A DNA stretch of 64,000 bases from Paenibacillus riograndensis SBR5 (GTDB taxonomy: Bacteria > Bacillota > Bacilli > Paenibacillales > Paenibacillaceae). The stretch spans positions 2,123,001 to 2,187,000 of the forward strand of contig NZ_LN831776.1 of NCBI RefSeq assembly GCF_000981585.1, in the 5' to 3' direction. Below the pieces are notes generated by a model, which searched no databases, was not told where the DNA came from, and saw only the letters and a program-made list of their open reading frames with translations. Made by a program: the position numbers and the translations under genes. Positions 1-64,000 of the stretch are shown one piece after another (position 1 is the first letter of the stretch; each line of letters starts with the position of its first letter).

Positions 1-3000
1 TATCTGGAGCAGGTGAAGAAGCAATTCATCAGCGTACTTGAGCACCAGGAATGCGATGTCAATGAAATAGAGGAAGAGATTTGCCGCCAGAAAGGGGTCT
101 CCAGGACAGAACATCCGCTGTATCGTGTCTCATTAAATTTTCATACGGAGCTGGAATCGATATTAGAATCACTTATCCCTGGGGAAGACGATGTGCTGCA
201 GACCCGGAATACGCTGGATATCGCCTGCGGCTTCTACATGCTAGATGGCGGGGACGCGTGCCTGAACATGGAATACAATCTTGAGTTGTTTGATCCCGGC
301 ACGATAGAGCGAATGGGGGACCACTTTATGGGACTGCTGGAAGCGGTCCTGTCAGAACCGGAGCGCAAGGTGGGCCGGTTCAGTCTGCTGTCACACGAAG
401 AGCTGCACCAGATTATGCATATATTTAACGATACCGCCTCAGAGCTTGCCGTGGAGCAAACCTTGCAGGCGGTTTTTGAACAGCAGGCAAAGAAATCCGG
501 AGACAGCATTGCGGTCAAATATAAGGATCGCTCGCTCACGTACCGGGAACTGAACCAAAGGTCCAACCAATTGTCGCGGGTGCTTATGGATAATGGGGTG
601 GGTGCCGGTTCGGTTGTCGGAATATGGCTGGAGCGGTCCCTTGAGATGATGGTCGGCCTCCTGGCGATTCTGAAGGCAGGGGGAGCGTACCTGCCAATAG
701 GTCCGGACTATCCGCCGGATCGGGTGTCCTTTGTATTGGAGGATAGTCAGGCTGGAGTTGTGCTTATCGATTCGGCAACCAGGCCGGACGGCCTGAAACC
801 GGAATACCGGTGGCTCAATATCCAAGATCCGGCGCTCTACCAGGGAGACGATAGCAATCCCGCACCGCGAAGCGGACCCGGAGATCTGGCATACATTATC
901 TATACTTCCGGCTCCACTGGTGCGCCCAAAGGCGTCATGATCGAGCATCGTTCCGTGATCAACCGGATTGCCTGGATGCACAGGCAGTTTCCAATCGGAG
1001 AGGCGGACTGTATCCTCCAAAAGACACCTTATACATTTGATGTTTCCGTTTGGGAGCTTTTCGGCTGGTATTATAACGGGGCCAGCCTTTGTTTTTTGCC
1101 GCCCGGCACGGAAAAGGACCCTGAAATGATCTTGGCAACGATTGCCCGTGAACAGATTACGCTCATACACTTTGTCCCCTCCCTGCTGAACGGCCTTCTG
1201 TCCTATGTGGAGCCGCGTATGGCAGCGGAGGGGAAACGGCTGTCCAGTCTGCGTTACCTGTTCGTGAGCGGGGAAGCGCTTCTTCCCGGCACCGTGAACC
1301 TGTTTAATCAAACCCTCTTTCCGGCCAACACCACCAGGCTGATCAATCTTTACGGGCCGACGGAAGCGACTGTGGAGGTCTCATGGTTTGATTGCTCCGC
1401 AGGCGCCGGGGAAAGTGATTCCCATATCCACATCCCGATCGGGAAACCCATTGACAATATCCGCTTGTACATCGTTAACGGGGAGGATGAGCTGCAGCCC
1501 ATCGGAGTTCCCGGCGAACTGCTTATTTCCGGAATTGGGGTCGCACGCGGGTATGTGAACCGCGCCGGTCTGACAGCGGACAAATTTTGTCAGGACCCTT
1601 GGGTCAAAGGCAATCGAATATACCGGACAGGCGATTTGGCCCGTTGGATGCCGGATGGGAATATCGGGTACCTGGGCAGAATGGACGAGCAGGTGAAAAT
1701 CCGCGGGGTGCGCATCGAGCTGGGGGAAATCGAAAATACAGCGCTCCAATGGCATGAGGTTGAGGCTGCAGTTGCAGCCGTCAAGGAGATCGGCGCCGGG
1801 GATCAGGCGCTTTGCCTGTATTATGTGCCTAAGCACGGACTGGACTCCGGGGAGTTGAGAAGCTATCTCGGCCAAAAGCTTCCACGGCTGATGGTGCCGG
1901 ATTATATCATGGAGGTTCCGAAGATTCCGCTCAATTCCAGCGGAAAAGCCGACAGGAAGCTTTTGCCGGTACCGGAGATTGTAGCCAATCAGGCCGGAGA
2001 TGAGCTGCCTGCAGATGAGATCGAGCTAAAGCTGGCAGAAATTTGCCGGGAGGTGCTGCACCTCGCAGCGGTTGGCGTCCGTACCAATCTGTTTTCGGTT
2101 GGAGCCAATTCCCTGAGGATTATCCTGATGGCAGCCAGAATCCGTCAGGAGATGGGGATAGATCTGCCGGTGAGCGAGGTTTATACGAAACAGACGATTG
2201 CTGAAATAGCGGCATACATCCGGACTGAGATTTCGCAAGCGCCTTTAAGCAGTGAACATGATCTGATCCTGATTCACAAGGGGGCGGCGGAGGCTCCTTT
2301 TCTTTTTTTTATTCACGATATCAGCGGAAGCATCGACGCTTATTTCGGGCTTGCGGCCCGTCTGGGCGACAAGTATACCTGCTACGGTGTCCCGGCAGAG
2401 ATCACCGACGGTCAATGGCGGCACGGCGTCACTGTGGAGGAGCTTGCCAAATCCTATCTTGCCAAAATCAAAAAAATTCAGGAAGACGGCCCGTACTCGC
2501 TGGCCGGCTGGAGTTTAGGCGGCCTGCTGGCGTATGAGACCGCCAAGCAGATTGAAGCTGAAGGCGATGAGGTGAACCTGCTCGCCTTGATTGACTCCTC
2601 CCACCCGGGAATGCACCGGCATCTGCAAACACCCGATGAGGCAGAGATTGAAAGCTTCAGACGGCAGCTGGAGGGGGCACTGCCTGCTTTTGAATGGATA
2701 ACCGGGCTGAGGGATGAAACCACATTATACGGTTTATACAAGAAGCTTGCCCGGCACATGGAAGAAAGCGGCCTTGGCTATGAGGCACTGGAAACGCTGG
2801 TCCCCGTGGAAATTATGCGGGCAATTCCAGCGTATGCGCAGCGCAACACAAACGACTTCTACCATTATGTGAATCTGTTTCTCGACCTGCAGAATGCCTA
2901 TGTTCATTACAATCCGGCGCGTAAGGTATTCGCACAGGCGTATTTGATTAAGGCGGCAGAATCCAGAGGGGTCGAAGCAAACGGTTGGAACGCATTTTTT

Positions 3001-3117
3001 TACCGTCCCGTCATCTTCCGGGAAGTTGAAGGCGATCATTATTCTGTCTTCAGGGAACCGGATCTTGCCGGTTTAGCTGCAGTCTTTGAAACCATAGGTA
3101 TTCAGGGTACAGAGTAG
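1..3117 (+). CDS. Nonribosomal peptide synthetase, C-terminal part (C end - A - PCP - TE); 5' end outside window
   Basis: The reading frame is open from base 1, so the gene starts upstream of the window. In order it shows the C-terminal lobe of a condensation domain (to about base 420), an adenylation domain (about 450-1960, with the ATP-binding motif YTSGSTGAPKGVM and the NLYGPTE motif), a carrier domain (about 2000-2230) and a type I thioesterase (about 2260-3110). The carrier serine lies in GANSL rather than the usual GGHSL. The thioesterase has the GWSLGG nucleophile motif and a late His in EGDHYS. My alignment by eye to GrsA gives pocket residues D-V-W-H-F-S-L-V-E, close to published serine codes, so serine activation is a reasonable but unproven call. 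The thioesterase would release the finished peptide, linear or cyclic. The next NRPS gene follows after 49 bp, so gene order is not collinear with assembly: the releasing module comes first. Confidence 0.93.
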   Translation, partial: YLEQVKKQFISVLEHQECDVNEIEEEICRQKGVSRTEHPLYRVSLNFHTELESILESLIPGEDDVLQTRNTLDIACGFYMLDGGDACLNMEYNLELFDPGTIERMGDHFMGLLEAVLSEPERKVGRFSLLSHEELHQIMHIFNDTASELAVEQTLQAVFEQQAKKSGDSIAVKYKDRSLTYRELNQRSNQLSRVLMDNGVGAGSVVGIWLERSLEMMVGLLAILKAGGAYLPIGPDYPPDRVSFVLEDSQAGVVLIDSATRPDGLKPEYRWLNIQDPALYQGDDSNPAPRSGPGDLAYIIYTSGSTGAPKGVMIEHRSVINRIAWMHRQFPIGEADCILQKTPYTFDVSVWELFGWYYNGASLCFLPPGTEKDPEMILATIAREQITLIHFVPSLLNGLLSYVEPRMAAEGKRLSSLRYLFVSGEALLPGTVNLFNQTLFPANTTRLINLYGPTEATVEVSWFDCSAGAGESDSHIHIPIGKPIDNIRLYIVNGEDELQPIGVPGELLISGIGVARGYVNRAGLTADKFCQDPWVKGNRIYRTGDLARWMPDGNIGYLGRMDEQVKIRGVRIELGEIENTALQWHEVEAAVAAVKEIGAGDQALCLYYVPKHGLDSGELRSYLGQKLPRLMVPDYIMEVPKIPLNSSGKADRKLLPVPEIVANQAGDELPADEIELKLAEICREVLHLAAVGVRTNLFSVGANSLRIILMAARIRQEMGIDLPVSEVYTKQTIAEIAAYIRTEISQAPLSSEHDLILIHKGAAEAPFLFFIHDISGSIDAYFGLAARLGDKYTCYGVPAEITDGQWRHGVTVEELAKSYLAKIKKIQEDGPYSLAGWSLGGLLAYETAKQIEAEGDEVNLLALIDSSHPGMHRHLQTPDEAEIESFRRQLEGALPAFEWITGLRDETTLYGLYKKLARHMEESGLGYEALETLVPVEIMRAIPAYAQRNTNDFYHYVNLFLDLQNAYVHYNPARKVFAQAYLIKAAESRGVEANGWNAFFYRPVIFREVEGDHYSVFREPDLAGLAAVFETIGIQGTE

Positions 3118-3166
3118 CGGCAAAGCGTATGCCTATGCCTATTTTACCGCCAAAGGAGAGCGAATC

Positions 3167-6100
3167 ATGGAACAGGAGCCTTCAGGTGTTAGCCATACAG
3201 GGGAACCTTTGCAAGTGCAGCCCGGACAGCCGGCGTGTGACGGGCAAATTGGCGAATACTGGCATAACCTTATAGGCAACGGCACGCATGCGTTAAATAT
3301 GCCTTTGGATTATGTCCGTCCGGCTGCCAGAAGCTTTGCAGGGGAGGTTGTCATGCTCCGGACAAGCGGGGAGCTGGCATGCAGGCTGGAGCGCTTAGCG
3401 GAACGCGAAGCGGTATCTGCCGAAACCGCGCTGCTTGCATGTTACATCTTGCTGCTCTCTAAATATACAGGACAGGATACCGTCTGTGTCGGATGGGCTT
3501 GCGGTCCGGTTCAGCAGTCCGGCTGGGAAGGGGGCGCAGGCCTCAGCGTTCTGGCGGGACAAGTGAATTGGGCTGCAACTTGGCGGGAATATGTAAATCG
3601 TATTCAAGCTATTTGTGTGGAAGCCAGCAATCCCCGGAACACCCCCTATGCCGAAGTGGTGAAGAAGCTGAATCTTGACCGTGATCCAAGCAGAAACCCC
3701 CTGTTCGATGCCTTATTCCAGACGGGTGATGCCGAAACCGGATTGGATAAATATGATTTTGCATTGATGCCCGAAAGGAAAGAAGATGGAATTCTGCTGA
3801 AACTGGAGTACGATACAGCCCTGTTCTCGCAAGGTTCAATGGAGCGGTTTCTTCACCACTACGTGAATATAGTGGAACATATGGCCGGTAACCTGGACCG
3901 GGAGCTGTCAGAGATCGATATACTGTCGGGAGCAGAGCGCAAGCGGCTGGTTCATGAATGGAACAATACAGCGGTTCCCTATCCTTACGAAAAGAGCATC
4001 GCCATGCTGCTGGAGGAACAGGTTCTGAAGCGCCCGGAGGAGATTGCGGTTTCGCTGGGAGCTAAGCACTTGACTTACCGGGAGCTTCACGGGCAGTCCA
4101 ACCGCATCGCGCAGGCGCTTCACGCGAGGGGAATCGGGGAAGAGGACGTTGTCGCCGTCATGGCGGAGCGGTCCCTGGAGCTGGTGGCGGCTTTGCTCGG
4201 GGTGCTCAAGGCGGGAGCGGCCTACACTCCCGTTGATCCCGATTATCCGGCAAAGCGGCTCCGTTACTTGCTGCGCCATTCCCAGGCGAAGCTGCTGCTT
4301 ATGCAGCACAAGTTCAGGGACCGGGTGGCGGAAGCCGAAGCTGAAGCTGATGCCAAAGCTGAAACCGAGGCCGAAGCTGATGCTAAAGTCGAAGCTGATG
4401 CTAATGTCGAAGGGGAGGCCGAAGCTGGTGTTAAGGCCGAAACCGCAACCGAAGCTGAAACGGAATCCGTGGCCATTGAGGACCTGCTGGCGGCGGAGCT
4501 GCCGGACGGAAGTCTGCCGCTTGCCTACCGGCCCGAGCGGCTGATGTACGTGCTCTATACGTCAGGCTCGACAGGGAATCCGAAGGGGGCCATGATCCGC
4601 TCGCATTCGTTTGTCAATTTGCTCCACTGGTACACGCGGGAGTTTGCCTTCACTGCGAAGGACACCATCCTGCAAATTGCCTCAGCCAGCTTCGATCTGG
4701 CGCAGAAAAACTTGTATGCCGCGCTGGTGGCTGGCGGGCGGCTGGTGCTGTTCGAGCCGGGCCTGTACGATTATGAGCACATGGCGGAGACGATCGAACG
4801 GGAAGGCATCACGGTGATTAACTGCACGCCTAGCGCATTCTACCCGCTGGTGGAGTGCGCGGCAGACGGCGGTTACCACCAACTGAAAAGCTTGCGGGCA
4901 GTGTTTCTCGGCGGAGAACCGGTCCATATGACCAAGCTGGGACCCTGGCTTCGCAGCGGGCAGTGCCGGGCAGAGATCATTAACACCTACGGCCCGACCG
5001 AGTGTACGGATATCGCTTCCTATTACCGGCTGCGGGCTGAAGACTGGACGGGCGGGGATGAGCTGCCCATCGGCAAACCGATTGACAACGTGCGGTTGTA
5101 TGTGGTGGACTCAGAACTGAAGCTTGTCCCTGAAGGCGTGGAAGGGGAGCTGTGCATCGGGGGAGCTGGCGTAGGACGCGGCTACTATCATGCGCCGGAG
5201 CTGACGAAGGAACGCTTCGTGCACAGCGGCGACCTGCCGGAAGAGACGGTGTACCGGACCGGGGATATCGTGAAGCGGCGGCCGGACGGCAATGTGGTGT
5301 TCATCGGCCGGGTGGACCACCAGGTGAAGGTGCGGGGGTTCCGCATCGAGATTGAGGAGATCGAGCGGAAGCTGCTGGACAGCCCCCGGGTACATGAAGC
5401 GGTGGTAACCGCCGGGCAGGATGCGGCGGGGGACACCACGCTGTGCGCCTATGTGGTGGCAGCACCCGGCACCACCGCAGAGCAGGTGCGCGGGGAGCTG
5501 GAAGAAAAGCTGCCCGCCTATATGGTTCCGCAGCACGTGGTGCTGCTGGAGGCCATGCCGCTGACGCCCAACGGAAAACTGGACCGCCGGGCATTGCCGG
5601 AGCCGGTCGGGAGAACCGGTGCTGCGGCAGACGGGGACGATACCGCGCTCACGGACGAGATCGGGCAGCGGTTGGCCGGGCTCTGGCAGGAGGTGCTGGG
5701 CGTGGGGGGGATCGGCCCGGAGGATAACTTCTTCCGCCTGGGCGGGCACTCCCTGAAGGCGATTGCGCTGCTTGCCCGCATCAAGAAGGCGTTCGGGGTC
5801 AGCCTCCCGATTCAGAGGCTGTTCCGGTCGCCGACGGTCCGGCAGCTTGCCGGGGTAATCCGGGAAGCGCCGAAGCAGCGCTTCGTGTCCATCCCGCGGG
5901 CAGACCCGCAGCAGGCGTATTACCGCCTCTCGTCGCAGCAGGAGCGGCTGTACGTCCTGCAGCAATTCGAGGCGATCGGCACCGCCTACAATGTCACCTG
6001 GGCCGCGCAGGTGCAGGGACCGTTTGACCCGGCCCGCTGTGAAGCGGCGTTTGCGGCGCTCAGCCAGCGGCATGAATCGCTGCGGACCTGCTTCGAAATG

Positions 6101-9100
6101 ATCGGTGATACCGTGGTCCAGAACGTGTTTCCCCAGGCCAGGGGATTTTTCGAGTATGAGGACGTACCCGGCGGAGATCACCGTTCCCTGATCGGGCCGT
6201 TTGTCCGTCCGTTTGAACTGCGGACAGGCCCGCTGTTCCGCGTCAAGGTGGTCCGGACAGGCCAAGAGGAGCATCTCCTGCTGCTGGATATGCATCACAT
6301 GATCACCGACGGCGTGTCCCAGGATCTTGTGCTGAAGGAGTTCACGGCGCTCTATGAAGGGGCGGTGCTGGAGCCGCTGCGGATGCAGTACAAGGATTAT
6401 GCCAGCTGGCAATCCGCACAGAACAGGCAGGATGGGACAATACGGGAGCAGGGACGCTATTGGCTGGAGCAGTTCCAAGGAGAACTGCCGGTGCTGGACC
6501 TGCCGCCGGATTATCCCCGGCCCGTGGTGCAAAGCTTCGAAGGGGATAAGCTACACGCCGGGCTGGACGCAGAGCGGACCAGAGAGGTGAAGCGGCTCGC
6601 GGAGGCCACGGATACGACCTTGTTCATCGTGCTGCTGGCCGCGTATGATGTGCTGCTGCACAAATATACGGGGCAAGAGGACATCATCGTGGGTTCGCCG
6701 TTAGCAGGAAGAAGACATGCGGAGCTTGAACCTGTAGTGGGGATGTTCGTCAACACCGTGGCGCTGCGCAGCTTCCCGCAGCGGGACAAAACCGTGCGGA
6801 GCTTCCTGGCCGAAGTGAAGGAGAGCTGTCTGAAAGCCTATGAGCATCAGGAATTCTCGTTTGAGCAATTGATTGAGCAGCTGCAGCTGCCCCGGGATTT
6901 CAGCCGGAATCCATTGTTTGACACCATGTTCGTCCTGCAAAATATGGAAGGGTATACCCCGGATATCAAAGATGTGCAGATGACGGTTTACCCGGTCAAT
7001 AACGGCATTGCCAAATTCGATCTTACGCTGGAAGCCGCCGAAAAAAAAGACGGCAGCCTTCGCTTGAACCTGGAGTACTGCACGAAATTGTTCCGCAGAG
7101 ACACGATGGAGCGGTTTCTTCACCACTACGTGAATATAGTGGAACATATGGCCGGTAACCTGGACCGGGAGCTGTCAGAGATCGATATACTGTCGGGAGC
7201 AGAGCGCAAGCGGCTGGTTCATGAATGGAACAATACAGCGGTTCCCTATCCTTACGAAAAGAGCATCGCCATGCTGCTGGAGGAACAGGTCCTGAAGCGC
7301 CCGGAGGAGATTGCGGTTTCGCTGGGAGCTAAGCACTTGACTTACCGGGAGCTTCACGGGCAGTCCAACCGCATCGCGCAGGCGCTTCACGCGAGGGGAA
7401 TCGGGGAAGAGGACGTTGTCGCCGTCATGGCGGAGCGGTCCCTGGAGCTGGTGGCGGCTTTGCTCGGGGTGCTCAAGGCGGGAGCGGCTTACACTCCCGT
7501 TGATCCCGATTATCCGGCAGAGCGGCTCCGTTACTTGCTGCGCCATTCCCAGGCGAAGCTGCTGCTGGTACAGCACAAGTTCAGGGACCGGGTGGCGGAA
7601 GCCGTAACCGAAGCCGTGTCCATTGAGGACCTGCTGGCGGCGGAGCTGCCGGACGGAAGTCTGCCGCTTGCCTACCAACCCGAGCGGCTGATGTACGTGC
7701 TTTATACGTCAGGCTCGACAGGGAATCCGAAGGGAGCCATGATCCGTTCGCATTCGTTTGTCAATTTGCTCCACTGGTACACGCGGGAGTTCGCCTTCAC
7801 TGCGAAGGACCGCATCCTGCAAATTGCCTCGGCCAGCTTCGATCTGGCGCAGAAAAATCTGTATGCGGCACTGGTGGCCGGTGGCCGGCTGGTGCTGTTC
7901 GAGCCGGGCCTGTACGATTATGAACACATGGCGGAGACCATCGGACGGGAAGGCATCACGGTGATTAACTGCACGCCCAGCGCGTTCTACCCGCTGGTGG
8001 AGTGCGCGGCGGACAGTGGGTATCATCAATTGAGCAGCCTACGCGCAGTGTTCCTTGGCGGAGAACCGGTTCATATGACCAAGCTGGGACCCTGGCTTCG
8101 CAGCGGGCAGTGCCGGGCAGAGATCATTAACACCTACGGCCCGACCGAGTGTACGGATATCGCTTCCTATTACCGGCTGCGGGGCGAAGACTGGACGGGC
8201 GGGGATGAACTGCCCGTCGGCACCCCCATTGACAACGTACGGCTGTATGTGGTGGACTCTGAACTGAAGCTTGTCCCTGAAGGCGTGGAAGGGGAGCTGT
8301 GCATCGGGGGAGCCGGCGTAGGACGCGGCTACTACCAAGCCCCGGAGCTGACGAAGGAACGCTTCGTGCACAGCGCGGACCTGCCGGAAGAGACGGTGTA
8401 CCGGACAGGAGATATCGTGAAGCGGCGGCCGGACGGCAATGTGGTGTTCATCGGCCGGGTGGACCACCAGGTGAAGGTGCGGGGGTTCCGCATCGAGATT
8501 GAGGAGATCGAGCGGAAGCTGCTGGACAGCCCCCGGGTACGTGAAGCGGTGGTAACCGCCGGGCAGGATGCGGCGGGGGACACCACGCTGTGCGCCTATG
8601 TGGTGGCAGCCATTGGAACCACCGCAGAGCAGGTGCGCGGGGAGCTGGAAGAAAAGCTGCCCGCCTATATGGTTCCGCAGCACGTGGTGCTGCTGGAGGC
8701 CATGCCGCTGACGCCCAACGGAAAACTGGACCGCCGGGCATTGCCGGAGCCGATGACGAGAACCGGTGTTGCGGCAGACGAGGCAGACGGGGAGGATGCT
8801 GCGCTCACGGACGAGATCGGGCAGCGGTTGGCCGGGCTCTGGCAGGAGGTGCTGGGCGTGGCGGGGATCGGCCCGGAGGATAACTTCTTCCGCCTGGGCG
8901 GGCACTCCCTGAAGGCGATTGCGCTGCTTGCCCGCATCAAGAAGGCGTTCGGGGTCAGCCTCCCGATTCAGAAGCTGTTCCGGTCGCCGACGGTCCGGCA
9001 GCTTGCGGGGGTAATCCGGGAAGCGCCGAAGCAGCGCTTCGTGTCCATCCCGCGGGCAGACCCGCAGCAGGCGTATTATCGCCTCTCGTCGCAGCAGGAG

Positions 9101-11674
9101 CGGCTGTACGTCCTGCAGCAATTCGAGGCGATCGGCACCGCCTACAATGTCACCTGGGCCGCGCAGGTGCAGGGACCGTTTGACCCGGCCCGCTGCGAGG
9201 CGGCGTTTGCGGCGCTCAGCCAGCGGCATGAATCGCTGCGGACCTGCTTCGAAATGATCGGCGATACCGTGGTCCAGAACGTGCTTCCCCAGGCCAGGGG
9301 ATTTTTCGAGTATGAGGACGTACCCGGCGGGGATCACCGTTCCCTGATCGGGCCGTTTGTCCGTCCGTTTGAACTGCGGACAGGCCCGCTGTTCCGCGTC
9401 AAGGTGGTCCGGACAGGCCATGAGGAGCATCTCCTGCTGCTGGATATGCATCACATGATCACCGACGGCGTGTCCCAGGATCTTGTGCTGAAGGAATTCA
9501 CGGCGCTCTATGAAGGGGCGGTGCTGGAGCCGCTGCGGATGCAGTACAAGGATTATGCCAGCTGGCAATCCGCACAGAACAGGCAGGATGGGACAATACG
9601 GGAGCAGGGACGCTATTGGCTGGAGCAGTTCCAAGGAGAACTGCCGGTGCTGGACCTGCCGCCGGATTATCCCCGGCCCGTGGTGCAAAGCTTCGAAGGG
9701 GATAAGCTACACGCCGGGCTGGACGCAGAGCGGACCAGAGAGGTGAAGCGGCTCGCGGAGGCCACGGACACGACCTTGTTCATCGTGCTGCTGGCTGCGT
9801 ATGATGTGCTGCTGCACAAATATACGGGGCAAGGAGACATCATCGTGGGTTCGCCGTTTGCAGGAAGAAGGCATGCGGAGCTTGAACCTGTAGTGGGGAT
9901 GTTCGTCAACACCGTGGCGCTGCGGAGCTTCCCGCAGCGGGACAAAACCGTGCGGAGCTTCCTGGCCGAAGTGAAGGAGAGCTGTCTGAAAGCCTATGAG
10001 CATCAGGAATTCTCGTTTGAGCAATTGATTGAGCAGCTGCAGCTGCCCCGGGATTTCAGCCGGAATCCATTGTTTGACACCATGTTCGTCCTGCAGAATA
10101 TGGAAGGGTATACCCCGGATATCCAAAATGTGCAGATGACGGCTTACCCGGTCAATAACGGCATTGCCAAATTTGATCTTACGCTGGAAGCTGCCGAAAA
10201 AAAAGACGGCAGCCTACAACTGAACCTGGAGTACTGCACGAAGTTGTTCCGCAGAGACACGATGGAGCGGTTTCTTCACCACTACGTGAATATAGTGGAA
10301 CATATGGCCGGTAACCTGGACCGGGAGCTGGCGGAGATCGATATGCTGTCGGGAGCAGAACGCAAGCAGGAAACTTATTATCCGGCATCCCCGGCGCAAA
10401 GAAGTATATTTATGGCGGATAAGCTATCGGGAAGAGGCACGGCTTACAATGTTCCTGTCATCCGCAGAATTAAGGGTATGCTTGACGCCGGGCGGCTTGA
10501 AGAGGCCCTGAAGAAGCTGGTCAACCGGCATGAATCGCTGCGGACGACCATCGAGCTGGACGCGGACAGCGGCATGCTGAGACAAAAGATCAATCCTGCC
10601 GTTTCTTTTGCTTTTCCGGTATATGAGCTAAGCGAAACAGAAACGGTACTCCTGATCCAGGACTTTGTCAGACCGTTCCGTCTCGATAAGCCGCCTCTTT
10701 TCCGGACCGCACTTATACGGCTTACAGACCGGGAAGAAACCGTACTGATTATCGATATGCACCACATCATAACAGACGGTACGTCTGTAAGCATTCTGCT
10801 GAAGGACCTGGCGGCTCTGTATGAGAACAGAGAATTGGAGGTTCTGAAGCTCCAATATAAAGACTATGCGGTAAGGCAGAGTCTACTGGCGGGCACCGAG
10901 CAATGGAACAGGCAGGAGGAGTACTGGCTTGGAGTATTCCATGAGCCTGTCCCCGCGCTTCCATGGGATGGCCGCGGGACGGAACACCGGGCAGGGGAAG
11001 ATCCTTCCCGGACCGCCTATTTTGCCATAGATGAACAAACCGCCTGTGCATTGCACCGTCTGGCACAAACAACAGAATCAACGCTGTTTATGGTGCTGAT
11101 GGCCGCATTCACCGCTTTACTGTCTAAGCTGTCGGATTGCGAGGATATCGTCGTAGGCATGCCAACATCGGGAAGACATCATGAGGGCTTGGACAACATC
11201 GTCGGGATGTTGGTCAATACACTGGCGGTCCGCTTTTTTGCCTGCCGCAAGCTGTCGTTTCAGGAATATTTGTATCAGGTGAAAGACAAGCTGATTGAAG
11301 CCTATGAAAATCAGGATTATCCGCTTGACCGTCTGGTGGAGAAACTGAATGGTTCCCACAATCTCCAGGGACGGCCCTTATTCAATGTAATGTTTCAATT
11401 TGCCGAAATGGAGGCAGCAGAACAAATTGACGCCATTGACATGGTTTCGTTCGGGCACGACAGTGTCCCGGGCAAGTTCGATCTTCACTTCATTGTAGTG
11501 CAGGAGAGCAGCAGCCTGGGGATTGAGATAACCTATTTTGAATCGTTGTTTTCAGAAGAAGCTATCGGTGAGCTGATTAGCGGCTTTATAGAAATTATAC
11601 AGGTGATTACCAGTAATCTGGAAACCGGTCTGGGAGATTTATTGAAAAGACAGAGCGTGCTTCCGTCAACATGA
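3167..11674 (+). CDS. Nonribosomal peptide synthetase: half C - A - PCP - C - A - PCP - C - C
   Basis: A 2835-residue multimodular synthetase, started at an ATG behind an AAAGGAG site. Domains by residue: an N-terminal half condensation domain (about 25-235) with no HHxxxDG motif; A1 (about 265-810); PCP1 (LGGHSL serine near 861); C2 (about 905-1335, HHMITDG near 1045); A2 (about 1355-1850); PCP2 (near 1910); C3 (about 1958-2390); C4 (about 2403-2835, HHIITDG). C3 and C4 are adjacent with no A or PCP between them, and there is no thioesterase. A1 and A2 share the same pocket residues by eye (about D-L-K-N-F-G-T-D-I); I cannot assign a substrate. The half C domain suggests a starter module or a remodelled junction. 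Release would need the neighbouring thioesterase protein or a downstream partner. Confidence 0.95.
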   Translation: MEQEPSGVSHTGEPLQVQPGQPACDGQIGEYWHNLIGNGTHALNMPLDYVRPAARSFAGEVVMLRTSGELACRLERLAEREAVSAETALLACYILLLSKYTGQDTVCVGWACGPVQQSGWEGGAGLSVLAGQVNWAATWREYVNRIQAICVEASNPRNTPYAEVVKKLNLDRDPSRNPLFDALFQTGDAETGLDKYDFALMPERKEDGILLKLEYDTALFSQGSMERFLHHYVNIVEHMAGNLDRELSEIDILSGAERKRLVHEWNNTAVPYPYEKSIAMLLEEQVLKRPEEIAVSLGAKHLTYRELHGQSNRIAQALHARGIGEEDVVAVMAERSLELVAALLGVLKAGAAYTPVDPDYPAKRLRYLLRHSQAKLLLMQHKFRDRVAEAEAEADAKAETEAEADAKVEADANVEGEAEAGVKAETATEAETESVAIEDLLAAELPDGSLPLAYRPERLMYVLYTSGSTGNPKGAMIRSHSFVNLLHWYTREFAFTAKDTILQIASASFDLAQKNLYAALVAGGRLVLFEPGLYDYEHMAETIEREGITVINCTPSAFYPLVECAADGGYHQLKSLRAVFLGGEPVHMTKLGPWLRSGQCRAEIINTYGPTECTDIASYYRLRAEDWTGGDELPIGKPIDNVRLYVVDSELKLVPEGVEGELCIGGAGVGRGYYHAPELTKERFVHSGDLPEETVYRTGDIVKRRPDGNVVFIGRVDHQVKVRGFRIEIEEIERKLLDSPRVHEAVVTAGQDAAGDTTLCAYVVAAPGTTAEQVRGELEEKLPAYMVPQHVVLLEAMPLTPNGKLDRRALPEPVGRTGAAADGDDTALTDEIGQRLAGLWQEVLGVGGIGPEDNFFRLGGHSLKAIALLARIKKAFGVSLPIQRLFRSPTVRQLAGVIREAPKQRFVSIPRADPQQAYYRLSSQQERLYVLQQFEAIGTAYNVTWAAQVQGPFDPARCEAAFAALSQRHESLRTCFEMIGDTVVQNVFPQARGFFEYEDVPGGDHRSLIGPFVRPFELRTGPLFRVKVVRTGQEEHLLLLDMHHMITDGVSQDLVLKEFTALYEGAVLEPLRMQYKDYASWQSAQNRQDGTIREQGRYWLEQFQGELPVLDLPPDYPRPVVQSFEGDKLHAGLDAERTREVKRLAEATDTTLFIVLLAAYDVLLHKYTGQEDIIVGSPLAGRRHAELEPVVGMFVNTVALRSFPQRDKTVRSFLAEVKESCLKAYEHQEFSFEQLIEQLQLPRDFSRNPLFDTMFVLQNMEGYTPDIKDVQMTVYPVNNGIAKFDLTLEAAEKKDGSLRLNLEYCTKLFRRDTMERFLHHYVNIVEHMAGNLDRELSEIDILSGAERKRLVHEWNNTAVPYPYEKSIAMLLEEQVLKRPEEIAVSLGAKHLTYRELHGQSNRIAQALHARGIGEEDVVAVMAERSLELVAALLGVLKAGAAYTPVDPDYPAERLRYLLRHSQAKLLLVQHKFRDRVAEAVTEAVSIEDLLAAELPDGSLPLAYQPERLMYVLYTSGSTGNPKGAMIRSHSFVNLLHWYTREFAFTAKDRILQIASASFDLAQKNLYAALVAGGRLVLFEPGLYDYEHMAETIGREGITVINCTPSAFYPLVECAADSGYHQLSSLRAVFLGGEPVHMTKLGPWLRSGQCRAEIINTYGPTECTDIASYYRLRGEDWTGGDELPVGTPIDNVRLYVVDSELKLVPEGVEGELCIGGAGVGRGYYQAPELTKERFVHSADLPEETVYRTGDIVKRRPDGNVVFIGRVDHQVKVRGFRIEIEEIERKLLDSPRVREAVVTAGQDAAGDTTLCAYVVAAIGTTAEQVRGELEEKLPAYMVPQHVVLLEAMPLTPNGKLDRRALPEPMTRTGVAADEADGEDAALTDEIGQRLAGLWQEVLGVAGIGPEDNFFRLGGHSLKAIALLARIKKAFGVSLPIQKLFRSPTVRQLAGVIREAPKQRFVSIPRADPQQAYYRLSSQQERLYVLQQFEAIGTAYNVTWAAQVQGPFDPARCEAAFAALSQRHESLRTCFEMIGDTVVQNVLPQARGFFEYEDVPGGDHRSLIGPFVRPFELRTGPLFRVKVVRTGHEEHLLLLDMHHMITDGVSQDLVLKEFTALYEGAVLEPLRMQYKDYASWQSAQNRQDGTIREQGRYWLEQFQGELPVLDLPPDYPRPVVQSFEGDKLHAGLDAERTREVKRLAEATDTTLFIVLLAAYDVLLHKYTGQGDIIVGSPFAGRRHAELEPVVGMFVNTVALRSFPQRDKTVRSFLAEVKESCLKAYEHQEFSFEQLIEQLQLPRDFSRNPLFDTMFVLQNMEGYTPDIQNVQMTAYPVNNGIAKFDLTLEAAEKKDGSLQLNLEYCTKLFRRDTMERFLHHYVNIVEHMAGNLDRELAEIDMLSGAERKQETYYPASPAQRSIFMADKLSGRGTAYNVPVIRRIKGMLDAGRLEEALKKLVNRHESLRTTIELDADSGMLRQKINPAVSFAFPVYELSETETVLLIQDFVRPFRLDKPPLFRTALIRLTDREETVLIIDMHHIITDGTSVSILLKDLAALYENRELEVLKLQYKDYAVRQSLLAGTEQWNRQEEYWLGVFHEPVPALPWDGRGTEHRAGEDPSRTAYFAIDEQTACALHRLAQTTESTLFMVLMAAFTALLSKLSDCEDIVVGMPTSGRHHEGLDNIVGMLVNTLAVRFFACRKLSFQEYLYQVKDKLIEAYENQDYPLDRLVEKLNGSHNLQGRPLFNVMFQFAEMEAAEQIDAIDMVSFGHDSVPGKFDLHFIVVQESSSLGIEITYFESLFSEEAIGELISGFIEIIQVITSNLETGLGDLLKRQSVLPST
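3839..10261 (+). repeat. Near-identical tandem duplication of an A-PCP-C coding unit
   Basis: The segment beginning ATGGAGCGGTTTCTTCACC occurs at 3839, 7106 and 10262. The stretches 3839-7105 and 7106-10261 are almost identical along their whole length and each encodes the end of a C domain, a full A domain, a PCP and most of the next C domain. A third copy starts at 10262 but diverges after about 105 bp, where a different C domain begins. The two copies differ in length by 111 bp, close to the Ala/Glu-rich expansion of copy one. Such identity implies recent duplication or gene conversion; it is also a place where short-read assemblies collapse. Confidence 0.95.
4330..4473 (+). repeat. In-frame Ala/Glu-rich repeat expansion inside adenylation domain 1
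   Basis: About 48 codons made of degenerate GAAGCTGATGCTAAA-like units encode a run of Ala, Glu, Asp and Lys. It lies just before the YTSGSTG motif of A1. The sister domain A2 has only a short linker at the same place (around 7600), so this looks like local expansion of a short coding repeat in a loop, probably tolerated by the fold. Confidence 0.88.
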
Positions 11675-11686
11675 AAGGGGACAGCA

Positions 11687-12295
11687 GTGAATACACACCA
11701 TTTATTCAGCCAATTTCCAGTGCTTGTGTCTGAGCATTTAACACTCCAAAAGATTGAAGAGCGTCACCTAGAAGAGGTGTTTGGCATTTATAGCAATGAT
11801 ACGGTTTTTGAGTATTGCGGTATTATACCCAAACATAATAAAGCTACCGTGGCAACGATGATTGGACACTTTGAAAGAGATTTTCATAAAAAATCGAGAT
11901 TGAAGTGGGGAATCTTTGCTAATAACGACAAGGATACACTGGTTGGGATCATAGAAGCTTTTGATTTTAATCAAAAAGTAGATATGATAACCATCGGCTA
12001 TTTTTTAGCGGAAGCGCATTGGGGAAAAGGGCTTGCTTCAGAGGCTGTCAGCCGCGTTGTCCGTTTCCTGTTTCAGGAAGTGGAAGTGAACAGAATTCAA
12101 GCCGAAGTGATGCCGGCAAATGAAGTTTCCAAACGCGTATTATTGAAAAACGGCTTCAAGTATGAAGGAACATTAAGGCAGGCCACGTTATGGTCCGGTA
12201 AAGGCATCGTTGATGTGGAGATCTATGGATTATTGCAGGAAGAGTATAAAAAAGAGCGGAATCCAGACCTTGGCGTTGCTTCCAGCAGGGTTTAG
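11687..12295 (+). CDS. GNAT family N-acetyltransferase (RimJ/RimL-like)
   Basis: A 202-residue protein with the acetyl-CoA binding signature in the segment HWGKGLASEA and a late conserved block NGFKYEGTLR typical of the RimJ/RimL (Acetyltransf_3) branch. It starts with GTG behind AAAGGGG, 12 bp after the NRPS stop, so it is almost certainly co-transcribed with the synthetase. Family members acetylate N-terminal or side-chain amines of proteins or small molecules. In this context it could acetylate the peptide product, as tailoring or self-protection; that role is inference. A hairpin terminator follows directly, marking the end of the NRPS operon. Confidence 0.88.
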   Translation: MNTHHLFSQFPVLVSEHLTLQKIEERHLEEVFGIYSNDTVFEYCGIIPKHNKATVATMIGHFERDFHKKSRLKWGIFANNDKDTLVGIIEAFDFNQKVDMITIGYFLAEAHWGKGLASEAVSRVVRFLFQEVEVNRIQAEVMPANEVSKRVLLKNGFKYEGTLRQATLWSGKGIVDVEIYGLLQEEYKKERNPDLGVASSRV

Positions 12296-12305
12296 CCCAG
12301 ATGAC

Positions 12306-12347
12306 AGTGAACAGGCTCCGTCATCATTCGGCGGAGCCTGTTATTCA
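12306..12347. terminator. Bidirectional terminator between GNAT and PPTase genes
   Basis: An 11-bp perfect stem (AACAGGCTCCG at 12310-12320 paired with CGGAGCCTGTT at 12332-12342) lies between the convergent GNAT and phosphopantetheinyl transferase genes. Outer bases AGTGA and TCACT extend the stem imperfectly. Confidence 0.75.
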
Positions 12348-12364
12348 CTTAACGCCCGGCAGTT

Positions 12365-13081
12365 CTAATGGACATTTTGCTGCTGGGGATCGCCCAGAAC
12401 GTACCGGATAATGTCATCGGGAGAAATCACCCTGACCGTATCACAAACCTGGGACCTCTGTCCGCAAACAGCAAGAGCGTACCTGTCATCAAGGTTATAT
12501 GCCTTCAAATACCAGTTACAATGATCAAATACCCGCCAGCCTTCGACACTTCCTTCCCGGACTGTAGAAAAATTGTTCAAGGAATGGGAGAGGCCTTGGC
12601 CGATCGCCTTGATATAGCTTTCTTTTGCCGTCCAAACCGCAAAAAACCGTTTTTGCCTTTGCTCATCAGAGGGGGCCTTCTCGATAAATTCAACTTCCTC
12701 CCGGGCAAAAAAACGCCTGGAAATCTCGAGTTGAACAGGCTGTATTTTTTCAATATCAATCCCGACAGGACAGTCATCTATGGCACAGACCACCCAGTCT
12801 CCAGAGTGCGATACATTATAATGAAAGCTGCTGTTGTCAGGTATAGCCAAACAGGGCTTGCCGTATGAATTCGTATCAAAAACAATCCCTTTTACCGGCA
12901 CAGCAAATGTCTCCGAAATTATTTTTCGGACAAGCAGGTCCCCAATCAGCCCCCGAATCAGATCTTCCTGATGATGAAACCTGGAGAGCTTTTCACTTTT
13001 TTCTCTGGATACACAGGAGAGCAGGGGGAGAAGCTGAGTATTTGGGAAATGGGATATAGCGACTGCATAGATCTGTAACAC
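12365..13081 (-). CDS. sfp: Sfp-type 4'-phosphopantetheinyl transferase
   Basis: The enzyme moves the phosphopantetheine arm of coenzyme A onto the serine of carrier domains, which NRPSs need for activity. The protein shows NVSHSGDW, the metal-binding VGIDIEKI motif and the WTAKESYIKAIGQGL block, all diagnostic of the Sfp group. I start it at the GTG at 13081, which sits behind an excellent AAGGGAGG site and gives 238 residues, close to the roughly 224 of Bacillus Sfp. A longer frame extends upstream to 13153 but lacks a good site. It lies 79 bp downstream of the LoaP gene on the same strand and is probably co-transcribed with it. It presumably activates the NRPS carrier domains of this locus. 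Confidence 0.95.
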   Translation of the reverse strand: MLQIYAVAISHFPNTQLLPLLSCVSREKSEKLSRFHHQEDLIRGLIGDLLVRKIISETFAVPVKGIVFDTNSYGKPCLAIPDNSSFHYNVSHSGDWVVCAIDDCPVGIDIEKIQPVQLEISRRFFAREEVEFIEKAPSDEQRQKRFFAVWTAKESYIKAIGQGLSHSLNNFSTVREGSVEGWRVFDHCNWYLKAYNLDDRYALAVCGQRSQVCDTVRVISPDDIIRYVLGDPQQQNVH

Positions 13082-13160
13082 GGTTGAACCTCCCTTAAGG
13101 GTAGCCTTCCGGCATTCGCCTGAGCGCATAGAGAAAGACAGTATCTGCTTCATCCAAAGA

Positions 13161-13769
13161 TTACATGATTAATTCTCTGCTGCCAACAGGTTCTATGAAT
13201 TCAATACCGAGTTCGATGATACGCTGATCACCCATGAGCGATACCAGGACTTTCGCCCGGCGTGTATGTTTGTTAATTTTTTTGATAATGCCTTCCAGTC
13301 CCTTTAGCGGTCCGGACTCCACATAGACCTTGGATTCGATGGTGTAGACCTTGGAGAAATTAATCTCTTCCTCCTGATTCAAAAGCTTTAAAATAATCGA
13401 CATCTCTTCCTCGGGAATCTTTTTGAAGTAAAGCTCCTCTTTATCTACTGTAGTCACAGCAGACTGTTTCTTGTGTGCGGCAATTGTTCTGTGGCAGGTT
13501 AAATCTTCTTTGTTCAGATAGTTCAGCATCTTGATGATTTTGGAATTCCTTTTGATCAGGTAGTAAGTGGAGAAATCCATGACTGTTTTTACGAAAATGT
13601 AGCTTGGAAACAAATTTTTTTCCACGTATAGAAGCTTTCCATTCTTTTTCTCGGGAACTATTCTCTTTGGGACGATAGAATACAGTGTTTCTCTGTCAAA
13701 AGTGTTGTTCAACCAGTCTTTTACACAAAGTTCATCGCCTGTCTTCACAAAAAAAATGTACCAGTTCAT
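13161..13769 (-). CDS. loaP: LoaP-type NusG paralogue, processive antiterminator
   Basis: A 202-residue protein opening with MNWYIFFVKTGDE, the NusG N-terminal (NGN) fold, and ending with a KOW-like segment around VYVESGPLKGLEGII. Specialised NusG paralogues of this kind (LoaP) promote read-through of terminators in long biosynthetic operons of Bacillus and relatives; the family is known to act through a leader RNA hairpin. It starts at ATG behind AAAGGAG. The linker between domains is long and Lys/Glu-rich. Its position beside more than 11 kb of NRPS genes supports a role in their transcription. The leader of that NRPS operon lies outside the window, so the target hairpin cannot be examined. 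Confidence 0.88.
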   Translation of the reverse strand: MNWYIFFVKTGDELCVKDWLNNTFDRETLYSIVPKRIVPEKKNGKLLYVEKNLFPSYIFVKTVMDFSTYYLIKRNSKIIKMLNYLNKEDLTCHRTIAAHKKQSAVTTVDKEELYFKKIPEEEMSIILKLLNQEEEINFSKVYTIESKVYVESGPLKGLEGIIKKINKHTRRAKVLVSLMGDQRIIELGIEFIEPVGSRELIM

Positions 13770-13990
13770 AGCCGACTCCTTTCAGGATAGAGAGGATCAT
13801 CTGAATGAATAAAGTCTATAAATGGATTTGTTGAAAATAATAAACTGCTGATATTAATTCGTCGAAAGCAGTGAATATCCTCCAATAATTATCATAATTT
13901 ATCAATAAATAGTCATATCGCACTAAAATGTCGAAAATTGTAAAATGAAAAAAGCCTCCTCATGGGAGGGGCGTTAGGAGAGAATTGCAG
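13770..13990 (+). promoter_or_regulatory. AT-rich divergent promoter region, with possible SD-masking hairpin before the BtrH-like gene
   Basis: This 221-bp gap separates loaP (minus) from the BtrH-like gene (plus) and is very AT-rich, as expected for divergent promoters. Just before the plus-strand start, a GCCTCCT segment at 13954-13960 could pair with GGAGG at 13965-13969 or with the Shine-Dalgarno AGGAG near 13977. That would let the leader hide or expose the ribosome site. The stem is short, so this is only suggestive. Confidence 0.3.
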
Positions 13991-15019
13991 ATGAAGAGCA
14001 GGATTCTTCCAATGTATGAACCCAAGCTAAGTACTTACAATGTATACGCTGCGCTATTTTCGATTATTGCAAAAGATGAAGGCTATCTGCCCTGGTATTA
14101 TAGTAATTTTATATCCATAGGCATTAACACTTGTGATGATACTTTGTATTTTACGGATCATTTCACTTTTTTTGAGTATGGGGAAGGATCTACGTCATGT
14201 CCATGGCTGGAGGTGTACAAACCGCCACATAAAACCATTTACTCTCAATATTCATTCAACATTAAGGAGGTTTTAACCGGTTATTTGAACCAGAACCAGT
14301 ACATTTGGCTCTATTTGGATCAATACTATATCCCGCAAAGCACCTGCTATCAAAAAATGCACAAAGAACATTCAGTACTTGTATACGGGTATGATGAGGC
14401 AGCCAGTGTATTTTACATAGCGGATAATCTGGATAATGGCAAGTTTATACAAACGGTGATTTCATACCAGCAGCTCATAAAAGCCTGGGAAAGCGATATT
14501 TGTGAGCACTTCCGCAGGTTGTTCCGGGTGCTAAACAGCAAACAAGGCGAATATACACTTAGCGCCACACATCTCCGAAATCAAATCGAAGGTTATTTAT
14601 CCTCAAAACCTATTGATCAAGGGATTTACTGGGATCAAATTCCGGTGGATGGGCCGCACGCTTATGTGCAGAATATACAATATTGGATATTTGGTCATGA
14701 AGTGTACAGCTACATACAGCAGCTGAACAAGCAAGTACAAGAGATGAAGGGGACTAAAAGTCTGGATATCCGTATTCCCCACCTTTTATGGGAACATAAG
14801 AAGTGCATGGCAGAACGAATGCATTATCTAAATTTGGGAAAGTACGATTTGGCTAGTGAATATGAGAAGGTTGTAAAACACTCCTTAACGATCCGGAACC
14901 TGTCTATAAAATATAATATAACTAAAAATGACAGTATTTTAGACGAAATAGACACTAGAATGAATGAAGTTGTACATACCGAAGATATTGTGTTAAGAAA
15001 ACTGGCCGGGCTGTTGTAG
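13991..15019 (+). CDS. BtrH-like (papain-fold) protein of NRPS/antibiotic loci
   Basis: A 342-residue protein with no signal peptide. Its first half resembles the butirosin biosynthesis protein H N-terminal family, seen in the segment KEHSVLVYGYDE followed by FYIADN, which matches the His-strand-turn of papain-like folds. The second half is helical and unassigned. I use the ATG at 13991 rather than a TTG two codons earlier because of the AGGAGA site. BtrH-type proteins carry out acyl transfer or peptidase-like steps in antibiotic pathways and are common beside Firmicute NRPS genes. Here it follows loaP divergently and ends at a strong terminator. Its substrate is unknown, and I could not identify the catalytic cysteine with confidence. 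Confidence 0.6.
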   Translation: MKSRILPMYEPKLSTYNVYAALFSIIAKDEGYLPWYYSNFISIGINTCDDTLYFTDHFTFFEYGEGSTSCPWLEVYKPPHKTIYSQYSFNIKEVLTGYLNQNQYIWLYLDQYYIPQSTCYQKMHKEHSVLVYGYDEAASVFYIADNLDNGKFIQTVISYQQLIKAWESDICEHFRRLFRVLNSKQGEYTLSATHLRNQIEGYLSSKPIDQGIYWDQIPVDGPHAYVQNIQYWIFGHEVYSYIQQLNKQVQEMKGTKSLDIRIPHLLWEHKKCMAERMHYLNLGKYDLASEYEKVVKHSLTIRNLSIKYNITKNDSILDEIDTRMNEVVHTEDIVLRKLAGLL

Positions 15020-15040
15020 CATGAACCCGGCTCCACAGCA

Positions 15041-15083
15041 AACAGGGATGCCCCTCGCCTTTGCGGCTGGGGGCATCCCTGTT
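15041..15083. terminator. Strong bidirectional terminator hairpin
   Basis: A perfect 14-bp stem (AACAGGGATGCCCC at 15041-15054 with its complement at 15070-15083) and a 15-nt loop lie between the convergent BtrH-like and M14 peptidase genes. Confidence 0.85.
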
Positions 15084-15111
15084 CACGTTCACTGCTAATA
15101 ATCCATTCGGA

Positions 15112-18100
15112 TTATTGCAGGTTGATGATATTGCTGATAATGACAGCGGCTTGCGCACGGTTGGCAATACCTTTTGGCGCAAAGGTGCTAACTGTCATGC
15201 CTTTCACAATGCCTTCCTGGGTAAGCAGCGCTACTGCGTTTTTACCGTAGGGGGCAATGCTCGATTTGTCTTTGAAGTTCGCAAGCGCAGCATCGGCATT
15301 GGTAACCGATTTGCCTTTGAACTTCGTCAGTGCGTTTGCGGCGATGATGGCCATCTCTTCCCGCGTGATGGAGCGTTTCGGTTCGAACTTCCCGTTGCCT
15401 ACACCGTTGATCAGGCCATTGCTGACACCGGCAGCAATATAGCTGTAGGACCAATCCGCAGCAGACACGTCACTAAAAGTTGCCGAAGCATTCTCTGTCT
15501 GAAGGTCAAAGGCACGGACAATCATCGTGATGAATTCGGCACGGGTTACCTCTTTGAGCGGTGCGAACGCATTGCCGCCAACGCCGTTAAGGATACCTTT
15601 AGCCGTCAATTCTTCGATAGCAGATACTGCCCATGCTACTCTGCCCAGATCCGTGAAGTGGACCGCCGGAGCTGGTGCAGCTGTTGCGGTTGGCTGCGGT
15701 GATGCCGGAGCTCCGGTTGGTGCCGGTGTTGCGGTTGGTGCTGGCGTTGCGGTTGCAGCAGGTGCACCTGAACCCGGATTAGACGGTGAAGCCGGTTCAG
15801 GCTCAAGTGCACCGTTATCCATGCCGTCTGCTTCCGTAGCTGCCGGAGACGAAGCATAGATTGCATTCGCCAGCAATCTGAACTGGTTCTGCGGATGATA
15901 TTTGTTCAGCAGATCGTTTGCGAACAAGGTTACATGGATATTATCCTTTTGGTAATTCAGTGCCAGCACTTGGCCTTTTGCCGCATCGCTGTTTGGCCAC
16001 CAGCCTGCTTTGAAGAAATCTTCGCCTGTTCCGTATTTCGCCAGTACTTCCGCACCTTCCGGCACAGCTGTGATATAAGCGGCGGATACAGTATACAGGT
16101 ATTCGTTGTCTGCATAAGGAGCCGTAATTACGCTGTCCTGTGAGACGGTTGCTTTGAACAAGCCCTCATGTGCTGCCGGGTTATTAGATTTGTTGACCGG
16201 ATTGGAGTAATCCAGGCCCGGCAAAATTTTCAGGGATTTAATACTGCTCAGCATCGTACGCCCATATCCGATGAACGGTTTACCGCCGGCAATCAGGCTG
16301 GTGCCCGCATTGACCAGCACATCAGCCACAGCCGTATCGGTAGTCACCTTGAATCCAAGATCAGCCAGGATGAATGAAGGTGCTCCGGCAATGCCTACGT
16401 TCGCCGGCTTGAGCAGCTTGCCTGTCTTGTCCGCTGATGCGCTGAACGGCACAAGGTCCAAGAGATACTTGGACGCTACAGTTTTCAGGTTCGATCTGGA
16501 GACCAGGAAGCTGCCCTGTTCATAGCCGGGTCCGCCGTTCGAGAGCAGGGTTACCGCTTTTTTGTTCGCAAGCAATTCGTTAACCGCTTTGATCGCATCA
16601 TTGTTGCTGTTGCGGATGACGTAATTTTGCTCAAACCGGTATTGATTCAGATCTGTCGTTGGAATAACGACGCTGCTGACTTGCTGGGTCTTGCCGGTGA
16701 ATGCGCCGGCTGTACGGCTGATGTACCGGTCAAATCCGCGCATGTCGGCAAAATTCTGCACAGTGTCGGAATACATTTCATTGAAGTCGGATACGTCCAG
16801 CCCGTCATACAGAACCAGGTTGGCGTAACCGCGTTTGGCCTGATGCATGTTCACTACATAGGTGCCTGACGGATAAGTGACTCCATCTACAGTTACTGGC
16901 GTAGTAGTCTGCTCTACCTTCACACCGTTACGAAGCAGGTATTGCACCATTTTGTACGTTTCCAGTTCGTTTTTTTGCAGATCCTTGGCTACTGGAAGCA
17001 CATAATATTCAGGGAAAAAGTTCGTTGCTTCCGTTGCACGCTTACGGCCGATGGATTCATATTTAGCATTTACCAAATACTTGTCGACCTCTTTGTGGTC
17101 TTCATTGTTCATGCCGCGTTTGAAGATTTCCAGCTGGTTCAGGAACAGCTTTTCTTTGTTATTCTGCACATAATGGGTAGCAGCCAGTGCTGCATAGTAG
17201 AAAGCATCCAGAGAATCCTCGTTCAGCTCCGGCACCTCAATGGTGTGTCCAAGCGCCCCTTGGTGCATCGCATAAACTGCGGTGTAAGCCGGCGAAGCAT
17301 CATCCCATCCGGTCGCATTGCCGTAAGGATTAGCATAATTCGGATCATTCTTCAGCTTCTCGGCTTCCAGATAAGGAATGTGGTACGCATTGTATTTGGT
17401 ATTAGCGATTCCTGCATTCCCCATTGCTGTAGCCTGTTCTAGCATATTGTCCAAAACCAGATCGTATTCGATGTTCGGATCATGCGGCGGTGTGCAGGGC
17501 TCAATCAGGAAGCCGCTCACGAAACCGTGCATATCCAGGAAGCTCAGCGGTGTCCATTTGGCGATTTGCGCTGTAACTGCCTGAGTCTCCGGTTGTGTCT
17601 GGTAGGAGTTGTCACGGTTCGGGTCTAGCAGCGTCGAAGTTGCACGCGTGTTGAGCGCACGGCCATCCGGGTTCTCCACATAATCCAGCAGGAAAATCAC
17701 GTTGTCCAGCGCCTTATCGATATCCAGTGCCACCGGAACAACATTGCCTTTGGCGTCGGTGGTATCATAGTTTACGATTTTCTGGGTCATCAGCGTATCC
17801 AAAAACTTAATAATTACATCTACCCCATTGGCTTCATCCGCATGGATGTTGTTCAGCCAGATCGGCACTTTATAATTTTGCAGCTGGCCGTTTTTGATCA
17901 TCTCCTGCAATGCAGCAGGGTCATTGTTCATCAGCGGCAGCGTTTCGTTCAAATATTGGTCTACGGACGCTTTGTCCTTGGCTACGATGGAGAAGTGGAT
18001 CGCCCGTCCTTGCGTGGACGTTCCGATCTGCTGATACTCCACATAACGGCCGTATTTATTGTTGCTGTCAGCGGTAATTCTATCAATCGCCGGTTTGATC

Positions 18101-18702
18101 TCATCATATGTATGATAGGTATCATAAGGGTTCAGCTTCACTTGCTGCTGTACCAGCACATGACCGTCAGGAGCGGTTGCCGTCAGGTTGTATGTACCTG
18201 CAAGCTTCACATATTCGGCGCGGATGCCGCTAATCGACAGATTGCCGCCGAAAGGCATATCGAAGTATACCAGAGCTGTTACCGTAGAAGGCGAAGCAGG
18301 CTCATAGCTTACTTTTATGAAAGGATCTCCTGTATATGCTCTAACACTGGAAGCATTGTTCCATTTTTTCCACTGTGCCAGCGGCTTCATCTCTTCCGCC
18401 GTTCTGCCAAAGTTCCAGGTAAGCTGGTTTGCTGTCACACCCTCAGGAAGGGCCAGTGTAATAGGCAGTGTTCTGGCCTCGGTCATCGAGGCTTGGTAGA
18501 CTTCTGTGGATACTGTAGGTGCAGCCGGTTGATAGACTTCTGCGGTAACCGTAGACGAAGCGCCGGAAGCCGCAGATGCAGGGGCGGTCTGAACTTGCGG
18601 CTGTGCCTCAGCTGCAACTTCACCGGCATAGGCTGCCGGAAGGATTCCGGACAACGTCAGGGTTAACGCGATTAATAAGGATAATAATTTCTTAGACATC
18701 AT
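15112..18702 (-). CDS. Secreted M14 zinc carboxypeptidase with three C-terminal SLH domains
   Basis: A 1196-residue exported protein: signal peptide (residues 1-26, ending AYA), a beta-sandwich-like region, then an M14 carboxypeptidase domain. Zinc ligands are visible in NNIHADEANG (HxxE) and the later LDMHGF histidine; the glutamate in GHTIEVPE is the likely general base. A Pro/Ala/Thr repeat linker leads to three S-layer homology domains (about the last 180 residues; for example ITREEMAIIAANAL) that anchor the protein to pyruvylated secondary cell-wall polymer. The start has a GGGAGGT site. Family members trim peptides or cell-wall stems at the surface; here the large size and anchoring fit nutrient peptide processing on the wall. 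It is divergent from the sigma-factor operon. Confidence 0.92.
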   Translation of the reverse strand: MMSKKLLSLLIALTLTLSGILPAAYAGEVAAEAQPQVQTAPASAASGASSTVTAEVYQPAAPTVSTEVYQASMTEARTLPITLALPEGVTANQLTWNFGRTAEEMKPLAQWKKWNNASSVRAYTGDPFIKVSYEPASPSTVTALVYFDMPFGGNLSISGIRAEYVKLAGTYNLTATAPDGHVLVQQQVKLNPYDTYHTYDEIKPAIDRITADSNNKYGRYVEYQQIGTSTQGRAIHFSIVAKDKASVDQYLNETLPLMNNDPAALQEMIKNGQLQNYKVPIWLNNIHADEANGVDVIIKFLDTLMTQKIVNYDTTDAKGNVVPVALDIDKALDNVIFLLDYVENPDGRALNTRATSTLLDPNRDNSYQTQPETQAVTAQIAKWTPLSFLDMHGFVSGFLIEPCTPPHDPNIEYDLVLDNMLEQATAMGNAGIANTKYNAYHIPYLEAEKLKNDPNYANPYGNATGWDDASPAYTAVYAMHQGALGHTIEVPELNEDSLDAFYYAALAATHYVQNNKEKLFLNQLEIFKRGMNNEDHKEVDKYLVNAKYESIGRKRATEATNFFPEYYVLPVAKDLQKNELETYKMVQYLLRNGVKVEQTTTPVTVDGVTYPSGTYVVNMHQAKRGYANLVLYDGLDVSDFNEMYSDTVQNFADMRGFDRYISRTAGAFTGKTQQVSSVVIPTTDLNQYRFEQNYVIRNSNNDAIKAVNELLANKKAVTLLSNGGPGYEQGSFLVSRSNLKTVASKYLLDLVPFSASADKTGKLLKPANVGIAGAPSFILADLGFKVTTDTAVADVLVNAGTSLIAGGKPFIGYGRTMLSSIKSLKILPGLDYSNPVNKSNNPAAHEGLFKATVSQDSVITAPYADNEYLYTVSAAYITAVPEGAEVLAKYGTGEDFFKAGWWPNSDAAKGQVLALNYQKDNIHVTLFANDLLNKYHPQNQFRLLANAIYASSPAATEADGMDNGALEPEPASPSNPGSGAPAATATPAPTATPAPTGAPASPQPTATAAPAPAVHFTDLGRVAWAVSAIEELTAKGILNGVGGNAFAPLKEVTRAEFITMIVRAFDLQTENASATFSDVSAADWSYSYIAAGVSNGLINGVGNGKFEPKRSITREEMAIIAANALTKFKGKSVTNADAALANFKDKSSIAPYGKNAVALLTQEGIVKGMTVSTFAPKGIANRAQAAVIISNIINLQ

Positions 18703-19047
18703 TTACCTCCCAGTTAGTTCTCTCTATTAATAGGTTTGCTAGTAAAAGACTCCAATGTCTGTAAGTTTATGCATCCCTCCCATAAATCCGCACAGTAATG
18801 CTGCTGTGAATATATTAAATTCACATCACATGTAACGAATTAATATACATAAATATTTTTTAATATACATTTGAACAATATAATATAGCATTTTACTCAA
18901 AAGCGGAAGCTTTTTCATAGATTAGATCCAAAAAAATATATTCTCTCATCGGGTTGTGTCCATCACCGGGAGCAGGAACACAAAAAAATGTCACGCAACA
19001 GACGGCTCAAGTGTTATACCTGTATTGACAGCAGAAAGGAGACAGTT
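18703..19047. other. AT-rich divergent intergenic region
   Basis: This 345-bp space separates the SLH peptidase (minus) from the ECF sigma gene (plus). It is AT-rich with several TATAAT-like runs near 18840-18900 and must hold promoters for both. I see no gene, no clear palindrome and no riboswitch. Confidence 0.5.
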
Positions 19048-19605
19048 GTGGATTCTATAGAAGAGAAGATAAAGCGGATACAAGCGGGAGAGGTCTATCT
19101 TTTTTCAGATGTTATCAGACTCTACCAGCAACGGATTTATGTCTACTGCTTTCGCTTGCTGAACAGCAGGGAGGAGGCGGAGGATGCGGTTCAGGACATA
19201 TTTATTAAGGCCTATCAGAACATCTGGGACTTCAAACTGCAGGCTAATTTTACCTCGTGGCTCTATAGGGTGTCCTATCATCATTGCTTAAACCAACTGC
19301 GGCGGCAAAAGTTCCAGAATCAGCTGCGAAGGCTGCTCAGGCAGGATGTAACGGCTAAGAGCGCTGAACAAGTGGTAGAAAACCGGCTGTTCAGCGAATC
19401 TGTCGCCGCAGCCCTGCAGAAGCTTAGCATCGAGGAACGGAATCTGGTGATTTTGCGCATTTTTGAAGATAAATCATTTGCGGAGATTGCTGAAATTCTG
19501 GGTAAAAGCACGGTTACAGTAAGGAAACGCTACGAGCGGACAAGGAGCAAGCTGAGGGAATCCATTGTGAGGAGGGAGAAGCAGTTATGTGCAAGGACGA
19601 ATTGA
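19048..19605 (+). CDS. ECF-type RNA polymerase sigma factor
   Basis: A 185-residue protein with sigma region 2 (EEAEDAVQDIFIKAYQNIWD) and region 4 (LSIEERNLVILRIFEDKSF followed by a helix-turn-helix around AEILGKSTVTVRKR). It would direct RNA polymerase to a small stress or envelope regulon. I choose the GTG at 19048, seven bases after AAAGGAG, over longer in-frame starts back to 18988 that would add unrelated residues. The next gene overlaps its end by 19 bp and encodes a membrane protein with a cytoplasmic N-terminus, the usual arrangement for sigma and anti-sigma. Autoregulation of the operon is likely but not visible. Confidence 0.9.
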   Translation: MDSIEEKIKRIQAGEVYLFSDVIRLYQQRIYVYCFRLLNSREEAEDAVQDIFIKAYQNIWDFKLQANFTSWLYRVSYHHCLNQLRRQKFQNQLRRLLRQDVTAKSAEQVVENRLFSESVAAALQKLSIEERNLVILRIFEDKSFAEIAEILGKSTVTVRKRYERTRSKLRESIVRREKQLCARTN

Positions 19606-20720
19606 CTTCCGAAGAGTTGTTTCTGAAGGAGGGGGATCATTCTGATCAGCTTCCGCTGGTTGATGTTCATGATTCTGTAATGGAAGCCATCGGGCTTGGT
19701 AATAACCGCCTTATGATGGAGCATGCCTCTCAGCTGCAGGCGGGGAACACCTCCGATATTATGCAGAGTATGGAGCCGGTAGTCGAGGCAGAGCGGTACC
19801 GCAAACGAACGTTGAGGCGGCAAGCGGGGAGATGGGCAGCGGCGCTGGTCCTGATTGCCTCGCTCGGAGGCGGCTACTTCTTATTTGTCGAAGGCCCTGG
19901 GCAAGCCGCCAAATTCCAGTTTGAAGTGCTGCCCTACCAGCCGCTTGTGGTAACGGAGGAAGGGGGGAAGGTGGTAAGATCCAACAGGCCAGTATCCCCT
20001 TCAGAGGAAAAAGTTCCTCAGATTCAGGAAAGCAAAGAAGAAAAACTTTTTAGGGCAAAATATTCAGAGGCATACAAGGCTGTAGAAAAATTGCTGCTGC
20101 CCGGGGAGTTCGCTTCATATGTGCTCAGACAGGAAAAGGCTGGGGGTGAGCCTCCCATGATTGGCGTTGTTAACCGCATGATGTTATTTAAGGACTATTC
20201 CAGCTATGTTGCCAAGGCAAAGAAGTACACAGCACCGGATTTGAAACAGCCGGAGTATATGCCGGAAGGGTACGTTTTTGACCAGGCGGTGATTCAACCT
20301 TATTTTGAGATCAAAGAAAAGGAATTGCTGGCCCTGACCGGTGGAATCAAGCTGGAAGGCGGCTTCCGGGTCCCCTGGAGAAAAGAGCCTCTGGATAGCA
20401 TTAATTTTGATAATTCCGGGTTGAGTTACAAAAAGGGGCAGACTAAGGTGGATATTTCGGTCAAACGCCTCAAGGAAAAGACCGGAATTATAGAAAGCTT
20501 GTTGTGGACCAAAAATACAAGCATGGAGAACATTCTGGTCAACGGAACCCAGCTGATCTTTATGGATCACTCTAAAAACGGGGAAGTAAAATTGGGTTAT
20601 AAATACAAACTTGTCTGGGCGGACCCGGAAAACAATATGTTATACAATTTGACTACCACGCCGGAGTCTTCCTTGACTAAAGAGGAGGTTATCCATATTG
20701 CTGCCGGTATGATGAACTAA
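19587..20720 (+). CDS. Membrane anti-sigma-like protein with DUF4367-like extracellular domain
   Basis: A 377-residue single-pass protein: about 80 cytoplasmic residues, one membrane segment (around WAAALVLIASLGGGYFLF), then a large outside domain. The C-terminal part (PEYMPEGYVFDQAVIQP through LTKEEVIHIAAGM) looks like DUF4367, a domain often found on anti-sigma factors of Bacillales. The start overlaps the sigma gene by 19 bp, indicating translational coupling. The likely role is to hold the ECF sigma factor at the membrane and release it on an envelope signal. No zinc-binding anti-sigma motif (HxxxCxxC) is obvious in the N-terminus, so the binding mode may differ from the classical type. 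Confidence 0.75.
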   Translation: MCKDELTSEELFLKEGDHSDQLPLVDVHDSVMEAIGLGNNRLMMEHASQLQAGNTSDIMQSMEPVVEAERYRKRTLRRQAGRWAAALVLIASLGGGYFLFVEGPGQAAKFQFEVLPYQPLVVTEEGGKVVRSNRPVSPSEEKVPQIQESKEEKLFRAKYSEAYKAVEKLLLPGEFASYVLRQEKAGGEPPMIGVVNRMMLFKDYSSYVAKAKKYTAPDLKQPEYMPEGYVFDQAVIQPYFEIKEKELLALTGGIKLEGGFRVPWRKEPLDSINFDNSGLSYKKGQTKVDISVKRLKEKTGIIESLLWTKNTSMENILVNGTQLIFMDHSKNGEVKLGYKYKLVWADPENNMLYNLTTTPESSLTKEEVIHIAAGMMN

Positions 20721-20812
20721 GATGCCGCAGGTGGAAATAAAGACGTCACAAATGCAGCGACATAGGTGTTATATAAGGGACTTACACAACCAGGAAGGTG
20801 GTATTTAAAAAT

Positions 20813-21685
20813 ATGCATTATAGAAAAACGCTCATTGCTATGGCCAGTACGGCCCTGCTGTTCGGCTTAGGGTACACCCCCGCAGGTGAGGCTGCCGCTG
20901 ATAATTCCAGTGCTCCGTCTGCGGCAAGACCCGCCATTAAGGCGGGATTCAAAACGATAGCCCTGACCGGCGAAGCCTCTGCGAAAGCGAAAACGGAGCA
21001 AGAGATGAAGAAATTTAAGAATCTCAAAGATATGGAAAAGAAAGCATTAAGTGAAACGCTTAAGCCCGGAGAAATCAGATATGTGTACATCAATGACAAG
21101 GAATATCAAGCCAGTTCTGCCGGATCATCCACTTCGAGTGCAAAGTATTCAATTAGGTATAATACGTACAATGAATACGCAGAGAAGTATGCTGCGGGCA
21201 ACACCGCCATACCTTTGCGGCTCCAGCAGCAGCCGGAAGGCTACAACTTGTGGGTCGCAGAGATTGCTCCGTATTTATCGCAAAAAGAAGAGGCGAAGAT
21301 ATACAATCAAGTGATCGCAGAGGGGAAGGCATCCGGCAAGAAAATATATGTCAAGAAGCTGCAGGAGAAGCGTACCACTGTAAACTTAATCTATAATATG
21401 CCCTCAGAGAAGAACGGCAAAAGAGGAGTTCTCGGCATCGTTGCCGAACCTGCAGGGCCCAATGACAAGACGGTTGAATCCGAGCCGGCAACGGCGCAGT
21501 CGGAGAAGCTGGACGTGGGCGGTCAAGAGGTGATGTACACAGCTATAGATAAAATGGAATACAAGTCGGTGGCATGGATGAATCCGCAGACCCGTGTCAA
21601 TTACATTATCCGGGAAACCCGCGGGCATCTGACCAAGGAGGCTTTGCTTGCTTTGGCAGGGCAGATTATTGAAGCCTCGGCCTAG
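20813..21685 (+). CDS. Secreted protein with DUF4367-like C-terminus, third gene of the sigma operon
   Basis: A 290-residue exported protein with an N-terminal signal (about residues 1-24, ending GEAAA) and a lysine-rich stretch after it. Its end (TRVNYIIRETRGHLTKEALLALAGQI) matches the end of the preceding anti-sigma protein in pattern, and QQPEGYNLWVAEIAP mirrors the PEGYVFDQAVIQP strand there, so the two outer domains look paralogous. I use the ATG at 20813; a GTG at 20798 overlaps the ribosome site. No terminator separates it from the anti-sigma gene 92 bp upstream. It could bind the same ligand or the anti-sigma outer domain and tune signalling, but no function is established. Confidence 0.7.
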   Translation: MHYRKTLIAMASTALLFGLGYTPAGEAAADNSSAPSAARPAIKAGFKTIALTGEASAKAKTEQEMKKFKNLKDMEKKALSETLKPGEIRYVYINDKEYQASSAGSSTSSAKYSIRYNTYNEYAEKYAAGNTAIPLRLQQQPEGYNLWVAEIAPYLSQKEEAKIYNQVIAEGKASGKKIYVKKLQEKRTTVNLIYNMPSEKNGKRGVLGIVAEPAGPNDKTVESEPATAQSEKLDVGGQEVMYTAIDKMEYKSVAWMNPQTRVNYIIRETRGHLTKEALLALAGQIIEASA

Positions 21686-21756
21686 GAACGGAAGAAGAAC
21701 GGTTTGTTGAACACATAACAGCCTGCACAGGATTTAGGGTGGAGCAGATATATTCA

Positions 21757-21790
21757 AAAAAGAGAGCCTGCCATGCGCAGGCTCTTTGTT
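21757..21790. terminator. Bidirectional terminator
   Basis: A 9-bp stem (AGAGCCTGC at 21763-21771 with GCAGGCTCT at 21777-21785) is flanked by A-rich sequence on the left and TTTGTT on the right. It ends both the sigma operon (plus) and the beta-propeller gene (minus). Confidence 0.82.
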
Positions 21791-21801
21791 GTGGTCTCTC
21801 C

Positions 21802-23154
21802 TTATTTCAGGGAAGCGGGCAGTTTGATCCCATGCAGCTTGCCGCCGGATTGAACCAACAGCATGCCGCCAGTCTTCAGCAGCGGAGCAAATTCAGGTGA
21901 TCCGGTGCGAACGGTAAATACGGGTTTGGAGCTTATGAGGTCATAGGCATGCAGCAGTCCGTCGGACTGTCCGACATAGACCCCTTTGCCGAATATTGCG
22001 GCTTGTACCGTATTATTCTCTCCCTGATCGAAGCGTGTATATTGTCCGTTAGCCAGCTTCATGGCAATCAGGCCATGGCTGTGCTCATCGGTGAAATAGA
22101 TCCGGTCCTGATGCACAAGGTTCAGCGGATTCCGCTGATCATAGCTTTCCTGTGCCCATTTCTTCACCGGCTCTGCGCCGGACACATAGTTCCAGAAATC
22201 GTATAGAACCAGGCGCTGGCCTTGGTGAATGTACAAATCGTTCCCGTTAAGGAAGGCAGAGCTATAGGAGCCGCCCCCGTGATACACTCCGTCCGTTGCG
22301 GCTTTGTCCGTCCAGCTGTAAGTGCGTTCTCCCTTGAGTGCTCCGGTACGGAGATTGAAGGCGGCGATTTGGATTTTGCGGTTCACCGGATCATCATCCA
22401 GCATGAATAATTCACGCTCTGAATAGAGAACGCCATCCTTGATGGCCAGCGGAGCCTGCTGTCTGGAAGCCTCCCACAGCTTGGTGCCGGTCGTTTTATC
22501 GTAGACGGCTACCAGGGACACGGTTATTGCGCCGGATACGGCATAATTTCTAACGACAACCCCCTCCGCCTCAAGCGCTTTTGATCCATAATAGTAATTG
22601 TTCGGATCTTCGGCAATCCGCCATTTGACCTTGCCGGTTGCTGCGTCTACTGCAGCCATTTTTTGTCCTTGGGTCACATACACCGTTCCCCCGGTTACCG
22701 TAATGCTGTCCGCAGTTCCGTAGCCTAGTGCAGCAGACCAAACTTTGCTTCCGTTGTCCTCTTTGACCTTGTAGAGCGCACCCGCAGTGGTCATTCCGTA
22801 AATGGCGCCGTTGTTGTACACCATCCGCTGAGCCAGCTGGCTGCCGTATTCCCACAGCTTGGCGCCGCTTGCAGCATTCAGTGCGGCCAGCTTGCCGTTT
22901 GGCTGCAACATAAATACCTTGCCGTTCTCTGCGACAGCTGTCACCGGCTCCAGGTTATTTACCACCTTGGGCTTAGCAACCGGCAGGGACCAGGCAGGTT
23001 GTACTACCGTTGCCTCCACCTGCTGATAATACGGATTTCTTATGCTTACTGCTGCTTCTTCTGCCTGGGCTGTCCCTCCGCCTACTCCGAGCGGCAGCAT
23101 CAGTGCAGCACAGATGGCACCGCTGAGAGTTTTGAGAATTTGTCCCTTTCCCAT
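21802..23154 (-). CDS. Secreted PQQ-like beta-propeller repeat protein
   Basis: A 450-residue exported protein: signal peptide (to about residue 31, ending AQA) and repeated blades of the form G-x-VYVTQGQKMAAVDAATGKVKWRI, the tryptophan-docking pattern of PQQ/quinoprotein-like propellers. At least five such blades are visible. No dehydrogenase cofactor residues can be claimed, and in Gram-positive bacteria such proteins usually act as binding or scaffold modules at the surface. It stands alone, with its own GGAGG-like site and terminator, convergent with the sigma operon. Function unknown beyond fold. Confidence 0.8.
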   Translation of the reverse strand: MGKGQILKTLSGAICAALMLPLGVGGGTAQAEEAAVSIRNPYYQQVEATVVQPAWSLPVAKPKVVNNLEPVTAVAENGKVFMLQPNGKLAALNAASGAKLWEYGSQLAQRMVYNNGAIYGMTTAGALYKVKEDNGSKVWSAALGYGTADSITVTGGTVYVTQGQKMAAVDAATGKVKWRIAEDPNNYYYGSKALEAEGVVVRNYAVSGAITVSLVAVYDKTTGTKLWEASRQQAPLAIKDGVLYSERELFMLDDDPVNRKIQIAAFNLRTGALKGERTYSWTDKAATDGVYHGGGSYSSAFLNGNDLYIHQGQRLVLYDFWNYVSGAEPVKKWAQESYDQRNPLNLVHQDRIYFTDEHSHGLIAMKLANGQYTRFDQGENNTVQAAIFGKGVYVGQSDGLLHAYDLISSKPVFTVRTGSPEFAPLLKTGGMLLVQSGGKLHGIKLPASLK

Positions 23155-23277
23155 TGCGAATCCTCCTTCTCTAAGTTGTAACCAGAGCGCTTAATCTGGA
23201 ACCTCTACTATATAGACTCATTGTTTGTAAAAAAGTTACATCTGGCCTGCTAAGGATTTAGGAAATGGCAGCCTGCC

Positions 23278-23332
23278 GTCGGGTTTGCCCGGAAACAACG
23301 GCAGAAGTGCCGCTGTTGGAGCGTCGCCGACT
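23278..23332. repeat. Solitary copy of the 51-bp hairpin repeat
   Basis: ACAACGGCA (23295-23303), a GAAG loop and TGCCGCTGT (23308-23316) form a 9-bp hairpin with one mismatch. Flanking GCCCGGAA and TTGGAGCG match the tandem units at 30.35-30.5 kb. It lies in the 23155-23529 gap, where I see no gene. Confidence 0.8.
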
Positions 23333-23529
23333 GTGCTGTAAGCCAAACGGGAAGCAAGACGGCCTCGGTTATGGGTTACGGTGACGGACCGGGCAAGCTC
23401 ACGCTTACCACCAATCAGATGCCTACCACCAATTGCTGCTTACCGGCATGCTATGCTTACCGCCAATCTGATACGGCGTCCCTTCGATTACGTCTGCTGC
23501 ATCGGCCCTTTGGATACTGTTATGGCTGA

Positions 23530-23577
23530 AAAAAATGGCCGCCTGCCCCACATTATTTGTGGAAGCAGGGGGCCATT
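23530..23577 (-). terminator. Terminator of the alpha-galactosidase gene
   Basis: A 13-bp stem with one mismatch (AATGGCCGCCTGC at 23534-23546 with GCAGGGGGCCATT at 23565-23577). Read on the minus strand it is followed by a run of seven T, so it terminates transcription of the GH36 gene. Confidence 0.78.
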
Positions 23578-23670
23578 ATCGGGTTGTGTTAACCGGGAGG
23601 GCGAACATTCATAATAGGGGGCAGTCCCTTGCGGACATGCCCTCTGCCGCTGAATGCACGAAGCGCCGGA

Positions 23671-25965
23671 TCAGCGCCGCGCGGCTCTCAGACGGTAGGT
23701 GCAGCTGGCGAAATCTCCGTGCAGATCGGAAACGACAAGTCCGATACGCATCAGGCGGTCGCCGCCGTGAAGCGTGCCGCCGAATCCTTCTTGAAAGGCG
23801 GAGCCGGAGGCTCCCGCCGATGCTGAACCTTCCGCTCCGCTGTGATCCGCCGCGCCATCATCAGATGCGGCGCCTGTCTCAATCACGTAATCCAGCTCAG
23901 GGTCCAGTCCTTTAAGCGGAAGACGCGATATTGGCGCGTTAGGTTTTGCGAGCACGCGGAAATAAGCTACAAAGGCCTCTGTTTTGTCCTCGCTCACGAA
24001 CATCCAGGCTGTTTCGCCGCTCCCTTCAAAAGGGCTCAGCAGCCGGTACATATCGCCCTGCTGCACCAGTTCGCGTATTTCCTTGTACTGGGCGATCTGG
24101 CGGGCTGCCAGACGCTTTTCTGCCCCGGTGAAGGCGGTAAGGTCCAGCTCGTAGCCAAAATTGCCGCTCATCGCCACATCGCCGCGGATAGCGAGAGAGG
24201 TGATCCGTTCCACCTGATGGTTCGGTACCGCTGAGACGTGGGCGCCCATGCTGCTGGCGGGATATACCATACTGGTGCCGTATTGAATCGCCAGCCGTTC
24301 AATCGCATCGGTGTTGTCGCTGGTCCAGGTCTGAGGCATATAGAACAGCATTCCCGGGTCAAACCGGCCGCCGCCGCCGGAGCAGCTCTCGAACAGAATG
24401 TCCGGAAAACGTGAGGTCAAGCGCTCCATCAAATCATACAGGCCCAGCATATAGCGGTGGGCGGTTTCTTTTTGCCGCTCCGGGCTGGCAGAGGCGGAGG
24501 CAATCTCCGTCATATTGCGGTTCATGTCCCATTTGACATAGGTAATCGGCGCACTGGCAAAAACAGCGCTCAATGTCTCATACAGATAATCGCAGACTTC
24601 GGGACGGGAGAGATCCAGAATGAGCTGGTTGCGCGCTTCCGTACGGCGGCGTCCCGCAGCGTGCAGGCACCAGTCAGGTTGCTTACGGTACAATTCGCTC
24701 TCGGGTGACACCATCTCCGGTTCAACCCACAGTCCGAATTGAAGGCCTTCGGCGTTTACCCGGCCGGCGAGGTCAGCCAGTCCGCCGGGCAGCTTGCGCC
24801 GGTCTTCAAACCAGTCGCCCAGCGAGCTGTTGTCGCTGTCGCGTTTGCCGAACCAGCCGTCATCGAGCACGAAGAGTTCGATGCCCAGCGGCCCCGCTTC
24901 CTTGGCAATGGCTGCGATTTTGTCGGCATCAAAATCGAAATAAGTCGCTTCCCAGTTGTTGACGAGGATCGGACGGGTCTTGTCGCGGTGAACGCCGCGG
25001 CACAGCCGGGTCCGGTAAAGCCGGTGATAGGTACGCGACATGCCGCCCAGTCCTTCGCCGGAGTAGACGAGCACAGCCTCAGGAGTCTGGAAGGATTGGC
25101 CCGGCTCCAGCAGCCAGGAGAAATCGAACGGGTTAATGCCAATGCTCACGCGGGTCTGGTTAAACTGCTCGACCTCTGCAACTGCCGCAAAGCTGCCGCT
25201 GTATACAAGGCTGAAGCCATAGACATCTCCCTGGTCTTCATCCGCGCCGGGGCGGAGAAGCGCGAGAAAGGGATTGGCCTGATGACTGCTTGAGCCCCGG
25301 CGGCTCTCCAGCGAAACTGCGGCCCCGGCGCTAAGGCGGCGGCGCTGAACATGGCGCTCTCTCGCCCAGGCCCCGCTCAGGTGAAGCGTATCGTAGGCCG
25401 AATCGGCAAAATCAACCGAGGCGCTAAGTGCCTGCTCAAGCCGGAGCGGCGCCTGCCCGTTATGCTCAAACCGGACCGAGCGGGCGATGGCGCTGTGGTC
25501 AGCGAAGACTGTATACAGCAGCTTGACGGTCAGGCCGGTATAGTCGTCATTAAGGGTAAGCTCCAGCGTCTTGGCTTCGTGATCCGCTTCTGTATAGAGT
25601 GCAGGCAGTCCTTCAAGTGCAGGTTTTCCGGAAGTTATTCTGTAGCCCGCGTATTTAAGTTCGGTGGTCCGGGTGCCGTCAGCCAGCAGAACCTGATAGG
25701 CCGGCCGTCTGAAATCGCTTGTCCCGTACTGAGGGTACTCCTGAGGCAGAGCATCCAGAGAAAGGGAAGGGTTCGTCAGCAGCGGGATTGGAGAGAAAGA
25801 GGACCGTTCGCGAAGCTCCAGCACGCCAGCCAGGCTGTTGTCGTGCCGGAGGCGTGCGCCCCAGTATACATGGGAAGGGTAGCCTTCAACCAGCTGTATG
25901 ATATAGCTGGTATCTTTGGATTGAAGATGAAACAGGCCTAGCGTTTCGTCTGCGTAAATATTCAT
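23671..25965 (-). CDS. Alpha-galactosidase, glycoside hydrolase family 36
   Basis: A 764-residue cytoplasmic enzyme that removes terminal alpha-galactose from melibiose, raffinose and related oligosaccharides. The GH36 layout is complete: N-terminal beta-supersandwich, (beta/alpha)8 barrel with the nucleophile aspartate in YVKWDMNR, the conserved ESCSGGGGRFD block, and the acid/base aspartate in TWTSDNTDAIERL; then a C-terminal beta domain. No signal peptide. ATG start with AAGGAGAG. Near the C-terminus there is an Ala/Ser/Gly-rich insertion of about 25 residues that is not typical of the family. It follows a LacI regulator gene on the same strand by 91 bp, and the neighbouring ABC transporter would supply substrate. 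Confidence 0.94.
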   Translation of the reverse strand: MNIYADETLGLFHLQSKDTSYIIQLVEGYPSHVYWGARLRHDNSLAGVLELRERSSFSPIPLLTNPSLSLDALPQEYPQYGTSDFRRPAYQVLLADGTRTTELKYAGYRITSGKPALEGLPALYTEADHEAKTLELTLNDDYTGLTVKLLYTVFADHSAIARSVRFEHNGQAPLRLEQALSASVDFADSAYDTLHLSGAWARERHVQRRRLSAGAAVSLESRRGSSSHQANPFLALLRPGADEDQGDVYGFSLVYSGSFAAVAEVEQFNQTRVSIGINPFDFSWLLEPGQSFQTPEAVLVYSGEGLGGMSRTYHRLYRTRLCRGVHRDKTRPILVNNWEATYFDFDADKIAAIAKEAGPLGIELFVLDDGWFGKRDSDNSSLGDWFEDRRKLPGGLADLAGRVNAEGLQFGLWVEPEMVSPESELYRKQPDWCLHAAGRRRTEARNQLILDLSRPEVCDYLYETLSAVFASAPITYVKWDMNRNMTEIASASASPERQKETAHRYMLGLYDLMERLTSRFPDILFESCSGGGGRFDPGMLFYMPQTWTSDNTDAIERLAIQYGTSMVYPASSMGAHVSAVPNHQVERITSLAIRGDVAMSGNFGYELDLTAFTGAEKRLAARQIAQYKEIRELVQQGDMYRLLSPFEGSGETAWMFVSEDKTEAFVAYFRVLAKPNAPISRLPLKGLDPELDYVIETGAASDDGAADHSGAEGSASAGASGSAFQEGFGGTLHGGDRLMRIGLVVSDLHGDFASCTYRLRAARR

Positions 25966-26056
25966 GCGTATTACTCTCCTTGTGAATGTGATCCGGTCTC
26001 TTGGCGGGGACCGCCCTTGCTTTGGTCATGGGTGAGGTGTGCATCGCGGCGGCGGC

Positions 26057-27055
26057 TTAATCAGGTGTTCCGCCGCAGCTCTCCCTGACGATCAGCTTCG
26101 TCCCGGTGATCGTATGTGAAGGCGCTTCACGTCCTTCGAACCGCTCGACGAGCAGCTGGACCGCCGCCTTGCCCATCTGCTCGGGATAGGCGCGTACGGT
26201 TGTCAGCGGCGGTTGGACGTAGGCGGCCATCTCGATATCGTCGAAGCCGACGATGGCCATCTCCTCCGGCACCCGTACGCCTTGGCCGTGCAGGGCCCGC
26301 AGGGCGCCGACCGCCAGCGGGTCGCTGGCCGCGAAGCAGGCTGTCGGCCGTTTCGCACCGGCCAGCAGCTCGTTCATCATCCGGTAGCCGTCGGCGCTGC
26401 TCCAGCCTCCCGTCCGCACCAGCCGGTCGTCGAACCAGCCCCGCTCCAGCATGATCCGCTCAAAATGATGCGCCCGCCGCTCCCCGTCCCCTCCGCCGCC
26501 GATAAATGCGATATCGCGGTGGCCCAAAGCCATCAGGTGGCCAAGCGCCTGTTCAACGGCCTGGCGGAAATGCGTCCGCACAGAGTCATAATCCGTCTGC
26601 TCCCCATATTGGTCGACAAGCACAATCGTGCTGGGGTCAGCATGCAGGCTCTCCAGCTCCCGGGGATCAAAACCGCCTACAACAATAAGGCCGTCGCAGG
26701 CCCGAAGGGCAGGCAGCTGTCCATGCCCGCGCAGGGTTTGGCCGAGTACAATGCCCAGCTCCTCCGCGCGGAGCTCAATCCCCCGGCGAATAGAGCCGTA
26801 ATACGGGTCATCCCGTTCCTCCTCGACCGAACACCTGAGCAGGAGCGAGACGGTTTTGCCGCTGCGCTCGGTATCCCGTTTCAGCTGCTTTAACCGGGCG
26901 GGCTTGTAGCCCAGCTGCTCGGCGACGGCAAACACACGGGTCCGCGTAACCTCGCTGACGGCGAGGGAAAGGTCGTTATTTAACACTCTCGATACCGTCG
27001 CGGCCGATACGCCGGCCTCGCGGGCGATGTCTTTAATCGTTGGCAAGCCGCTCAC
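26057..27055 (-). CDS. LacI/GalR family transcriptional regulator (probable alpha-galactoside regulator)
   Basis: The N-terminus has the LacI helix-turn-helix and hinge (TIKDIAREAGVSAATVSRVL), followed by a periplasmic-binding-protein-like sugar domain (about residues 60-330; for example ELGIVLGQTLRGHG and MAIVGFDDIEMA). It probably represses the alpha-galactosidase gene downstream on the same strand and itself, with release by a galactoside. The frame opens at GTG 27055; a TTG at 27046 (giving the usual LPTIKD start) is equally plausible because AAAGG lies about ten bases before it. An imperfect palindrome sits directly upstream. The gene is GC-rich compared with its surroundings. Confidence 0.9.
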   Translation of the reverse strand: MSGLPTIKDIAREAGVSAATVSRVLNNDLSLAVSEVTRTRVFAVAEQLGYKPARLKQLKRDTERSGKTVSLLLRCSVEEERDDPYYGSIRRGIELRAEELGIVLGQTLRGHGQLPALRACDGLIVVGGFDPRELESLHADPSTIVLVDQYGEQTDYDSVRTHFRQAVEQALGHLMALGHRDIAFIGGGGDGERRAHHFERIMLERGWFDDRLVRTGGWSSADGYRMMNELLAGAKRPTACFAASDPLAVGALRALHGQGVRVPEEMAIVGFDDIEMAAYVQPPLTTVRAYPEQMGKAAVQLLVERFEGREAPSHTITGTKLIVRESCGGTPD

Positions 27056-27061
27056 GCCTTT

Positions 27062-27083
27062 TTTAGTTAATAAATTTACTAAA
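27062..27083. promoter_or_regulatory. Imperfect palindrome, candidate autoregulatory operator of the LacI gene
   Basis: TTTAGT at 27062-27067 and ACTAAA at 27078-27083 form inverted arms, with 18 of 22 positions symmetric. It lies just upstream of the regulator start, between it and the divergent histidine kinase gene. The AT-rich centre lacks the usual CG of LacI operators, so binding is uncertain. Confidence 0.35.
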
Positions 27084-27234
27084 TATCGCTTCTATCCTAC
27101 CATCCCCATTCCGTACTTTCAAGTGGTTATATTTCTGGAATGCACTCCCAAATATCGTCAACCCCGGCGGCTTCTAAACCCCGGGCAATTGTGATACCAT
27201 GTTGAATATTCATTGGAGGGCGGAGGGGACAGGC

Positions 27235-29073
27235 TTGAAATTTACAGCACTCATCCGGAGATGGTTTGGCCGGCTCCGGTTCAAAAGCAAGGTCATTGCG
27301 ATATTTCTTCCCCTGCTTATTCTTTCTCTGCTTATTCTGGGTGCCCTGTCCAGCCACTTGTTCAGCCGCTCCCTGATTGAGCGGACTACACGCAACGTAG
27401 CCGACGAATCCCAGCTGATCCTCTCCCGTACCGATTATATCCTCCGCAGCGCAGAGACTGCGGCGAATATTATGGTTACCAACATCAACCGTCTTTACGA
27501 ATCATATCCGGCCGTTCAGGCGGTTCCGCTGGAGCAGTTCCGCTTTGCCAACTTGATGCAGAGCCGCTTGTCGATCGACCTGTCGATCTTCCGGGAGGTG
27601 GATGCCGCTGTGTTCGTCGGCAAAGACGGAACCGTCTATACCTCCTATACATCCGGCGGGGAGGAAGAGGCCAAGGGCATTGCCGCAAGCGGTATGCTGA
27701 ACACGGTGAGAGAGGCCGGGAGCTACGGATACTCGCATTGGTTCGGCATGGAGAAGCGGAGTTATCTGACCTCCAATCCGGATTCTCCTGTGCTTACACT
27801 GGGGAAGATGGTCATCAATATCGATACCGGCGAGCCTTTAGGCACCCTGTTTCTGATTGTCCGGGAAGAACAGCTGTCAGCGTTTCTGCAGTCCAGCGAT
27901 CCGGCAGCCTCCAAGGCCTATTATTTCGTGGATGAACATAGGCGCGTTGTGGCTGCGGCGGATAAGAGCAGCTTGCTTCAGCCGCTGGAGCCATCGATGG
28001 CAGCCAGAATCGGGGATCGTGAGAGAGCGGACAGAGCCGCCAGCTTCTCTTACAAGGACGACGGTAATCTGGTCACGGTCAGCCGTTTCGGACGGATGGA
28101 CTGGGAGCTGATCAACGTGGTTTCGCTTAAGCTGCTCACAGCCGATGTGCAGCAGAATGTGCGGCTGACGGCGCTGGTAGGCGCTTTGTGCCTGATCTTT
28201 TCCCTGTTCGGGGCCAGCTTCCTGTCCCGGATGGTTGCCAGTCCGCTGGAGAGGCTGACCCGAGCGATGCGGCAGGTGGTCAGCGGTGATCTCCGCCCGG
28301 TCGCGGCTGCGAGAACGGAAGATGAGATCGGAACGATTGCAGAGGCGTTCAATTTCATGGTCGGCCGCGTGCGGGAGCTGCTGAAAAAGGTGACCGAGGA
28401 GCAGAAACGCAAGCGGGAGTATGAGCTCGCCCTGATCAGCGCGCAGATCAAGCCGCATTTTTTATATAACACGCTTGACACCATATATGTCCTGAACGAG
28501 CTCGACCGCAATGAAGAGGCCCGGGATACGACCAAAGCGCTGGCGGATTTTTACCGGATGGTGCTTAACAAGGGAAGGGAGCTCATCATTCTGGAGAAGG
28601 AAGCACGGATTACGGACGATTACCTGGCCATTATGCAGATCCGGTACCCGGATGTGTTCCGCTATGAGATTGACATCCCGGCTGAGCTGTCTGGCACGCC
28701 GATTCCGAAGCTGTCGCTGCAGCCGCTTGTCGAGAATGCTATTTATCACGGGTTGAAGAAAAAAGGGAGCAAGGGCTTCATCCGCATCCAGGCCTGCAGT
28801 ACCGGCGGCAAGGTGCTTGTCCAAGTGACGGACAATGGCATTGGCATGGATGAGGAGCGGATAGAGGCCATCATGTCCGGTTATTCACCGGAGGAGGAGA
28901 CCCGTTCAATCGGTACCTACAGTGTCCAGCAGCGGCTGAACTTGTACTTCGGGGAACCATATGGTTTGACTGTCCGCAGCGTTGTTGATGAAGGGACCGT
29001 GGTGGAGCTGTCATTGCCTATGCTTGGAACTGAAAAGAGGGATGAACAGGATGTACAAGGTGATGATCGTTGA
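27235..29073 (+). CDS. Sensor histidine kinase, YesM family
   Basis: A 612-residue membrane kinase: one membrane segment near the N-terminus (VIAIFLPLLILSLLILGA), an extracellular sensing region of about 250 residues, a second membrane segment (LTALVGALCLIFSLFGA), a HAMP domain, and the His_kinase fold with the phosphorylated histidine in QIKPHFLYNTLDTI, followed by an ATPase domain (TDNGIGMDEE). I use the TTG at 27235 behind GGAGGGG; an ATG at 27199 has no ribosome site. It overlaps the response regulator by 23 bp. YesM-type kinases sense extracellular sugars or the loaded binding protein, and the ABC transporter lies downstream, so it probably controls galactoside uptake. Confidence 0.92.
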   Translation: MKFTALIRRWFGRLRFKSKVIAIFLPLLILSLLILGALSSHLFSRSLIERTTRNVADESQLILSRTDYILRSAETAANIMVTNINRLYESYPAVQAVPLEQFRFANLMQSRLSIDLSIFREVDAAVFVGKDGTVYTSYTSGGEEEAKGIAASGMLNTVREAGSYGYSHWFGMEKRSYLTSNPDSPVLTLGKMVINIDTGEPLGTLFLIVREEQLSAFLQSSDPAASKAYYFVDEHRRVVAAADKSSLLQPLEPSMAARIGDRERADRAASFSYKDDGNLVTVSRFGRMDWELINVVSLKLLTADVQQNVRLTALVGALCLIFSLFGASFLSRMVASPLERLTRAMRQVVSGDLRPVAAARTEDEIGTIAEAFNFMVGRVRELLKKVTEEQKRKREYELALISAQIKPHFLYNTLDTIYVLNELDRNEEARDTTKALADFYRMVLNKGRELIILEKEARITDDYLAIMQIRYPDVFRYEIDIPAELSGTPIPKLSLQPLVENAIYHGLKKKGSKGFIRIQACSTGGKVLVQVTDNGIGMDEERIEAIMSGYSPEEETRSIGTYSVQQRLNLYFGEPYGLTVRSVVDEGTVVELSLPMLGTEKRDEQDVQGDDR

Positions 29074-30163
29074 TGACGAGCCGCTGTTCCGCGACTATCT
29101 CCGGCTTAAGATGGACTGGCAGCGGCACGGCTTCCGGGTATGCTGCGAAGCGCGTAACGGCCGGGAGGCATTGCTTGAGGCGGAGAAGCATCAGCCCCAT
29201 CTGGCGCTGGTTGATATTAACATGCCGTTTATGGACGGCATTGAGCTGGCGGTCAAGCTGAAGGAACGGTTTGAACGCGTCGTGATTGTGTTCATTTCGG
29301 GACACAACGAATTTGAGTATTTGCAAAAAGCCGTGCGGACAGGCGTACAGGATTATCTGCTCAAGCCGTTTAACGAAGAGGAGATGTCCGCTATGCTGGC
29401 CCGTATCCGGCCGAAATTGCCGCAGCTGCCCCGTGAGCGGGAGGCTGAGCAGGAAGGGGCTGAAGGGAACGGGCCGGGGGCAAGCCCCGCCGGACAAGAG
29501 GCGCCGGATCTCAGCAGCATCCGCGACGTCATTGTGCTTGGCCTCCGCATGAAAGATGCGGATATTCTGGACGAAGTCCGCAAGGCGATCCGCCAGCTCC
29601 GCGGCTGCAAGTGGGGGAGCGAATATGCGGATGCAATGATGATGGGGCTTGTCTCGCTGGTGTTAACCTTTGCGGGTGAACGGGGCTTCTCCTACAGCCG
29701 GGTGTGGGACAGCGAAGGCGACAAGTCACCTTTCGAGAGGCTAAAGGCATGCGGGTCCTGGGAGGGGGCTGAAGAGTGGCTGACCGCCTTGTACCGCAGG
29801 GTGATACAACTGACAGAAGATGTGAAGCCCACGAAGGCCTCGAATCTGTTTGCTGCGGCTATCCAATATATTGAGCAGCATTATGCGGACGCAGAGCTAT
29901 CAGCCGAACAGGTGGCAGGCGGCGTATATGTCGATCCCAGCTATTTGCGCCGTGTTTTCCGCAAGGAGTCCGGGTATTCGATTGTCGACCATATTACGCA
30001 TATCCGCATGAAAAAAGCCAGAGTGTTGCTGCTCGAAGGCAACCGCAAACTGGCCGATATTTCGGAGAGTGTCGGATATGCGGACCCGAATTATTTCAGC
30101 AAAAGCTTCAAGAAGCGCTTCGGCGTGACTCCGACAGAATACGAGCAGCTGGTCAGGAAGTAA
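29051..30163 (+). CDS. Response regulator, YesN/AraC type
   Basis: A 370-residue regulator: receiver domain with acidic pocket (MIVDDEP), phosphoacceptor aspartate in ALVDINMPFMDG and lysine in YLLKPF, a Glu/Gly/Pro-rich linker near residues 125-150, and two C-terminal AraC helix-turn-helix units (AEQVAGGVYVDPSYLRRVF, and ADISESVGYADPNYFSKSFK). ATG 29051 is chosen over longer in-frame starts because the receiver begins immediately. It overlaps the kinase gene, so the pair is translationally coupled. The expected target is the promoter of the binding-protein operon at 31.4 kb. Confidence 0.93.
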   Translation: MYKVMIVDDEPLFRDYLRLKMDWQRHGFRVCCEARNGREALLEAEKHQPHLALVDINMPFMDGIELAVKLKERFERVVIVFISGHNEFEYLQKAVRTGVQDYLLKPFNEEEMSAMLARIRPKLPQLPREREAEQEGAEGNGPGASPAGQEAPDLSSIRDVIVLGLRMKDADILDEVRKAIRQLRGCKWGSEYADAMMMGLVSLVLTFAGERGFSYSRVWDSEGDKSPFERLKACGSWEGAEEWLTALYRRVIQLTEDVKPTKASNLFAAAIQYIEQHYADAELSAEQVAGGVYVDPSYLRRVFRKESGYSIVDHITHIRMKKARVLLLEGNRKLADISESVGYADPNYFSKSFKKRFGVTPTEYEQLVRK

Positions 30164-30195
30164 CCCTGCTTCAGATGTTCCCATGTAAAATGCTG

Positions 30196-30223
30196 GCGGT
30201 TCCCGGTGGGGACCGCTTTATTT
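30196..30223 (+). terminator. Terminator of the two-component operon
   Basis: GCGGTTCCC (30196-30204) pairs with GGGGACCGC (30208-30216) with one wobble; a TTTATTT tail follows. Confidence 0.65.
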
Positions 30224-30288
30224 AAATATAAGCATTTGTATGCTTCTCGCTATAAATGATCCTTCTATTTCCCGCTGAAACGGGTACC
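30224..30288. repeat. 65-bp direct repeat, left copy
   Basis: This sequence, with the core ATAAATGATCCTTCTATTT and ending GGTACC, recurs at 31203-31267 in the same orientation with few differences. The pair brackets about 900 bp of hairpin and modular repeats. Confidence 0.85.
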
Positions 30289-30346
30289 TTTGTTTACTTC
30301 CACATGTGGATAAAAATAGGCTTAAAGTTGTAGAATAAATACTTTG

Positions 30347-30515
30347 GACGCCGAAGGCCGGTTAGCCCGGAAACAACGGTAGAAATACCGTTGTTGGAGC
30401 GGCGAAGGCCGGTTTACCCGGAAACAACGGCAGAAATACCGTTGTTGGGGCGTCGAAGACCGGTTAGCCCAGAAACAACGGCAGAAATGCCGTTGTTGGA
30501 GCGCCGAAGGCAGAG
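30347..30515. repeat. Three tandem 51-bp hairpin repeats with covarying stems
   Basis: Three units with an exact 51-bp period. Each contains a 9-bp hairpin with a GAAA loop: arms ACAACGGTA/TACCGTTGT at 30373-30394 (perfect), ACAACGGCA/TACCGTTGT at 30424-30445 (one mismatch) and ACAACGGCA/TGCCGTTGT at 30475-30496 (perfect). The first and third differ by a compensatory T-A to C-G exchange. A related unit lies at 23.3 kb. The units abut without unique spacers. Confidence 0.9.
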
Positions 30516-30565
30516 TTCTGAGGGATTAGCCGGTCTAAATATCCTAATTCCAATTAGCAAGTACT

Positions 30566-30870
30566 TACCGGTTTCTTCGCAGGTGCTAGTTGGAAAAAGG
30601 GAACTTATTTTTCCGGAAATTAAGAGATCCTGAGCTTTAAGTGGAAAAAGTAAATCTAATTGGGCTACATTTCTTGTCCAATGGCGAAATGGGCTGAATT
30701 AGTGTCCCTTTTTCCACTTCATCTGCCCGAGGGTAGGGTACTTCGGCAAATTAATGTCCCTTTTTCCACTTAAAGAGTTGCCGTAGGATTCATGGAGAGT
30801 CGTTCTCCAGGTAACGTTAGAACCAAGACGGCTGCACTGTCCCGTGGAGGACGGCACAGCCGTTTTTGCT
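30566..30870. repeat. Modular intergenic element, block 1, copy A
   Basis: A non-coding block shared with 34.87-35.1 kb and 45.62-45.9 kb. It contains two direct half-sites like AAGTGGAAAAAGGGAAC followed by two inverted ones (GTCCCTTTTTCCACTT), spaced about 50 bp, so the whole block can fold on itself. It ends with a GACGGCTG...CAGCCGTTTTT terminator-like hairpin. Confidence 0.88.
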
Positions 30871-30904
30871 CTAAGATAATTTATATGTTGTGGGGGAAGC
30901 GACA

Positions 30905-31110
30905 TCCCTCTTATTTTGCCAAAAATCTCGCTTTTTCAGCAGTTACGGATTCAGGAGCCGTTATATCGTTCGATGGAGCCTGGACTAAAGGGGAAAGGGA
31001 CAAAGAAAGGCATCTCAGTCCGTCCTGTGGAATAGACGCATCTTCTATCCATAACGGCTCTCCTGTCCGTAACGGCTGCGGATCGAACGTAAAGGAAGTC
31101 AACGATCCGT
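30905..31110. repeat. Modular intergenic element, block 2, copy A
   Basis: A non-coding block also found at 45.42-45.61 kb. Its arms are a long inverted repeat: 30937-30964 (starting CAGCAGTTACGGA) against 31051-31078 (ending CCGTAACGGCTG). No open frame with a ribosome site or family match was found inside. Confidence 0.85.
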
Positions 31111-31202
31111 CTTCAACATGACCCCGTTGATTTTGGAGTGGTTGGAAATCCCTGCGGCTGTAAGCCCCATGCTGCTATTCACCCGCCAAGGTGATTTTGT
31201 TC

Positions 31203-31267
31203 AAATATAGAAATTTATATGCTTCACGTTATAAATGATCCTTCTATTTTCCGCTGAAACAGGTACC
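31203..31267. repeat. 65-bp direct repeat, right copy
   Basis: Second copy of the repeat at 30224-30288, same orientation, with the shared core ATAAATGATCCTTCTATTT. It lies about 180 bp upstream of the binding-protein start, so it may overlap that gene's promoter region. Confidence 0.85.
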
Positions 31268-31450
31268 GCCCTTATAAGGACGGCCTAGCTGTTTCTACTT
31301 GTTTTGTCCCGTTTTTTACGGGTAAGACCCGTTTTATCCCTTAATGTTCTGGCTGGCCGGAGGCTATAATGTGAATGTGGCCGGCAGGTCACAGACTTAC
31401 GGCACACACTCGCATGAGGGGTAGCTGCACAAATGAGGGGGATATACACA

Positions 31451-32776
31451 ATGAAAATTGAGCACAAACGTTTAAGCGCACTAATGATAGCGTTTTCCAT
31501 GGTGCTGGCGCTGTCTGCCTGCGGCGGCGGCAACGGCAACACAGCCTCTGACCAAAATCAGGACCCGGCTGCGGCGGCTGACAGCGGCAAGGTCAAGCTG
31601 AAGGTATACGCCCAGCACTTTGATGAAGATACGAAAGGCCCTTTCGACTATGCAGTGGAAGAACTGAAGAAGGAAATGCCGGACGTCGAGATCGAGCTGG
31701 ATTCCGCGGTGCAGGATGGTAATCAAAAACTCAAGACTTATGCTGCCACTGGGAATATGCCTGATGTTTATTTCACCGACTGGCCGACCCTGCAGACCTT
31801 TGCCAAATCAAAAAATGTAGAGCTGCTGGACGATTATGAATCAACCGCACAGTATAAGCAAAATCTTAATCCGGGCGTGGAATCCCGCCTGATTGCCCCG
31901 GATGGACATGTGTACGCTTATCCCGATACCGGCATTGAGTTTCAGCTGATTTATTATAACAAGTCGATCTTCGACAAGGTTGGCATTGCAGTGCCGATCA
32001 AAACCATTGACGGGCTGGCTGAAGCGGCCAAAAAATTGAAAGCGGCGGGCTACATCCCGATGTCCATCTTCGGGAAGGAAAAATGGATTTCAGCCGCATT
32101 CTATAACGGTCTCGTCACTAGGGAACAGGCTGCTGGCTTTGGCGCATTGGAGGCACAGGGGGTAACGGAGCTGCCGCAGGCTTTTGTCACGGCCGCAGAG
32201 CAAATGAAGCAGCTTCAGGAAGCCGGACTGTTTGACGCCAACGCGACGAACACGAACTATGACCAGGCGTCCTCGCAGTTTTATCAGGGCAAGTCCGCGA
32301 TGTTCGTCAACGGCCAATGGGAAATCTACAGCTCGGAAGAAAAACTTGGCGACCAGGTTGACTGGATGTACTGGCCGGCCAAAGATGAAGCGACCTATGA
32401 ACAAAGCAAATATAATATCGACGGTGCGGGATCTCCGCAGGGCTACGCCGTTTCGCCCGGCAGCAAGAATAAGGAGACTGCGGTGAAGGTGGCAGCGTTC
32501 CTTGCCGCGAAATCAGCTGAATATAAATATTCGAAGCTGGGCAGCCCGATTATTTCGCCGAAGACGGACAAGCCGATTGCGGCAGACGTGCCGGTTATGA
32601 TGCAGCGGATCGCCACGGAGCTGCTGCCGAACGCCAAAGAATACGCAAAGCTGCTAAGCAATACGCAAATTCAGAATGCCATCAACGACAACACACAGAA
32701 CCTGCTGGTGGACGGTTTTGCAACCGAGAACTTTATCACGAACCTGAACCGTGCGCTGGGCAAGGAAAACCAGTAG
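31451..32776 (+). CDS. Sugar ABC transporter substrate-binding lipoprotein
   Basis: A 441-residue family 1 solute-binding protein: signal sequence with the lipobox LALSAC, then a Gly/Asn spacer and the two-lobed sugar-binding fold (GNMPDVYFTDWPTLQTF; AMFVNGQWEIYS). The ATG at 31451 follows AGGGGGA; an earlier ATG at 31433 would only lengthen the signal peptide. It is followed by two permease genes but no ATPase, the rule in this group where a shared MsmX-type ATPase drives several importers. Its position after the YesM/YesN pair and alpha-galactosidase suggests oligosaccharides with alpha-galactose as the cargo; that is inferred from neighbours. Confidence 0.92.
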   Translation: MKIEHKRLSALMIAFSMVLALSACGGGNGNTASDQNQDPAAAADSGKVKLKVYAQHFDEDTKGPFDYAVEELKKEMPDVEIELDSAVQDGNQKLKTYAATGNMPDVYFTDWPTLQTFAKSKNVELLDDYESTAQYKQNLNPGVESRLIAPDGHVYAYPDTGIEFQLIYYNKSIFDKVGIAVPIKTIDGLAEAAKKLKAAGYIPMSIFGKEKWISAAFYNGLVTREQAAGFGALEAQGVTELPQAFVTAAEQMKQLQEAGLFDANATNTNYDQASSQFYQGKSAMFVNGQWEIYSSEEKLGDQVDWMYWPAKDEATYEQSKYNIDGAGSPQGYAVSPGSKNKETAVKVAAFLAAKSAEYKYSKLGSPIISPKTDKPIAADVPVMMQRIATELLPNAKEYAKLLSNTQIQNAINDNTQNLLVDGFATENFITNLNRALGKENQ

Positions 32777-32791
32777 ACCGGAATCTGCCGG

Positions 32792-32816
32792 ACCCCTGCG
32801 GCCTTCGCCCAGGGGT
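32792..32816 (+). terminator. Intercistronic hairpin after the binding-protein gene
   Basis: ACCCCTG (32792-32798) pairs with CAGGGGT (32810-32816), without a T run. Such hairpins between binding-protein and permease genes usually protect or attenuate the transcript, so binding protein exceeds permease. Confidence 0.5.
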
Positions 32817-32850
32817 TCAGCTTTAACGGAACAAGGAGGGAAAGAACCGC

Positions 32851-33729
32851 ATGAATAAATACCTGGGAAATAAATCGGCGCTGGCGCTGTTTCTGCTCCC
32901 TGCCCTGTTGTTATATAGCGTGATCCTTATTTATCCTGTGCTGCAGACCGTTGTCCGAAGTTTTTACGATTGGGACGGGCTGAGCACGGCAGCCTTCTCG
33001 GGAATTGCCAATTACCGCGAGCTGTTTAACGATCCTTTGCTCTCAACTTCCCTGAAAAACGGGCTGATCTTTGCCCTGGTGCTGGCTGGATTCCAGATTG
33101 GACTTGGTACGGTACTGGCGCTCGTATGCGCCAATCCGCGGACCCGCGGACGCAAGCTGCTGAAGACTGCTTATTTCATCCCCGTGGTGCTGTCGGTAAC
33201 GGTTGTCTGCCAATTGTGGATCGCCATGTACGACCCGACCAACGGTCTTGTGAATAAGCTTTTCGAGCTGCTGAATATTCCCTACCGGCAGAATTGGCTG
33301 AGCTCACCGACTCAGTCGATCATTGCCATCGCTTTTGTAAACGCCTGGCAGTTTATGGGCTATCAGTTCTCCCTGCTGTATGCCGGCGTCAAGGCTGTTC
33401 CGGAGGATTACTTCGAGGCCGCGACCATCGATGGCTGCGGAAAGTGGCGGGCGCATTGGCATGTTACGCTGCCGCTGATGCGGGAAACGTATAAATTCTG
33501 CTTCACCATCGCGATCACCTCCGGGATCGGCGCGTTCGTACAGATGCTGATCATGACCAATGGAGGCCCGGGCACCACCAACTACACGATGACCTTCATG
33601 ATTTACCGGTATGCCTTTATGGAGAGTAACTACGGATACGCATGCGCCGTATCGGTATTGCTGGTGCTGATCTCGCTCATTGCGACGGTTGTAATCAACA
33701 AGGTGTTCGACCGTGGACAGAATGCATAA
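32851..33729 (+). CDS. Sugar ABC transporter permease, UgpA/MsmF type
   Basis: A 292-residue integral membrane protein with about six membrane segments (first: LALFLLPALLLYSVILIYP). The ATPase-contact EAA loop is clear: FEAATIDGCGKWRAHWHVTLP begins near residue 190. ATG start with AAGGAGG. It pairs with the following permease to form the membrane channel of the importer. Confidence 0.94.
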   Translation: MNKYLGNKSALALFLLPALLLYSVILIYPVLQTVVRSFYDWDGLSTAAFSGIANYRELFNDPLLSTSLKNGLIFALVLAGFQIGLGTVLALVCANPRTRGRKLLKTAYFIPVVLSVTVVCQLWIAMYDPTNGLVNKLFELLNIPYRQNWLSSPTQSIIAIAFVNAWQFMGYQFSLLYAGVKAVPEDYFEAATIDGCGKWRAHWHVTLPLMRETYKFCFTIAITSGIGAFVQMLIMTNGGPGTTNYTMTFMIYRYAFMESNYGYACAVSVLLVLISLIATVVINKVFDRGQNA

Positions 33730-33752
33730 TGGAAAGGAGAACCATAAACCAT

Positions 33753-34595
33753 ATGAGCCCAAAAACATTCCGGTCCATCGGGCAGTTCCTGTTGCAAATT
33801 CCGTTGTGGCTGTATTTTGCCGTATCCATCTATCCGCTGTTCTGGATGATTTCATATTCCCTGAAGAACAATGACGAAATTTTCGTTACCAATCCGTTTG
33901 GCCTGCCGACTCATTTTCGTTTCGAGAACTATATCAATGCCTGGACGCAGTTCAATATTCCACGTTACTTTTGGAACAGCTTTGTCGTTTCCATCATATC
34001 CACAGTCTTCATTCTGCTTCTGGCGCTTATGTTCGCCTTTGCCGTGGCCCGGATGCAGTGGAGATTCCGCTCGGCTGTCAGAACTTACATGCTTGTCGGT
34101 ATGTTCATGCCGCTGCAGGTGATTATGATCCCGCTTGCGCTGCTGGTCCGGGATTTCCATCTCACCAACACCTACGGGGCTCTTATTATTCCCTACATTG
34201 CCATCGGCCTGCCGTTCTCAACCATGGTGTTCTACGGCTTCCTGGTCAGCATTCCCCGGGAAATTGAAGAGGCAGCCTGCATCGATGGTGCAAGTATTTA
34301 CCGGCTGTTTCTCGGGGTCATCCTGCCGCTGGCGCTGCCGGCTATCGCAACGATTGCCATCTTCCAGTTCCTGAACAACTGGAATGAGTTCACTCTGGCG
34401 TACATTCTAATCTCGGACGAGAACATGAAGACACTGCCGCTGGGATTGCTTTTCTTCCAGGGCTCGTACAGTACCGACTGGGGAGCAATGGGGGCGGTCA
34501 TGACTATTGCATCGCTTCCGATGGTACTGGTCTATCTGCTTCTCAGCGATCAGGTGGAGCGGGCCATGACGGTAGGCTCAGCGGTAAAAGGATGA
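33753..34595 (+). CDS. Sugar ABC transporter permease, UgpE/MsmG type
   Basis: A 280-residue permease with six predicted membrane segments and the EAA loop EEAACIDGASIYRLFLGVI. The frame is open upstream to 33642, but the AAAGGAGA site at 33734-33740 favours the ATG at 33753, 24 bp after the previous stop. Second half of the importer channel. No clear terminator follows before the repeat-rich gap. Confidence 0.92.
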   Translation: MSPKTFRSIGQFLLQIPLWLYFAVSIYPLFWMISYSLKNNDEIFVTNPFGLPTHFRFENYINAWTQFNIPRYFWNSFVVSIISTVFILLLALMFAFAVARMQWRFRSAVRTYMLVGMFMPLQVIMIPLALLVRDFHLTNTYGALIIPYIAIGLPFSTMVFYGFLVSIPREIEEAACIDGASIYRLFLGVILPLALPAIATIAIFQFLNNWNEFTLAYILISDENMKTLPLGLLFFQGSYSTDWGAMGAVMTIASLPMVLVYLLLSDQVERAMTVGSAVKG

Positions 34596-34872
34596 CAGCC
34601 GTATCAACGATTGAGGAATCTTGAGGTGCAGGCGTTTGGGGTTTAAGCTCAGAACGAATAAAAGTCTGCGGAATTCTGAGTGAGTACCGAGTGAATTTCG
34701 AGAAATCCAGAGGGATATGATCCTTTTGGATTTTTTGGTTATTTAGGGAATTATGATTTCCCTTTCTTGTGGAAAGTTGGGGATAAGTAGACGTGAATTC
34801 AGCGAATTCACCCAAAAGGGTTGAAATCAGTCGGATTCGATAGCCTTTTTCCAACTAGGGTATGCGAATAAG

Positions 34873-35115
34873 CAGGTGAGCAGTGCTAGTTGGAAAAAAG
34901 GAACTTATTTCACCCCAAAATGGACAACTGTGAGAATTAAGTGGAAAAAGGGAACTTAATTGGGCCATATTACCTCGTCAGTTGCGAAATGAGCCGAATT
35001 AGTTACCTTTTTTCCACTTCACCTGCGTAAAACAGGGTCCCCAGCAAAAATTAGTGCCCCTTTTTCCACTTGGAATTGCCGAAGGATTTATAAAGGGTTT
35101 TCCGGACAACGCTAA
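34873..35115. repeat. Modular intergenic element, block 1, copy B
   Basis: The 566-bp gap 34596-35161 has no gene. It contains a more diverged copy of block 1 with the same four half-sites (GTTGGAAAAAAGGAAC, AAGTGGAAAAAGGGAAC, then two inverted TTTTTCCACTT arms). Block 2 is absent here. Confidence 0.8.
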
Positions 35116-35161
35116 ACTGAAATCCAAAACCCAAAAAGTTCAGTTTATATAGCTTGATGGG

Positions 35162-36427
35162 CTATCTATAGCCCCGAATGATCTTAAGCTTGGTGGAGGT
35201 ATATAAGGCGAACAGGAGCAGCAGCAGTCCAATGGACCCCATAACAGGGCCGGGACTGAAATGATCCGAGAGATAGGAGACAACGGATAGGCCGATTGAT
35301 GGAGCCACACTCATAATCGACCCCAGTACCCCAAAGACTCTGCCCTGGATTTCTTCGGAAATTTCCAGCCTGAGGACGATGTTGATAAGGAGTGTGCAGA
35401 ACGAGAACATGAATCCGATCAGCAGCACCACGGGAATGGCTGCAGCCGCAGAAGTGATGAAGGATAACAGGATATACATCGGGCCCAGACAGAGCAGGCC
35501 GGTCATAATGAGTAATCCCCGCCGTCTGATTTTGGAGCCCAGAATCATAATCAGGCCTGAGCCGACCATATAGCCGAGCGGGATACAAGCTTCCATAAGC
35601 CCGAACTGAAAGGGACTGGACTTCCAGACGTTGACGGCCATGACCTGGGTCAGCATCATTGAGGGCATGAAGAATAGAGTGAGCGTCGGAAGCATAATGA
35701 TGACGGCCTTGGCAAAGGGGAATTTCCAGATATAACGTATGCCTTCTCCAAGGTCCTGAATAAATTTCTTTTTCTGTTGGGGCTCTGGATTGGCGCGTGC
35801 CGGCATCGGCAGGGAACGGACAGCAAGAACGAGCAGGAAGGAGACCAGAAACGTGGCTCCGTCGAATAAAATGGCATCCGCCGCTCCGAAAGCCGCTACG
35901 AAGATTCCGCCTACGGAAAAGCCAACCGTCCGGCAGATGTTCTCCGACAGGTTAAGCATGCCAACGGCTTGCTGGACATGCTCTTTGCCGACAACGGTGA
36001 CAATGGAGGACTGATAGGCAGGGGACTGGAAAAGGGCTGACACCGTAGTTAGCGCTGTAAGCACAGCTACAATAATGAAGGAAGCCGAAGGAACAGAGAG
36101 GACGAGGGCAAGGGTGACTACCAGTGAGCAGCTGACCAGATCTGTAATCAGCATGATCTTTCTGCGGTTGGTCCGGTCCGCGAACGTTCCTCCAATGGAC
36201 CCGAGCAGCGAGCTGAGCAACAGGTTAATAATCGTCAGTACAGCCACCAGTTTGGCGCTGCCGGTGGTCTGGAGCACCCAGAGACTAAGGGCGATGCTGT
36301 GAAAAGTATTGCCGAACAGGGAAATGGAAAAAGAGCAGAGCAGCAGCATGAATTTTTTGTTGGCCCACAGTTTTGGATAGGAGTGTACCGCAGGGGCTGC
36401 CTGGCTGGCTATAACGGGTTCTGTCAT
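35162..36427 (-). CDS. Major facilitator superfamily exporter
   Basis: A 421-residue protein with about 12 membrane helices, beginning with KKFMLLLCSFSISLFGNTFH and carrying the loop motif GGTFADRTNRRKIM between helices 2 and 3. This is the drug/siderophore efflux (MFS_3, macrolide-efflux-like) branch. The start has a textbook AAAGGAGG site. A perfect 22-bp palindrome lies 14 bp upstream, and the LacI gene that probably binds it is immediately upstream on the same strand. I infer that it exports the product, or an intermediate, of the seven-gene cluster transcribed the other way. Confidence 0.9.
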   Translation of the reverse strand: MTEPVIASQAAPAVHSYPKLWANKKFMLLLCSFSISLFGNTFHSIALSLWVLQTTGSAKLVAVLTIINLLLSSLLGSIGGTFADRTNRRKIMLITDLVSCSLVVTLALVLSVPSASFIIVAVLTALTTVSALFQSPAYQSSIVTVVGKEHVQQAVGMLNLSENICRTVGFSVGGIFVAAFGAADAILFDGATFLVSFLLVLAVRSLPMPARANPEPQQKKKFIQDLGEGIRYIWKFPFAKAVIIMLPTLTLFFMPSMMLTQVMAVNVWKSSPFQFGLMEACIPLGYMVGSGLIMILGSKIRRRGLLIMTGLLCLGPMYILLSFITSAAAAIPVVLLIGFMFSFCTLLINIVLRLEISEEIQGRVFGVLGSIMSVAPSIGLSVVSYLSDHFSPGPVMGSIGLLLLLFALYTSTKLKIIRGYR

Positions 36428-36440
36428 GTTTATCCTCCTT

Positions 36441-36462
36441 TCAACTTAAGCGCTTAAGTTGA
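36441..36462. promoter_or_regulatory. Perfect LacI-type operator in front of the MFS gene
   Basis: A perfect 22-bp palindrome, each half TCAACTTAAGC, with the central AAGCGCTT pattern of LacI-family operators. It sits between the LacI stop and the MFS ribosome site, where bound repressor would block initiation or read-through. A matching site stands before the divergent cluster at 37.52 kb. Confidence 0.88.
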
Positions 36463-36475
36463 CGGTCAAAAAAAA

Positions 36476-37387
36476 TTAGTCTACATAATAACAGTTATTC
36501 TCTTGCTCGGAGTAGTCCGGATGGTACAACAGCTCTTGCATGAGTTCAAATGCGACCTCCGCTTTGTCCCCCTGAAAAAGAATCTTCTCTACACGCTCCC
36601 CCAGCATTTGCGGGGAATTGCAGGTGCAGATTACGGTCAGATGCTCAAAATCTCCAGACTTCTCCACATAGCTGCCAATGAATTCATTGATCACAATCGC
36701 CTGCTTGAAGCGGTGATGAGCCGTCGCCGAAAGCAGATCCTGAAGCTCGCGGATTTCGAAGACTGCATCGTCAGACAGAGGAACACAGCTGCGGATATAG
36801 CGGGTAAGGAGTGAATTATTGAAGCTCTCCATAATCAAACAGACCTGCGACAGATCGTCCGGCAGAGCCTTTTCAAGCGCTGAACGGTAATTGTACACCA
36901 CCTGCTTGAACAGCTTATCTTCAATCATGCTGTCGATCAGGATCAGGGGAATGCCCTCGACAAAGTGTCTGGAAATCGAGTAGAAGGAGGCGTCCTGTGC
37001 ATCGATGAGAAACACGGCTTCCAGCTTGCGTTCCACGATAATGTCCAGCGAAGGGTTGCCGGTATCCAGAGAATAGAGCAGCGTATGATAACCGGCTGCT
37101 GTAAGCCGCTGCTCCAAAGTATGAATGAAGGCGAGCTGGGCATGCAGCTTCCAGTAAGGCAACTGCCTGGATCTGTGGACCAATACACCTACCAGACCGG
37201 TTTTTTGGTTGGCGAGTGAACGGGCTGCCAGATTCGGAATATAATGCAGCTCTTCGGCCAGCTGCAGGATCTGGCGGCGTGTCTTTTCAGGAATGGTCTG
37301 ATTATCCACACGATTCAGCACATAGCTTACGGTGGCAACGGATACGTTGGCCCGGATGGCGATGTCCTTCATAGTTGTTTTTTTCAA
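36476..37387 (-). CDS. LacI family repressor of the MFS gene and the divergent seven-gene cluster
   Basis: A 303-residue regulator: helix-turn-helix and hinge (TMKDIAIRANVSVATVSYVL), the conserved AARSLANQKTG linker, and a shortened sugar-binding-like domain that diverges from the classical family towards the end. It starts at TTG 37387, eight bases after AGGAGA. Operators fitting this family lie on both sides of the gene (36441-36462 and 37521-37538). The family binds a small effector, usually a sugar; the unusual C-terminal half suggests an unfamiliar ligand. Confidence 0.9.
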   Translation of the reverse strand: MKKTTMKDIAIRANVSVATVSYVLNRVDNQTIPEKTRRQILQLAEELHYIPNLAARSLANQKTGLVGVLVHRSRQLPYWKLHAQLAFIHTLEQRLTAAGYHTLLYSLDTGNPSLDIIVERKLEAVFLIDAQDASFYSISRHFVEGIPLILIDSMIEDKLFKQVVYNYRSALEKALPDDLSQVCLIMESFNNSLLTRYIRSCVPLSDDAVFEIRELQDLLSATAHHRFKQAIVINEFIGSYVEKSGDFEHLTVICTCNSPQMLGERVEKILFQGDKAEVAFELMQELLYHPDYSEQENNCYYVD

Positions 37388-37490
37388 CAGCCCAATCTCC
37401 TATCTGTCAATTTCCTAAAGATTAACATTAGCTTAGCCCGGGAGTCAATCCTCGAAATTCGTGTCATAAAAAACCTTTTATTTCTTGGTA

Positions 37491-37540
37491 TTGATATAAT
37501 ATGTAAATTATTGTAGTATCAGCTTAATCGGTTAAGTCTA
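37491..37540 (+). promoter_or_regulatory. Promoter and LacI operator of the seven-gene cluster
   Basis: A good sigma-A promoter is visible: TTGATA (37491-37496), 17 bp, TAGTAT (37514-37519). Directly after the -10 lies AGCTTAATCGGTTAAGTC (37521-37538), with inverted CTTAA/TTAAG arms spaced exactly as in the perfect operator at 36441. A repressor there would block transcription start. The first gene begins at 37586 after GGGAGG. Confidence 0.75.
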
Positions 37541-37585
37541 CCGATTGTTGTCTATCCTTTACTCTATTACGGGAGGCGGTTATGC

Positions 37586-38728
37586 ATGGACAATGTGGTG
37601 TTGTATCCCTTCAACAAGATTACGCAAGGGATCATCAGGTTCAGGGATTTAACAGATTTTACGGTAAGGGCGGTTATTGATTTTGTCCTGCATAAGGGTA
37701 AAGACGCAGCTGAACTGGTGGAAGGCCAAGCGGCAGGAATTCCAATTACGGACAATTTTGAAGAGATGTTCGGCATTGCGGATACCCTGATTCTGAATGA
37801 TCCGGGAACTTCGTTCGGAAATAACGAAGGCGTATACGGCGAGCATAACCTCAGTCAGCTGTGGAGATTGCTGGTTGCCTCTGCCCATGAGCATAAGCTG
37901 AGAATCATCAGTGTGCATGAAATTATTGACCGCCCTACCCTGGATTGGTTGCTTAAGAATGGAATTACGATTGAGATTCTGCCGCAAATCCCCGCAAGTC
38001 TGCAGCACCGGCTCCATACAGAATATATATTTCCTTCCCCTGGAGATGAAGTAGCCACTTATTTATCCTATTTTGATATAGACGCACAAATAACCGCTTA
38101 TAACCGCAATATATGCAAGGTGGGGATATTCGCAACAAGAGGCTGCCTCGGAAAGTTCACGGCTCAAATGTCATTGTTCCGGGCTCTTCGGCAGGCAGGA
38201 GAGAAGGTCCAGGCGATTATAACCGAGCCTACGGCTGCGCTCTTCAACCAGCCGGGCGGTGATATCATGAAATTTATTGCCCATAATCCGCTGAACCAAT
38301 ATCCGTACTACATTCACGCGGCTGTCCGGGAAGCGGAGAGCACAGGCTGTGATTATGTCCTGTTGTCAGGTCAAGGTTCGTTGCTCCCGAATGAGAATTT
38401 CGTGATTGCAGCAACCAAAGTCTCTTATTTACGGGCCTTGCAGCCGGACTTGACGATCCTGATTGCAGGCTACGATGATGATGAGCAGATCAGAGACAGC
38501 CTCGATATTCTCCGCATTTACGGAAATGCCAGCCGGCCGTTTGCTATTCTGATTCCGGATAAATACGAGGTTGATTTTGGAGAATACATCTCGAAGACCC
38601 CGGAGGAAATAGAGCAGCGCAAGGAAGAAATCCGCAGCCGCTTTGATGCCGCGCATGTGGAATCGGTGCTGGACATTGGCAGGCTGGCAGGCAAGCTGGC
38701 TAACTATAAAAAGACTGTCAGATTATGA
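37586..38728 (+). CDS. DUF1611 family P-loop protein, first of a tandem pair
   Basis: A 380-residue cytoplasmic protein of the DUF1611 family, an N-terminal Rossmann-like domain joined to a P-loop domain like dethiobiotin synthetase. The phosphate loop is visible as ATRGCLGKFT (about residues 183-192), a variant of the usual G-x-D-C-x-x-GK-T. Residues GQGSLLPN later are also family-typical. One characterised relative, DgcN, acts in D-glutamate catabolism as an N-acyltransferase; I do not assume the same reaction. ATG start with GGGAGGCGG. It is the first gene after the LacI-controlled promoter, with a paralogue 19 bp downstream. Confidence 0.85.
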   Translation: MDNVVLYPFNKITQGIIRFRDLTDFTVRAVIDFVLHKGKDAAELVEGQAAGIPITDNFEEMFGIADTLILNDPGTSFGNNEGVYGEHNLSQLWRLLVASAHEHKLRIISVHEIIDRPTLDWLLKNGITIEILPQIPASLQHRLHTEYIFPSPGDEVATYLSYFDIDAQITAYNRNICKVGIFATRGCLGKFTAQMSLFRALRQAGEKVQAIITEPTAALFNQPGGDIMKFIAHNPLNQYPYYIHAAVREAESTGCDYVLLSGQGSLLPNENFVIAATKVSYLRALQPDLTILIAGYDDDEQIRDSLDILRIYGNASRPFAILIPDKYEVDFGEYISKTPEEIEQRKEEIRSRFDAAHVESVLDIGRLAGKLANYKKTVRL

Positions 38729-38747
38729 TCCGGGGGAGGCGGCGAAG

Positions 38748-39887
38748 ATGAAGAGAGTTGTACTGTATCCCTTCAATAAAATCACGCAGGGCCTGCTGCG
38801 TTTCCGTGACCTGCTGGACGTCGAGATCGTATCGGTCATCGACTTTGTGGAGGAAGACGGGCAGGATGCCGGAGCGCAGGTGGACGGGAAGCATTCGGGG
38901 ATTCTGATCCATTCGTCGATGGCAGACGGTCTGAAGGACGCGGACACCCTGATTCTGAATGATCCCGGCACCACTTTTGGCGGGAATTCAAGTGTATTCG
39001 CTGAACATGATCTTGCCGGATTATGGCGGGAATTGGTCTTATACGCATCCGGCCGGGGCTTAAAGGTGGTCAGTGTGCATGAAATTTATGACCGGGCTAC
39101 CCTGGACTGGATGGCGGAGCAGCAAATACAGATCGATGTGGTTCACAGCCCCAGGGAGCAGCTTTTTCAGGAGATGGATAAGCGCTATGGCACGGGCGGA
39201 ACGGATATTGAGCGCTATCTGGAACAGTTCGAAAAGGAAGCTTTGATGTTTTCCCGTCCCAGATCAATTAAGAGAGTCGGGATTTTTGCCACCCGGGGTT
39301 GCATCGGGAAGTTTACCGTACAGATGAATCTCTACAGGCAATTCGCAGCGGAGGGCATTCCGGCGACAGCTTTCATCACAGAGCCGACCGGGTTCCTGTT
39401 CGGGCAGCCTGAAGGGGATATCTTCAAGTTCCTGGCACAACGCCCGTTGGAGCAGTATCCGTACTATATCGATACTGTGATTCATCATGCCCAGGACAGC
39501 GGCAGTGACTGGATCATTATGGCGGGGCAAAGCTCCATTCTTCCCACTATGAATATAGCGTTCAATTCTCTGAGATATGCGATGCTGCGGGCATTTGATC
39601 CGGAATATGTTCTGCTGATTGCCGATTATGATGATGACGGCGCCATTCATGATGCGATTGAAATGTTAAGAATCTACTCCAGACGGCCGCTTGCCCTGCT
39701 GCTGCCGGATAAGCTGGAAACCTCTTACGGGCAATACGAAATCTATCCCCACGAACGGAGAATGGCCCGGAAGCTTGAACTGGAACAGAAATTTCAAATT
39801 CATGTCCTCTTCATCGAACAGGCGGAAGCGGCGCTGAACCTTCTCCTGGAGGAAGCGGATGCCATTCCGGCCGGTTCTGGTAAGTAA
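38748..39887 (+). CDS. DUF1611 family P-loop protein, second of a tandem pair
   Basis: A 379-residue paralogue of the preceding protein, colinear along its whole length (shared VVLYPFNKITQG start, LILNDPGT, HEI-DR-TLDW). The P-loop is ATRGCIGKFT near residue 180, and GQSSILPT matches GQGSLLPN of copy one. ATG 38748 follows GGGGGAGG. The stable side-by-side pairing, with clear sequence divergence, suggests either a heteromer or two related reactions (for example acylation of two substrates). Neither copy shows a broken motif. Confidence 0.85.
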   Translation: MKRVVLYPFNKITQGLLRFRDLLDVEIVSVIDFVEEDGQDAGAQVDGKHSGILIHSSMADGLKDADTLILNDPGTTFGGNSSVFAEHDLAGLWRELVLYASGRGLKVVSVHEIYDRATLDWMAEQQIQIDVVHSPREQLFQEMDKRYGTGGTDIERYLEQFEKEALMFSRPRSIKRVGIFATRGCIGKFTVQMNLYRQFAAEGIPATAFITEPTGFLFGQPEGDIFKFLAQRPLEQYPYYIDTVIHHAQDSGSDWIIMAGQSSILPTMNIAFNSLRYAMLRAFDPEYVLLIADYDDDGAIHDAIEMLRIYSRRPLALLLPDKLETSYGQYEIYPHERRMARKLELEQKFQIHVLFIEQAEAALNLLLEEADAIPAGSGK

Positions 39888-39889
39888 TT

Positions 39890-40993
39890 ATGCTGCATCC
39901 GGGCGAATGCATCTATCAGATTGTCACCGACCGGTTCTGTGAAGGCAATCCCGCAGGCCTGCCTGTAGTGTACTATGGAACCGAGCAGTACATGAGCGGT
40001 GGAGATGATCCCCACAACCGTGCCATGATGAGCTCCTTCAGCAGGGAGACAACGGCCTACCGGCTTGTGGCGCAGCTTAATCGCTTAAGAGCCTGTAATC
40101 TTGCGATTGGTTATGGCAGTACGAAGCTGCTGTATGTCAATTCGGGGGTGCTGGTATTCGAGCGCAGCTGCAAGAGGGATGTGGCACTGATCCTAATTAA
40201 CCAGGAAGACAATGCGCAAATTCTGCCTTCATTGGCAACTTCGCTGCCGCAAGGTGCTTACTCCAGCCTCCTTAAGGATATTTATCCAGACCACCCGGCG
40301 GTTGCGGGAGCCGAAGGAGACATGCAGAATGTAATGCTGGCACCGCGGTCTGCCTTTGTCTATTCTTATGAGTCTGATCTTGAGAAGCCGGCAGCCGTCC
40401 ATGTCTATCCCAAAGCAGCGGCGCCGGGAAGCGAGTTTATAATCCGGGGCAGACATTTGGGCGATACCGGCTGTCTGACGGTTGGCGGCTGTGAGGCGGC
40501 TGTAATCTCATGGCAATCCGGGAAGATCGTTGCCAGGGTTCCGGCGGTTCCGGCAGGCGTACATCCTGTACAGGGTCTGTCAGAAGGGGGGCAGAAGTTC
40601 CGGCTCCCGGAAGAACTGAAGGTGTGGACAGGAATGCTGGTTACGGTAAGGCTGGTGCTCAAGAACGTACACACTGATTTTGATACCCGGGTCTATGTGA
40701 CGGGGAATGTGTATGAGCTTGGAGCCTGGCAGGCGGAGAGGGCGGCAGGGCCATTTTACAACCAGATCGTCTACCGGTATCCAACCTGGTATTGCGATAT
40801 CAGCCTGCCGGCGGATTCCCGGATCGAGTTCAAAATTATGCTTAGGAGCGGCTCCGGAATGATGCGCTTGGAGCAGGGAGAGGCTCATTGCTTTCATACA
40901 CCTGCGGAGGGAGTATCCGAAATAATAGCGGAGTGGCAGGGAGCCTGCCAGGAATCCTTTCAATTGTCCGAAGGAGATGCTGCATATGGATGA
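39890..40993 (+). CDS. Cyclodextrin-glucanotransferase-like protein lacking the catalytic barrel (domain C - TIG - CBM20)
   Basis: A 367-residue protein with no signal peptide. Its first 20 residues match the start of a GH13 cyclodextrin glucanotransferase (IYQIVTDRFCEGNPAG), then it jumps directly to the end of the catalytic domain (LPVVYYGTEQYMSGG). About 330 residues, including all three catalytic carboxylates, are missing in frame. The rest is intact: beta-sandwich domain C, an IPT/TIG domain (about 155-235), and a CBM20 starch-binding domain (about 245-350; TGNVYELGAW, YRYPTWY). One CBM20 sugar-stacking tryptophan appears replaced by leucine. The gene starts 2 bp after the previous stop and is overlapped by the next, so it is translated within the operon. 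It may be a cytoplasmic glucan-binding scaffold or a decaying gene. Confidence 0.85.
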   Translation: MLHPGECIYQIVTDRFCEGNPAGLPVVYYGTEQYMSGGDDPHNRAMMSSFSRETTAYRLVAQLNRLRACNLAIGYGSTKLLYVNSGVLVFERSCKRDVALILINQEDNAQILPSLATSLPQGAYSSLLKDIYPDHPAVAGAEGDMQNVMLAPRSAFVYSYESDLEKPAAVHVYPKAAAPGSEFIIRGRHLGDTGCLTVGGCEAAVISWQSGKIVARVPAVPAGVHPVQGLSEGGQKFRLPEELKVWTGMLVTVRLVLKNVHTDFDTRVYVTGNVYELGAWQAERAAGPFYNQIVYRYPTWYCDISLPADSRIEFKIMLRSGSGMMRLEQGEAHCFHTPAEGVSEIIAEWQGACQESFQLSEGDAAYG

Positions 40994-41420
40994 GAGACTG
41001 CAGTTTGACGGAACACACCTGACCTTTCAAACTGCGCTGGATGAAGAGAGAAGACGGCTGATTGCCTGGCATTTTAAAAGCAGCTGGCTTGAGCTGCAGC
41101 AGGCTGTCCGGCTGACCACTCTCTCTTCCGAGAATAAATTTGCGCAGTTTCTGTTCCCGGTGGACAGGCCGCTCGGGCAAACGCTGGAGATGCGGGTTCC
41201 GAGGCCGGGCAGCCGCTACTATTACGCGGATTTAGGGATTATTAAAAAAGTGCAAACGTTTGTACCAATTTTGAGATCTAATGTGTTATTTATTTGTGAT
41301 GACGGCAGCCCGATGTATTCGGACTGGTTCTCCTTCCAAAGAGATCATGCTTCGCCTCCGCTGCTGGAGCAAAATACATGGTGGGAATTCTTCACGGGGT
41401 ATTCACTTTCTGCACATTGA
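40986..41420 (+). CDS. Small protein of unknown function between CGTase-like and GT4 genes
   Basis: A 144-residue soluble protein that I do not recognise. It is rich in aromatic and charged residues, with no signal peptide or membrane segment. The ATG at 40986 overlaps the previous gene by 8 bp and follows AAGGAG at ten bases; an ATG at 40977 is too close to that site. The next gene starts 21 bp later. Beta-rich composition (FKSSWLELQQAVRL; LEMRVPRPGSRYYYADLG) would fit a small carbohydrate-binding or assembly factor, but this is a guess from composition and context. Confidence 0.7.
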   Translation: MDERLQFDGTHLTFQTALDEERRRLIAWHFKSSWLELQQAVRLTTLSSENKFAQFLFPVDRPLGQTLEMRVPRPGSRYYYADLGIIKKVQTFVPILRSNVLFICDDGSPMYSDWFSFQRDHASPPLLEQNTWWEFFTGYSLSAH

Positions 41421-41441
41421 GAGATTCGGAGGGGACAACCT

Positions 41442-42620
41442 ATGCAATCAAGCACATCTGTCTTAATCCTGTCCTGGGAGTATCCGCCTGTGGTGATCGG
41501 AGGAATGGCCCCGCATGTCTATGAATTGTCCAGGCATTTGGCCTGCGGGCCGGCCGAGGTCCATGTAATTACCAATAGCGCCCCAGGACGGCCCGTTCTG
41601 GAAGTGGAGAACGGCGTATACGTGCACCGTGTGAATTCTTATGAGAACTTGACCGATTTCGAGGATTGGGTGCTTGAGTTCAATCTGGCAATTGTAGATT
41701 ACGTTGCCTCCCGGCTCAGCGGGAACGTAAGGCTTGATCTTATTCATGCGCATGATTGGCTGGTCGGCTATGCCGCCCTTCTGCTGCATCAGCGGCTGGG
41801 ATTACCGCTTGTGACAACGATCCATGCTACAGAGTTTGGGAGGAATCAGGGGTTGTTCACGCCTCAGCAGCACATGATTCATGCCATCGAGCATGAACTG
41901 GTCACTTCGTCAGACAAGGTCATTGTATGCAGCATGCATATGCAGCGGGAGGTCTGCACTGTGCATGGTCTTGACAAGTCCAGGACGGAGATTATCCCTA
42001 ACGGCATTGATCTCTGTTCGTTGGAGCTGATTCCGGCGCATTCCTTCAGAAGGGAGCATTACGCGCAGGATGGCGGCAAGATCGTCCTGTTCATTGGAAG
42101 ACTGGTGAAGGAAAAAGGGGTACAGGTGCTGCTGCAAAGTATACATGAGGTGCTGCGCGAATTCCCGCACTGCACCTGTATTATCGCAGGCCGGGGACCG
42201 ATGTCCGCCGAGCTTGAGGACCGTGCGGCTGAGCTGGGGACAAGCATACGCTTCACCGGCTTCGTAGACAGCCAGGAGAAAAGCTTTCTGCTCCAGCTTG
42301 CCGATGTCTGTGTATTTCCCAGTTTGTATGAGCCCTTCGGCATTGTGGCGCTGGAAGCGATGGGGAGCGGTACACCGGTAATTGTGTCAGAAGCGGGAGG
42401 GCTGGCCGAGATTGTTGAGCATGGGCGGACCGGACTCACCAGCATGTCCGGAGACCCTGGCATGCTGGCGGCCCGGATTCTGCAGCTGCTCCGTGACCCT
42501 GATGAGGGAAGTCTGCTTGCGGAAGCAGCCCGGAGGGAAGTTCTGCTGCGGTATGATTGGCAGCCCATTGCGGACAGAACCGGAGAAGTCTATTCCACGC
42601 TGAGCGGCGTGAGATTATAA
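41442..42620 (+). CDS. GT4 family retaining glycosyltransferase, glycogen-synthase-like
   Basis: A 392-residue GT-B enzyme. The N-terminal domain starts with SWEYPPVVIGGMAPHV, the glycine-rich acceptor loop of GT4/GT5 glucan synthases, with HAHDWLVG following. The C-terminal nucleotide-sugar domain has FIGRLVKEKGVQ and the E-x7-E motif EPFGIVALE. It transfers a sugar, probably glucose from a nucleotide donor, with retention of configuration. ATG start with GAGGGG. In this operon it could glycosylate the cluster product or extend an alpha-glucan that the CBM20-bearing neighbour binds. Confidence 0.88.
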   Translation: MQSSTSVLILSWEYPPVVIGGMAPHVYELSRHLACGPAEVHVITNSAPGRPVLEVENGVYVHRVNSYENLTDFEDWVLEFNLAIVDYVASRLSGNVRLDLIHAHDWLVGYAALLLHQRLGLPLVTTIHATEFGRNQGLFTPQQHMIHAIEHELVTSSDKVIVCSMHMQREVCTVHGLDKSRTEIIPNGIDLCSLELIPAHSFRREHYAQDGGKIVLFIGRLVKEKGVQVLLQSIHEVLREFPHCTCIIAGRGPMSAELEDRAAELGTSIRFTGFVDSQEKSFLLQLADVCVFPSLYEPFGIVALEAMGSGTPVIVSEAGGLAEIVEHGRTGLTSMSGDPGMLAARILQLLRDPDEGSLLAEAARREVLLRYDWQPIADRTGEVYSTLSGVRL

Positions 42621-42637
42621 GGAAGGGAAGATGCCGG

Positions 42638-43876
42638 ATGACATCTTTTATAACGCTCAAGGAAGAGATTATTGATCTATCGCTCTGCGCGTCTTGCGGA
42701 TTGTGCGCTGCAGTATGTCCCCAAGGCCTGCTTGCGATGAACGGCGATTCCGTTTCGCTTCCGGTCTTTCAGGGTCTGGAGAGCCAGGCGGAGGACACCT
42801 GCGGCAGCTGCAATCTCTGCTCGGAGGTGTGTCCGGGCTATGATACAGGTGTGATGGAATCCGAGCGGCGCATCTTTGGCCGCAACCGTTCGGAGCTTGA
42901 ACGCTGGACCGGTATCTACTTATCTACCCATCAGTTTTCGGCGGCGGACCCGGAAATTCTCGGCCGGGCGGCAGCCGGCGGGGCGGGAACGATCCTGGCG
43001 GTTACCGCGCTGGAGGAGAAGCTTGCTGACGCAGTGATTGTTGTGGGGAGAGATGAGGAGCGTCCCTGGGTACCGAAGGCCTACCTGGCCGATTCGGTGG
43101 AACGGATTATCGAGTGTGCGCAGACCAGCTACTGCATCACTCCCAACCTGGATCTGCTGCAGGATGACAGATATGACAAGATCGGCATTATAGGCGTGCC
43201 TTGCCAGATTCAAGGAATCCACAAGCTGCTGAATCTGCCGGAGCACTTGCCGTCCTCTGTGCTGGCAGACAAAGTGGCGTTCACGATTGAGCTGGGCTGC
43301 GCCTCCAGCACCTCACTGGGCGGTACCGAGCATCTGATTACGGAGATTTTGGGGATTGAATTGGCTGACGTTGCTGTGATGCGCTACCGGGAGGGGCAAT
43401 ATCCGGGGCAATTCATGGTCAAGACCCGGCAGGGGCAGGAGCATTATCTGCCTTTTTACCGGCTGGTGGAGGAATTCAAAAAGTTCAAAACCTTCCGCTG
43501 CCTCGCTTGCCCGGACTGGTGGTCAGGGATCGCCGATATTTCGATTTCGGATGGAGATCCTAATATTTTTGATTCCAGCAAAGAAGGAATATCTGCTAAG
43601 GCATCCTCCACGGTAATGGTGCGAACGAAAACAGGGGCCCGCCTGCTTGAGCTTGCGGTGCGCCGGAATGCGGCCCGGCTGGTCGATTACACGTTTGATA
43701 ATAATCTTGGACTGGAGCGGAAACGGCAGCGGTACCGCAGCTATGCGGCGATGGGCGACCGGCGGATTCCGCTGGCTCCCGGCAGAGATATGGATTATTC
43801 GCAAATACTCTCCGATGACGAGGTGATCAGAATTGGGATTGGTCCGAAACAGGGTCGGCCTGCCGGCCAAATGTGA
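42638..43876 (+). CDS. FrhB-like [4Fe-4S] flavoprotein (coenzyme F420 hydrogenase/dehydrogenase beta-subunit family)
   Basis: A 412-residue protein. Two ferredoxin-type clusters are visible at the N-terminus: Cys 17, 20, 23, 27 (CASCGLCAAVCP) and Cys 55, 58, 61, 65 (CGSCNLCSEVCP). The FrhB/FdhB catalytic fold follows, with IIGVPCQIQGIHKL and the late FRCLACPDW...ISDGDPN block. Relatives use FAD and iron-sulfur centres to move electrons to or from F420, ferredoxin or organic substrates; in Firmicutes they often sit in polysaccharide or antibiotic loci without any F420 system. ATG 42638 is chosen within a longer open frame. The next gene overlaps its end by 44 bp, implying coupled function. Confidence 0.88.
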   Translation: MTSFITLKEEIIDLSLCASCGLCAAVCPQGLLAMNGDSVSLPVFQGLESQAEDTCGSCNLCSEVCPGYDTGVMESERRIFGRNRSELERWTGIYLSTHQFSAADPEILGRAAAGGAGTILAVTALEEKLADAVIVVGRDEERPWVPKAYLADSVERIIECAQTSYCITPNLDLLQDDRYDKIGIIGVPCQIQGIHKLLNLPEHLPSSVLADKVAFTIELGCASSTSLGGTEHLITEILGIELADVAVMRYREGQYPGQFMVKTRQGQEHYLPFYRLVEEFKKFKTFRCLACPDWWSGIADISISDGDPNIFDSSKEGISAKASSTVMVRTKTGARLLELAVRRNAARLVDYTFDNNLGLERKRQRYRSYAAMGDRRIPLAPGRDMDYSQILSDDEVIRIGIGPKQGRPAGQM

Positions 43877-45203
43877 TTTGCAGATTAAGGCGAAGCGGGA
43901 GGTGTGCTCCTTCGAATTCCATTCGGTTCCGGGAGACAAATCCATCTCCCAGCGGGCCATTGTCCTGAACGCTATCGCCGAAGGCCAAGGTACGGTGTAC
44001 AATGTGCTGCGTTCCCGTGACATTGAGAGCTGCATCACGATTCTGCGCCAATTGGGTGTAAGGATTGCCTGGAATGGGGATGAGCTGTCCGTGCATGGAC
44101 AAGGGCTGCGGGGCCTGCAGGCACCGGCTGGCAGGCTTGAGGTCGGGAATACGGCCACTTCGGCCCGTTTGATGTTGTCTGTACTGGCGGGACAGTCCTT
44201 TGCAGCGGAACTGGGCGGGAACGCACTGCTCTCGGCAAGACCCATGGACTGGGTTGTTCAGCCGCTGACGGATATGGGGGCGGTGATTGAATATCTTGGG
44301 GCCAAAGGCTGCCTGCCTTTGCGGATACAGGGAGCGTCCCCATTGTCCCCTATAGACATGGAAGCCACTGTATTCAGCGCACAGGAAAAGTCAGCCCTGC
44401 TGTTCGCGGGATTATATGCAGAGGGAATCACACGTTACCGGCAACGCTGCCAAAGCCGGGATCACACCGAACGCCTGATGCATTATTTCGGCATAGATAT
44501 TCATTCCGATAACGATGTTACCTTCCTGAAGGGAGGGAATGCCTTCTGCGCCAAGGATGTAATGGTTCCCGGTGATATGTCCTCGGCGGCTTTTCTGCTG
44601 GCTGCATACGCTATTCGGGGAGTGGACCGCAAGGGCAGCCTGCTGATCAAGCAGGTGGGTGTCAATCCAACCCGGAGCGGGTTCATCCGGCTGCTTGCAG
44701 AGATGGGACTTCATTTGACGCTGCAAGCGGAAGCGGAGCTGATCTCCGGGGAACCGGTCGCAGATATCTACTGCACACCGGGAACCCGGTTGTCCTCTGT
44801 CTTAGCTGAAGGCAACGGGCGCATACAGAGCCTGATTGACGAAGTTCCTTTGCTGGCAGCGGTATCGGCATTTGCGGAAGGGAACACTGTGATCCGCGAT
44901 TGCGGGGAATTAAGAGACAAGGATACGAACCGGATTCAGACCACCGCAGGGGTGCTAAAAGCTTTTGGCGTGGAAACCTCCTGCAGTGATGACGAGATGG
45001 TCATTCATGGCGGCCGGCCTCTATCCCCTGCCATCGTAAACAGCTGTGGTGATCACCGGATCGCCATGACCGCCGCTGTATTGGCCAGCAGCTTGGATGA
45101 GCCTTCGATCATCCGCAACTGCGGCTGTATCAACGTTTCCTATCCGGGCTTCGTAGAGGATCTTTCGCAGTTTGCGCATATCGATGTTTTGCCCGCAGAA
45201 TGA
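43833..45203 (+). CDS. AroA-like enolpyruvyl transferase (EPSP synthase family), atypical active site
   Basis: About 440-456 residues with the full two-domain EPSP synthase fold. Conserved blocks: VPGDKSISQRA, GNTATSARLM, ALLFAGLYAEGIT, SRDHTERL, VPGDMSSAAFLLAA, LRDKDTNRI and GDHRIAM. Several positions differ from housekeeping AroA: His to Gln after SIS, Ala where E. coli has Gly96, and Asp and Asn in the usual LR-KE-DR motif. The family transfers enolpyruvate from phosphoenolpyruvate to a hydroxyl. No other shikimate genes are nearby, so a specialised acceptor is likely. The start is uncertain: TTG 43833 or TTG 43878, neither with a strong site, but overlap with the FrhB-like gene suggests coupling. 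A strong terminator follows. Confidence 0.87.
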   Translation: MGLVRNRVGLPAKCDLQIKAKREVCSFEFHSVPGDKSISQRAIVLNAIAEGQGTVYNVLRSRDIESCITILRQLGVRIAWNGDELSVHGQGLRGLQAPAGRLEVGNTATSARLMLSVLAGQSFAAELGGNALLSARPMDWVVQPLTDMGAVIEYLGAKGCLPLRIQGASPLSPIDMEATVFSAQEKSALLFAGLYAEGITRYRQRCQSRDHTERLMHYFGIDIHSDNDVTFLKGGNAFCAKDVMVPGDMSSAAFLLAAYAIRGVDRKGSLLIKQVGVNPTRSGFIRLLAEMGLHLTLQAEAELISGEPVADIYCTPGTRLSSVLAEGNGRIQSLIDEVPLLAAVSAFAEGNTVIRDCGELRDKDTNRIQTTAGVLKAFGVETSCSDDEMVIHGGRPLSPAIVNSCGDHRIAMTAAVLASSLDEPSIIRNCGCINVSYPGFVEDLSQFAHIDVLPAE

Positions 45204-45228
45204 TGCGGCCTGTTCCGCTTGAAAAGCC

Positions 45229-45263
45229 CCCGGCACTGTAAGATACGGTGCCGGTTTTTTTTG
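45229..45263 (+). terminator. Terminator of the seven-gene cluster
   Basis: CCGGCACTGT (45230-45239) pairs with ACGGTGCCGG (45245-45254), one wobble, followed by eight T. Classic intrinsic terminator 26 bp after the AroA-like stop. Confidence 0.92.
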
Positions 45264-45419
45264 AAAGAATTTATATGTTTTGGGGGAACTGACTTCCCCT
45301 TATTTAATTGTAATATAGTGTGGGAGAATATGGATGTACCGGAAGCCTCACAGGAATATCCGCGATGCAGGAGGATAGGGCTCCATCCGCGGACTGATGC
45401 AGACAGAGGAGCCCTTATT

Positions 45420-45610
45420 TCGCCAAAAATCTTACTTTATCTACAGTTACGGACTCAGGAGTCGTTATTTCGTTCGAATGAGCCTGGAATCAAGGGGAAA
45501 GGGACAAATAAGGGCATCTCAGTCCGTTAGTCCTACGGAATAGCCGAATCTTCTCTCAATAAGGGCTCTCCTGTCCGTAACGGCTGCGGATCGATCGCGA
45601 AGGAATAGGG
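45420..45610. repeat. Modular intergenic element, block 2, copy C
   Basis: Second copy of block 2, with the same inverted arms (45441-45468 and 45558-45586). Here block 2 precedes block 1; at 30.5-31.1 kb the order is reversed. No gene is seen from 45264 to 46007. Confidence 0.85.
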
Positions 45611-45623
45611 CGATCCGCTTTTA

Positions 45624-45918
45624 CCGGCTTCTTCGCAGGTGCTAGTTGGAAAAAGGGAACTTATTTTTCCGAAAATTAAGAAATCCTGAGATTGAAGTGG
45701 AAAAAGTAAACTTAATTGGGGTACTTTTCTGGTCCAATGGCGAAACGGGCTGAATTAGTGTCCCTTTTTCCACTTCATCTGCCCGAGGATAGGGTACTCC
45801 GGCAAATTAGTGTCCCTTTTTCCACTTAAAAAGTTGCCGTAGGATTCATGGGGAGTCGTTCTTCAGGTAACGCTAGACCAAGACGGCTGTCCCGTGGAGG
45901 ACGGCTCAGCCGTTTTGG
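45624..45918. repeat. Modular intergenic element, block 1, copy C
   Basis: Very similar to copy A. Half-sites start near 45645 and 45696 (direct) and near 45753 and 45804 (inverted), about 50 bp apart. It ends at the GACGGCT...CAGCCGTTTT hairpin. Confidence 0.88.
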
Positions 45919-46007
45919 TTCGCGCTTGAGGATGAAATCCGGAAGCGCCTGCACGTTCCCTGAAGAGCGGCGCTGCCCTGCGGCTGTGATGCCAGCAGGC
46001 CAAGCAG

Positions 46008-48326
46008 CTATTCCGCCTGCTCCTTCCTCTGGGAGAGCAGCCGGTCTGCTGCCTGCTGCTGCCGGTATTGTCCGGGAGTTTGCCCTGTCCGGGCTTTGAA
46101 GATCTTATTGAAGTAGCTTACATTCGCATACCCGACATCCCGGCAGATCTCCTCGATGGTCAGATCGAGCTGCAGCAGTTCCATGGCCCGCTTGATCCGC
46201 AGCTGGATTAAATAATCGTTAATCGTCATCCCTGTAGACTCCTTGAAGATACGGCTTAGATAGGAGGAGCTGCGCTGCACGTGTTCAGCAACCGTGTCTA
46301 CAGAAATATTTTTATTAAAATTGACATCCATATAATCCGTTGCCAGCTGCAGGGTCACATCCGTCATCTTCGAACGTTTCTCCTTGTGGTAGGCGATGAT
46401 CCTGCCGCACATGTCCAGCAGGCACTCTTCCATATCCGGCAGCGTTTCCGCACGCGACAGCACATCTGCGTAAGCCGGTCTGTCCCCGAAGACGGCGGAC
46501 ATGTCGCCACGGGTCTGGACAAGCGTCTTCATGATCTCCCCGCTCAGCTGAAAAAACAGCTGCTGGATATTCGCCTTCCCCAGCTTTCTGTCAATCGCCG
46601 TCCGGGTGATTTGCCGGATGGCACCAAAGCATTGCTCCTTGTCTGTCTGCAGCAAGGCCTGGAGCAGCTTCGTTTCCAGCTCATACGGATAATAATAAGC
46701 TTCTTCCTGTGACTTCCAGTCGCCCAGGATGCCGTATGGCAGAATTTCGCCCTTGCCGATGTACATTTTCAGATTGAGTGCTTCCAGGGTATCTTCGTAG
46801 GCTGAGCACACGCTTTGCTCACCGCTATAATTCCGGCTGACGGCAATGGTCACGTTCAGGCTGTAGCGGGTCAGCAGAAGCTGCTTCAGCCGCTTGGCCT
46901 GCTCCAGCGGGAAGTCGTCCTCCTCCGCAGGAACGTTCAGCAGGATGACGGTCCGCTTGTCATCCTTGGCGAAGATTTCGCCGTCGATATCGGCTCCGAG
47001 CTCTTCCATAAGCCCATAACGGAACAGATAGAACTGGATGCCGTCAGGCCCTTTTACCGGATAAGGCTCTTCCAGCTCAAGGGTCAGTACGGCAAACCGG
47101 GTGAAATCCAGCCGGAGCCCCAGCAGCTCCGCTGCCTGATCTGTGCTGTCTCCCTGGATGAGGCCGTTCAGATATTTCTCCTTGATCGCTGTATGGTTAT
47201 CGGTCAGAAGGGAATCCACCTTCCGCTTCTCTGTCATCAGGGTTTCCCAGTTGCGGACCAGCTGATCATAGATATGACGGATGAAGCCCGCTTCGTCGCC
47301 GGCGGGAAGAGGGCTGCCTGATCCGCCCCGCTGGCCGGCCTCGGAACCGCCGATATAGGAGATCACGCTCTGCAGCGGGCGGTACAATCTTCTGGACAAA
47401 TAAAAAGAAATCGCAAATGCCACCGTCAGGTAGGTAGCCGCAACAGTGACGACAATGAACTTGATCCGGTCCATCCCTTGCAGAAGACTGGAGCGTTTGG
47501 TAATATCAACGAATCTCCAGCCTGTCAGTTCCGAGGTGGTGTAAGAAACGATCCGGTCGGAATCATCCATATAGTAGCCGCTTCCGCCGGTCAGGCGGGC
47601 AGGGTCCAGCTGCGCCAGCAGGGAATCCCCGTCAGCAGAATCGGAATAGAGCAGCTCAGAATGGGGCCCTAATACAAGAGTGGCGCCTTTTTTATTATGG
47701 TAATGGCTCAAATAGTCGTCGAACAGCAGCTGCAGCTTCAGATTCATAACGATGGCGCCGTTCACCTGACCGATTAACGGCATCTTTTGCAGCAGGCTGG
47801 CGGCAGGCTGATCCGGCTCGAAGCCGTCCATCCGTCCGGTTAACCAGAGCGTGCGGTTGTCGGACTGCTGCTTCCAGACTTCCAGCCAGGAGCGGTCGGC
47901 AAAAGTGGAGATAGGAGAGGTCCGGATTTCGGGACGCGATGTCAGGACAAGCTCCAAAGGAGCGTAATACAAATAGATGGAATCAATGTAGGGACTGATT
48001 TTTTTCTGCGCCTCCACAAAATTGGATAAATCAATCATGGAGCTTACACTCAGCTTGCCGCTGCCATTAGTATGGTACAGATACGACTGGGTTGTGATCA
48101 TGCCGGAGGCGGCATATTTGATCGCGGTCAGCTCTTTGTGAATAAGTTCCTGCTGCTGGGTCAGGATCGATTCATTGTATGCGATGGCATTCTGGATGCT
48201 GTTGTCCGCCGAAATGGAATAAGTGACCGTGGAGATGAGAATGACGGTGATCACGGCAATTGCGGTCAAGGAAAGAAGCAGCTTGACGAACATCGTGTTA
48301 TGTTTGATCGAGCGGTATCCCGGCAA
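46008..48326 (-). CDS. Membrane-bound AraC family regulator with extracellular sensor
   Basis: About 772 residues: a membrane segment near the N-terminus (LLSLTAIAVITVILISTVTYS), an extracellular region of roughly 240 residues, a second membrane segment (FIVVTVAATYLTVAFAISFYL), a long cytoplasmic linker domain, and a C-terminal AraC double helix-turn-helix (SSYLSRIFKESTG; VGYANVSYFNKIFKARTG). Such one-protein sensors activate neighbouring sugar operons in Paenibacillus. I start at TTG 48326, eight bases after GGAG; the frame is open to 48377 but without a site. It is divergent from the transporter operon at 48.6 kb and probably controls it and the beta-helix gene. Confidence 0.9.
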   Translation of the reverse strand: MPGYRSIKHNTMFVKLLLSLTAIAVITVILISTVTYSISADNSIQNAIAYNESILTQQQELIHKELTAIKYAASGMITTQSYLYHTNGSGKLSVSSMIDLSNFVEAQKKISPYIDSIYLYYAPLELVLTSRPEIRTSPISTFADRSWLEVWKQQSDNRTLWLTGRMDGFEPDQPAASLLQKMPLIGQVNGAIVMNLKLQLLFDDYLSHYHNKKGATLVLGPHSELLYSDSADGDSLLAQLDPARLTGGSGYYMDDSDRIVSYTTSELTGWRFVDITKRSSLLQGMDRIKFIVVTVAATYLTVAFAISFYLSRRLYRPLQSVISYIGGSEAGQRGGSGSPLPAGDEAGFIRHIYDQLVRNWETLMTEKRKVDSLLTDNHTAIKEKYLNGLIQGDSTDQAAELLGLRLDFTRFAVLTLELEEPYPVKGPDGIQFYLFRYGLMEELGADIDGEIFAKDDKRTVILLNVPAEEDDFPLEQAKRLKQLLLTRYSLNVTIAVSRNYSGEQSVCSAYEDTLEALNLKMYIGKGEILPYGILGDWKSQEEAYYYPYELETKLLQALLQTDKEQCFGAIRQITRTAIDRKLGKANIQQLFFQLSGEIMKTLVQTRGDMSAVFGDRPAYADVLSRAETLPDMEECLLDMCGRIIAYHKEKRSKMTDVTLQLATDYMDVNFNKNISVDTVAEHVQRSSSYLSRIFKESTGMTINDYLIQLRIKRAMELLQLDLTIEEICRDVGYANVSYFNKIFKARTGQTPGQYRQQQAADRLLSQRKEQAE

Positions 48327-48639
48327 TGCACTCACTCCACTTCTTAAGATGATTACGCTTTCAAATTCAAGCGGCAAAAACGAAACATCAATACGGGGAT
48401 TATATCACAGAAGTGTCCTCCGGGAAGGGGAAGCCGGAAAAACATTAAAAAAACAGAAAAACATAATGCGGTTTCAGCCGCAGAAGTGGCCAAAAACATA
48501 AAAAGAATCGAAACAGAGGATTGTGTACCTTGGCGGAGAAGCTTATCGTAAATGTTGTAACCGCTACCATCACCCGGACCAAAGCCGGGCGGCGGTGAAC
48601 ATGGCGGTGAACATACTTGTTTTAATAGGGGGACTACCA
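48327..48639 (+). other. Divergent intergenic region before the LplABC-type operon
   Basis: This 313-bp gap carries the promoters of the AraC regulator and the transporter operon. Apart from a cre-like site near 48556 I see no gene or clear palindrome in it. Confidence 0.4.
48556..48569. promoter_or_regulatory. Candidate CcpA cre site upstream of the transporter operon
   Basis: TGTAACCGCTACCA matches the consensus TGWAANCGNTNWCA at 13 of 14 positions. It lies about 70-85 bp before the binding-protein start, fitting glucose repression of a carbohydrate operon. Confidence 0.5.
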
Positions 48640-50211
48640 GTGCAGATGAAACTCAAGAAATTCAGCAAAACCCTTCTACCCGCAATGTTGACAGCGGGCC
48701 TGCTGGCCGGCTGCGGCGGCAACGGCGGGAACAATGCGGCGGCACCGGATGCCAGCGCAGGCGCAAATGCCGGAACAAAAGCAGAAGCTCCTATGGAAAT
48801 TACCTGGGGCATCCATCTTCAGGCTCCGGGGGTTGTAGAAAACTCCCAAGTCCAGAAGTGGCTGGAAGAGAAGTTCAATGTAAAGATCAAGCCGGTAAAG
48901 GTAACGGATGCCAGTATTGCCTCCGGTGAGGTTCCCGATATCTTCATGCTTGGCGATCCCGCCAATGTGACGGCATATCAGAACCAGGGCGTCCTGATGA
49001 ACCTGGACCAGAACATGCTGAAGGAAAAGATGCCGGAATATTACGCGGATATTGAAAAAAACAATGCGCTGTTCCAAACGGTGACTATTGACGATAAGCT
49101 ATGGGCCATCCCCATGTTCATCGATTTGAAGCCATATGATTTAGGGATGCTCTGGCGCAAGGATTGGCTGGATAAGGTAGGCATAACGAAGGCTCCCGAG
49201 ACGCTGGATGAGTTCGAGAAGGCCATCTATGCCTTTGCACAGAAGGATCCGGACGGAAATGGCCAAAAAGATACGTACGGCTTGACAGGTACGGCAACCT
49301 CCACCTGGTCATCCGGCTTCTACTCCATCTTCGGTGCGTTCGGTGTGGAGCCGACGATGTGGCATGAGAAGAACGGGGAGATCATGAACGGCTCTGTCAT
49401 GCCGGAAACGAAGGAAGCCCTGGCTAAGCTGCGGCAGTGGTTCGCTGACGGGGTTATTGATCCTGAATTTATCACCGATACCCAGGATTCCTACCGCAAA
49501 AAACTCTACAATAACCGGATCGGTGTGATCGAGGAGCAGATTGCTAAGGGTGCGCTCCCGGATGCAGCGACCGTGACGGAAATGAAGTCCCTGAATCCGA
49601 GTGCGGAGCTGGTGTTCACCAAGAATCCGAAGGGTCCCGGCGGCGACGGCTCGTGGGATTGGGGAGTGAAGAGCAACTTTATCGTGATCAGCAACAAAGT
49701 GAAGGACCAGCCGGAGAAGCTCAACAAACTGTTCGAGATCTTGAGGGCAGAGAGCACTGACGAAGAAACCATCAATATGACCAGCCTCGGGGTAAAAGGG
49801 ACCCATTGGGACTTCACGGAGAGCGGAGCAACTTCAGGAGCTACCCAGTTTAAGGCCGGCTTCGAGAAGGCAGAGGAACGCGACCAGGCCGGCATCCGGC
49901 TCTTCTCGCTCGGCAACATCACGACGCAGGCATACCGCGAGAAGTATTCCAATCCTGCTCTGAATGAAGCGATTAAAACCTATTCCTCCGCTCCCAGACA
50001 GACGGATGCGCTGTTGTTCTCGGCGCTGCCTTCCGACGGCAAATACAAAAACGATTTGACTTCACTGATGCAGAAATATTTCGCCCAAATCATCAGCGGT
50101 GAAATTCCGCTCGAAGATTTCGATAAGTTCGTTGCGGAATGGAAATCCAGAGGCGGCGATGAATTGACCAAAGAAGCCAACGAGATGTACCAGGCTCAAT
50201 TCAAAAAATAA
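48640..50211 (+). CDS. Extracellular solute-binding lipoprotein, LplA type
   Basis: A 523-residue lipoprotein with the lipobox LLAGC and a Gly/Asn/Ala spacer, followed by the long family 1 binding fold typical of LplA (GEVPDIFMLGDPANVTAYQNQG; LWAIPMFIDLKPYD). I start at GTG 48640, seven bases after AGGGGGA; ATG 48646 is the alternative. It feeds the two permeases that follow 23 bp later. LplA-type proteins bind oligosaccharides from plant or bacterial polysaccharides; with a secreted beta-helix protein at the operon end, an acidic or decorated polysaccharide fragment is a reasonable guess. Confidence 0.92.
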   Translation: MQMKLKKFSKTLLPAMLTAGLLAGCGGNGGNNAAAPDASAGANAGTKAEAPMEITWGIHLQAPGVVENSQVQKWLEEKFNVKIKPVKVTDASIASGEVPDIFMLGDPANVTAYQNQGVLMNLDQNMLKEKMPEYYADIEKNNALFQTVTIDDKLWAIPMFIDLKPYDLGMLWRKDWLDKVGITKAPETLDEFEKAIYAFAQKDPDGNGQKDTYGLTGTATSTWSSGFYSIFGAFGVEPTMWHEKNGEIMNGSVMPETKEALAKLRQWFADGVIDPEFITDTQDSYRKKLYNNRIGVIEEQIAKGALPDAATVTEMKSLNPSAELVFTKNPKGPGGDGSWDWGVKSNFIVISNKVKDQPEKLNKLFEILRAESTDEETINMTSLGVKGTHWDFTESGATSGATQFKAGFEKAEERDQAGIRLFSLGNITTQAYREKYSNPALNEAIKTYSSAPRQTDALLFSALPSDGKYKNDLTSLMQKYFAQIISGEIPLEDFDKFVAEWKSRGGDELTKEANEMYQAQFKK

Positions 50212-50234
50212 ATAGCGTTTCAGGGGAGTGTAAG

Positions 50235-51134
50235 ATGAAAACCATACGAAAGCATGGAGAATTATTGGCGCTGTTTCTGTTTGCCTTTGCGTTTTTCATT
50301 GTTTTTAAATATGGTCCGCTGTATGGCGTGGTCATTGCATTTAAGGATTTCAAGGTCGTGGATGGAATATGGGGGAGTCCGTGGGTAGGATTTCAGCATT
50401 TCCAGGAGCTGTTTCAGAGCAGCGACTTTTACCGTCTTCTTAAAAACACCCTGCTTTTGAACTTTTATCAGCTGGTCTTTGCATTCCCGGCTCCGATTAT
50501 TCTGGCGATTCTGCTGAACGAGGTCCGCTCCCGGTATTTCCAGAGATTCATTCAGACGACGATGTATCTGCCCCATTTCGTCTCTTGGGTAATCATGTCG
50601 GGTCTGCTCATCTATTTTCTGTCGCCGACTACAGGGATTATGGCTGACATCATGGGCTGGTTCGGAAAGGAGCCTATCTTCTTCATGGGCAAAAAGGAAT
50701 ATTTCCGGTCCATCGTCGTAGGCTCCTCCATACTAAAAGACTTGGGCTGGGGTTCCATCATCTATTTCGCCGCTTTGTCGGGGATTAACCCGGAAATTCA
50801 GGAATCGGCCATCATCGACGGGGCGAACCGCTGGCAGCGGATCATCCGGATCAATGTCCCGTCGATCATGCCTACCATATCGATTATGTTTATCCTCAGT
50901 CTCGGCGGTTTCTTAAGTGCAAATTTTGAACAAATCATCAATCTGCTTAACCCGGTCACCTTTGAAACAGGCGATGTTATCGATACTTACGTCTACCGGG
51001 TCGGCCTGCAGCAATTCCAATACAGCTACACAGCAGCTATCGGCTTATTCAAGTCGCTTGTGGGACTTGTGCTCATTCTGGGTGCCAATCTGACCGTGAA
51101 GAAGCTGAGCAAAGGGGAAAACGGATTATGGTAG
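50235..51134 (+). CDS. ABC transporter permease, LplB type
   Basis: A 299-residue membrane protein with six predicted helices and the EAA loop IQESAIIDGANRWQRIIRIN. ATG start behind GGGGAG. First permease of the LplABC-like importer. Confidence 0.93.
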   Translation: MKTIRKHGELLALFLFAFAFFIVFKYGPLYGVVIAFKDFKVVDGIWGSPWVGFQHFQELFQSSDFYRLLKNTLLLNFYQLVFAFPAPIILAILLNEVRSRYFQRFIQTTMYLPHFVSWVIMSGLLIYFLSPTTGIMADIMGWFGKEPIFFMGKKEYFRSIVVGSSILKDLGWGSIIYFAALSGINPEIQESAIIDGANRWQRIIRINVPSIMPTISIMFILSLGGFLSANFEQIINLLNPVTFETGDVIDTYVYRVGLQQFQYSYTAAIGLFKSLVGLVLILGANLTVKKLSKGENGLW

Positions 51135-51153
51135 GAGCAGGAGGAAGTCAGTC

Positions 51154-52023
51154 ATGAAGACGAGAAAATGGCAGGATCTTATTACACCCGCTATCATCTA
51201 TTTGGTGTTATCATTGCTCGCGCTGATCGTCGTATACCCATTCATTCATGTTACGGCGGTTTCCTTCAGCGGACGCGGGGAAGCGCTCCGGAGCGGATTT
51301 CACTTTTTTCCACGGGACTTTGAATGGAGGGCGTACCGGGAGCTGCTGGAATATCCGTTCATTTGGTCGGGTTATGCCAATACCGTGTTCCGCATGGTGG
51401 TGGGAACGCTCTTGACGCTGCTGGTCACCGTCTGCGCCGCCTATCCGCTGTCACGCCCGGATTTTCCTATGAAGCGTGTCCTGATCATGCTGATACTGTT
51501 CACTATGATCTTTGAGGGGGGCATCGTCCCGAACTATCTGCTCATCAAAGAACTGCATTTGCTGAATTCGCGGTGGGTTTATGTACTGCCTACAGCAGCT
51601 AATGCCTTCCAGGTTCTGGTGATGCTCTCATTCTTCCGGTCCATACCGGATGCGCTGATTGAGGCGGCCCGCATCGACGGAGCCAGGGACATGCGGATCT
51701 TGTTCCGCATTGTGCTGCCGCTCTCCATCCCGTCCCTGGTGACGATCGGGCTCTGGTCGCTCGTTCACCACATCAATGCATTTATGGATAATCTGCTGTA
51801 TGTCACCGATCAGTCGAAGTACGTGCTGCAGCAAGTCGTCCGGCAGATTCTCATTGAGAACAAGCTGGACCCGTTCACTACGGCTACGAATCTGACACCT
51901 CCTGCACCGGAGAGTCTAAAGATGGCATCAGTGATCGTATGCTCCTTGCCGGTGCTTGTTCTCTACCCGTTCTTGCTTAAATACTTTGAGAAAGGAACGA
52001 TGATTGGTTCAGTGAAAGGGTAA
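51154..52023 (+). CDS. ABC transporter permease, LplC/YtcP type
   Basis: A 289-residue membrane protein with about six helices and the EAA loop IEAARIDGARDMRILFRIVL, ending in the family-typical KGTMIGSVKG. ATG start after GGAGGAAG, 19 bp behind its partner. No ATPase gene follows; a shared MsmX-type ATPase is presumed. Confidence 0.93.
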   Translation: MKTRKWQDLITPAIIYLVLSLLALIVVYPFIHVTAVSFSGRGEALRSGFHFFPRDFEWRAYRELLEYPFIWSGYANTVFRMVVGTLLTLLVTVCAAYPLSRPDFPMKRVLIMLILFTMIFEGGIVPNYLLIKELHLLNSRWVYVLPTAANAFQVLVMLSFFRSIPDALIEAARIDGARDMRILFRIVLPLSIPSLVTIGLWSLVHHINAFMDNLLYVTDQSKYVLQQVVRQILIENKLDPFTTATNLTPPAPESLKMASVIVCSLPVLVLYPFLLKYFEKGTMIGSVKG

Positions 52024-52034
52024 GCTCCGCTTCG

Positions 52035-52054
52035 AGGGAACCTCACGGTTCCCT
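52035..52054 (+). terminator. Intercistronic hairpin
   Basis: AGGGAACC (52035-52042), TCAC loop, GGTTCCCT (52047-52054), with only a short TTT tail. Probably a partial terminator or processing site between permease and beta-helix genes. Confidence 0.55.
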
Positions 52055-52092
52055 TTCAGATACTCCAATCGATAAGGAGGTATGTAAATAAA

Positions 52093-55000
52093 ATGAAAAA
52101 AAGAACGTTCATTGTCTTATCGATCATTGCGTTAATAGTAGGATGTTTCCCGGCCGCGGCGATTCAAGCAGAGGAGTCACACAGTTCCGAAGCAGTCTAT
52201 TATGTATCTGAAAATGGAAGCGATTCCAATTCAGGGACCAAGGATAAGCCCTTCCTTACCCTGGAGAAGGCCAGAGATGCTATCCGCCAGCTGAAGCAGG
52301 GCGCGGGACTGCCTGACGGCGGCGTTACCGTGTATCTGCGGGGCGGCACATACAACCGGACCGGAAGCTTCCTGCTGGAGGAGCAGGATTCGGGGACGGC
52401 GGACAAACCGGTTACCTACAAGGCTTATCCTGGCGAATCCGTGAGGCTGAGCGGTGGCCGGCAGCTCCAGAAAGGGTGGTTCACCCCGGTGACAGACCCG
52501 TCGGTCCTGAACCGGATCATCAGCACAGACGCAAGATCCAAGGTTCTGCAGGCAGACCTGAAGGGGCATGGCATTACCGATTACGGGGTCATGAGCCGCC
52601 ATGGATATTACAAAGCCAACGATGTTAGCCAGACTCCGCCCATGGAGCTGTACATCGAAGGCGAAGGAATGACCCTGGCCCGGTGGCCCAACAAAGGGAC
52701 GGTCCAGATGGGCAATATTATTGACCCCGGTCCGACCCGTAAAGATGCTGATCTGCAGACACGCGGAGGCACCTTTACGTACACCTATGAACGGCCTGAT
52801 CTTTGGACCCAGGCGGATGATATCTGGCTGGACGGGATCTTCGGCTACAGCTGGGAATGGTCATATAACAAAATCGCTTCGATTGATACGCAGAACAAGT
52901 CCATCACGCTGGCTTACGGGGAGATGAGCGGACTTTTTAAAAACTGGTACCCGGACTTCCATTTCGCCCAGAACCTGCTGGAAGAGATCGACATGCCGGG
53001 AGAATATTATATTGACCGGAGCAAAGGCAAGCTGTATTTCATGCCCACAGCAGCCTTCCAGGCGGCAAACCCGGAAATTACCGTGTCCATGCTGAAGACC
53101 CCCATGATCAGTACGTTAAATACGTCTTTTGTCACCTTTGAGGATCTGATTCTGGAGAATGGGCGGGATTCGGGGGCGGTCATCATGGGCGGCGACAGTG
53201 TCCGGCTGGTGCACTGCGAAATCCGCAACTTCACCGAAGGCGGCGTACGGATCAATACCCAGAGCCGCTGGCTGTACAATGACTTCGCCAAGGGCACAGG
53301 GGTTAACCATGCGATTGTCAGCACGCATATCCATCATGTCGGAGGAACGGGAGTCATTCTGAACGGCGGGGACAGGCTGACGCTTGCGCCAGGCAATAAT
53401 GTGGTGGAGAACAGCCATATCCATGATTTTGCCTATTACCATAAAGCGTACAACCCGGCCGTGATTCTGACGGGAGCAGGCAACCGCATTTCCCATAATG
53501 AAATTCACGATGCCCCGCATCCCGGTATTCTGATCTTCGGGAACGACCAGGTAGTGGAATACAACAACATCTATGATGTCTGCAAAACCTTTTCGGATCT
53601 CGGCGCGATCTACATGAATCTGGGTGCTGCGCCGCAGGAGCGGGGTTCGGTCATCCGGGGGAATTACTTCCACCATATCGGGGAAAGCAAAGCGGGTGTG
53701 CAGGGCGTCTATCCGGACAATTTCACGATGGGGATGACGATTGAACAAAATATTTTCTACCGGATGGGCAATTCCGCCATTCTGAACAACGGCGGATCGC
53801 ATATCCGCACCAAGAACAATCTCTTTATTGACGCTAAGGTTCCTTATGAGTACTCGGATATGTACTTGGGTGACGGGCCGGAGCAGCAGATCAACAAAAA
53901 CTATATGCAGCCGTGGCATGCCTTATTCGAAAAATACAACAACTTCGCCGGCATGCCGCATCTGACCAAGTACCCGGAGCTGGCCGATTTCTTCACGGAG
54001 AACCGGTATTATCCTGACACCAACACGTTCCAGAACAATGTGATCTACAATCCGACCAAAACGAGAGGCCCCAACCTAAATGAGAATGGAGCCTACGATA
54101 AGTTAAAACTGGTTCAATACGCGAACAACTGGGTGACGGACCGCGATCCGGGATTCGTAAACCTGGCGGGCGGTGATCTGAATCTGAAGGCGAATGCCGA
54201 GGTGTTCCAGCAGATTCCCGGCTTCCAGACGGTTCCCTTCAGCGAGATGGGGATTATAGGCAAGGCCGGCCCTTATCTGGCTCCGGATGTGATCCCTGTC
54301 AAAGGAGTCGTGCTGTATGAGGATGCGGTAACCCTGGGTATCGGAAAAACGTACAGCTTGTACTCGGCAGTTCTTCCCTGGAATGCAACGAATAATAAAT
54401 TGCAGTATACCTCCAGCGATCCTTCTGTAGTGAAGGTGGACGCAGACGGCAAGCTGAAGGGGGTTAATCTGGGGAATGCAGTCATCACGGCAGCCTCCGC
54501 AGACAACCCTCTCTTGAAGGACGAAGTCCAGGTGACGGTCGAGGTCGGAGACGGGATAATGGATGAAACGACTTTTGAAAACGGCCGGAACAGCTGGCCG
54601 ATGGATGCGAACCGGACCATTGTGGAGACTGACGGCGGCAACCACATGTATAAGCTGCTGAAGGGTGCTACAACGCTGAACGAGAACGACTTCAGCAACT
54701 ACGAGCTGACCTTCAAGCTGAAGACGCCTCCGGTGATCCCGGAATCGGCGACGCTCTATGTGTTCGACCGGCTGAATCCGGGCGGCAGCGGAGGCAGAAT
54801 CGGATACAAGAAGCTGGCCGACGGAACCTCTTCCTGGATTCTCTATAATGCGGCCTGGGGTACGGTGAAGCAGAATACGCTGGCCACTCAGGACCTGCTG
54901 CCGGATACCGTCTACACCATGAAGATCATTGTCAAGGGCCACGAGATCAGTGTCTACCTGGATGGCAAGCTCAAGCTGAAGGGCACTGATCCGACCTCTA

Positions 55001-56619
55001 ATCCTTCCGGCAAAGTCGGATTCTACGCCGGCGGCTTCGACTATCTCTTGTTCGACGACATCAAATTTACGGTGCCGACAAAGGATGTGGCTGGCTTGCT
55101 GCTCGATAAGAGCAGCGTCAACATGGTGATGAATGAGCAGCAGCAGCTGCAGGTCCAGTTCGACCCGTCGGACGCCGAGAATCGTGCTGTTGTCTGGAAG
55201 TCCAGCCATCCGGAGATCGCTTCTGTCGATGGGAACGGAACCGTCACGGCTCTGGGCACAGGGGAGGCTGTGGTAACCGTTGCCTCGGCCGTCAATCCGT
55301 CGGCTTCAGCCTCAGCCCGGATCGTGGTTTCGAATATCCTTCACTTCACGGATTACGATACAGGAGCGAACGGATGGCCGGTAGATCCGAACCGCAGCAT
55401 TGTGACGGTGAACGGAAACAAAATGTACAAAATACTGAAGGGGGCTTCCGCGCTTCATCCGAAGCTTTTTACGGACTACGATCTGACCTTCAAGCTGAAA
55501 ACACCAGCGGACATGCCGGAAGCGGGTACATTTTATGTGTATGACCGTACCGCCTCCGGCAACTCCGGCAAGATCGCATACAAAAAATTGGCAGATGGCA
55601 CCTCGCAGTGGATTCTGTACAGCCCGAATTGGACGGTGCTTCAAACCAAGAATTTTGCAGCCGCAGACCTGCAGCCGGATACGGAATACAACATCCGTGT
55701 TCTGGCCGAGGGTTCCAGCATCCGCGTATATGTGAACGGTGAACTGAGATTGGATGGTACAGATTCTGCCCATAACCCGTCAGGAACGGTAGGTTTCTAT
55801 GTGGGCGGCTTCAGCGCAATGTGGATTGACGACGTCAAGTTTACAATGATTGACCGGGCCGCTCCTGTAACTACAGCTGTTATGACCCCTGCACTTCCTG
55901 ACGGTTCGGACGGCTGGTATACTCACCCGGTGACAGTAGAGCTGAAAGCTTCAGATACGGATTCTGGTGTGACTGACACCGTATACAGCGTAAATGGCGG
56001 TACAGATTGGCTGCCATACCAGGGGCCGGTAACCTTCAGCCGGGATGGACGCTATTCGGTACAGTACCGCTCGGTTGACTCCGCCGGAAATACGGGCGAC
56101 ATTCAGACCTTGAGCTTCAAGCTGGATGGCAGCGCCCCTGAACTAACCGTTGCGGAACCGGCCGCGAGAGCTTATGCAGGTGCGGAAACGCTGACATTAT
56201 CGTGGACCGCCGCCGATGTCATATCCGGGGTGGCTGACGGCAAGACCGCTGCGCTGCTGGATAGTGAAGCGGTAGAGCAGGGGGCTTCGGTTCCGCTGTA
56301 CACGCTGGATCTTGGCAGCCACACGTTGGCCGTGTCCGCCAGCGATGGCGCGGGGAATACGCAGGAGCGCACAGTGACGTTCTCCACCTATGCCGACGTT
56401 CATTCGCTGAAAGCGCTGGTCAGCCTGTTCAGGCAAAAATCGTGGATTGACAACCACGGCATTGCGAACAGTCTGAGCACGAAACTGGACCACGGTCAAG
56501 TGGAGGCCTTCATTCATCAGGTGCAGGCCCAAAACGGCAAGCATATCCAGTCTGAAGCCGCTTCCTATCTGCTGCGGGATGCGAACGATATCTTGGGAAG
56601 GGTGGGAACGCAGGACTAA
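52093..56619 (+). CDS. Large secreted right-handed beta-helix protein with Big_2, CBM-like, OmpL47-like and FIMAH-like domains
   Basis: A 1508-residue exported protein: signal peptide (to about residue 27, ending IQA), then YYVSENGSDSNSGTKDKPF, the standard opening of large parallel beta-helix glycan-degrading proteins (pectate-lyase-like or GH141-like), running to about residue 725. Next come a bacterial Ig-like (Big_2) domain with a jelly-roll-like module, repeated once (about 735-1005 and 1005-1260; the two modules share GTSSWILYNAAW / GTSQWILYSPNW), an OmpL47-like domain (VYSVNGGTDWLPYQGPVTFS) and a C-terminal FIMAH-like helical domain (LKALVSLFRQKSWIDN). GGAGG start. It would act outside the cell on a polysaccharide whose fragments the upstream transporter imports. 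Catalytic residues cannot be assigned by eye. Confidence 0.87.
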   Translation: MKKRTFIVLSIIALIVGCFPAAAIQAEESHSSEAVYYVSENGSDSNSGTKDKPFLTLEKARDAIRQLKQGAGLPDGGVTVYLRGGTYNRTGSFLLEEQDSGTADKPVTYKAYPGESVRLSGGRQLQKGWFTPVTDPSVLNRIISTDARSKVLQADLKGHGITDYGVMSRHGYYKANDVSQTPPMELYIEGEGMTLARWPNKGTVQMGNIIDPGPTRKDADLQTRGGTFTYTYERPDLWTQADDIWLDGIFGYSWEWSYNKIASIDTQNKSITLAYGEMSGLFKNWYPDFHFAQNLLEEIDMPGEYYIDRSKGKLYFMPTAAFQAANPEITVSMLKTPMISTLNTSFVTFEDLILENGRDSGAVIMGGDSVRLVHCEIRNFTEGGVRINTQSRWLYNDFAKGTGVNHAIVSTHIHHVGGTGVILNGGDRLTLAPGNNVVENSHIHDFAYYHKAYNPAVILTGAGNRISHNEIHDAPHPGILIFGNDQVVEYNNIYDVCKTFSDLGAIYMNLGAAPQERGSVIRGNYFHHIGESKAGVQGVYPDNFTMGMTIEQNIFYRMGNSAILNNGGSHIRTKNNLFIDAKVPYEYSDMYLGDGPEQQINKNYMQPWHALFEKYNNFAGMPHLTKYPELADFFTENRYYPDTNTFQNNVIYNPTKTRGPNLNENGAYDKLKLVQYANNWVTDRDPGFVNLAGGDLNLKANAEVFQQIPGFQTVPFSEMGIIGKAGPYLAPDVIPVKGVVLYEDAVTLGIGKTYSLYSAVLPWNATNNKLQYTSSDPSVVKVDADGKLKGVNLGNAVITAASADNPLLKDEVQVTVEVGDGIMDETTFENGRNSWPMDANRTIVETDGGNHMYKLLKGATTLNENDFSNYELTFKLKTPPVIPESATLYVFDRLNPGGSGGRIGYKKLADGTSSWILYNAAWGTVKQNTLATQDLLPDTVYTMKIIVKGHEISVYLDGKLKLKGTDPTSNPSGKVGFYAGGFDYLLFDDIKFTVPTKDVAGLLLDKSSVNMVMNEQQQLQVQFDPSDAENRAVVWKSSHPEIASVDGNGTVTALGTGEAVVTVASAVNPSASASARIVVSNILHFTDYDTGANGWPVDPNRSIVTVNGNKMYKILKGASALHPKLFTDYDLTFKLKTPADMPEAGTFYVYDRTASGNSGKIAYKKLADGTSQWILYSPNWTVLQTKNFAAADLQPDTEYNIRVLAEGSSIRVYVNGELRLDGTDSAHNPSGTVGFYVGGFSAMWIDDVKFTMIDRAAPVTTAVMTPALPDGSDGWYTHPVTVELKASDTDSGVTDTVYSVNGGTDWLPYQGPVTFSRDGRYSVQYRSVDSAGNTGDIQTLSFKLDGSAPELTVAEPAARAYAGAETLTLSWTAADVISGVADGKTAALLDSEAVEQGASVPLYTLDLGSHTLAVSASDGAGNTQERTVTFSTYADVHSLKALVSLFRQKSWIDNHGIANSLSTKLDHGQVEAFIHQVQAQNGKHIQSEAASYLLRDANDILGRVGTQD

Positions 56620-56659
56620 GCTTAGGACCGATCTGCGGTTGAATTGGAGTAAGAATGAA

Positions 56660-56703
56660 CACAACGGCTGCGTCGTCCTCTACTGGACAGCGCAGCCGTT
56701 GTT
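56660..56703. terminator. Bidirectional terminator hairpin
   Basis: ACAACGGCTGCG (56661-56672) pairs with CGCAGCCGTTGT (56691-56702), a 12-bp perfect stem between the convergent beta-helix and GNAT genes. T runs are weak. Confidence 0.7.
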
Positions 56704-56720
56704 CCCCGTAATATATAATA

Positions 56721-57629
56721 TTAAGCATGTGCTAATAAAGGCACACAGAACTTTGAATTTTTGTCTAAGGTAAAGTTAGACTTTATAAAGAGCACATCAC
56801 CGTTGTTGTCCATCCACTCATACGGTACTTTATCAGTGAATGGATCCGGTGTGAAATGAAAATGAATATATCCTGTTTGTTCATTAGCAATACGATTAAT
56901 TAATCGATTTAAGTTAACGTAAGATTGGCTAACTACATCATATAGATTTAGTACATGATCTTCTTGTTGATAGACAATAATAGCCTCGTCCTCTTGCGAA
57001 TAATATATTGATTCGGGAAATACTTTTATAGCGTAAAACATAAAGAGTCCTTGGTTATTACTAACACCAAATTGATCTGAAACAGGTCTGCGAGACAAAA
57101 CCATTTTTTTGATAAATGCCAAGTCTTCTTTATTGGAGCAATTCAGCTTGCGCAAGGTGGTATCCGCATGTGGAGTGGGATAATATTTAAGCTTCAATTG
57201 TGATTCACCAACAGATTTAAATCCATATTTTGGGTAAAAATCAATCACAGTACTATTAGCGAATAAGAAAAAGATATCACAATCGTGCTCATAAATATCT
57301 AGAACATGCCTCATCAATTTTCCAGAAAGTCCTTTCCCCCTAAAATCGGGATGAGTCATAACCGTTCCAATTTGAATCGCTTTTTTATTTGACCCGTTTA
57401 TCAACAAGTCCATTTTGCTAACTGAAACATTGGCAATGACGACATCCTCTCTGATGAAGGAATGGCATATATAACGATCATCCCAGAATCCTTTCTGGTA
57501 CCAATCTTCAAAGTTAAGATCAAAGACCAGAGACGCTAGATCATTAAAACTATCTCTGTAAACTTTACGATCTTTGTAATCATTAATTAAGTCTATTTCA
57601 TCAATATCTATATTTTCATTAGAAAACAC
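56721..57629 (-). CDS. GNAT family N-acetyltransferase, AT-rich
   Basis: A 302-residue protein. The N-terminal half is a GNAT domain with the acetyl-CoA loop TVMTHPDFRGKGLSGKLM; the C-terminal half has no assignment by eye (Eis-like two-domain proteins have this size). The GTG at 57629 is preferred because GGGGGA stands seven bases before it; an ATG at 57659 extends the frame. The gene is clearly more AT-rich than its neighbours, hinting at separate acquisition. It stands alone between terminators; substrate unknown. Confidence 0.82.
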   Translation of the reverse strand: MFSNENIDIDEIDLINDYKDRKVYRDSFNDLASLVFDLNFEDWYQKGFWDDRYICHSFIREDVVIANVSVSKMDLLINGSNKKAIQIGTVMTHPDFRGKGLSGKLMRHVLDIYEHDCDIFFLFANSTVIDFYPKYGFKSVGESQLKLKYYPTPHADTTLRKLNCSNKEDLAFIKKMVLSRRPVSDQFGVSNNQGLFMFYAIKVFPESIYYSQEDEAIIVYQQEDHVLNLYDVVSQSYVNLNRLINRIANEQTGYIHFHFTPDPFTDKVPYEWMDNNGDVLFIKSNFTLDKNSKFCVPLLAHA

Positions 57630-57744
57630 AACTATTCCCCCTATGGTCTTTATGTTCACACTCCTACAGTTTACTATTGGAAGTTTTATTATATAAGGTA
57701 AACATCAGGTATAACTAAACTATCCTGCCCGAGGGAGCGTAACG

Positions 57745-57776
57745 AAAAGGCAGCCGATCATCTGGCCGGCTGCCGT
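57745..57776 (-). terminator. Terminator of the YiiG-like lipoprotein gene
   Basis: GGCAGCCG (57749-57756) pairs with CGGCTGCC (57767-57774). On the minus strand it is followed by TTTTCGTT. Confidence 0.72.
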
Positions 57777-57833
57777 CGTGTCTGAATCCAATTATCATTC
57801 TATTGATTTCGCAGGCTCAGCCATTAGACACGC

Positions 57834-58826
57834 TTAATTCATTTCATTATATCGTTCGACTGCCTTGCTTAGAAGATAATTGAAATTCTCAGGTGTACCA
57901 TCTGTAGTGTTCAAGAACTGGCCGTTCAGGTCAGAATCAGATACAGGTTCCTTCTTATTGATGCGTTCAATGATTTTTGAAGCGGCTGCCTTTGCCTCAG
58001 TGGCTGAATGAACATAGCTCTCGATACTGAAGCTGTTAATCCCTTCTTTTTGAATTCGTTCCTTGTCTTTTAAGATTGTCATGAGCGCACTCAGATCTGC
58101 GGTCATGATGTCGTATTTGGCTTTAAACTTCGTCATATCAAGCTGCAGCACATTGCCGGCGGTGATTCCCTGTTCATCCATTTCAATGGCCGTAGCCTCG
58201 GCATCTATCATGAACTTCAAGGCATTATACCTGATCTGCTGGTCTGCATCCTTGAGTTTTTGCAGTTCAGCCAGCCGCTGCTCATTACCCAATTTTTGCA
58301 AAGCCGTGAAGTATTGGTTGGCGACAGTCTCGTAAGCGATATTGGCACTTACCACCTTGGTATGCAGCTGTTTTCCTTTTGCGAAATCATCATCCACGTA
58401 GCCCCTTGTATCATAGTAGGCTTTCATATCGTCCAGGACGGACAACAAATCTTTGATGACCGGTGTCAGTTTGATCACTAGAGGGTCTGCGTCCGCAAAA
58501 GCAGGCTGGCTTGCAGTATAGCCGTTCGCTTTATCAACAACTTCCCGCTCAGTTTCAGCAACGTCGAGCATGATGAAGCTGAAGTTCTTCTCGATTACAG
58601 GCTGTGTATCAACTCCGAACTTCTCGAAATAATGAACCAGAACCTCATTAATTCTACCTGTCATCAGGTTATTCAGCCCCACATACGCATTGTATTTATC
58701 GATTTCTTTCCTCTCGCCGGACGTAACGCCTGCAGGCGCTTGATCGACGGTGGATGTAATGGCAGAACAAGCGGACAACATTGCACCTAACAGGATAACA
58801 GCAATAACGAATGATAGTTTTCTCAA
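57834..58826 (-). CDS. YiiG-like (DUF3829) lipoprotein
   Basis: A 330-residue predicted lipoprotein: lipobox LLGAMLSAC, then a largely helical domain that begins KYNAYVGLNNLMTGRINEVL, the usual DUF3829/YiiG pattern. Function of the family is not established. The start is TTG 58826, eight bases after GGAGGA; a longer frame to 58898 lacks a site. Monocistronic, with a clear terminator. Nothing in its neighbours suggests a pathway. Confidence 0.82.
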   Translation of the reverse strand: MRKLSFVIAVILLGAMLSACSAITSTVDQAPAGVTSGERKEIDKYNAYVGLNNLMTGRINEVLVHYFEKFGVDTQPVIEKNFSFIMLDVAETEREVVDKANGYTASQPAFADADPLVIKLTPVIKDLLSVLDDMKAYYDTRGYVDDDFAKGKQLHTKVVSANIAYETVANQYFTALQKLGNEQRLAELQKLKDADQQIRYNALKFMIDAEATAIEMDEQGITAGNVLQLDMTKFKAKYDIMTADLSALMTILKDKERIQKEGINSFSIESYVHSATEAKAAASKIIERINKKEPVSDSDLNGQFLNTTDGTPENFNYLLSKAVERYNEMN

Positions 58827-59286
58827 AAAGTGATTCCTCCGACTGAGTAATTTAACGTGCTTTTCTTTTGTAAGATGTCTGAATAGGAGGGGGAACAACT
58901 GGTCTCTTCTGGCCGATTAAATTCCCTCTTCGCCGCATATCAATGTTGATTGTAAAAAACATCTTTTCAATTTTAAAATTATTTGGTGAATAGGTCTTGA
59001 GACTTGAGTAGCAAAATTATTAAAATTCTTGATTTTGAGTCAAAAGCACCTTTTTCGCCTAATACTGCTGGATAAATTGCAATTGAATGTTGCTGGCCCA
59101 GCCTGAGCATCAAATCATTTCGAACAGGGGCAGCTTACGGATAGATCCGCTTCCCTTCTTCATTACACAAATTAACTTACTTGGATGTGTTTAAAAACCA
59201 AACACTTCTTCCAACCGCTTCACTTGCTTAGTCTGCAATGAAGGGAGTTCATACCTTGCTAACGCAGGGAGATCATGCCATCCTGT
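58827..59286. other. Intergenic stretch with a possible eroded coding remnant
   Basis: No intact gene. On the minus strand about 59190-59290 reads as a short open stretch ending PSLQTKQVKRLEEVFGF and a stop, without start or ribosome site; it may be the tail of a decayed gene. The part near 58900-59050 is AT-rich and probably holds the promoter of the lipoprotein gene. Confidence 0.35.
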
Positions 59287-59327
59287 ACAAAAACAGAGCC
59301 TTGGACGAAATTGTCCAAGGCTCTGTT
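59287..59327 (-). terminator. Terminator of the GH88/alginate-lyase-like operon
   Basis: A perfect 15-bp stem, AACAGAGCCTTGGAC (59292-59306) with its complement at 59313-59327. Read on the minus strand it is followed by TTTTTG. Confidence 0.85.
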
Positions 59328-59380
59328 GGGTCTGTCAACGCAGTGTCTGGAGGTACAGCATCTAGCTGCGCAGCACCCCG

Positions 59381-60349
59381 CTATCCGGGTGTGAACTGGA
59401 GCTCGGGAAAAATCCAGGCGTAGGACTGATAATAGCCGCTGTTAATGTTTTTATTCCCGGTTATCGGGCGATAAGGGGAAACGAAACGTTCATATTCAGG
59501 ATCACTGTAAATCCTGGACATGGCTTCGTACAAATCCAGCGGCCATGTATCGGAAGCCAGCGGAGCCGGGAATTTCTGAGCGTCGCCGTAAGGCCATTCC
59601 GCTATGCGCCCATCGGCATAATAAAAGAAGGTATCGAGTGCCTTCTTGACGCTTTTTCCGCCCGGAGAGGTCCAGTGGAACAAATTCTCGCCGGTAGTGT
59701 CAGCGACTAGCTTGATGGCAGCCGTGAGGGGAGCAAGGGAGAAATAATGATACCAGACCGCATTGCTTCCTCTTGTTGTTTCTTCCGGAATGAGTCCGGA
59801 AGTTTCAAGAGAGCTGTCTATATGCTCCTTGAGGTTGGCGACTTCTTCAGCAAAACGGGCTTGGTCGCCCATCAGGCGGAACAAGGATAATTGGGCATAC
59901 AAGCTCCAGCTCCACCAGTTGTTCCGGAGCGGAATGCGATCCCACTCGGGCAGGCACACACCGGTCATCCAGGCAATGAACTGGTCTTGGTTCTCCTTGC
60001 GCCAGCCGGAATAGCCTTGGAGCAGCCCGGCCGCCTGGATCAGCCCTGTTCCCAGATAGGCGGAGACCAGCGGGCCGTCATCACCGGTCAGCACCTTGTT
60101 GATGGCCGCCCAGCCATCAATCAATTCCAGCGCTTTATCCGCATATTCGGCCCTGCCGGTGTGGCCGAAGGCCAACGCCGTTGTGCAGGCCGCCTGGGCA
60201 TCCTCTTCCATCAACCGTTTGGCTGCCTGATGGCCGGCCATGTCGAAATAAAAGCCGGGAATATCCCATGCCGGAACGGCGTGGCAGCTAACGGACATAC
60301 TGTCATTTGCAACTTGCAGCAGCTGTTGTAATGCAGGCTGGGTGTTCAT
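59381..60349 (-). CDS. Alginate-lyase-superfamily protein
   Basis: A 322-residue protein without a signal peptide, of the (alpha/alpha) toroid type seen in the Alginate_lyase family: RNNWWSWSLYAQLSLFRLMG and WYHYFSLAPLTAAIKLV correspond to family blocks. Such lyases cleave uronic-acid chains by beta-elimination and leave unsaturated sugars. The gene follows the GH88 gene by 36 bp on the same strand, and GH88 enzymes act on exactly such unsaturated ends, so both probably degrade one acidic oligosaccharide in the cytoplasm. Which uronan is unknown; the asparagine-histidine block of true alginate lyases is not exact here. Confidence 0.72.
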   Translation of the reverse strand: MNTQPALQQLLQVANDSMSVSCHAVPAWDIPGFYFDMAGHQAAKRLMEEDAQAACTTALAFGHTGRAEYADKALELIDGWAAINKVLTGDDGPLVSAYLGTGLIQAAGLLQGYSGWRKENQDQFIAWMTGVCLPEWDRIPLRNNWWSWSLYAQLSLFRLMGDQARFAEEVANLKEHIDSSLETSGLIPEETTRGSNAVWYHYFSLAPLTAAIKLVADTTGENLFHWTSPGGKSVKKALDTFFYYADGRIAEWPYGDAQKFPAPLASDTWPLDLYEAMSRIYSDPEYERFVSPYRPITGNKNINSGYYQSYAWIFPELQFTPG

Positions 60350-60385
60350 AAGTGCATCTATCCTTTCGGTTTCCGGCTCAAGTCG

Positions 60386-61516
60386 TTACCGTTCATACCA
60401 ATAGCCCGGCACTCCGCGCTCCAGCCGCATCAAGGCCTCCAGATAAAAATAGTCCCCCCAGATCACATAATCATCAGGCGAAATATCAAGCCGGACGGCA
60501 TAGGAACCTCGGTTCAGCAGTCCTTGTGCATCCGGCTCCCCCTTCGTGGAGTAGTTGGCGGCAAGGGAGGCAACGATTCTCCGGGCAGCTTGCGCCAGCC
60601 ATTCCCGGTCAGCGTCGTGCTCTGGAAGCAGCTCAACCAGCTCCAGCATGCCCGATGCGGCAATGGCTGCAGCGGAGCTGTCCCGTTTGGTCTCGGGAAT
60701 CTGCGGCACATCGAAATCCCAGAACACCACGCTATCCTCAGGAAGCCGGTCCACAAAATAGCGGGCGAGCCGCTTGGAGGTTTCCAGCAGCCCGGGCTGC
60801 CGCATATACCGGTAGGCCAGCGCGAAACCGTAAATACCCCAGGCTTGGCCTCTGGTCCAGGTCGAGCCGTCCCGGCTCCCTTGGTGGGTCCCTCCGCGGA
60901 TCGAGTCTCCGGTCACCGGATCAAAGTAAAAGGTATGGTACGTGGAGTCATCTCCACGGACCAGAAAACGGCGGCTCATGGCCGTCTGCTGCTCGGCGGC
61001 CTGACGGTAGGCTTCCCGGCCGGTCTGCTGGTAAGCCCAATGCAGCAAAGGCAAATTCATCAGGCAATCAATGATAATGCGGCCGCCGTTCTCGGGATCA
61101 TTTTTGGGGCCCCACGCCTGGAGAATTCCCGGAATTTCGCGCCATCTTTCCAGCAGAACATCCGCTGCCTGCAAGGCGGCGGACCGGGAGCTTTCGTCCC
61201 GTTCCAGAATCCAATGGGCTTTGATGGAGGGAGAATAGAGAAATCCGATGTCATGATGCTCCAGGCCCACCCGGTGCTCAAGACGCTCCCGGAAGTTGTC
61301 CAAGGTTGTCATAGCGGCCGTCCGAAACCGGGGGTCTCTGGAGTATTCATAAGACAGCCAGAGCATCCCGGTCCAGAAGCCCTCGGTCCAATCGTTACCG
61401 GGAGTCAGCCGGTAGATCCGGTCTCCTTGGGTGCTTGTAACGGGGAACTTGTCTCCAAATCGCTCAATATTGTGTGAAACTACGCGCAAGGCGTCTTCGA
61501 TGGCTTGTGCCCACAT
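60386..61516 (-). CDS. Unsaturated glucuronyl hydrolase, glycoside hydrolase family 88
   Basis: A 376-residue cytoplasmic enzyme that hydrates and removes the 4,5-unsaturated uronic acid left by polysaccharide lyases. The (alpha/alpha)6 fold is clear, with the two essential aspartates in EHHDIGFLYSPS and GGRIIIDCLMNLPLL, plus RGQAWGIYGFALAY and DSSAAAIAASGMLEL. I start at ATG 61516, behind GGAGG at seven bases; an ATG at 61531 has no site. The gene heads a two-gene operon with the lyase-like gene and is divergent from an AraC regulator that likely activates it. Confidence 0.93.
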   Translation of the reverse strand: MWAQAIEDALRVVSHNIERFGDKFPVTSTQGDRIYRLTPGNDWTEGFWTGMLWLSYEYSRDPRFRTAAMTTLDNFRERLEHRVGLEHHDIGFLYSPSIKAHWILERDESSRSAALQAADVLLERWREIPGILQAWGPKNDPENGGRIIIDCLMNLPLLHWAYQQTGREAYRQAAEQQTAMSRRFLVRGDDSTYHTFYFDPVTGDSIRGGTHQGSRDGSTWTRGQAWGIYGFALAYRYMRQPGLLETSKRLARYFVDRLPEDSVVFWDFDVPQIPETKRDSSAAAIAASGMLELVELLPEHDADREWLAQAARRIVASLAANYSTKGEPDAQGLLNRGSYAVRLDISPDDYVIWGDYFYLEALMRLERGVPGYWYER

Positions 61517-61560
61517 AGTGGTATCCTCCATTTCGCGTTATCATGCTGCCTCTATTATAT

Positions 61561-61583
61561 AACCGGACGAATGATTGCCGGTT
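61561..61583. promoter_or_regulatory. Inverted repeat in the GH88/AraC divergent promoter region
   Basis: AACCGG (61561-61566) and CCGGTT (61578-61583) are perfect 6-bp inverted arms with an 11-bp spacer. A possible binding site for the adjacent AraC protein. Confidence 0.3.
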
Positions 61584-61633
61584 GTGCTAAAATGTAACCA
61601 AATTGCGATTATAGCAACGGGGAGGCGTTCGCG

Positions 61634-62518
61634 TTGGCGTCACACATTGAACATGTGGATCCGGGTCACAGCAGCTTTTTTCTGGCTTTCCGGGATGAGC
61701 TGCAGGAGGACCACTTTCATAAATTTCATGCACATCAGGGTCTGGAATTGTTATTTATCCATGAAGGGCAAGGGATCGTGGAGGTGGAGGGCCGCACCTA
61801 TGAACTGCAAGGAGGATCGTTGTTCTGCTTCCAGCCGTACCAGCTGCACAAGGTGGAGATTCCCGCCCCAAGGGATGCCCGGGATGTCCGCTATGTCCGG
61901 ACGAACCTGACCTTTGAGCCCCGGTATCTGGAGCCGTTTTTGGCTCCATATCCCAAGCTGGAGGCGTTTCTCCGCTTTTTATCCAGGGGGACGCTGTCTT
62001 CGCCCAGATTTGCTGTTGATGACAGCCGGCTGATGGGAGCGGTGGAGAGTCATGTTCAGGCCGTACTTGAACCGGGGGAGGGGCAGGAGGAGGCCCGCAT
62101 CCTGTTCCTGATCTCCTTGCTGCGGTATCTCCAGCTGGCGGTTATCTCCGGGGAGGAACTGCCGCCGGAAGGCTGGTCTGTTAAAACAACGGCCCATATC
62201 GAATCGGTTATGGATTGGATCGAAGATCATTTCCGGCAGCCCTTCAGTCTGGAGCTGCTGGCAGGGGAGCTGCATCTGTCCTCCTACTATGTATCCCATT
62301 TGTTCAAACAGTACACCGGGGTATCGCTCACGGATTATGTCACGGCCAGAAGAATCCGTGAAGCCTGCGTGCTGCTGGGGAGCTCCGGGCAGTCCGTACA
62401 GAGAATCGCCCGCGAGGTCGGGGGGCTAAGCGCCCCTTATTTTTGCAAGCTGTTCAAAAAACACAAAGGCATGACGCCCCTGGACTACCGTTCGGCGCTT
62501 CACCATACGGCCAAATAG
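61634..62518 (+). CDS. AraC family regulator with cupin-like sensing domain
   Basis: A 294-residue regulator. The N-terminal half is a cupin-like ligand domain (HKFHAHQGLELLFIHEGQG, typical of AraC_binding) and the C-terminal half has two helix-turn-helix units (SSYYVSHLFKQYTGVSLTDY; APYFCKLFKKHKG). TTG start, eight bases after GGGGAGG. It is divergent from the GH88 operon and most likely activates it in response to an unsaturated or uronic oligosaccharide. Confidence 0.9.
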   Translation: MASHIEHVDPGHSSFFLAFRDELQEDHFHKFHAHQGLELLFIHEGQGIVEVEGRTYELQGGSLFCFQPYQLHKVEIPAPRDARDVRYVRTNLTFEPRYLEPFLAPYPKLEAFLRFLSRGTLSSPRFAVDDSRLMGAVESHVQAVLEPGEGQEEARILFLISLLRYLQLAVISGEELPPEGWSVKTTAHIESVMDWIEDHFRQPFSLELLAGELHLSSYYVSHLFKQYTGVSLTDYVTARRIREACVLLGSSGQSVQRIAREVGGLSAPYFCKLFKKHKGMTPLDYRSALHHTAK

Positions 62519-62530
62519 CGGACGGGTTCC

Positions 62531-62578
62531 CGCGCCGGCCTTATCCCGGCACCGGGTAAGCCGGATTTGTCCCGGCTT
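62531..62578. terminator. Hairpin between convergent AraC genes
   Basis: CCGGCCTTATCCCG (from 62532) pairs imperfectly with CGGGTAAGCCGG, ending near 62562. It probably ends both converging AraC transcripts. Confidence 0.5.
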
Positions 62579-63448
62579 TTAAGCCTTTCCGTTCCTGATC
62601 TGGCGGTAGCTTCCGGGGGTGACCCCAGTTTGTTTCCGAAACAGCCGGATGAAGTAATTGGCATTTTCAATGCCAACCTGCCGGCCTACTTCCGATACGG
62701 AAAGCTCCATGTTTTCCAGCAATGATTTAGCCTTCTTGATTTGCAGATCATGCAGATACTGGAGCGGACTCATCCCTGTGTATGTTTTGAGGCACCGGGC
62801 GAGATAATCGAACCGGAAATGAAGCGTCTGCTCCATGTGCCTGGCGTCGAAGGGCCGGGTCAGGTGCTGCTGGAGGTAGGCGATTGTCTGATCGCAGAGC
62901 TGTCTTGCGCGGGGGGCATATTGCATTTTTGCGGCAGCCTGCAATTGGACCAGAAGACCGGCAAGCTGCGTCTGCAGCGGTAAGGAGCTTGCCGGAGACA
63001 AGGCCTGATGAAGCTCCACCATCTGCTCCAGGAACGGCAGAACGCCGGGAGGATGCAAAACGGTAAACTTCGGAATATACATCACCTGCTGCTGCGGAGC
63101 CACATCGAGATTTGTCCCTTTGACATAGGGAAAGGACCAGGGGATTTTTCCGCTATCGATTGTTCGGACCGGTGCCGGATGAACAAAATGAATCCAGTAA
63201 ATTTCCGTGATTTCTTCACAAGGACGATGCCCGGTATGCCTGCGGCCCGGTTCGAGCACCAGCATGGTGCCTGCCTTGATTTCGTAGGGCACCTCATCTT
63301 CCGTCATATACAGGGTGCCCTTCATGACAAACAGCATGTCATATACATCGAACGAACGGGTTTCATGTTTTTGCCCCGGCGGCCAAAAGGCATGGCCGAT
63401 GGTCACCAGCTGCGGCAGCGGGGGGATGGCAAGCTCCAGGCAATTCAT
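62579..63448 (-). CDS. AraC family regulator
   Basis: A 289-residue regulator: cupin-like N-terminal domain (YDMLFVMKGTLYMTEDEVP; EPGRRHTGHRP) and C-terminal double helix-turn-helix (FDYLARCLKTYTGMSPLQYL; NYFIRLFRKQTGVTPGSYR). ATG start after AAAGGAG. It is divergent from the glycosidase-like gene at the window end, its likely target. Confidence 0.9.
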   Translation of the reverse strand: MNCLELAIPPLPQLVTIGHAFWPPGQKHETRSFDVYDMLFVMKGTLYMTEDEVPYEIKAGTMLVLEPGRRHTGHRPCEEITEIYWIHFVHPAPVRTIDSGKIPWSFPYVKGTNLDVAPQQQVMYIPKFTVLHPPGVLPFLEQMVELHQALSPASSLPLQTQLAGLLVQLQAAAKMQYAPRARQLCDQTIAYLQQHLTRPFDARHMEQTLHFRFDYLARCLKTYTGMSPLQYLHDLQIKKAKSLLENMELSVSEVGRQVGIENANYFIRLFRKQTGVTPGSYRQIRNGKA

Positions 63449-63609
63449 TGCAGGGTGCTCCTTTCAGAACCTGTTATCAATGGTTTCATTGTAGCATGGT
63501 AAAATTCAATAAGGTAGAAAATGTGCTACTATAAGTCGATTCAGGACCTGTAAGATCCCGGAAGAAGTCATTATACTGAAGGTATAAGATCCGGAAAGGA
63601 AGGGAAAAC

Positions 63610-64000
63610 ATGCGATTTCGTCAGGTTCATCTCGATTATCACACCTCCGAAGCCATAACACCAATCGGAGCCTGTTTTGACAAAAAACAGTTTCAGGAGA
63701 TGCTGAAGCTGGGCAACGTGGATTCTGTCACAGTCTTCTCCAAATGCCACCATGGCTGGGCCTATCATCCGTCGGAGGCCAATGAGATTCATCCCGGGCT
63801 GAGCTTCGATTTACTTGGAGCCCAGATTGAAGCCGCCCATGAAATTAACGTAAAGACGCCGGTATATCTGTCGGCCGGTCTGGATGAGAAGCTGGCCAGG
63901 CGCCATCCGGAATGGCTTATCCGGGACGAAAACGATCAGACGAACTGGGTGAAAGGCTTCCTGGAACCGGGATATCACCAGTTCTGCATGAACACGCCTT
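63610..64000 (+). CDS. Glycoside-hydrolase-like TIM-barrel protein, 5' part only
   Basis: The first 130 codons of a gene that runs off the window, starting at ATG after GGAAGGG. The sequence (IGACFDKKQFQEMLKLGNVD, FSKCHHGWAYHPSEAN, VYLSAGLDEKLARRHPEW) belongs to a Paenibacillus-typical group annotated as alpha-L-fucosidase-like or as beta-galactosidase trimerisation-domain proteins; catalytic residues would lie beyond the end. It is divergent from an AraC regulator and close to the GH88 operon. Confidence 0.72.
   Translation, partial: MRFRQVHLDYHTSEAITPIGACFDKKQFQEMLKLGNVDSVTVFSKCHHGWAYHPSEANEIHPGLSFDLLGAQIEAAHEINVKTPVYLSAGLDEKLARRHPEWLIRDENDQTNWVKGFLEPGYHQFCMNTP

Follow-up and report, generated by a model that had tools for sequence, protein, structure and literature searches.

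A putatively LacI-controlled Paenibacillus operon with a DUF1611 pair, an FrhB-family flavoprotein and a divergent EPSP synthase as a candidate biosynthesis-and-export system

The 64,000-nucleotide stretch of Paenibacillus riograndensis SBR5 analyzed here (contig NZ_LN831776.1; hereafter the window) carries an operon whose core of two DUF1611 proteins (D1 and D2), an FrhB-family Fe-S flavoprotein and an EPSP synthase (AroA) of a distinct subfamily recurs beside an exporter in other genomes of the family. From comparisons of sequence and gene order, we lean, with some reserve, toward reading it as a dedicated operon that would make a small metabolite from a shikimate-pathway intermediate and export it. 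The layout is as the initial annotation had described it. Seven genes, overlapping or shortly spaced, occupy the plus strand from 37586 to 45203, the LacI gene diverges from them, and the MFS exporter gene likewise lies on the minus strand (Table 1). The terminator, called strong in that annotation, scores highest of 15 terminator-like sites (12.0 such sites occur in shuffles). A LacI-type operator at the operon promoter and its perfect version at the exporter were also found where they had been claimed. The -35 and -10 boxes taken alone are no better than chance, with 10 observed and 11.1 expected between 34000 and 46500. Gene starts of D2 and FrhB were refined to the starts of homologues (38748 and 42638). 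In agreement with the earlier labels, Pfam assigns two DUF1611 domains, the C-terminal part of a CGTase (TIG, CBM20), GT4, both N and C domains of FrhB with 4Fe-4S, EPSP synthase, LacI and MFS; among the cluster genes of the window, there is no NRPS/PKS-type classical scaffold enzyme and no further shikimate-pathway gene besides AroA.

Table 1. Positions of genes and sequence elements of the locus within the window
Feature	Position	Strand	Remarks
MFS exporter gene (EntS/Mef-like)	35162..36427	-	Pfam MFS_1 E 9.4e-36, MFS_3 5.2e-24
LacI-type operator O1	36444..36459		MFS promoter; perfect palindrome ACTTAAGCGCTTAAGT, 0 mismatches
LacI-family regulator, 303 aa	36476..37387	-	HTH domain recognised (Pfam)
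Promoter-like hexamers of operon	37491..37519	+	TTGATA-17-TAGTAT; consensus match, immediately 5' of O2
LacI-type operator O2	37522..37537		operon promoter; GCTTAATCGGTTAAGT, 1 mismatch
D1, DUF1611 P-loop protein	37586..38728	+	Pfam DUF1611 (PF07755) 33.5 bits, cut-off 25; Walker-A-like ATRGCLGKFT
D2, DUF1611 P-loop protein, D1 paralogue	38748..39887	+	PF07755 36.2 bits; 44% identical to D1
CGTase remnant	39890..40993	+	~22 N-terminal residues fused to barrel end, C, TIG, CBM20 domains
Possible third operator, inside CGTase coding sequence	40075..40090		2 mismatches, weak
147-aa protein	40977..41420	+	DUF4912 resemblance weak, E 0.026, below cut-off
GT4 glycosyltransferase	41442..42620	+	by sequence, the closest solved protein is alpha-maltose-1-phosphate synthase (6tvp)
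FrhB-family Fe-S flavoprotein	42638..43876	+	Pfam FrhB_FdhB_C 6.5e-26, FrhB_FdhB_N 3.2e-18
AroA, AD EPSP-synthase subfamily	43833..45203	+	TIGR01356 329.8 bits, cut-off 287.25 (passed)
Codon for Ala at E. coli Gly96 / CP4 Ala100 position	44154..44156	+	
Codon for Asp at E. coli Glu341 position	44922..44924	+	
Intrinsic terminator	45230..45254	+	11-bp stem, then TTTTTTTT (T8)

The genes also occur together in other genomes, so the initial annotation passes the synteny check by which it could have been refuted. The whole block is present in 8 of 100 genomes of the genus, often with a decayed CGTase, and the smaller core (the D1-D2 pair, FrhB and AroA) in 11 of 394 genomes of the family, with all four genes in each of the 11 clusters. 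The DUF1611 pair and the cluster AroA are both found in 8 of the 100 genus genomes, with no genome carrying either alone, and the 147-aa protein has the same distribution. Purifying selection acts on D1, D2, FrhB, AroA, LacI and MFS (dN/dS 0.07-0.18). In Paenibacillus sp. HW567, aroA and the 147-aa gene are both frameshifted; AroA may be dispensable in this strain, or its frameshift may be a sequencing error.

A LacI gene of this type accompanies 8 of the 11 clusters. Past the HTH domain, Pfam gives nothing at E<=0.01, while partial NCBIfam matches extend to residue 175. At up to one mismatch, O1 and O2 are the sole matches to the operator pattern in the 7.9-Mb genome. At two mismatches, there are 7 sites genome-wide versus 34 for a reversed control pattern, so a lone site of that kind carries no weight. 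Both operators are present in all eight clusters with the LacI gene (O1 with 0 mismatches, the O2 position with at most 2) and in none of the three without it at up to 2 mismatches, and this recurrence argues that they are not chance matches. A near-match to the possible third operator (2-3 mismatches) is seen at the equivalent gene position in five of the six loci that retain that stretch. The predicted LacI regulation is dedicated to this locus.

An exporter adjoins the core in 11 of 11 clusters: an MFS protein in nine, and in two an unrelated MATE pump encoded 36-60 bp behind aroA. The swap of one pump type for another beside the same core strengthens the reading of biosynthesis plus export, which had been put forward from the initial annotation onward. 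For the MFS protein, NCBIfam ranks TIGR00900 first and EntS next, all below cut-off, and both kinds of pump can also be plain drug pumps.

The initial annotation had termed the last gene of the operon AroA-like. It is indeed an EPSP synthase by family cut-off, and the label needs amending in that the enzyme belongs to a distinct subfamily, AD, with a remodelled PEP site. It is the second EPSP synthase of the genome; another, distantly related AroA (G000:C1:3424027; 26% identity) is encoded elsewhere, and the cluster copy is therefore probably not required for housekeeping. The AD subfamily comprises 26 sequences that form a single group in the tree (support 100/98) on a very long stem of 0.93 changes per column. 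Two changes in the PEP/glyphosate site are fixed in it, Ala at the Gly96 equivalent (as in CP4) and Asp at the Glu341 equivalent, and the pair is found in 19/19 clade rows and in the AroA of all 11 clusters; the catalytic acid/base Glu341 is thus kept in none of them. Among the other active-site residues, whose choice and E. coli numbering we take as given, the equivalents of K22, R27, N94, R100, R124, S169, Q171, D313, K340, R344, D384, H385 and R386 are kept in 19/19 clade rows and that of Ser23 in 18/19, and the shikimate-3-phosphate residues are intact. Of 102 further EPSP synthases (the remainder of 120 among the matches listed), seven carry the Ala/Asp pair as well, so that it may not be specific to the cluster.

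These substitutions bring in self-resistance as an explanation, in which the DUF1611 pair and FrhB would make an inhibitor of EPSP synthase, AroA-AD would serve as an insensitive spare target and the MFS or MATE pump would export the inhibitor. According to excerpts of one study (PMC8983318), glyphosate inhibits the E. coli enzyme with an IC50 of 10 uM, which rises above 10 mM in the G96A variant, and CP4 with A100G regains sensitivity, in line with the invariant Ala of the AD enzymes. The second fixed change strikes the same site at Glu341, described as a catalytic residue of EPSP synthase in excerpts of PMC7144000 and PMC12256929. The other AroA of the genome carries Gly at the Gly96 position (GNAGAVLR) and would by inference be a sensitive enzyme, and the intact shikimate-3-phosphate residues and the constant exporter agree with a protected target. 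However, the AD stem is longer than a target-site change needs, Asp in place of the acid/base Glu reads as easily as changed chemistry, and the Ala/Asp pair recurs in the seven enzymes mentioned above. The phrase "inhibitor of EPSP synthase" is also absent from the entries of 20 papers listed out of 535 matches. We regard self-resistance as rather unlikely. In an extension of it that we rate a long shot, the core would make a natural EPSP-synthase inhibitor (a "natural glyphosate"), with AroA-AD as both biosynthetic and self-resistance enzyme. AroA-AD would first put an enolpyruvyl group on shikimate 3-phosphate, and FrhB, as kin of the vinyl reductase BciB, would then reduce it in a MurA/MurB-like two-step, the outcome being a stable lactyl analogue, either of EPSP or of the tetrahedral intermediate. 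Activation or conjugation of the carboxylate would fall to the DUF1611 pair, the MFS or MATE pump would export the compound, and the Ala/Asp pair would let AroA-AD both make and withstand it.

Metabolic support, in which AroA-AD would be a second EPSP synthase boosting aromatic precursors under sugar control, FrhB would supply reduced flavin or electrons, and the MFS and MATE proteins would be general pumps with no dedicated product, appears unlikely to us. AroA-AD does score above the TIGR01356 cut-off with most active-site residues kept, but its stem is long and diverged, its co-occurrence with the DUF1611 pair is strict, the cluster has no other shikimate-pathway gene, and an exporter is adjacent every time.

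The middle of the operon tells a different story from its core. The CGTase, described earlier as dead, has lost its GH13 catalytic domain to an in-frame deletion of 957 bp, as judged against the P. graminis copy, and no catalytic Pfam domain is found in it; it is better described as a decayed gene with full-length relatives, since an open reading frame of 670-686 aa is present in five of the eight genus clusters and the gene is broken in the other three, in three different ways. Selection on the CGTase part is weaker (dN/dS 0.22-0.26), and the GT4 and 147-aa genes, at 0.16-0.22, stay open in SBR5. The 147-aa protein matches no Pfam family at E<=0.01 and its fold model is unusable (pLDDT 42.6), while GT4 reaches 159 bits against the Glycogen synthase/GlgM model TIGR02149 (cut-off 302), with none of the best 25 of 49 models reaching its cut-off. 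The 147-aa protein and GT4, with the CGTase whole or decayed, occur in 8 of the 11 clusters; no such block was found within 19.5 kb in either P. herberti or P. macerans, and P. fonticola has a remnant of it. With the module not found or a remnant in these relatives and its CGTase repeatedly broken, glycosylation is not needed for the function of the core, and the "small glycosylated metabolite" proposed earlier is not supported. A glucosylated or alpha-glucan-linked product, with the CGTase, GT4 and CBM20 remnant central to the locus, is very improbable, even with the module's occurrence in 8 of the 11 clusters, the GT4 resemblance to alpha-maltose-1-phosphate synthase, the maltodextrin-type genes flanking two other clusters and the selection on open GT4 and 147-aa genes, given that the four-gene core stays intact where the block was not found or is a remnant, and that the CGTase is broken in three of the eight genus clusters. 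The system consists of the core plus export, to which the CGTase, 147-aa protein and GT4 add an accessory α-glucan module.

To return to a dedicated pathway, AroA-AD with its remodelled PEP site would take shikimate 3-phosphate, or a compound close to it, as substrate, FrhB would carry out a ferredoxin-driven two-electron reduction, and the two nucleotide-binding DUF1611 proteins may perform ATP-dependent activation or acyl/amide transfer, in whatever order, before the putative product is removed by the exporter, an MFS protein in SBR5 and a MATE pump in two relatives. The functions of FrhB and the DUF1611 pair are proposed from family resemblance only. FrhB has two CxxCxxCxxxC motifs for 4Fe-4S clusters (CASCGLCAAVC and CGSCNLCSEVC), and all of the best 25 of 32 matched NCBIfam models lie below cut-off. 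We know of no coenzyme F420 production in the host. Excerpts of PMC4836224 place in the FrhB family a vinyl reductase that draws electrons from ferredoxin. The LacI-family repressor would bind both operators and hold the operon and the exporter off until its ligand arrives, probably a sugar linked to starch or maltodextrin. This link is suggested by the CGTase and the GT4 near alpha-maltose-1-phosphate synthase in the genus, and by the maltodextrin-type genes beside two other cores, namely MalE/F/G-like genes in both P. herberti and P. macerans, joined in the latter by a cyclomaltodextrinase-like gene. In SBR5, the accessory alpha-glucan module formed by the CGTase, 147-aa protein and GT4 would be in decay.

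If this holds, a distinct EPSP-synthase subfamily stands at the center of a pathway by which some Paenibacillus divert a shikimate intermediate. Our literature searches on DUF1611 gave no named pathway, as had been supposed at the outset. DUF1611 proteins would gain a function beyond D-amino-acid use and the FrhB family a new reaction, and it could be tested directly whether glyphosate's target enzyme has natural inhibitors. Even with a mundane product, AD enzymes, with their Ala and Asp at the Gly96 and Glu341 positions, offer a clean and cheap way to test biochemically what alterations the EPSP-synthase site allows.

Several components have better known relatives. D1 and D2 pass the PF07755 cut-off, and the DUF1611 fold covers their whole length (matches 2g0t, 2obn and 7xrj); however, they are only 15-18% identical to solved members of this family, which includes DgcN (D-glutamate N-acetyltransferase), and are here two tandem paralogues beside FrhB and AroA. 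TIGR04066, a "peptide maturation system protein", is matched by 18 of 20 aligned D homologues (best E 4.1e-13). Membership of D1 and D2 was rejected at 26.2 to 32 bits (32 for D2) versus a cut-off of 200, and, as a further difference, the cluster genes of the window include none for a radical SAM protein. The cluster FrhB matches FrhB, FpoF and HCAR in sequence, with FrhB and HCAR as solved relatives, but within the FrhB/BciB/HCAR family it belongs to neither hydrogenase nor chlorophyll synthesis. The full-length CGTase of HW567 aligns end to end with the cyclodextrin glucanotransferase 1cyg (GH13; E 1.8e-195) and shows the GH13 motifs DAAKH, GEWF and DNHD. It starts where the solved mature enzyme starts, leaving no room for a signal peptide, whereas the window gene lacks the catalytic domain. 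If self-resistance held, the locus would resemble aspterric acid-type clusters, in which, according to excerpts of PMC11528067, a herbicidal natural product was found by way of a resistant spare target (DHAD), in that the cluster holds a duplicate of a herbicide-target enzyme; here the target would be EPSP synthase in a bacterial system known from genes alone. The best solved match of the cluster AroA is the class II EPSP synthase 3rmt (286 bits), a Bacillus enzyme, from which it is set apart by Gly96 to Ala and Glu341 to Asp fixed together and by its place as a second copy within a gene cluster.

The locus combines a core (D1 and D2, which are tandem DUF1611 P-loop paralogues, an FrhB-family protein and AroA) with a glucan module (CGTase, a 147-aa protein and GT4). 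It lies in a genome of one 7.92-Mb contig, of which the window covers positions 2123001-2187000; close relatives of the strain, by name, are P. graminis and P. jilunlii. The flanking genes that were tested also border the cluster in P. jilunlii.

Features of the locus and its flanks, in window coordinates
Feature	Position	Strand	Description
Left flank	31433-34595		sugar-type ABC transporter genes, assigned by resemblance
MFS gene	35162-36427	opposite to seven-gene run	
LacI gene	36476-37387	opposite to seven-gene run	
Seven-gene run	37586-45203	+	D1, D2 (DUF1611), CGTase remnant, 147-aa protein, GT4, FrhB-family protein, AroA
Terminator, strong	45230-45254		3' of aroA
Right flank	46008-48377		AraC-type regulator with a weak Cache-like match

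The core is strictly kept together. A search of 197 family genomes with the single D2 sequence (E<=0.001) gave matches in 10, five of which carry the tandem pair. Searching with an alignment of 20 homologues (E<=1e-20) found the DUF1611 pair, always in exactly two copies, in 8/100 genus and 11/394 family genomes, and a sample of 392 genomes of the order recovered the identical 11. In two phylum samples (398 and 299 genomes, E<=1e-10) the genome studied here alone matched (1/398 and 1/299), and the plasmids searched gave no match. FrhB and AroA follow the pair in all 11 clusters, directly or after the glucan module. The genus genomes with the pair are also precisely those, 8 of 100, where the cluster AroA and the 147-aa protein were found. 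The aroA reading frame is open in ten cluster copies; in the remaining one, from Paenibacillus sp. HW567 (locus L052), aroA (3185-4557) and the 147-aa gene (6980-7419) look frameshifted, by mutation or sequencing error. DUF1611 homologues are also found in Clostridia, Halonatronum and Haliovirga. Five other family genomes gave weak DUF1611-like matches, which we left out of the cluster count; in four of these genomes, all but G159, no further core gene came up at E 1e-5.

An exporter gene accompanies the core throughout. The MFS gene adjoins D1 or LacI in 9/11 clusters, and P. fonticola and P. macerans have no match to it within the 19.5 kb fetched. Both carry a MATE pump gene 36-60 bp 3' of aroA on the same strand (L021:4613-6034 in P. 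fonticola, L057:5536-6933 in P. macerans), assigned by TIGR00797 at 177 and 170 bits against a cut-off of 147. The presence of one of two unrelated exporter families at the core in 11/11 clusters is the best evidence of something exported.

Regulation appears specific to the locus. A perfect palindrome (no mismatches) lies 5' of the MFS gene; its counterpart at the operon promoter, right behind the -10-like box, has one mismatch. Across the whole genome, the palindrome occurs with at most one mismatch only at these two sites. The eight clusters having this LacI all show the MFS site without mismatches and the operon site with at most two, and the three clusters lacking it have neither operator at up to two mismatches; near two of these three are other LacI-family genes, 29-30% identical over part of the protein. 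These predicted operators point to a repressor dedicated to the cluster. Since two-mismatch sites number 7 genome-wide versus 34 for a reversed control pattern, such a site alone means little. A third operator-like site was noted within the CGTase coding sequence, at 40075-40090 in the window and in four fetched loci of relatives (L053:11198, L055:8456, L019:8606 and L018:9998). It recurs at the same gene position, with 2-3 mismatches, in 5/6 loci retaining the stretch, and is absent in HW567. It may be an auxiliary operator that serves DNA looping, and part of its recurrence may be plain protein conservation.

The cluster AroA is a second, remodelled EPSP synthase. Another AroA above the cut-off (TIGR01356, 375 bits), 26% identical to it, is encoded elsewhere on the contig (G000:C1:3424027; fetched loci L059 and L061:8896-10263), on which ground we rejected the cluster gene as the housekeeping copy. 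By eye, this other gene sits between a minus-strand rhodanese-like small ORF and a GNAT-like ORF. We aligned the cluster AroA with the best 120 of 7997 homologues (121 rows), using E. coli residue numbering. The window protein and the best 18 homologues (P0052-P0069, at least 43% identity) all have Ala at Gly96 and Asp at Glu341; the remaining 102 rows comprise 95 with Gly and Glu and seven with Ala and Asp (P0070, P0072, P0073, P0075, P0078, P0083 and P0090), one of the seven from a Dormibacteraeota MAG. Among these 121 rows the two changes are thus coupled, with 26 rows having both and 95 neither, and both are present in 11/11 cluster copies. The remaining catalytic and substrate residues that we compared, located in the alignment by motif, are conserved in the window protein and its best 18 homologues, with Ser23 kept in 18 of these 19 rows. 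A tree of 54 rows was built from 53 rows of the alignment, including all 26 with Ala and Asp, plus the other AroA. In it the 26 come out as a single group (100/98), whose stem measures 0.93 changes per column; the other AroA has a very long branch. Viral contigs yielded five EPSP-synthase loci at 36-38% identity.

The strict core, the exporter swap, the dedicated operators and the second, remodelled EPSP synthase together fit a biosynthesis-and-export operon whose metabolite would be drawn from the shikimate pathway, a reading that we narrowly favour. A self-resistance system alone, in which AroA would be a spare target, seems unlikely. The conserved shikimate 3-phosphate residues and the Ala, as in CP4, speak for resistance; the long stem and the Asp at the acid/base position speak for new chemistry. 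Glu341 is described as the acid/base that protonates PEP (PMC7144000, PMC12256929), and G96A in the E. coli enzyme is reported to raise the glyphosate IC50 from 10 uM to above 10 mM, with A100G restoring glyphosate sensitivity to the CP4 enzyme (PMC8983318). A natural EPSP-synthase inhibitor would combine biosynthesis and self-resistance as a special case of both, and is very doubtful. The cluster AroA may be the enzyme, the spare target or both. Plain metabolic support is an explanation to which we give little weight. A TIGR04066-style peptide product may be a further candidate; the cluster DUF1611 proteins score far under the cut-off of that model.

The initial annotation had supposed a small glycosylated metabolite, and a glycan reading is, in our estimate, very improbable; the glycosyl genes are ruled out as the heart of the system, being lost or decayed while the core persists. 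The glucan module separates D2 from FrhB in the eight genus clusters, with CGTase in varying states: five have a full-length ORF of 670-686 aa, one of which aligns end to end with 1cyg; G240, another of these genomes, has several deletions and frameshifts; and in P. jilunlii only a stretch equal to the final 63-79 codons survives. Aligned with the P. graminis copy, the window gene lacks 957 bp in frame, a deletion that took out the catalytic domain; the alignments on its two sides share 7 bases where they meet. P. fonticola has neither GT4 nor the 147-aa gene and keeps small fragments of CGTase; none of the three genes was found beside the core in P. herberti or P. macerans. The enzyme earlier called a dead CGTase indeed has no catalytic domain in the window, but given its full-length relatives is more properly a gene in decay, and this pattern of loss indicates that the glucan module is accessory to the core.

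Comparison of dN/dS between the window, P. graminis and a further genome (G245) gave 0.07-0.18 for MFS, LacI, D1, D2, FrhB and AroA. Values for GT4 and the 147-aa gene were 0.16-0.22, and those for the CGTase part 0.22-0.26. The core is constrained and CGTase less so, and the window remnant is not visibly neutral.

GT4 has alpha-maltose-1-phosphate synthase (6tvp) as its nearest match; the 147-aa protein had no match among PDB sequences at E<=10, and its fold model (pLDDT 42.6) was useless. MalE/F/G-like transporter genes adjoin the core in P. herberti (L020:3487-7070) and P. macerans (L057:12217-18129), the latter also with a cyclomaltodextrinase-like gene, all these labels scoring under equivalog cut-offs. 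Starch sugars are thus likely to serve as inducer or carbon source.

Our literature search found no paper joining DUF1611 to a biosynthetic gene cluster, the DUF1611 papers found being concerned with Dickeya, and a search on cyclohexanecarboxylic/EPSP clusters gave nothing of use among the best 10 of 64 matches. The cluster FrhB protein contains the two FrhB domains along with a pair of CxxCxxCxxxC motifs. Its family includes BciB, reported as a vinyl reductase with FAD and Fe-S that takes electrons from ferredoxin (PMC4836224), and so, by analogy, reduction of a C=C bond by the cluster protein is plausible.
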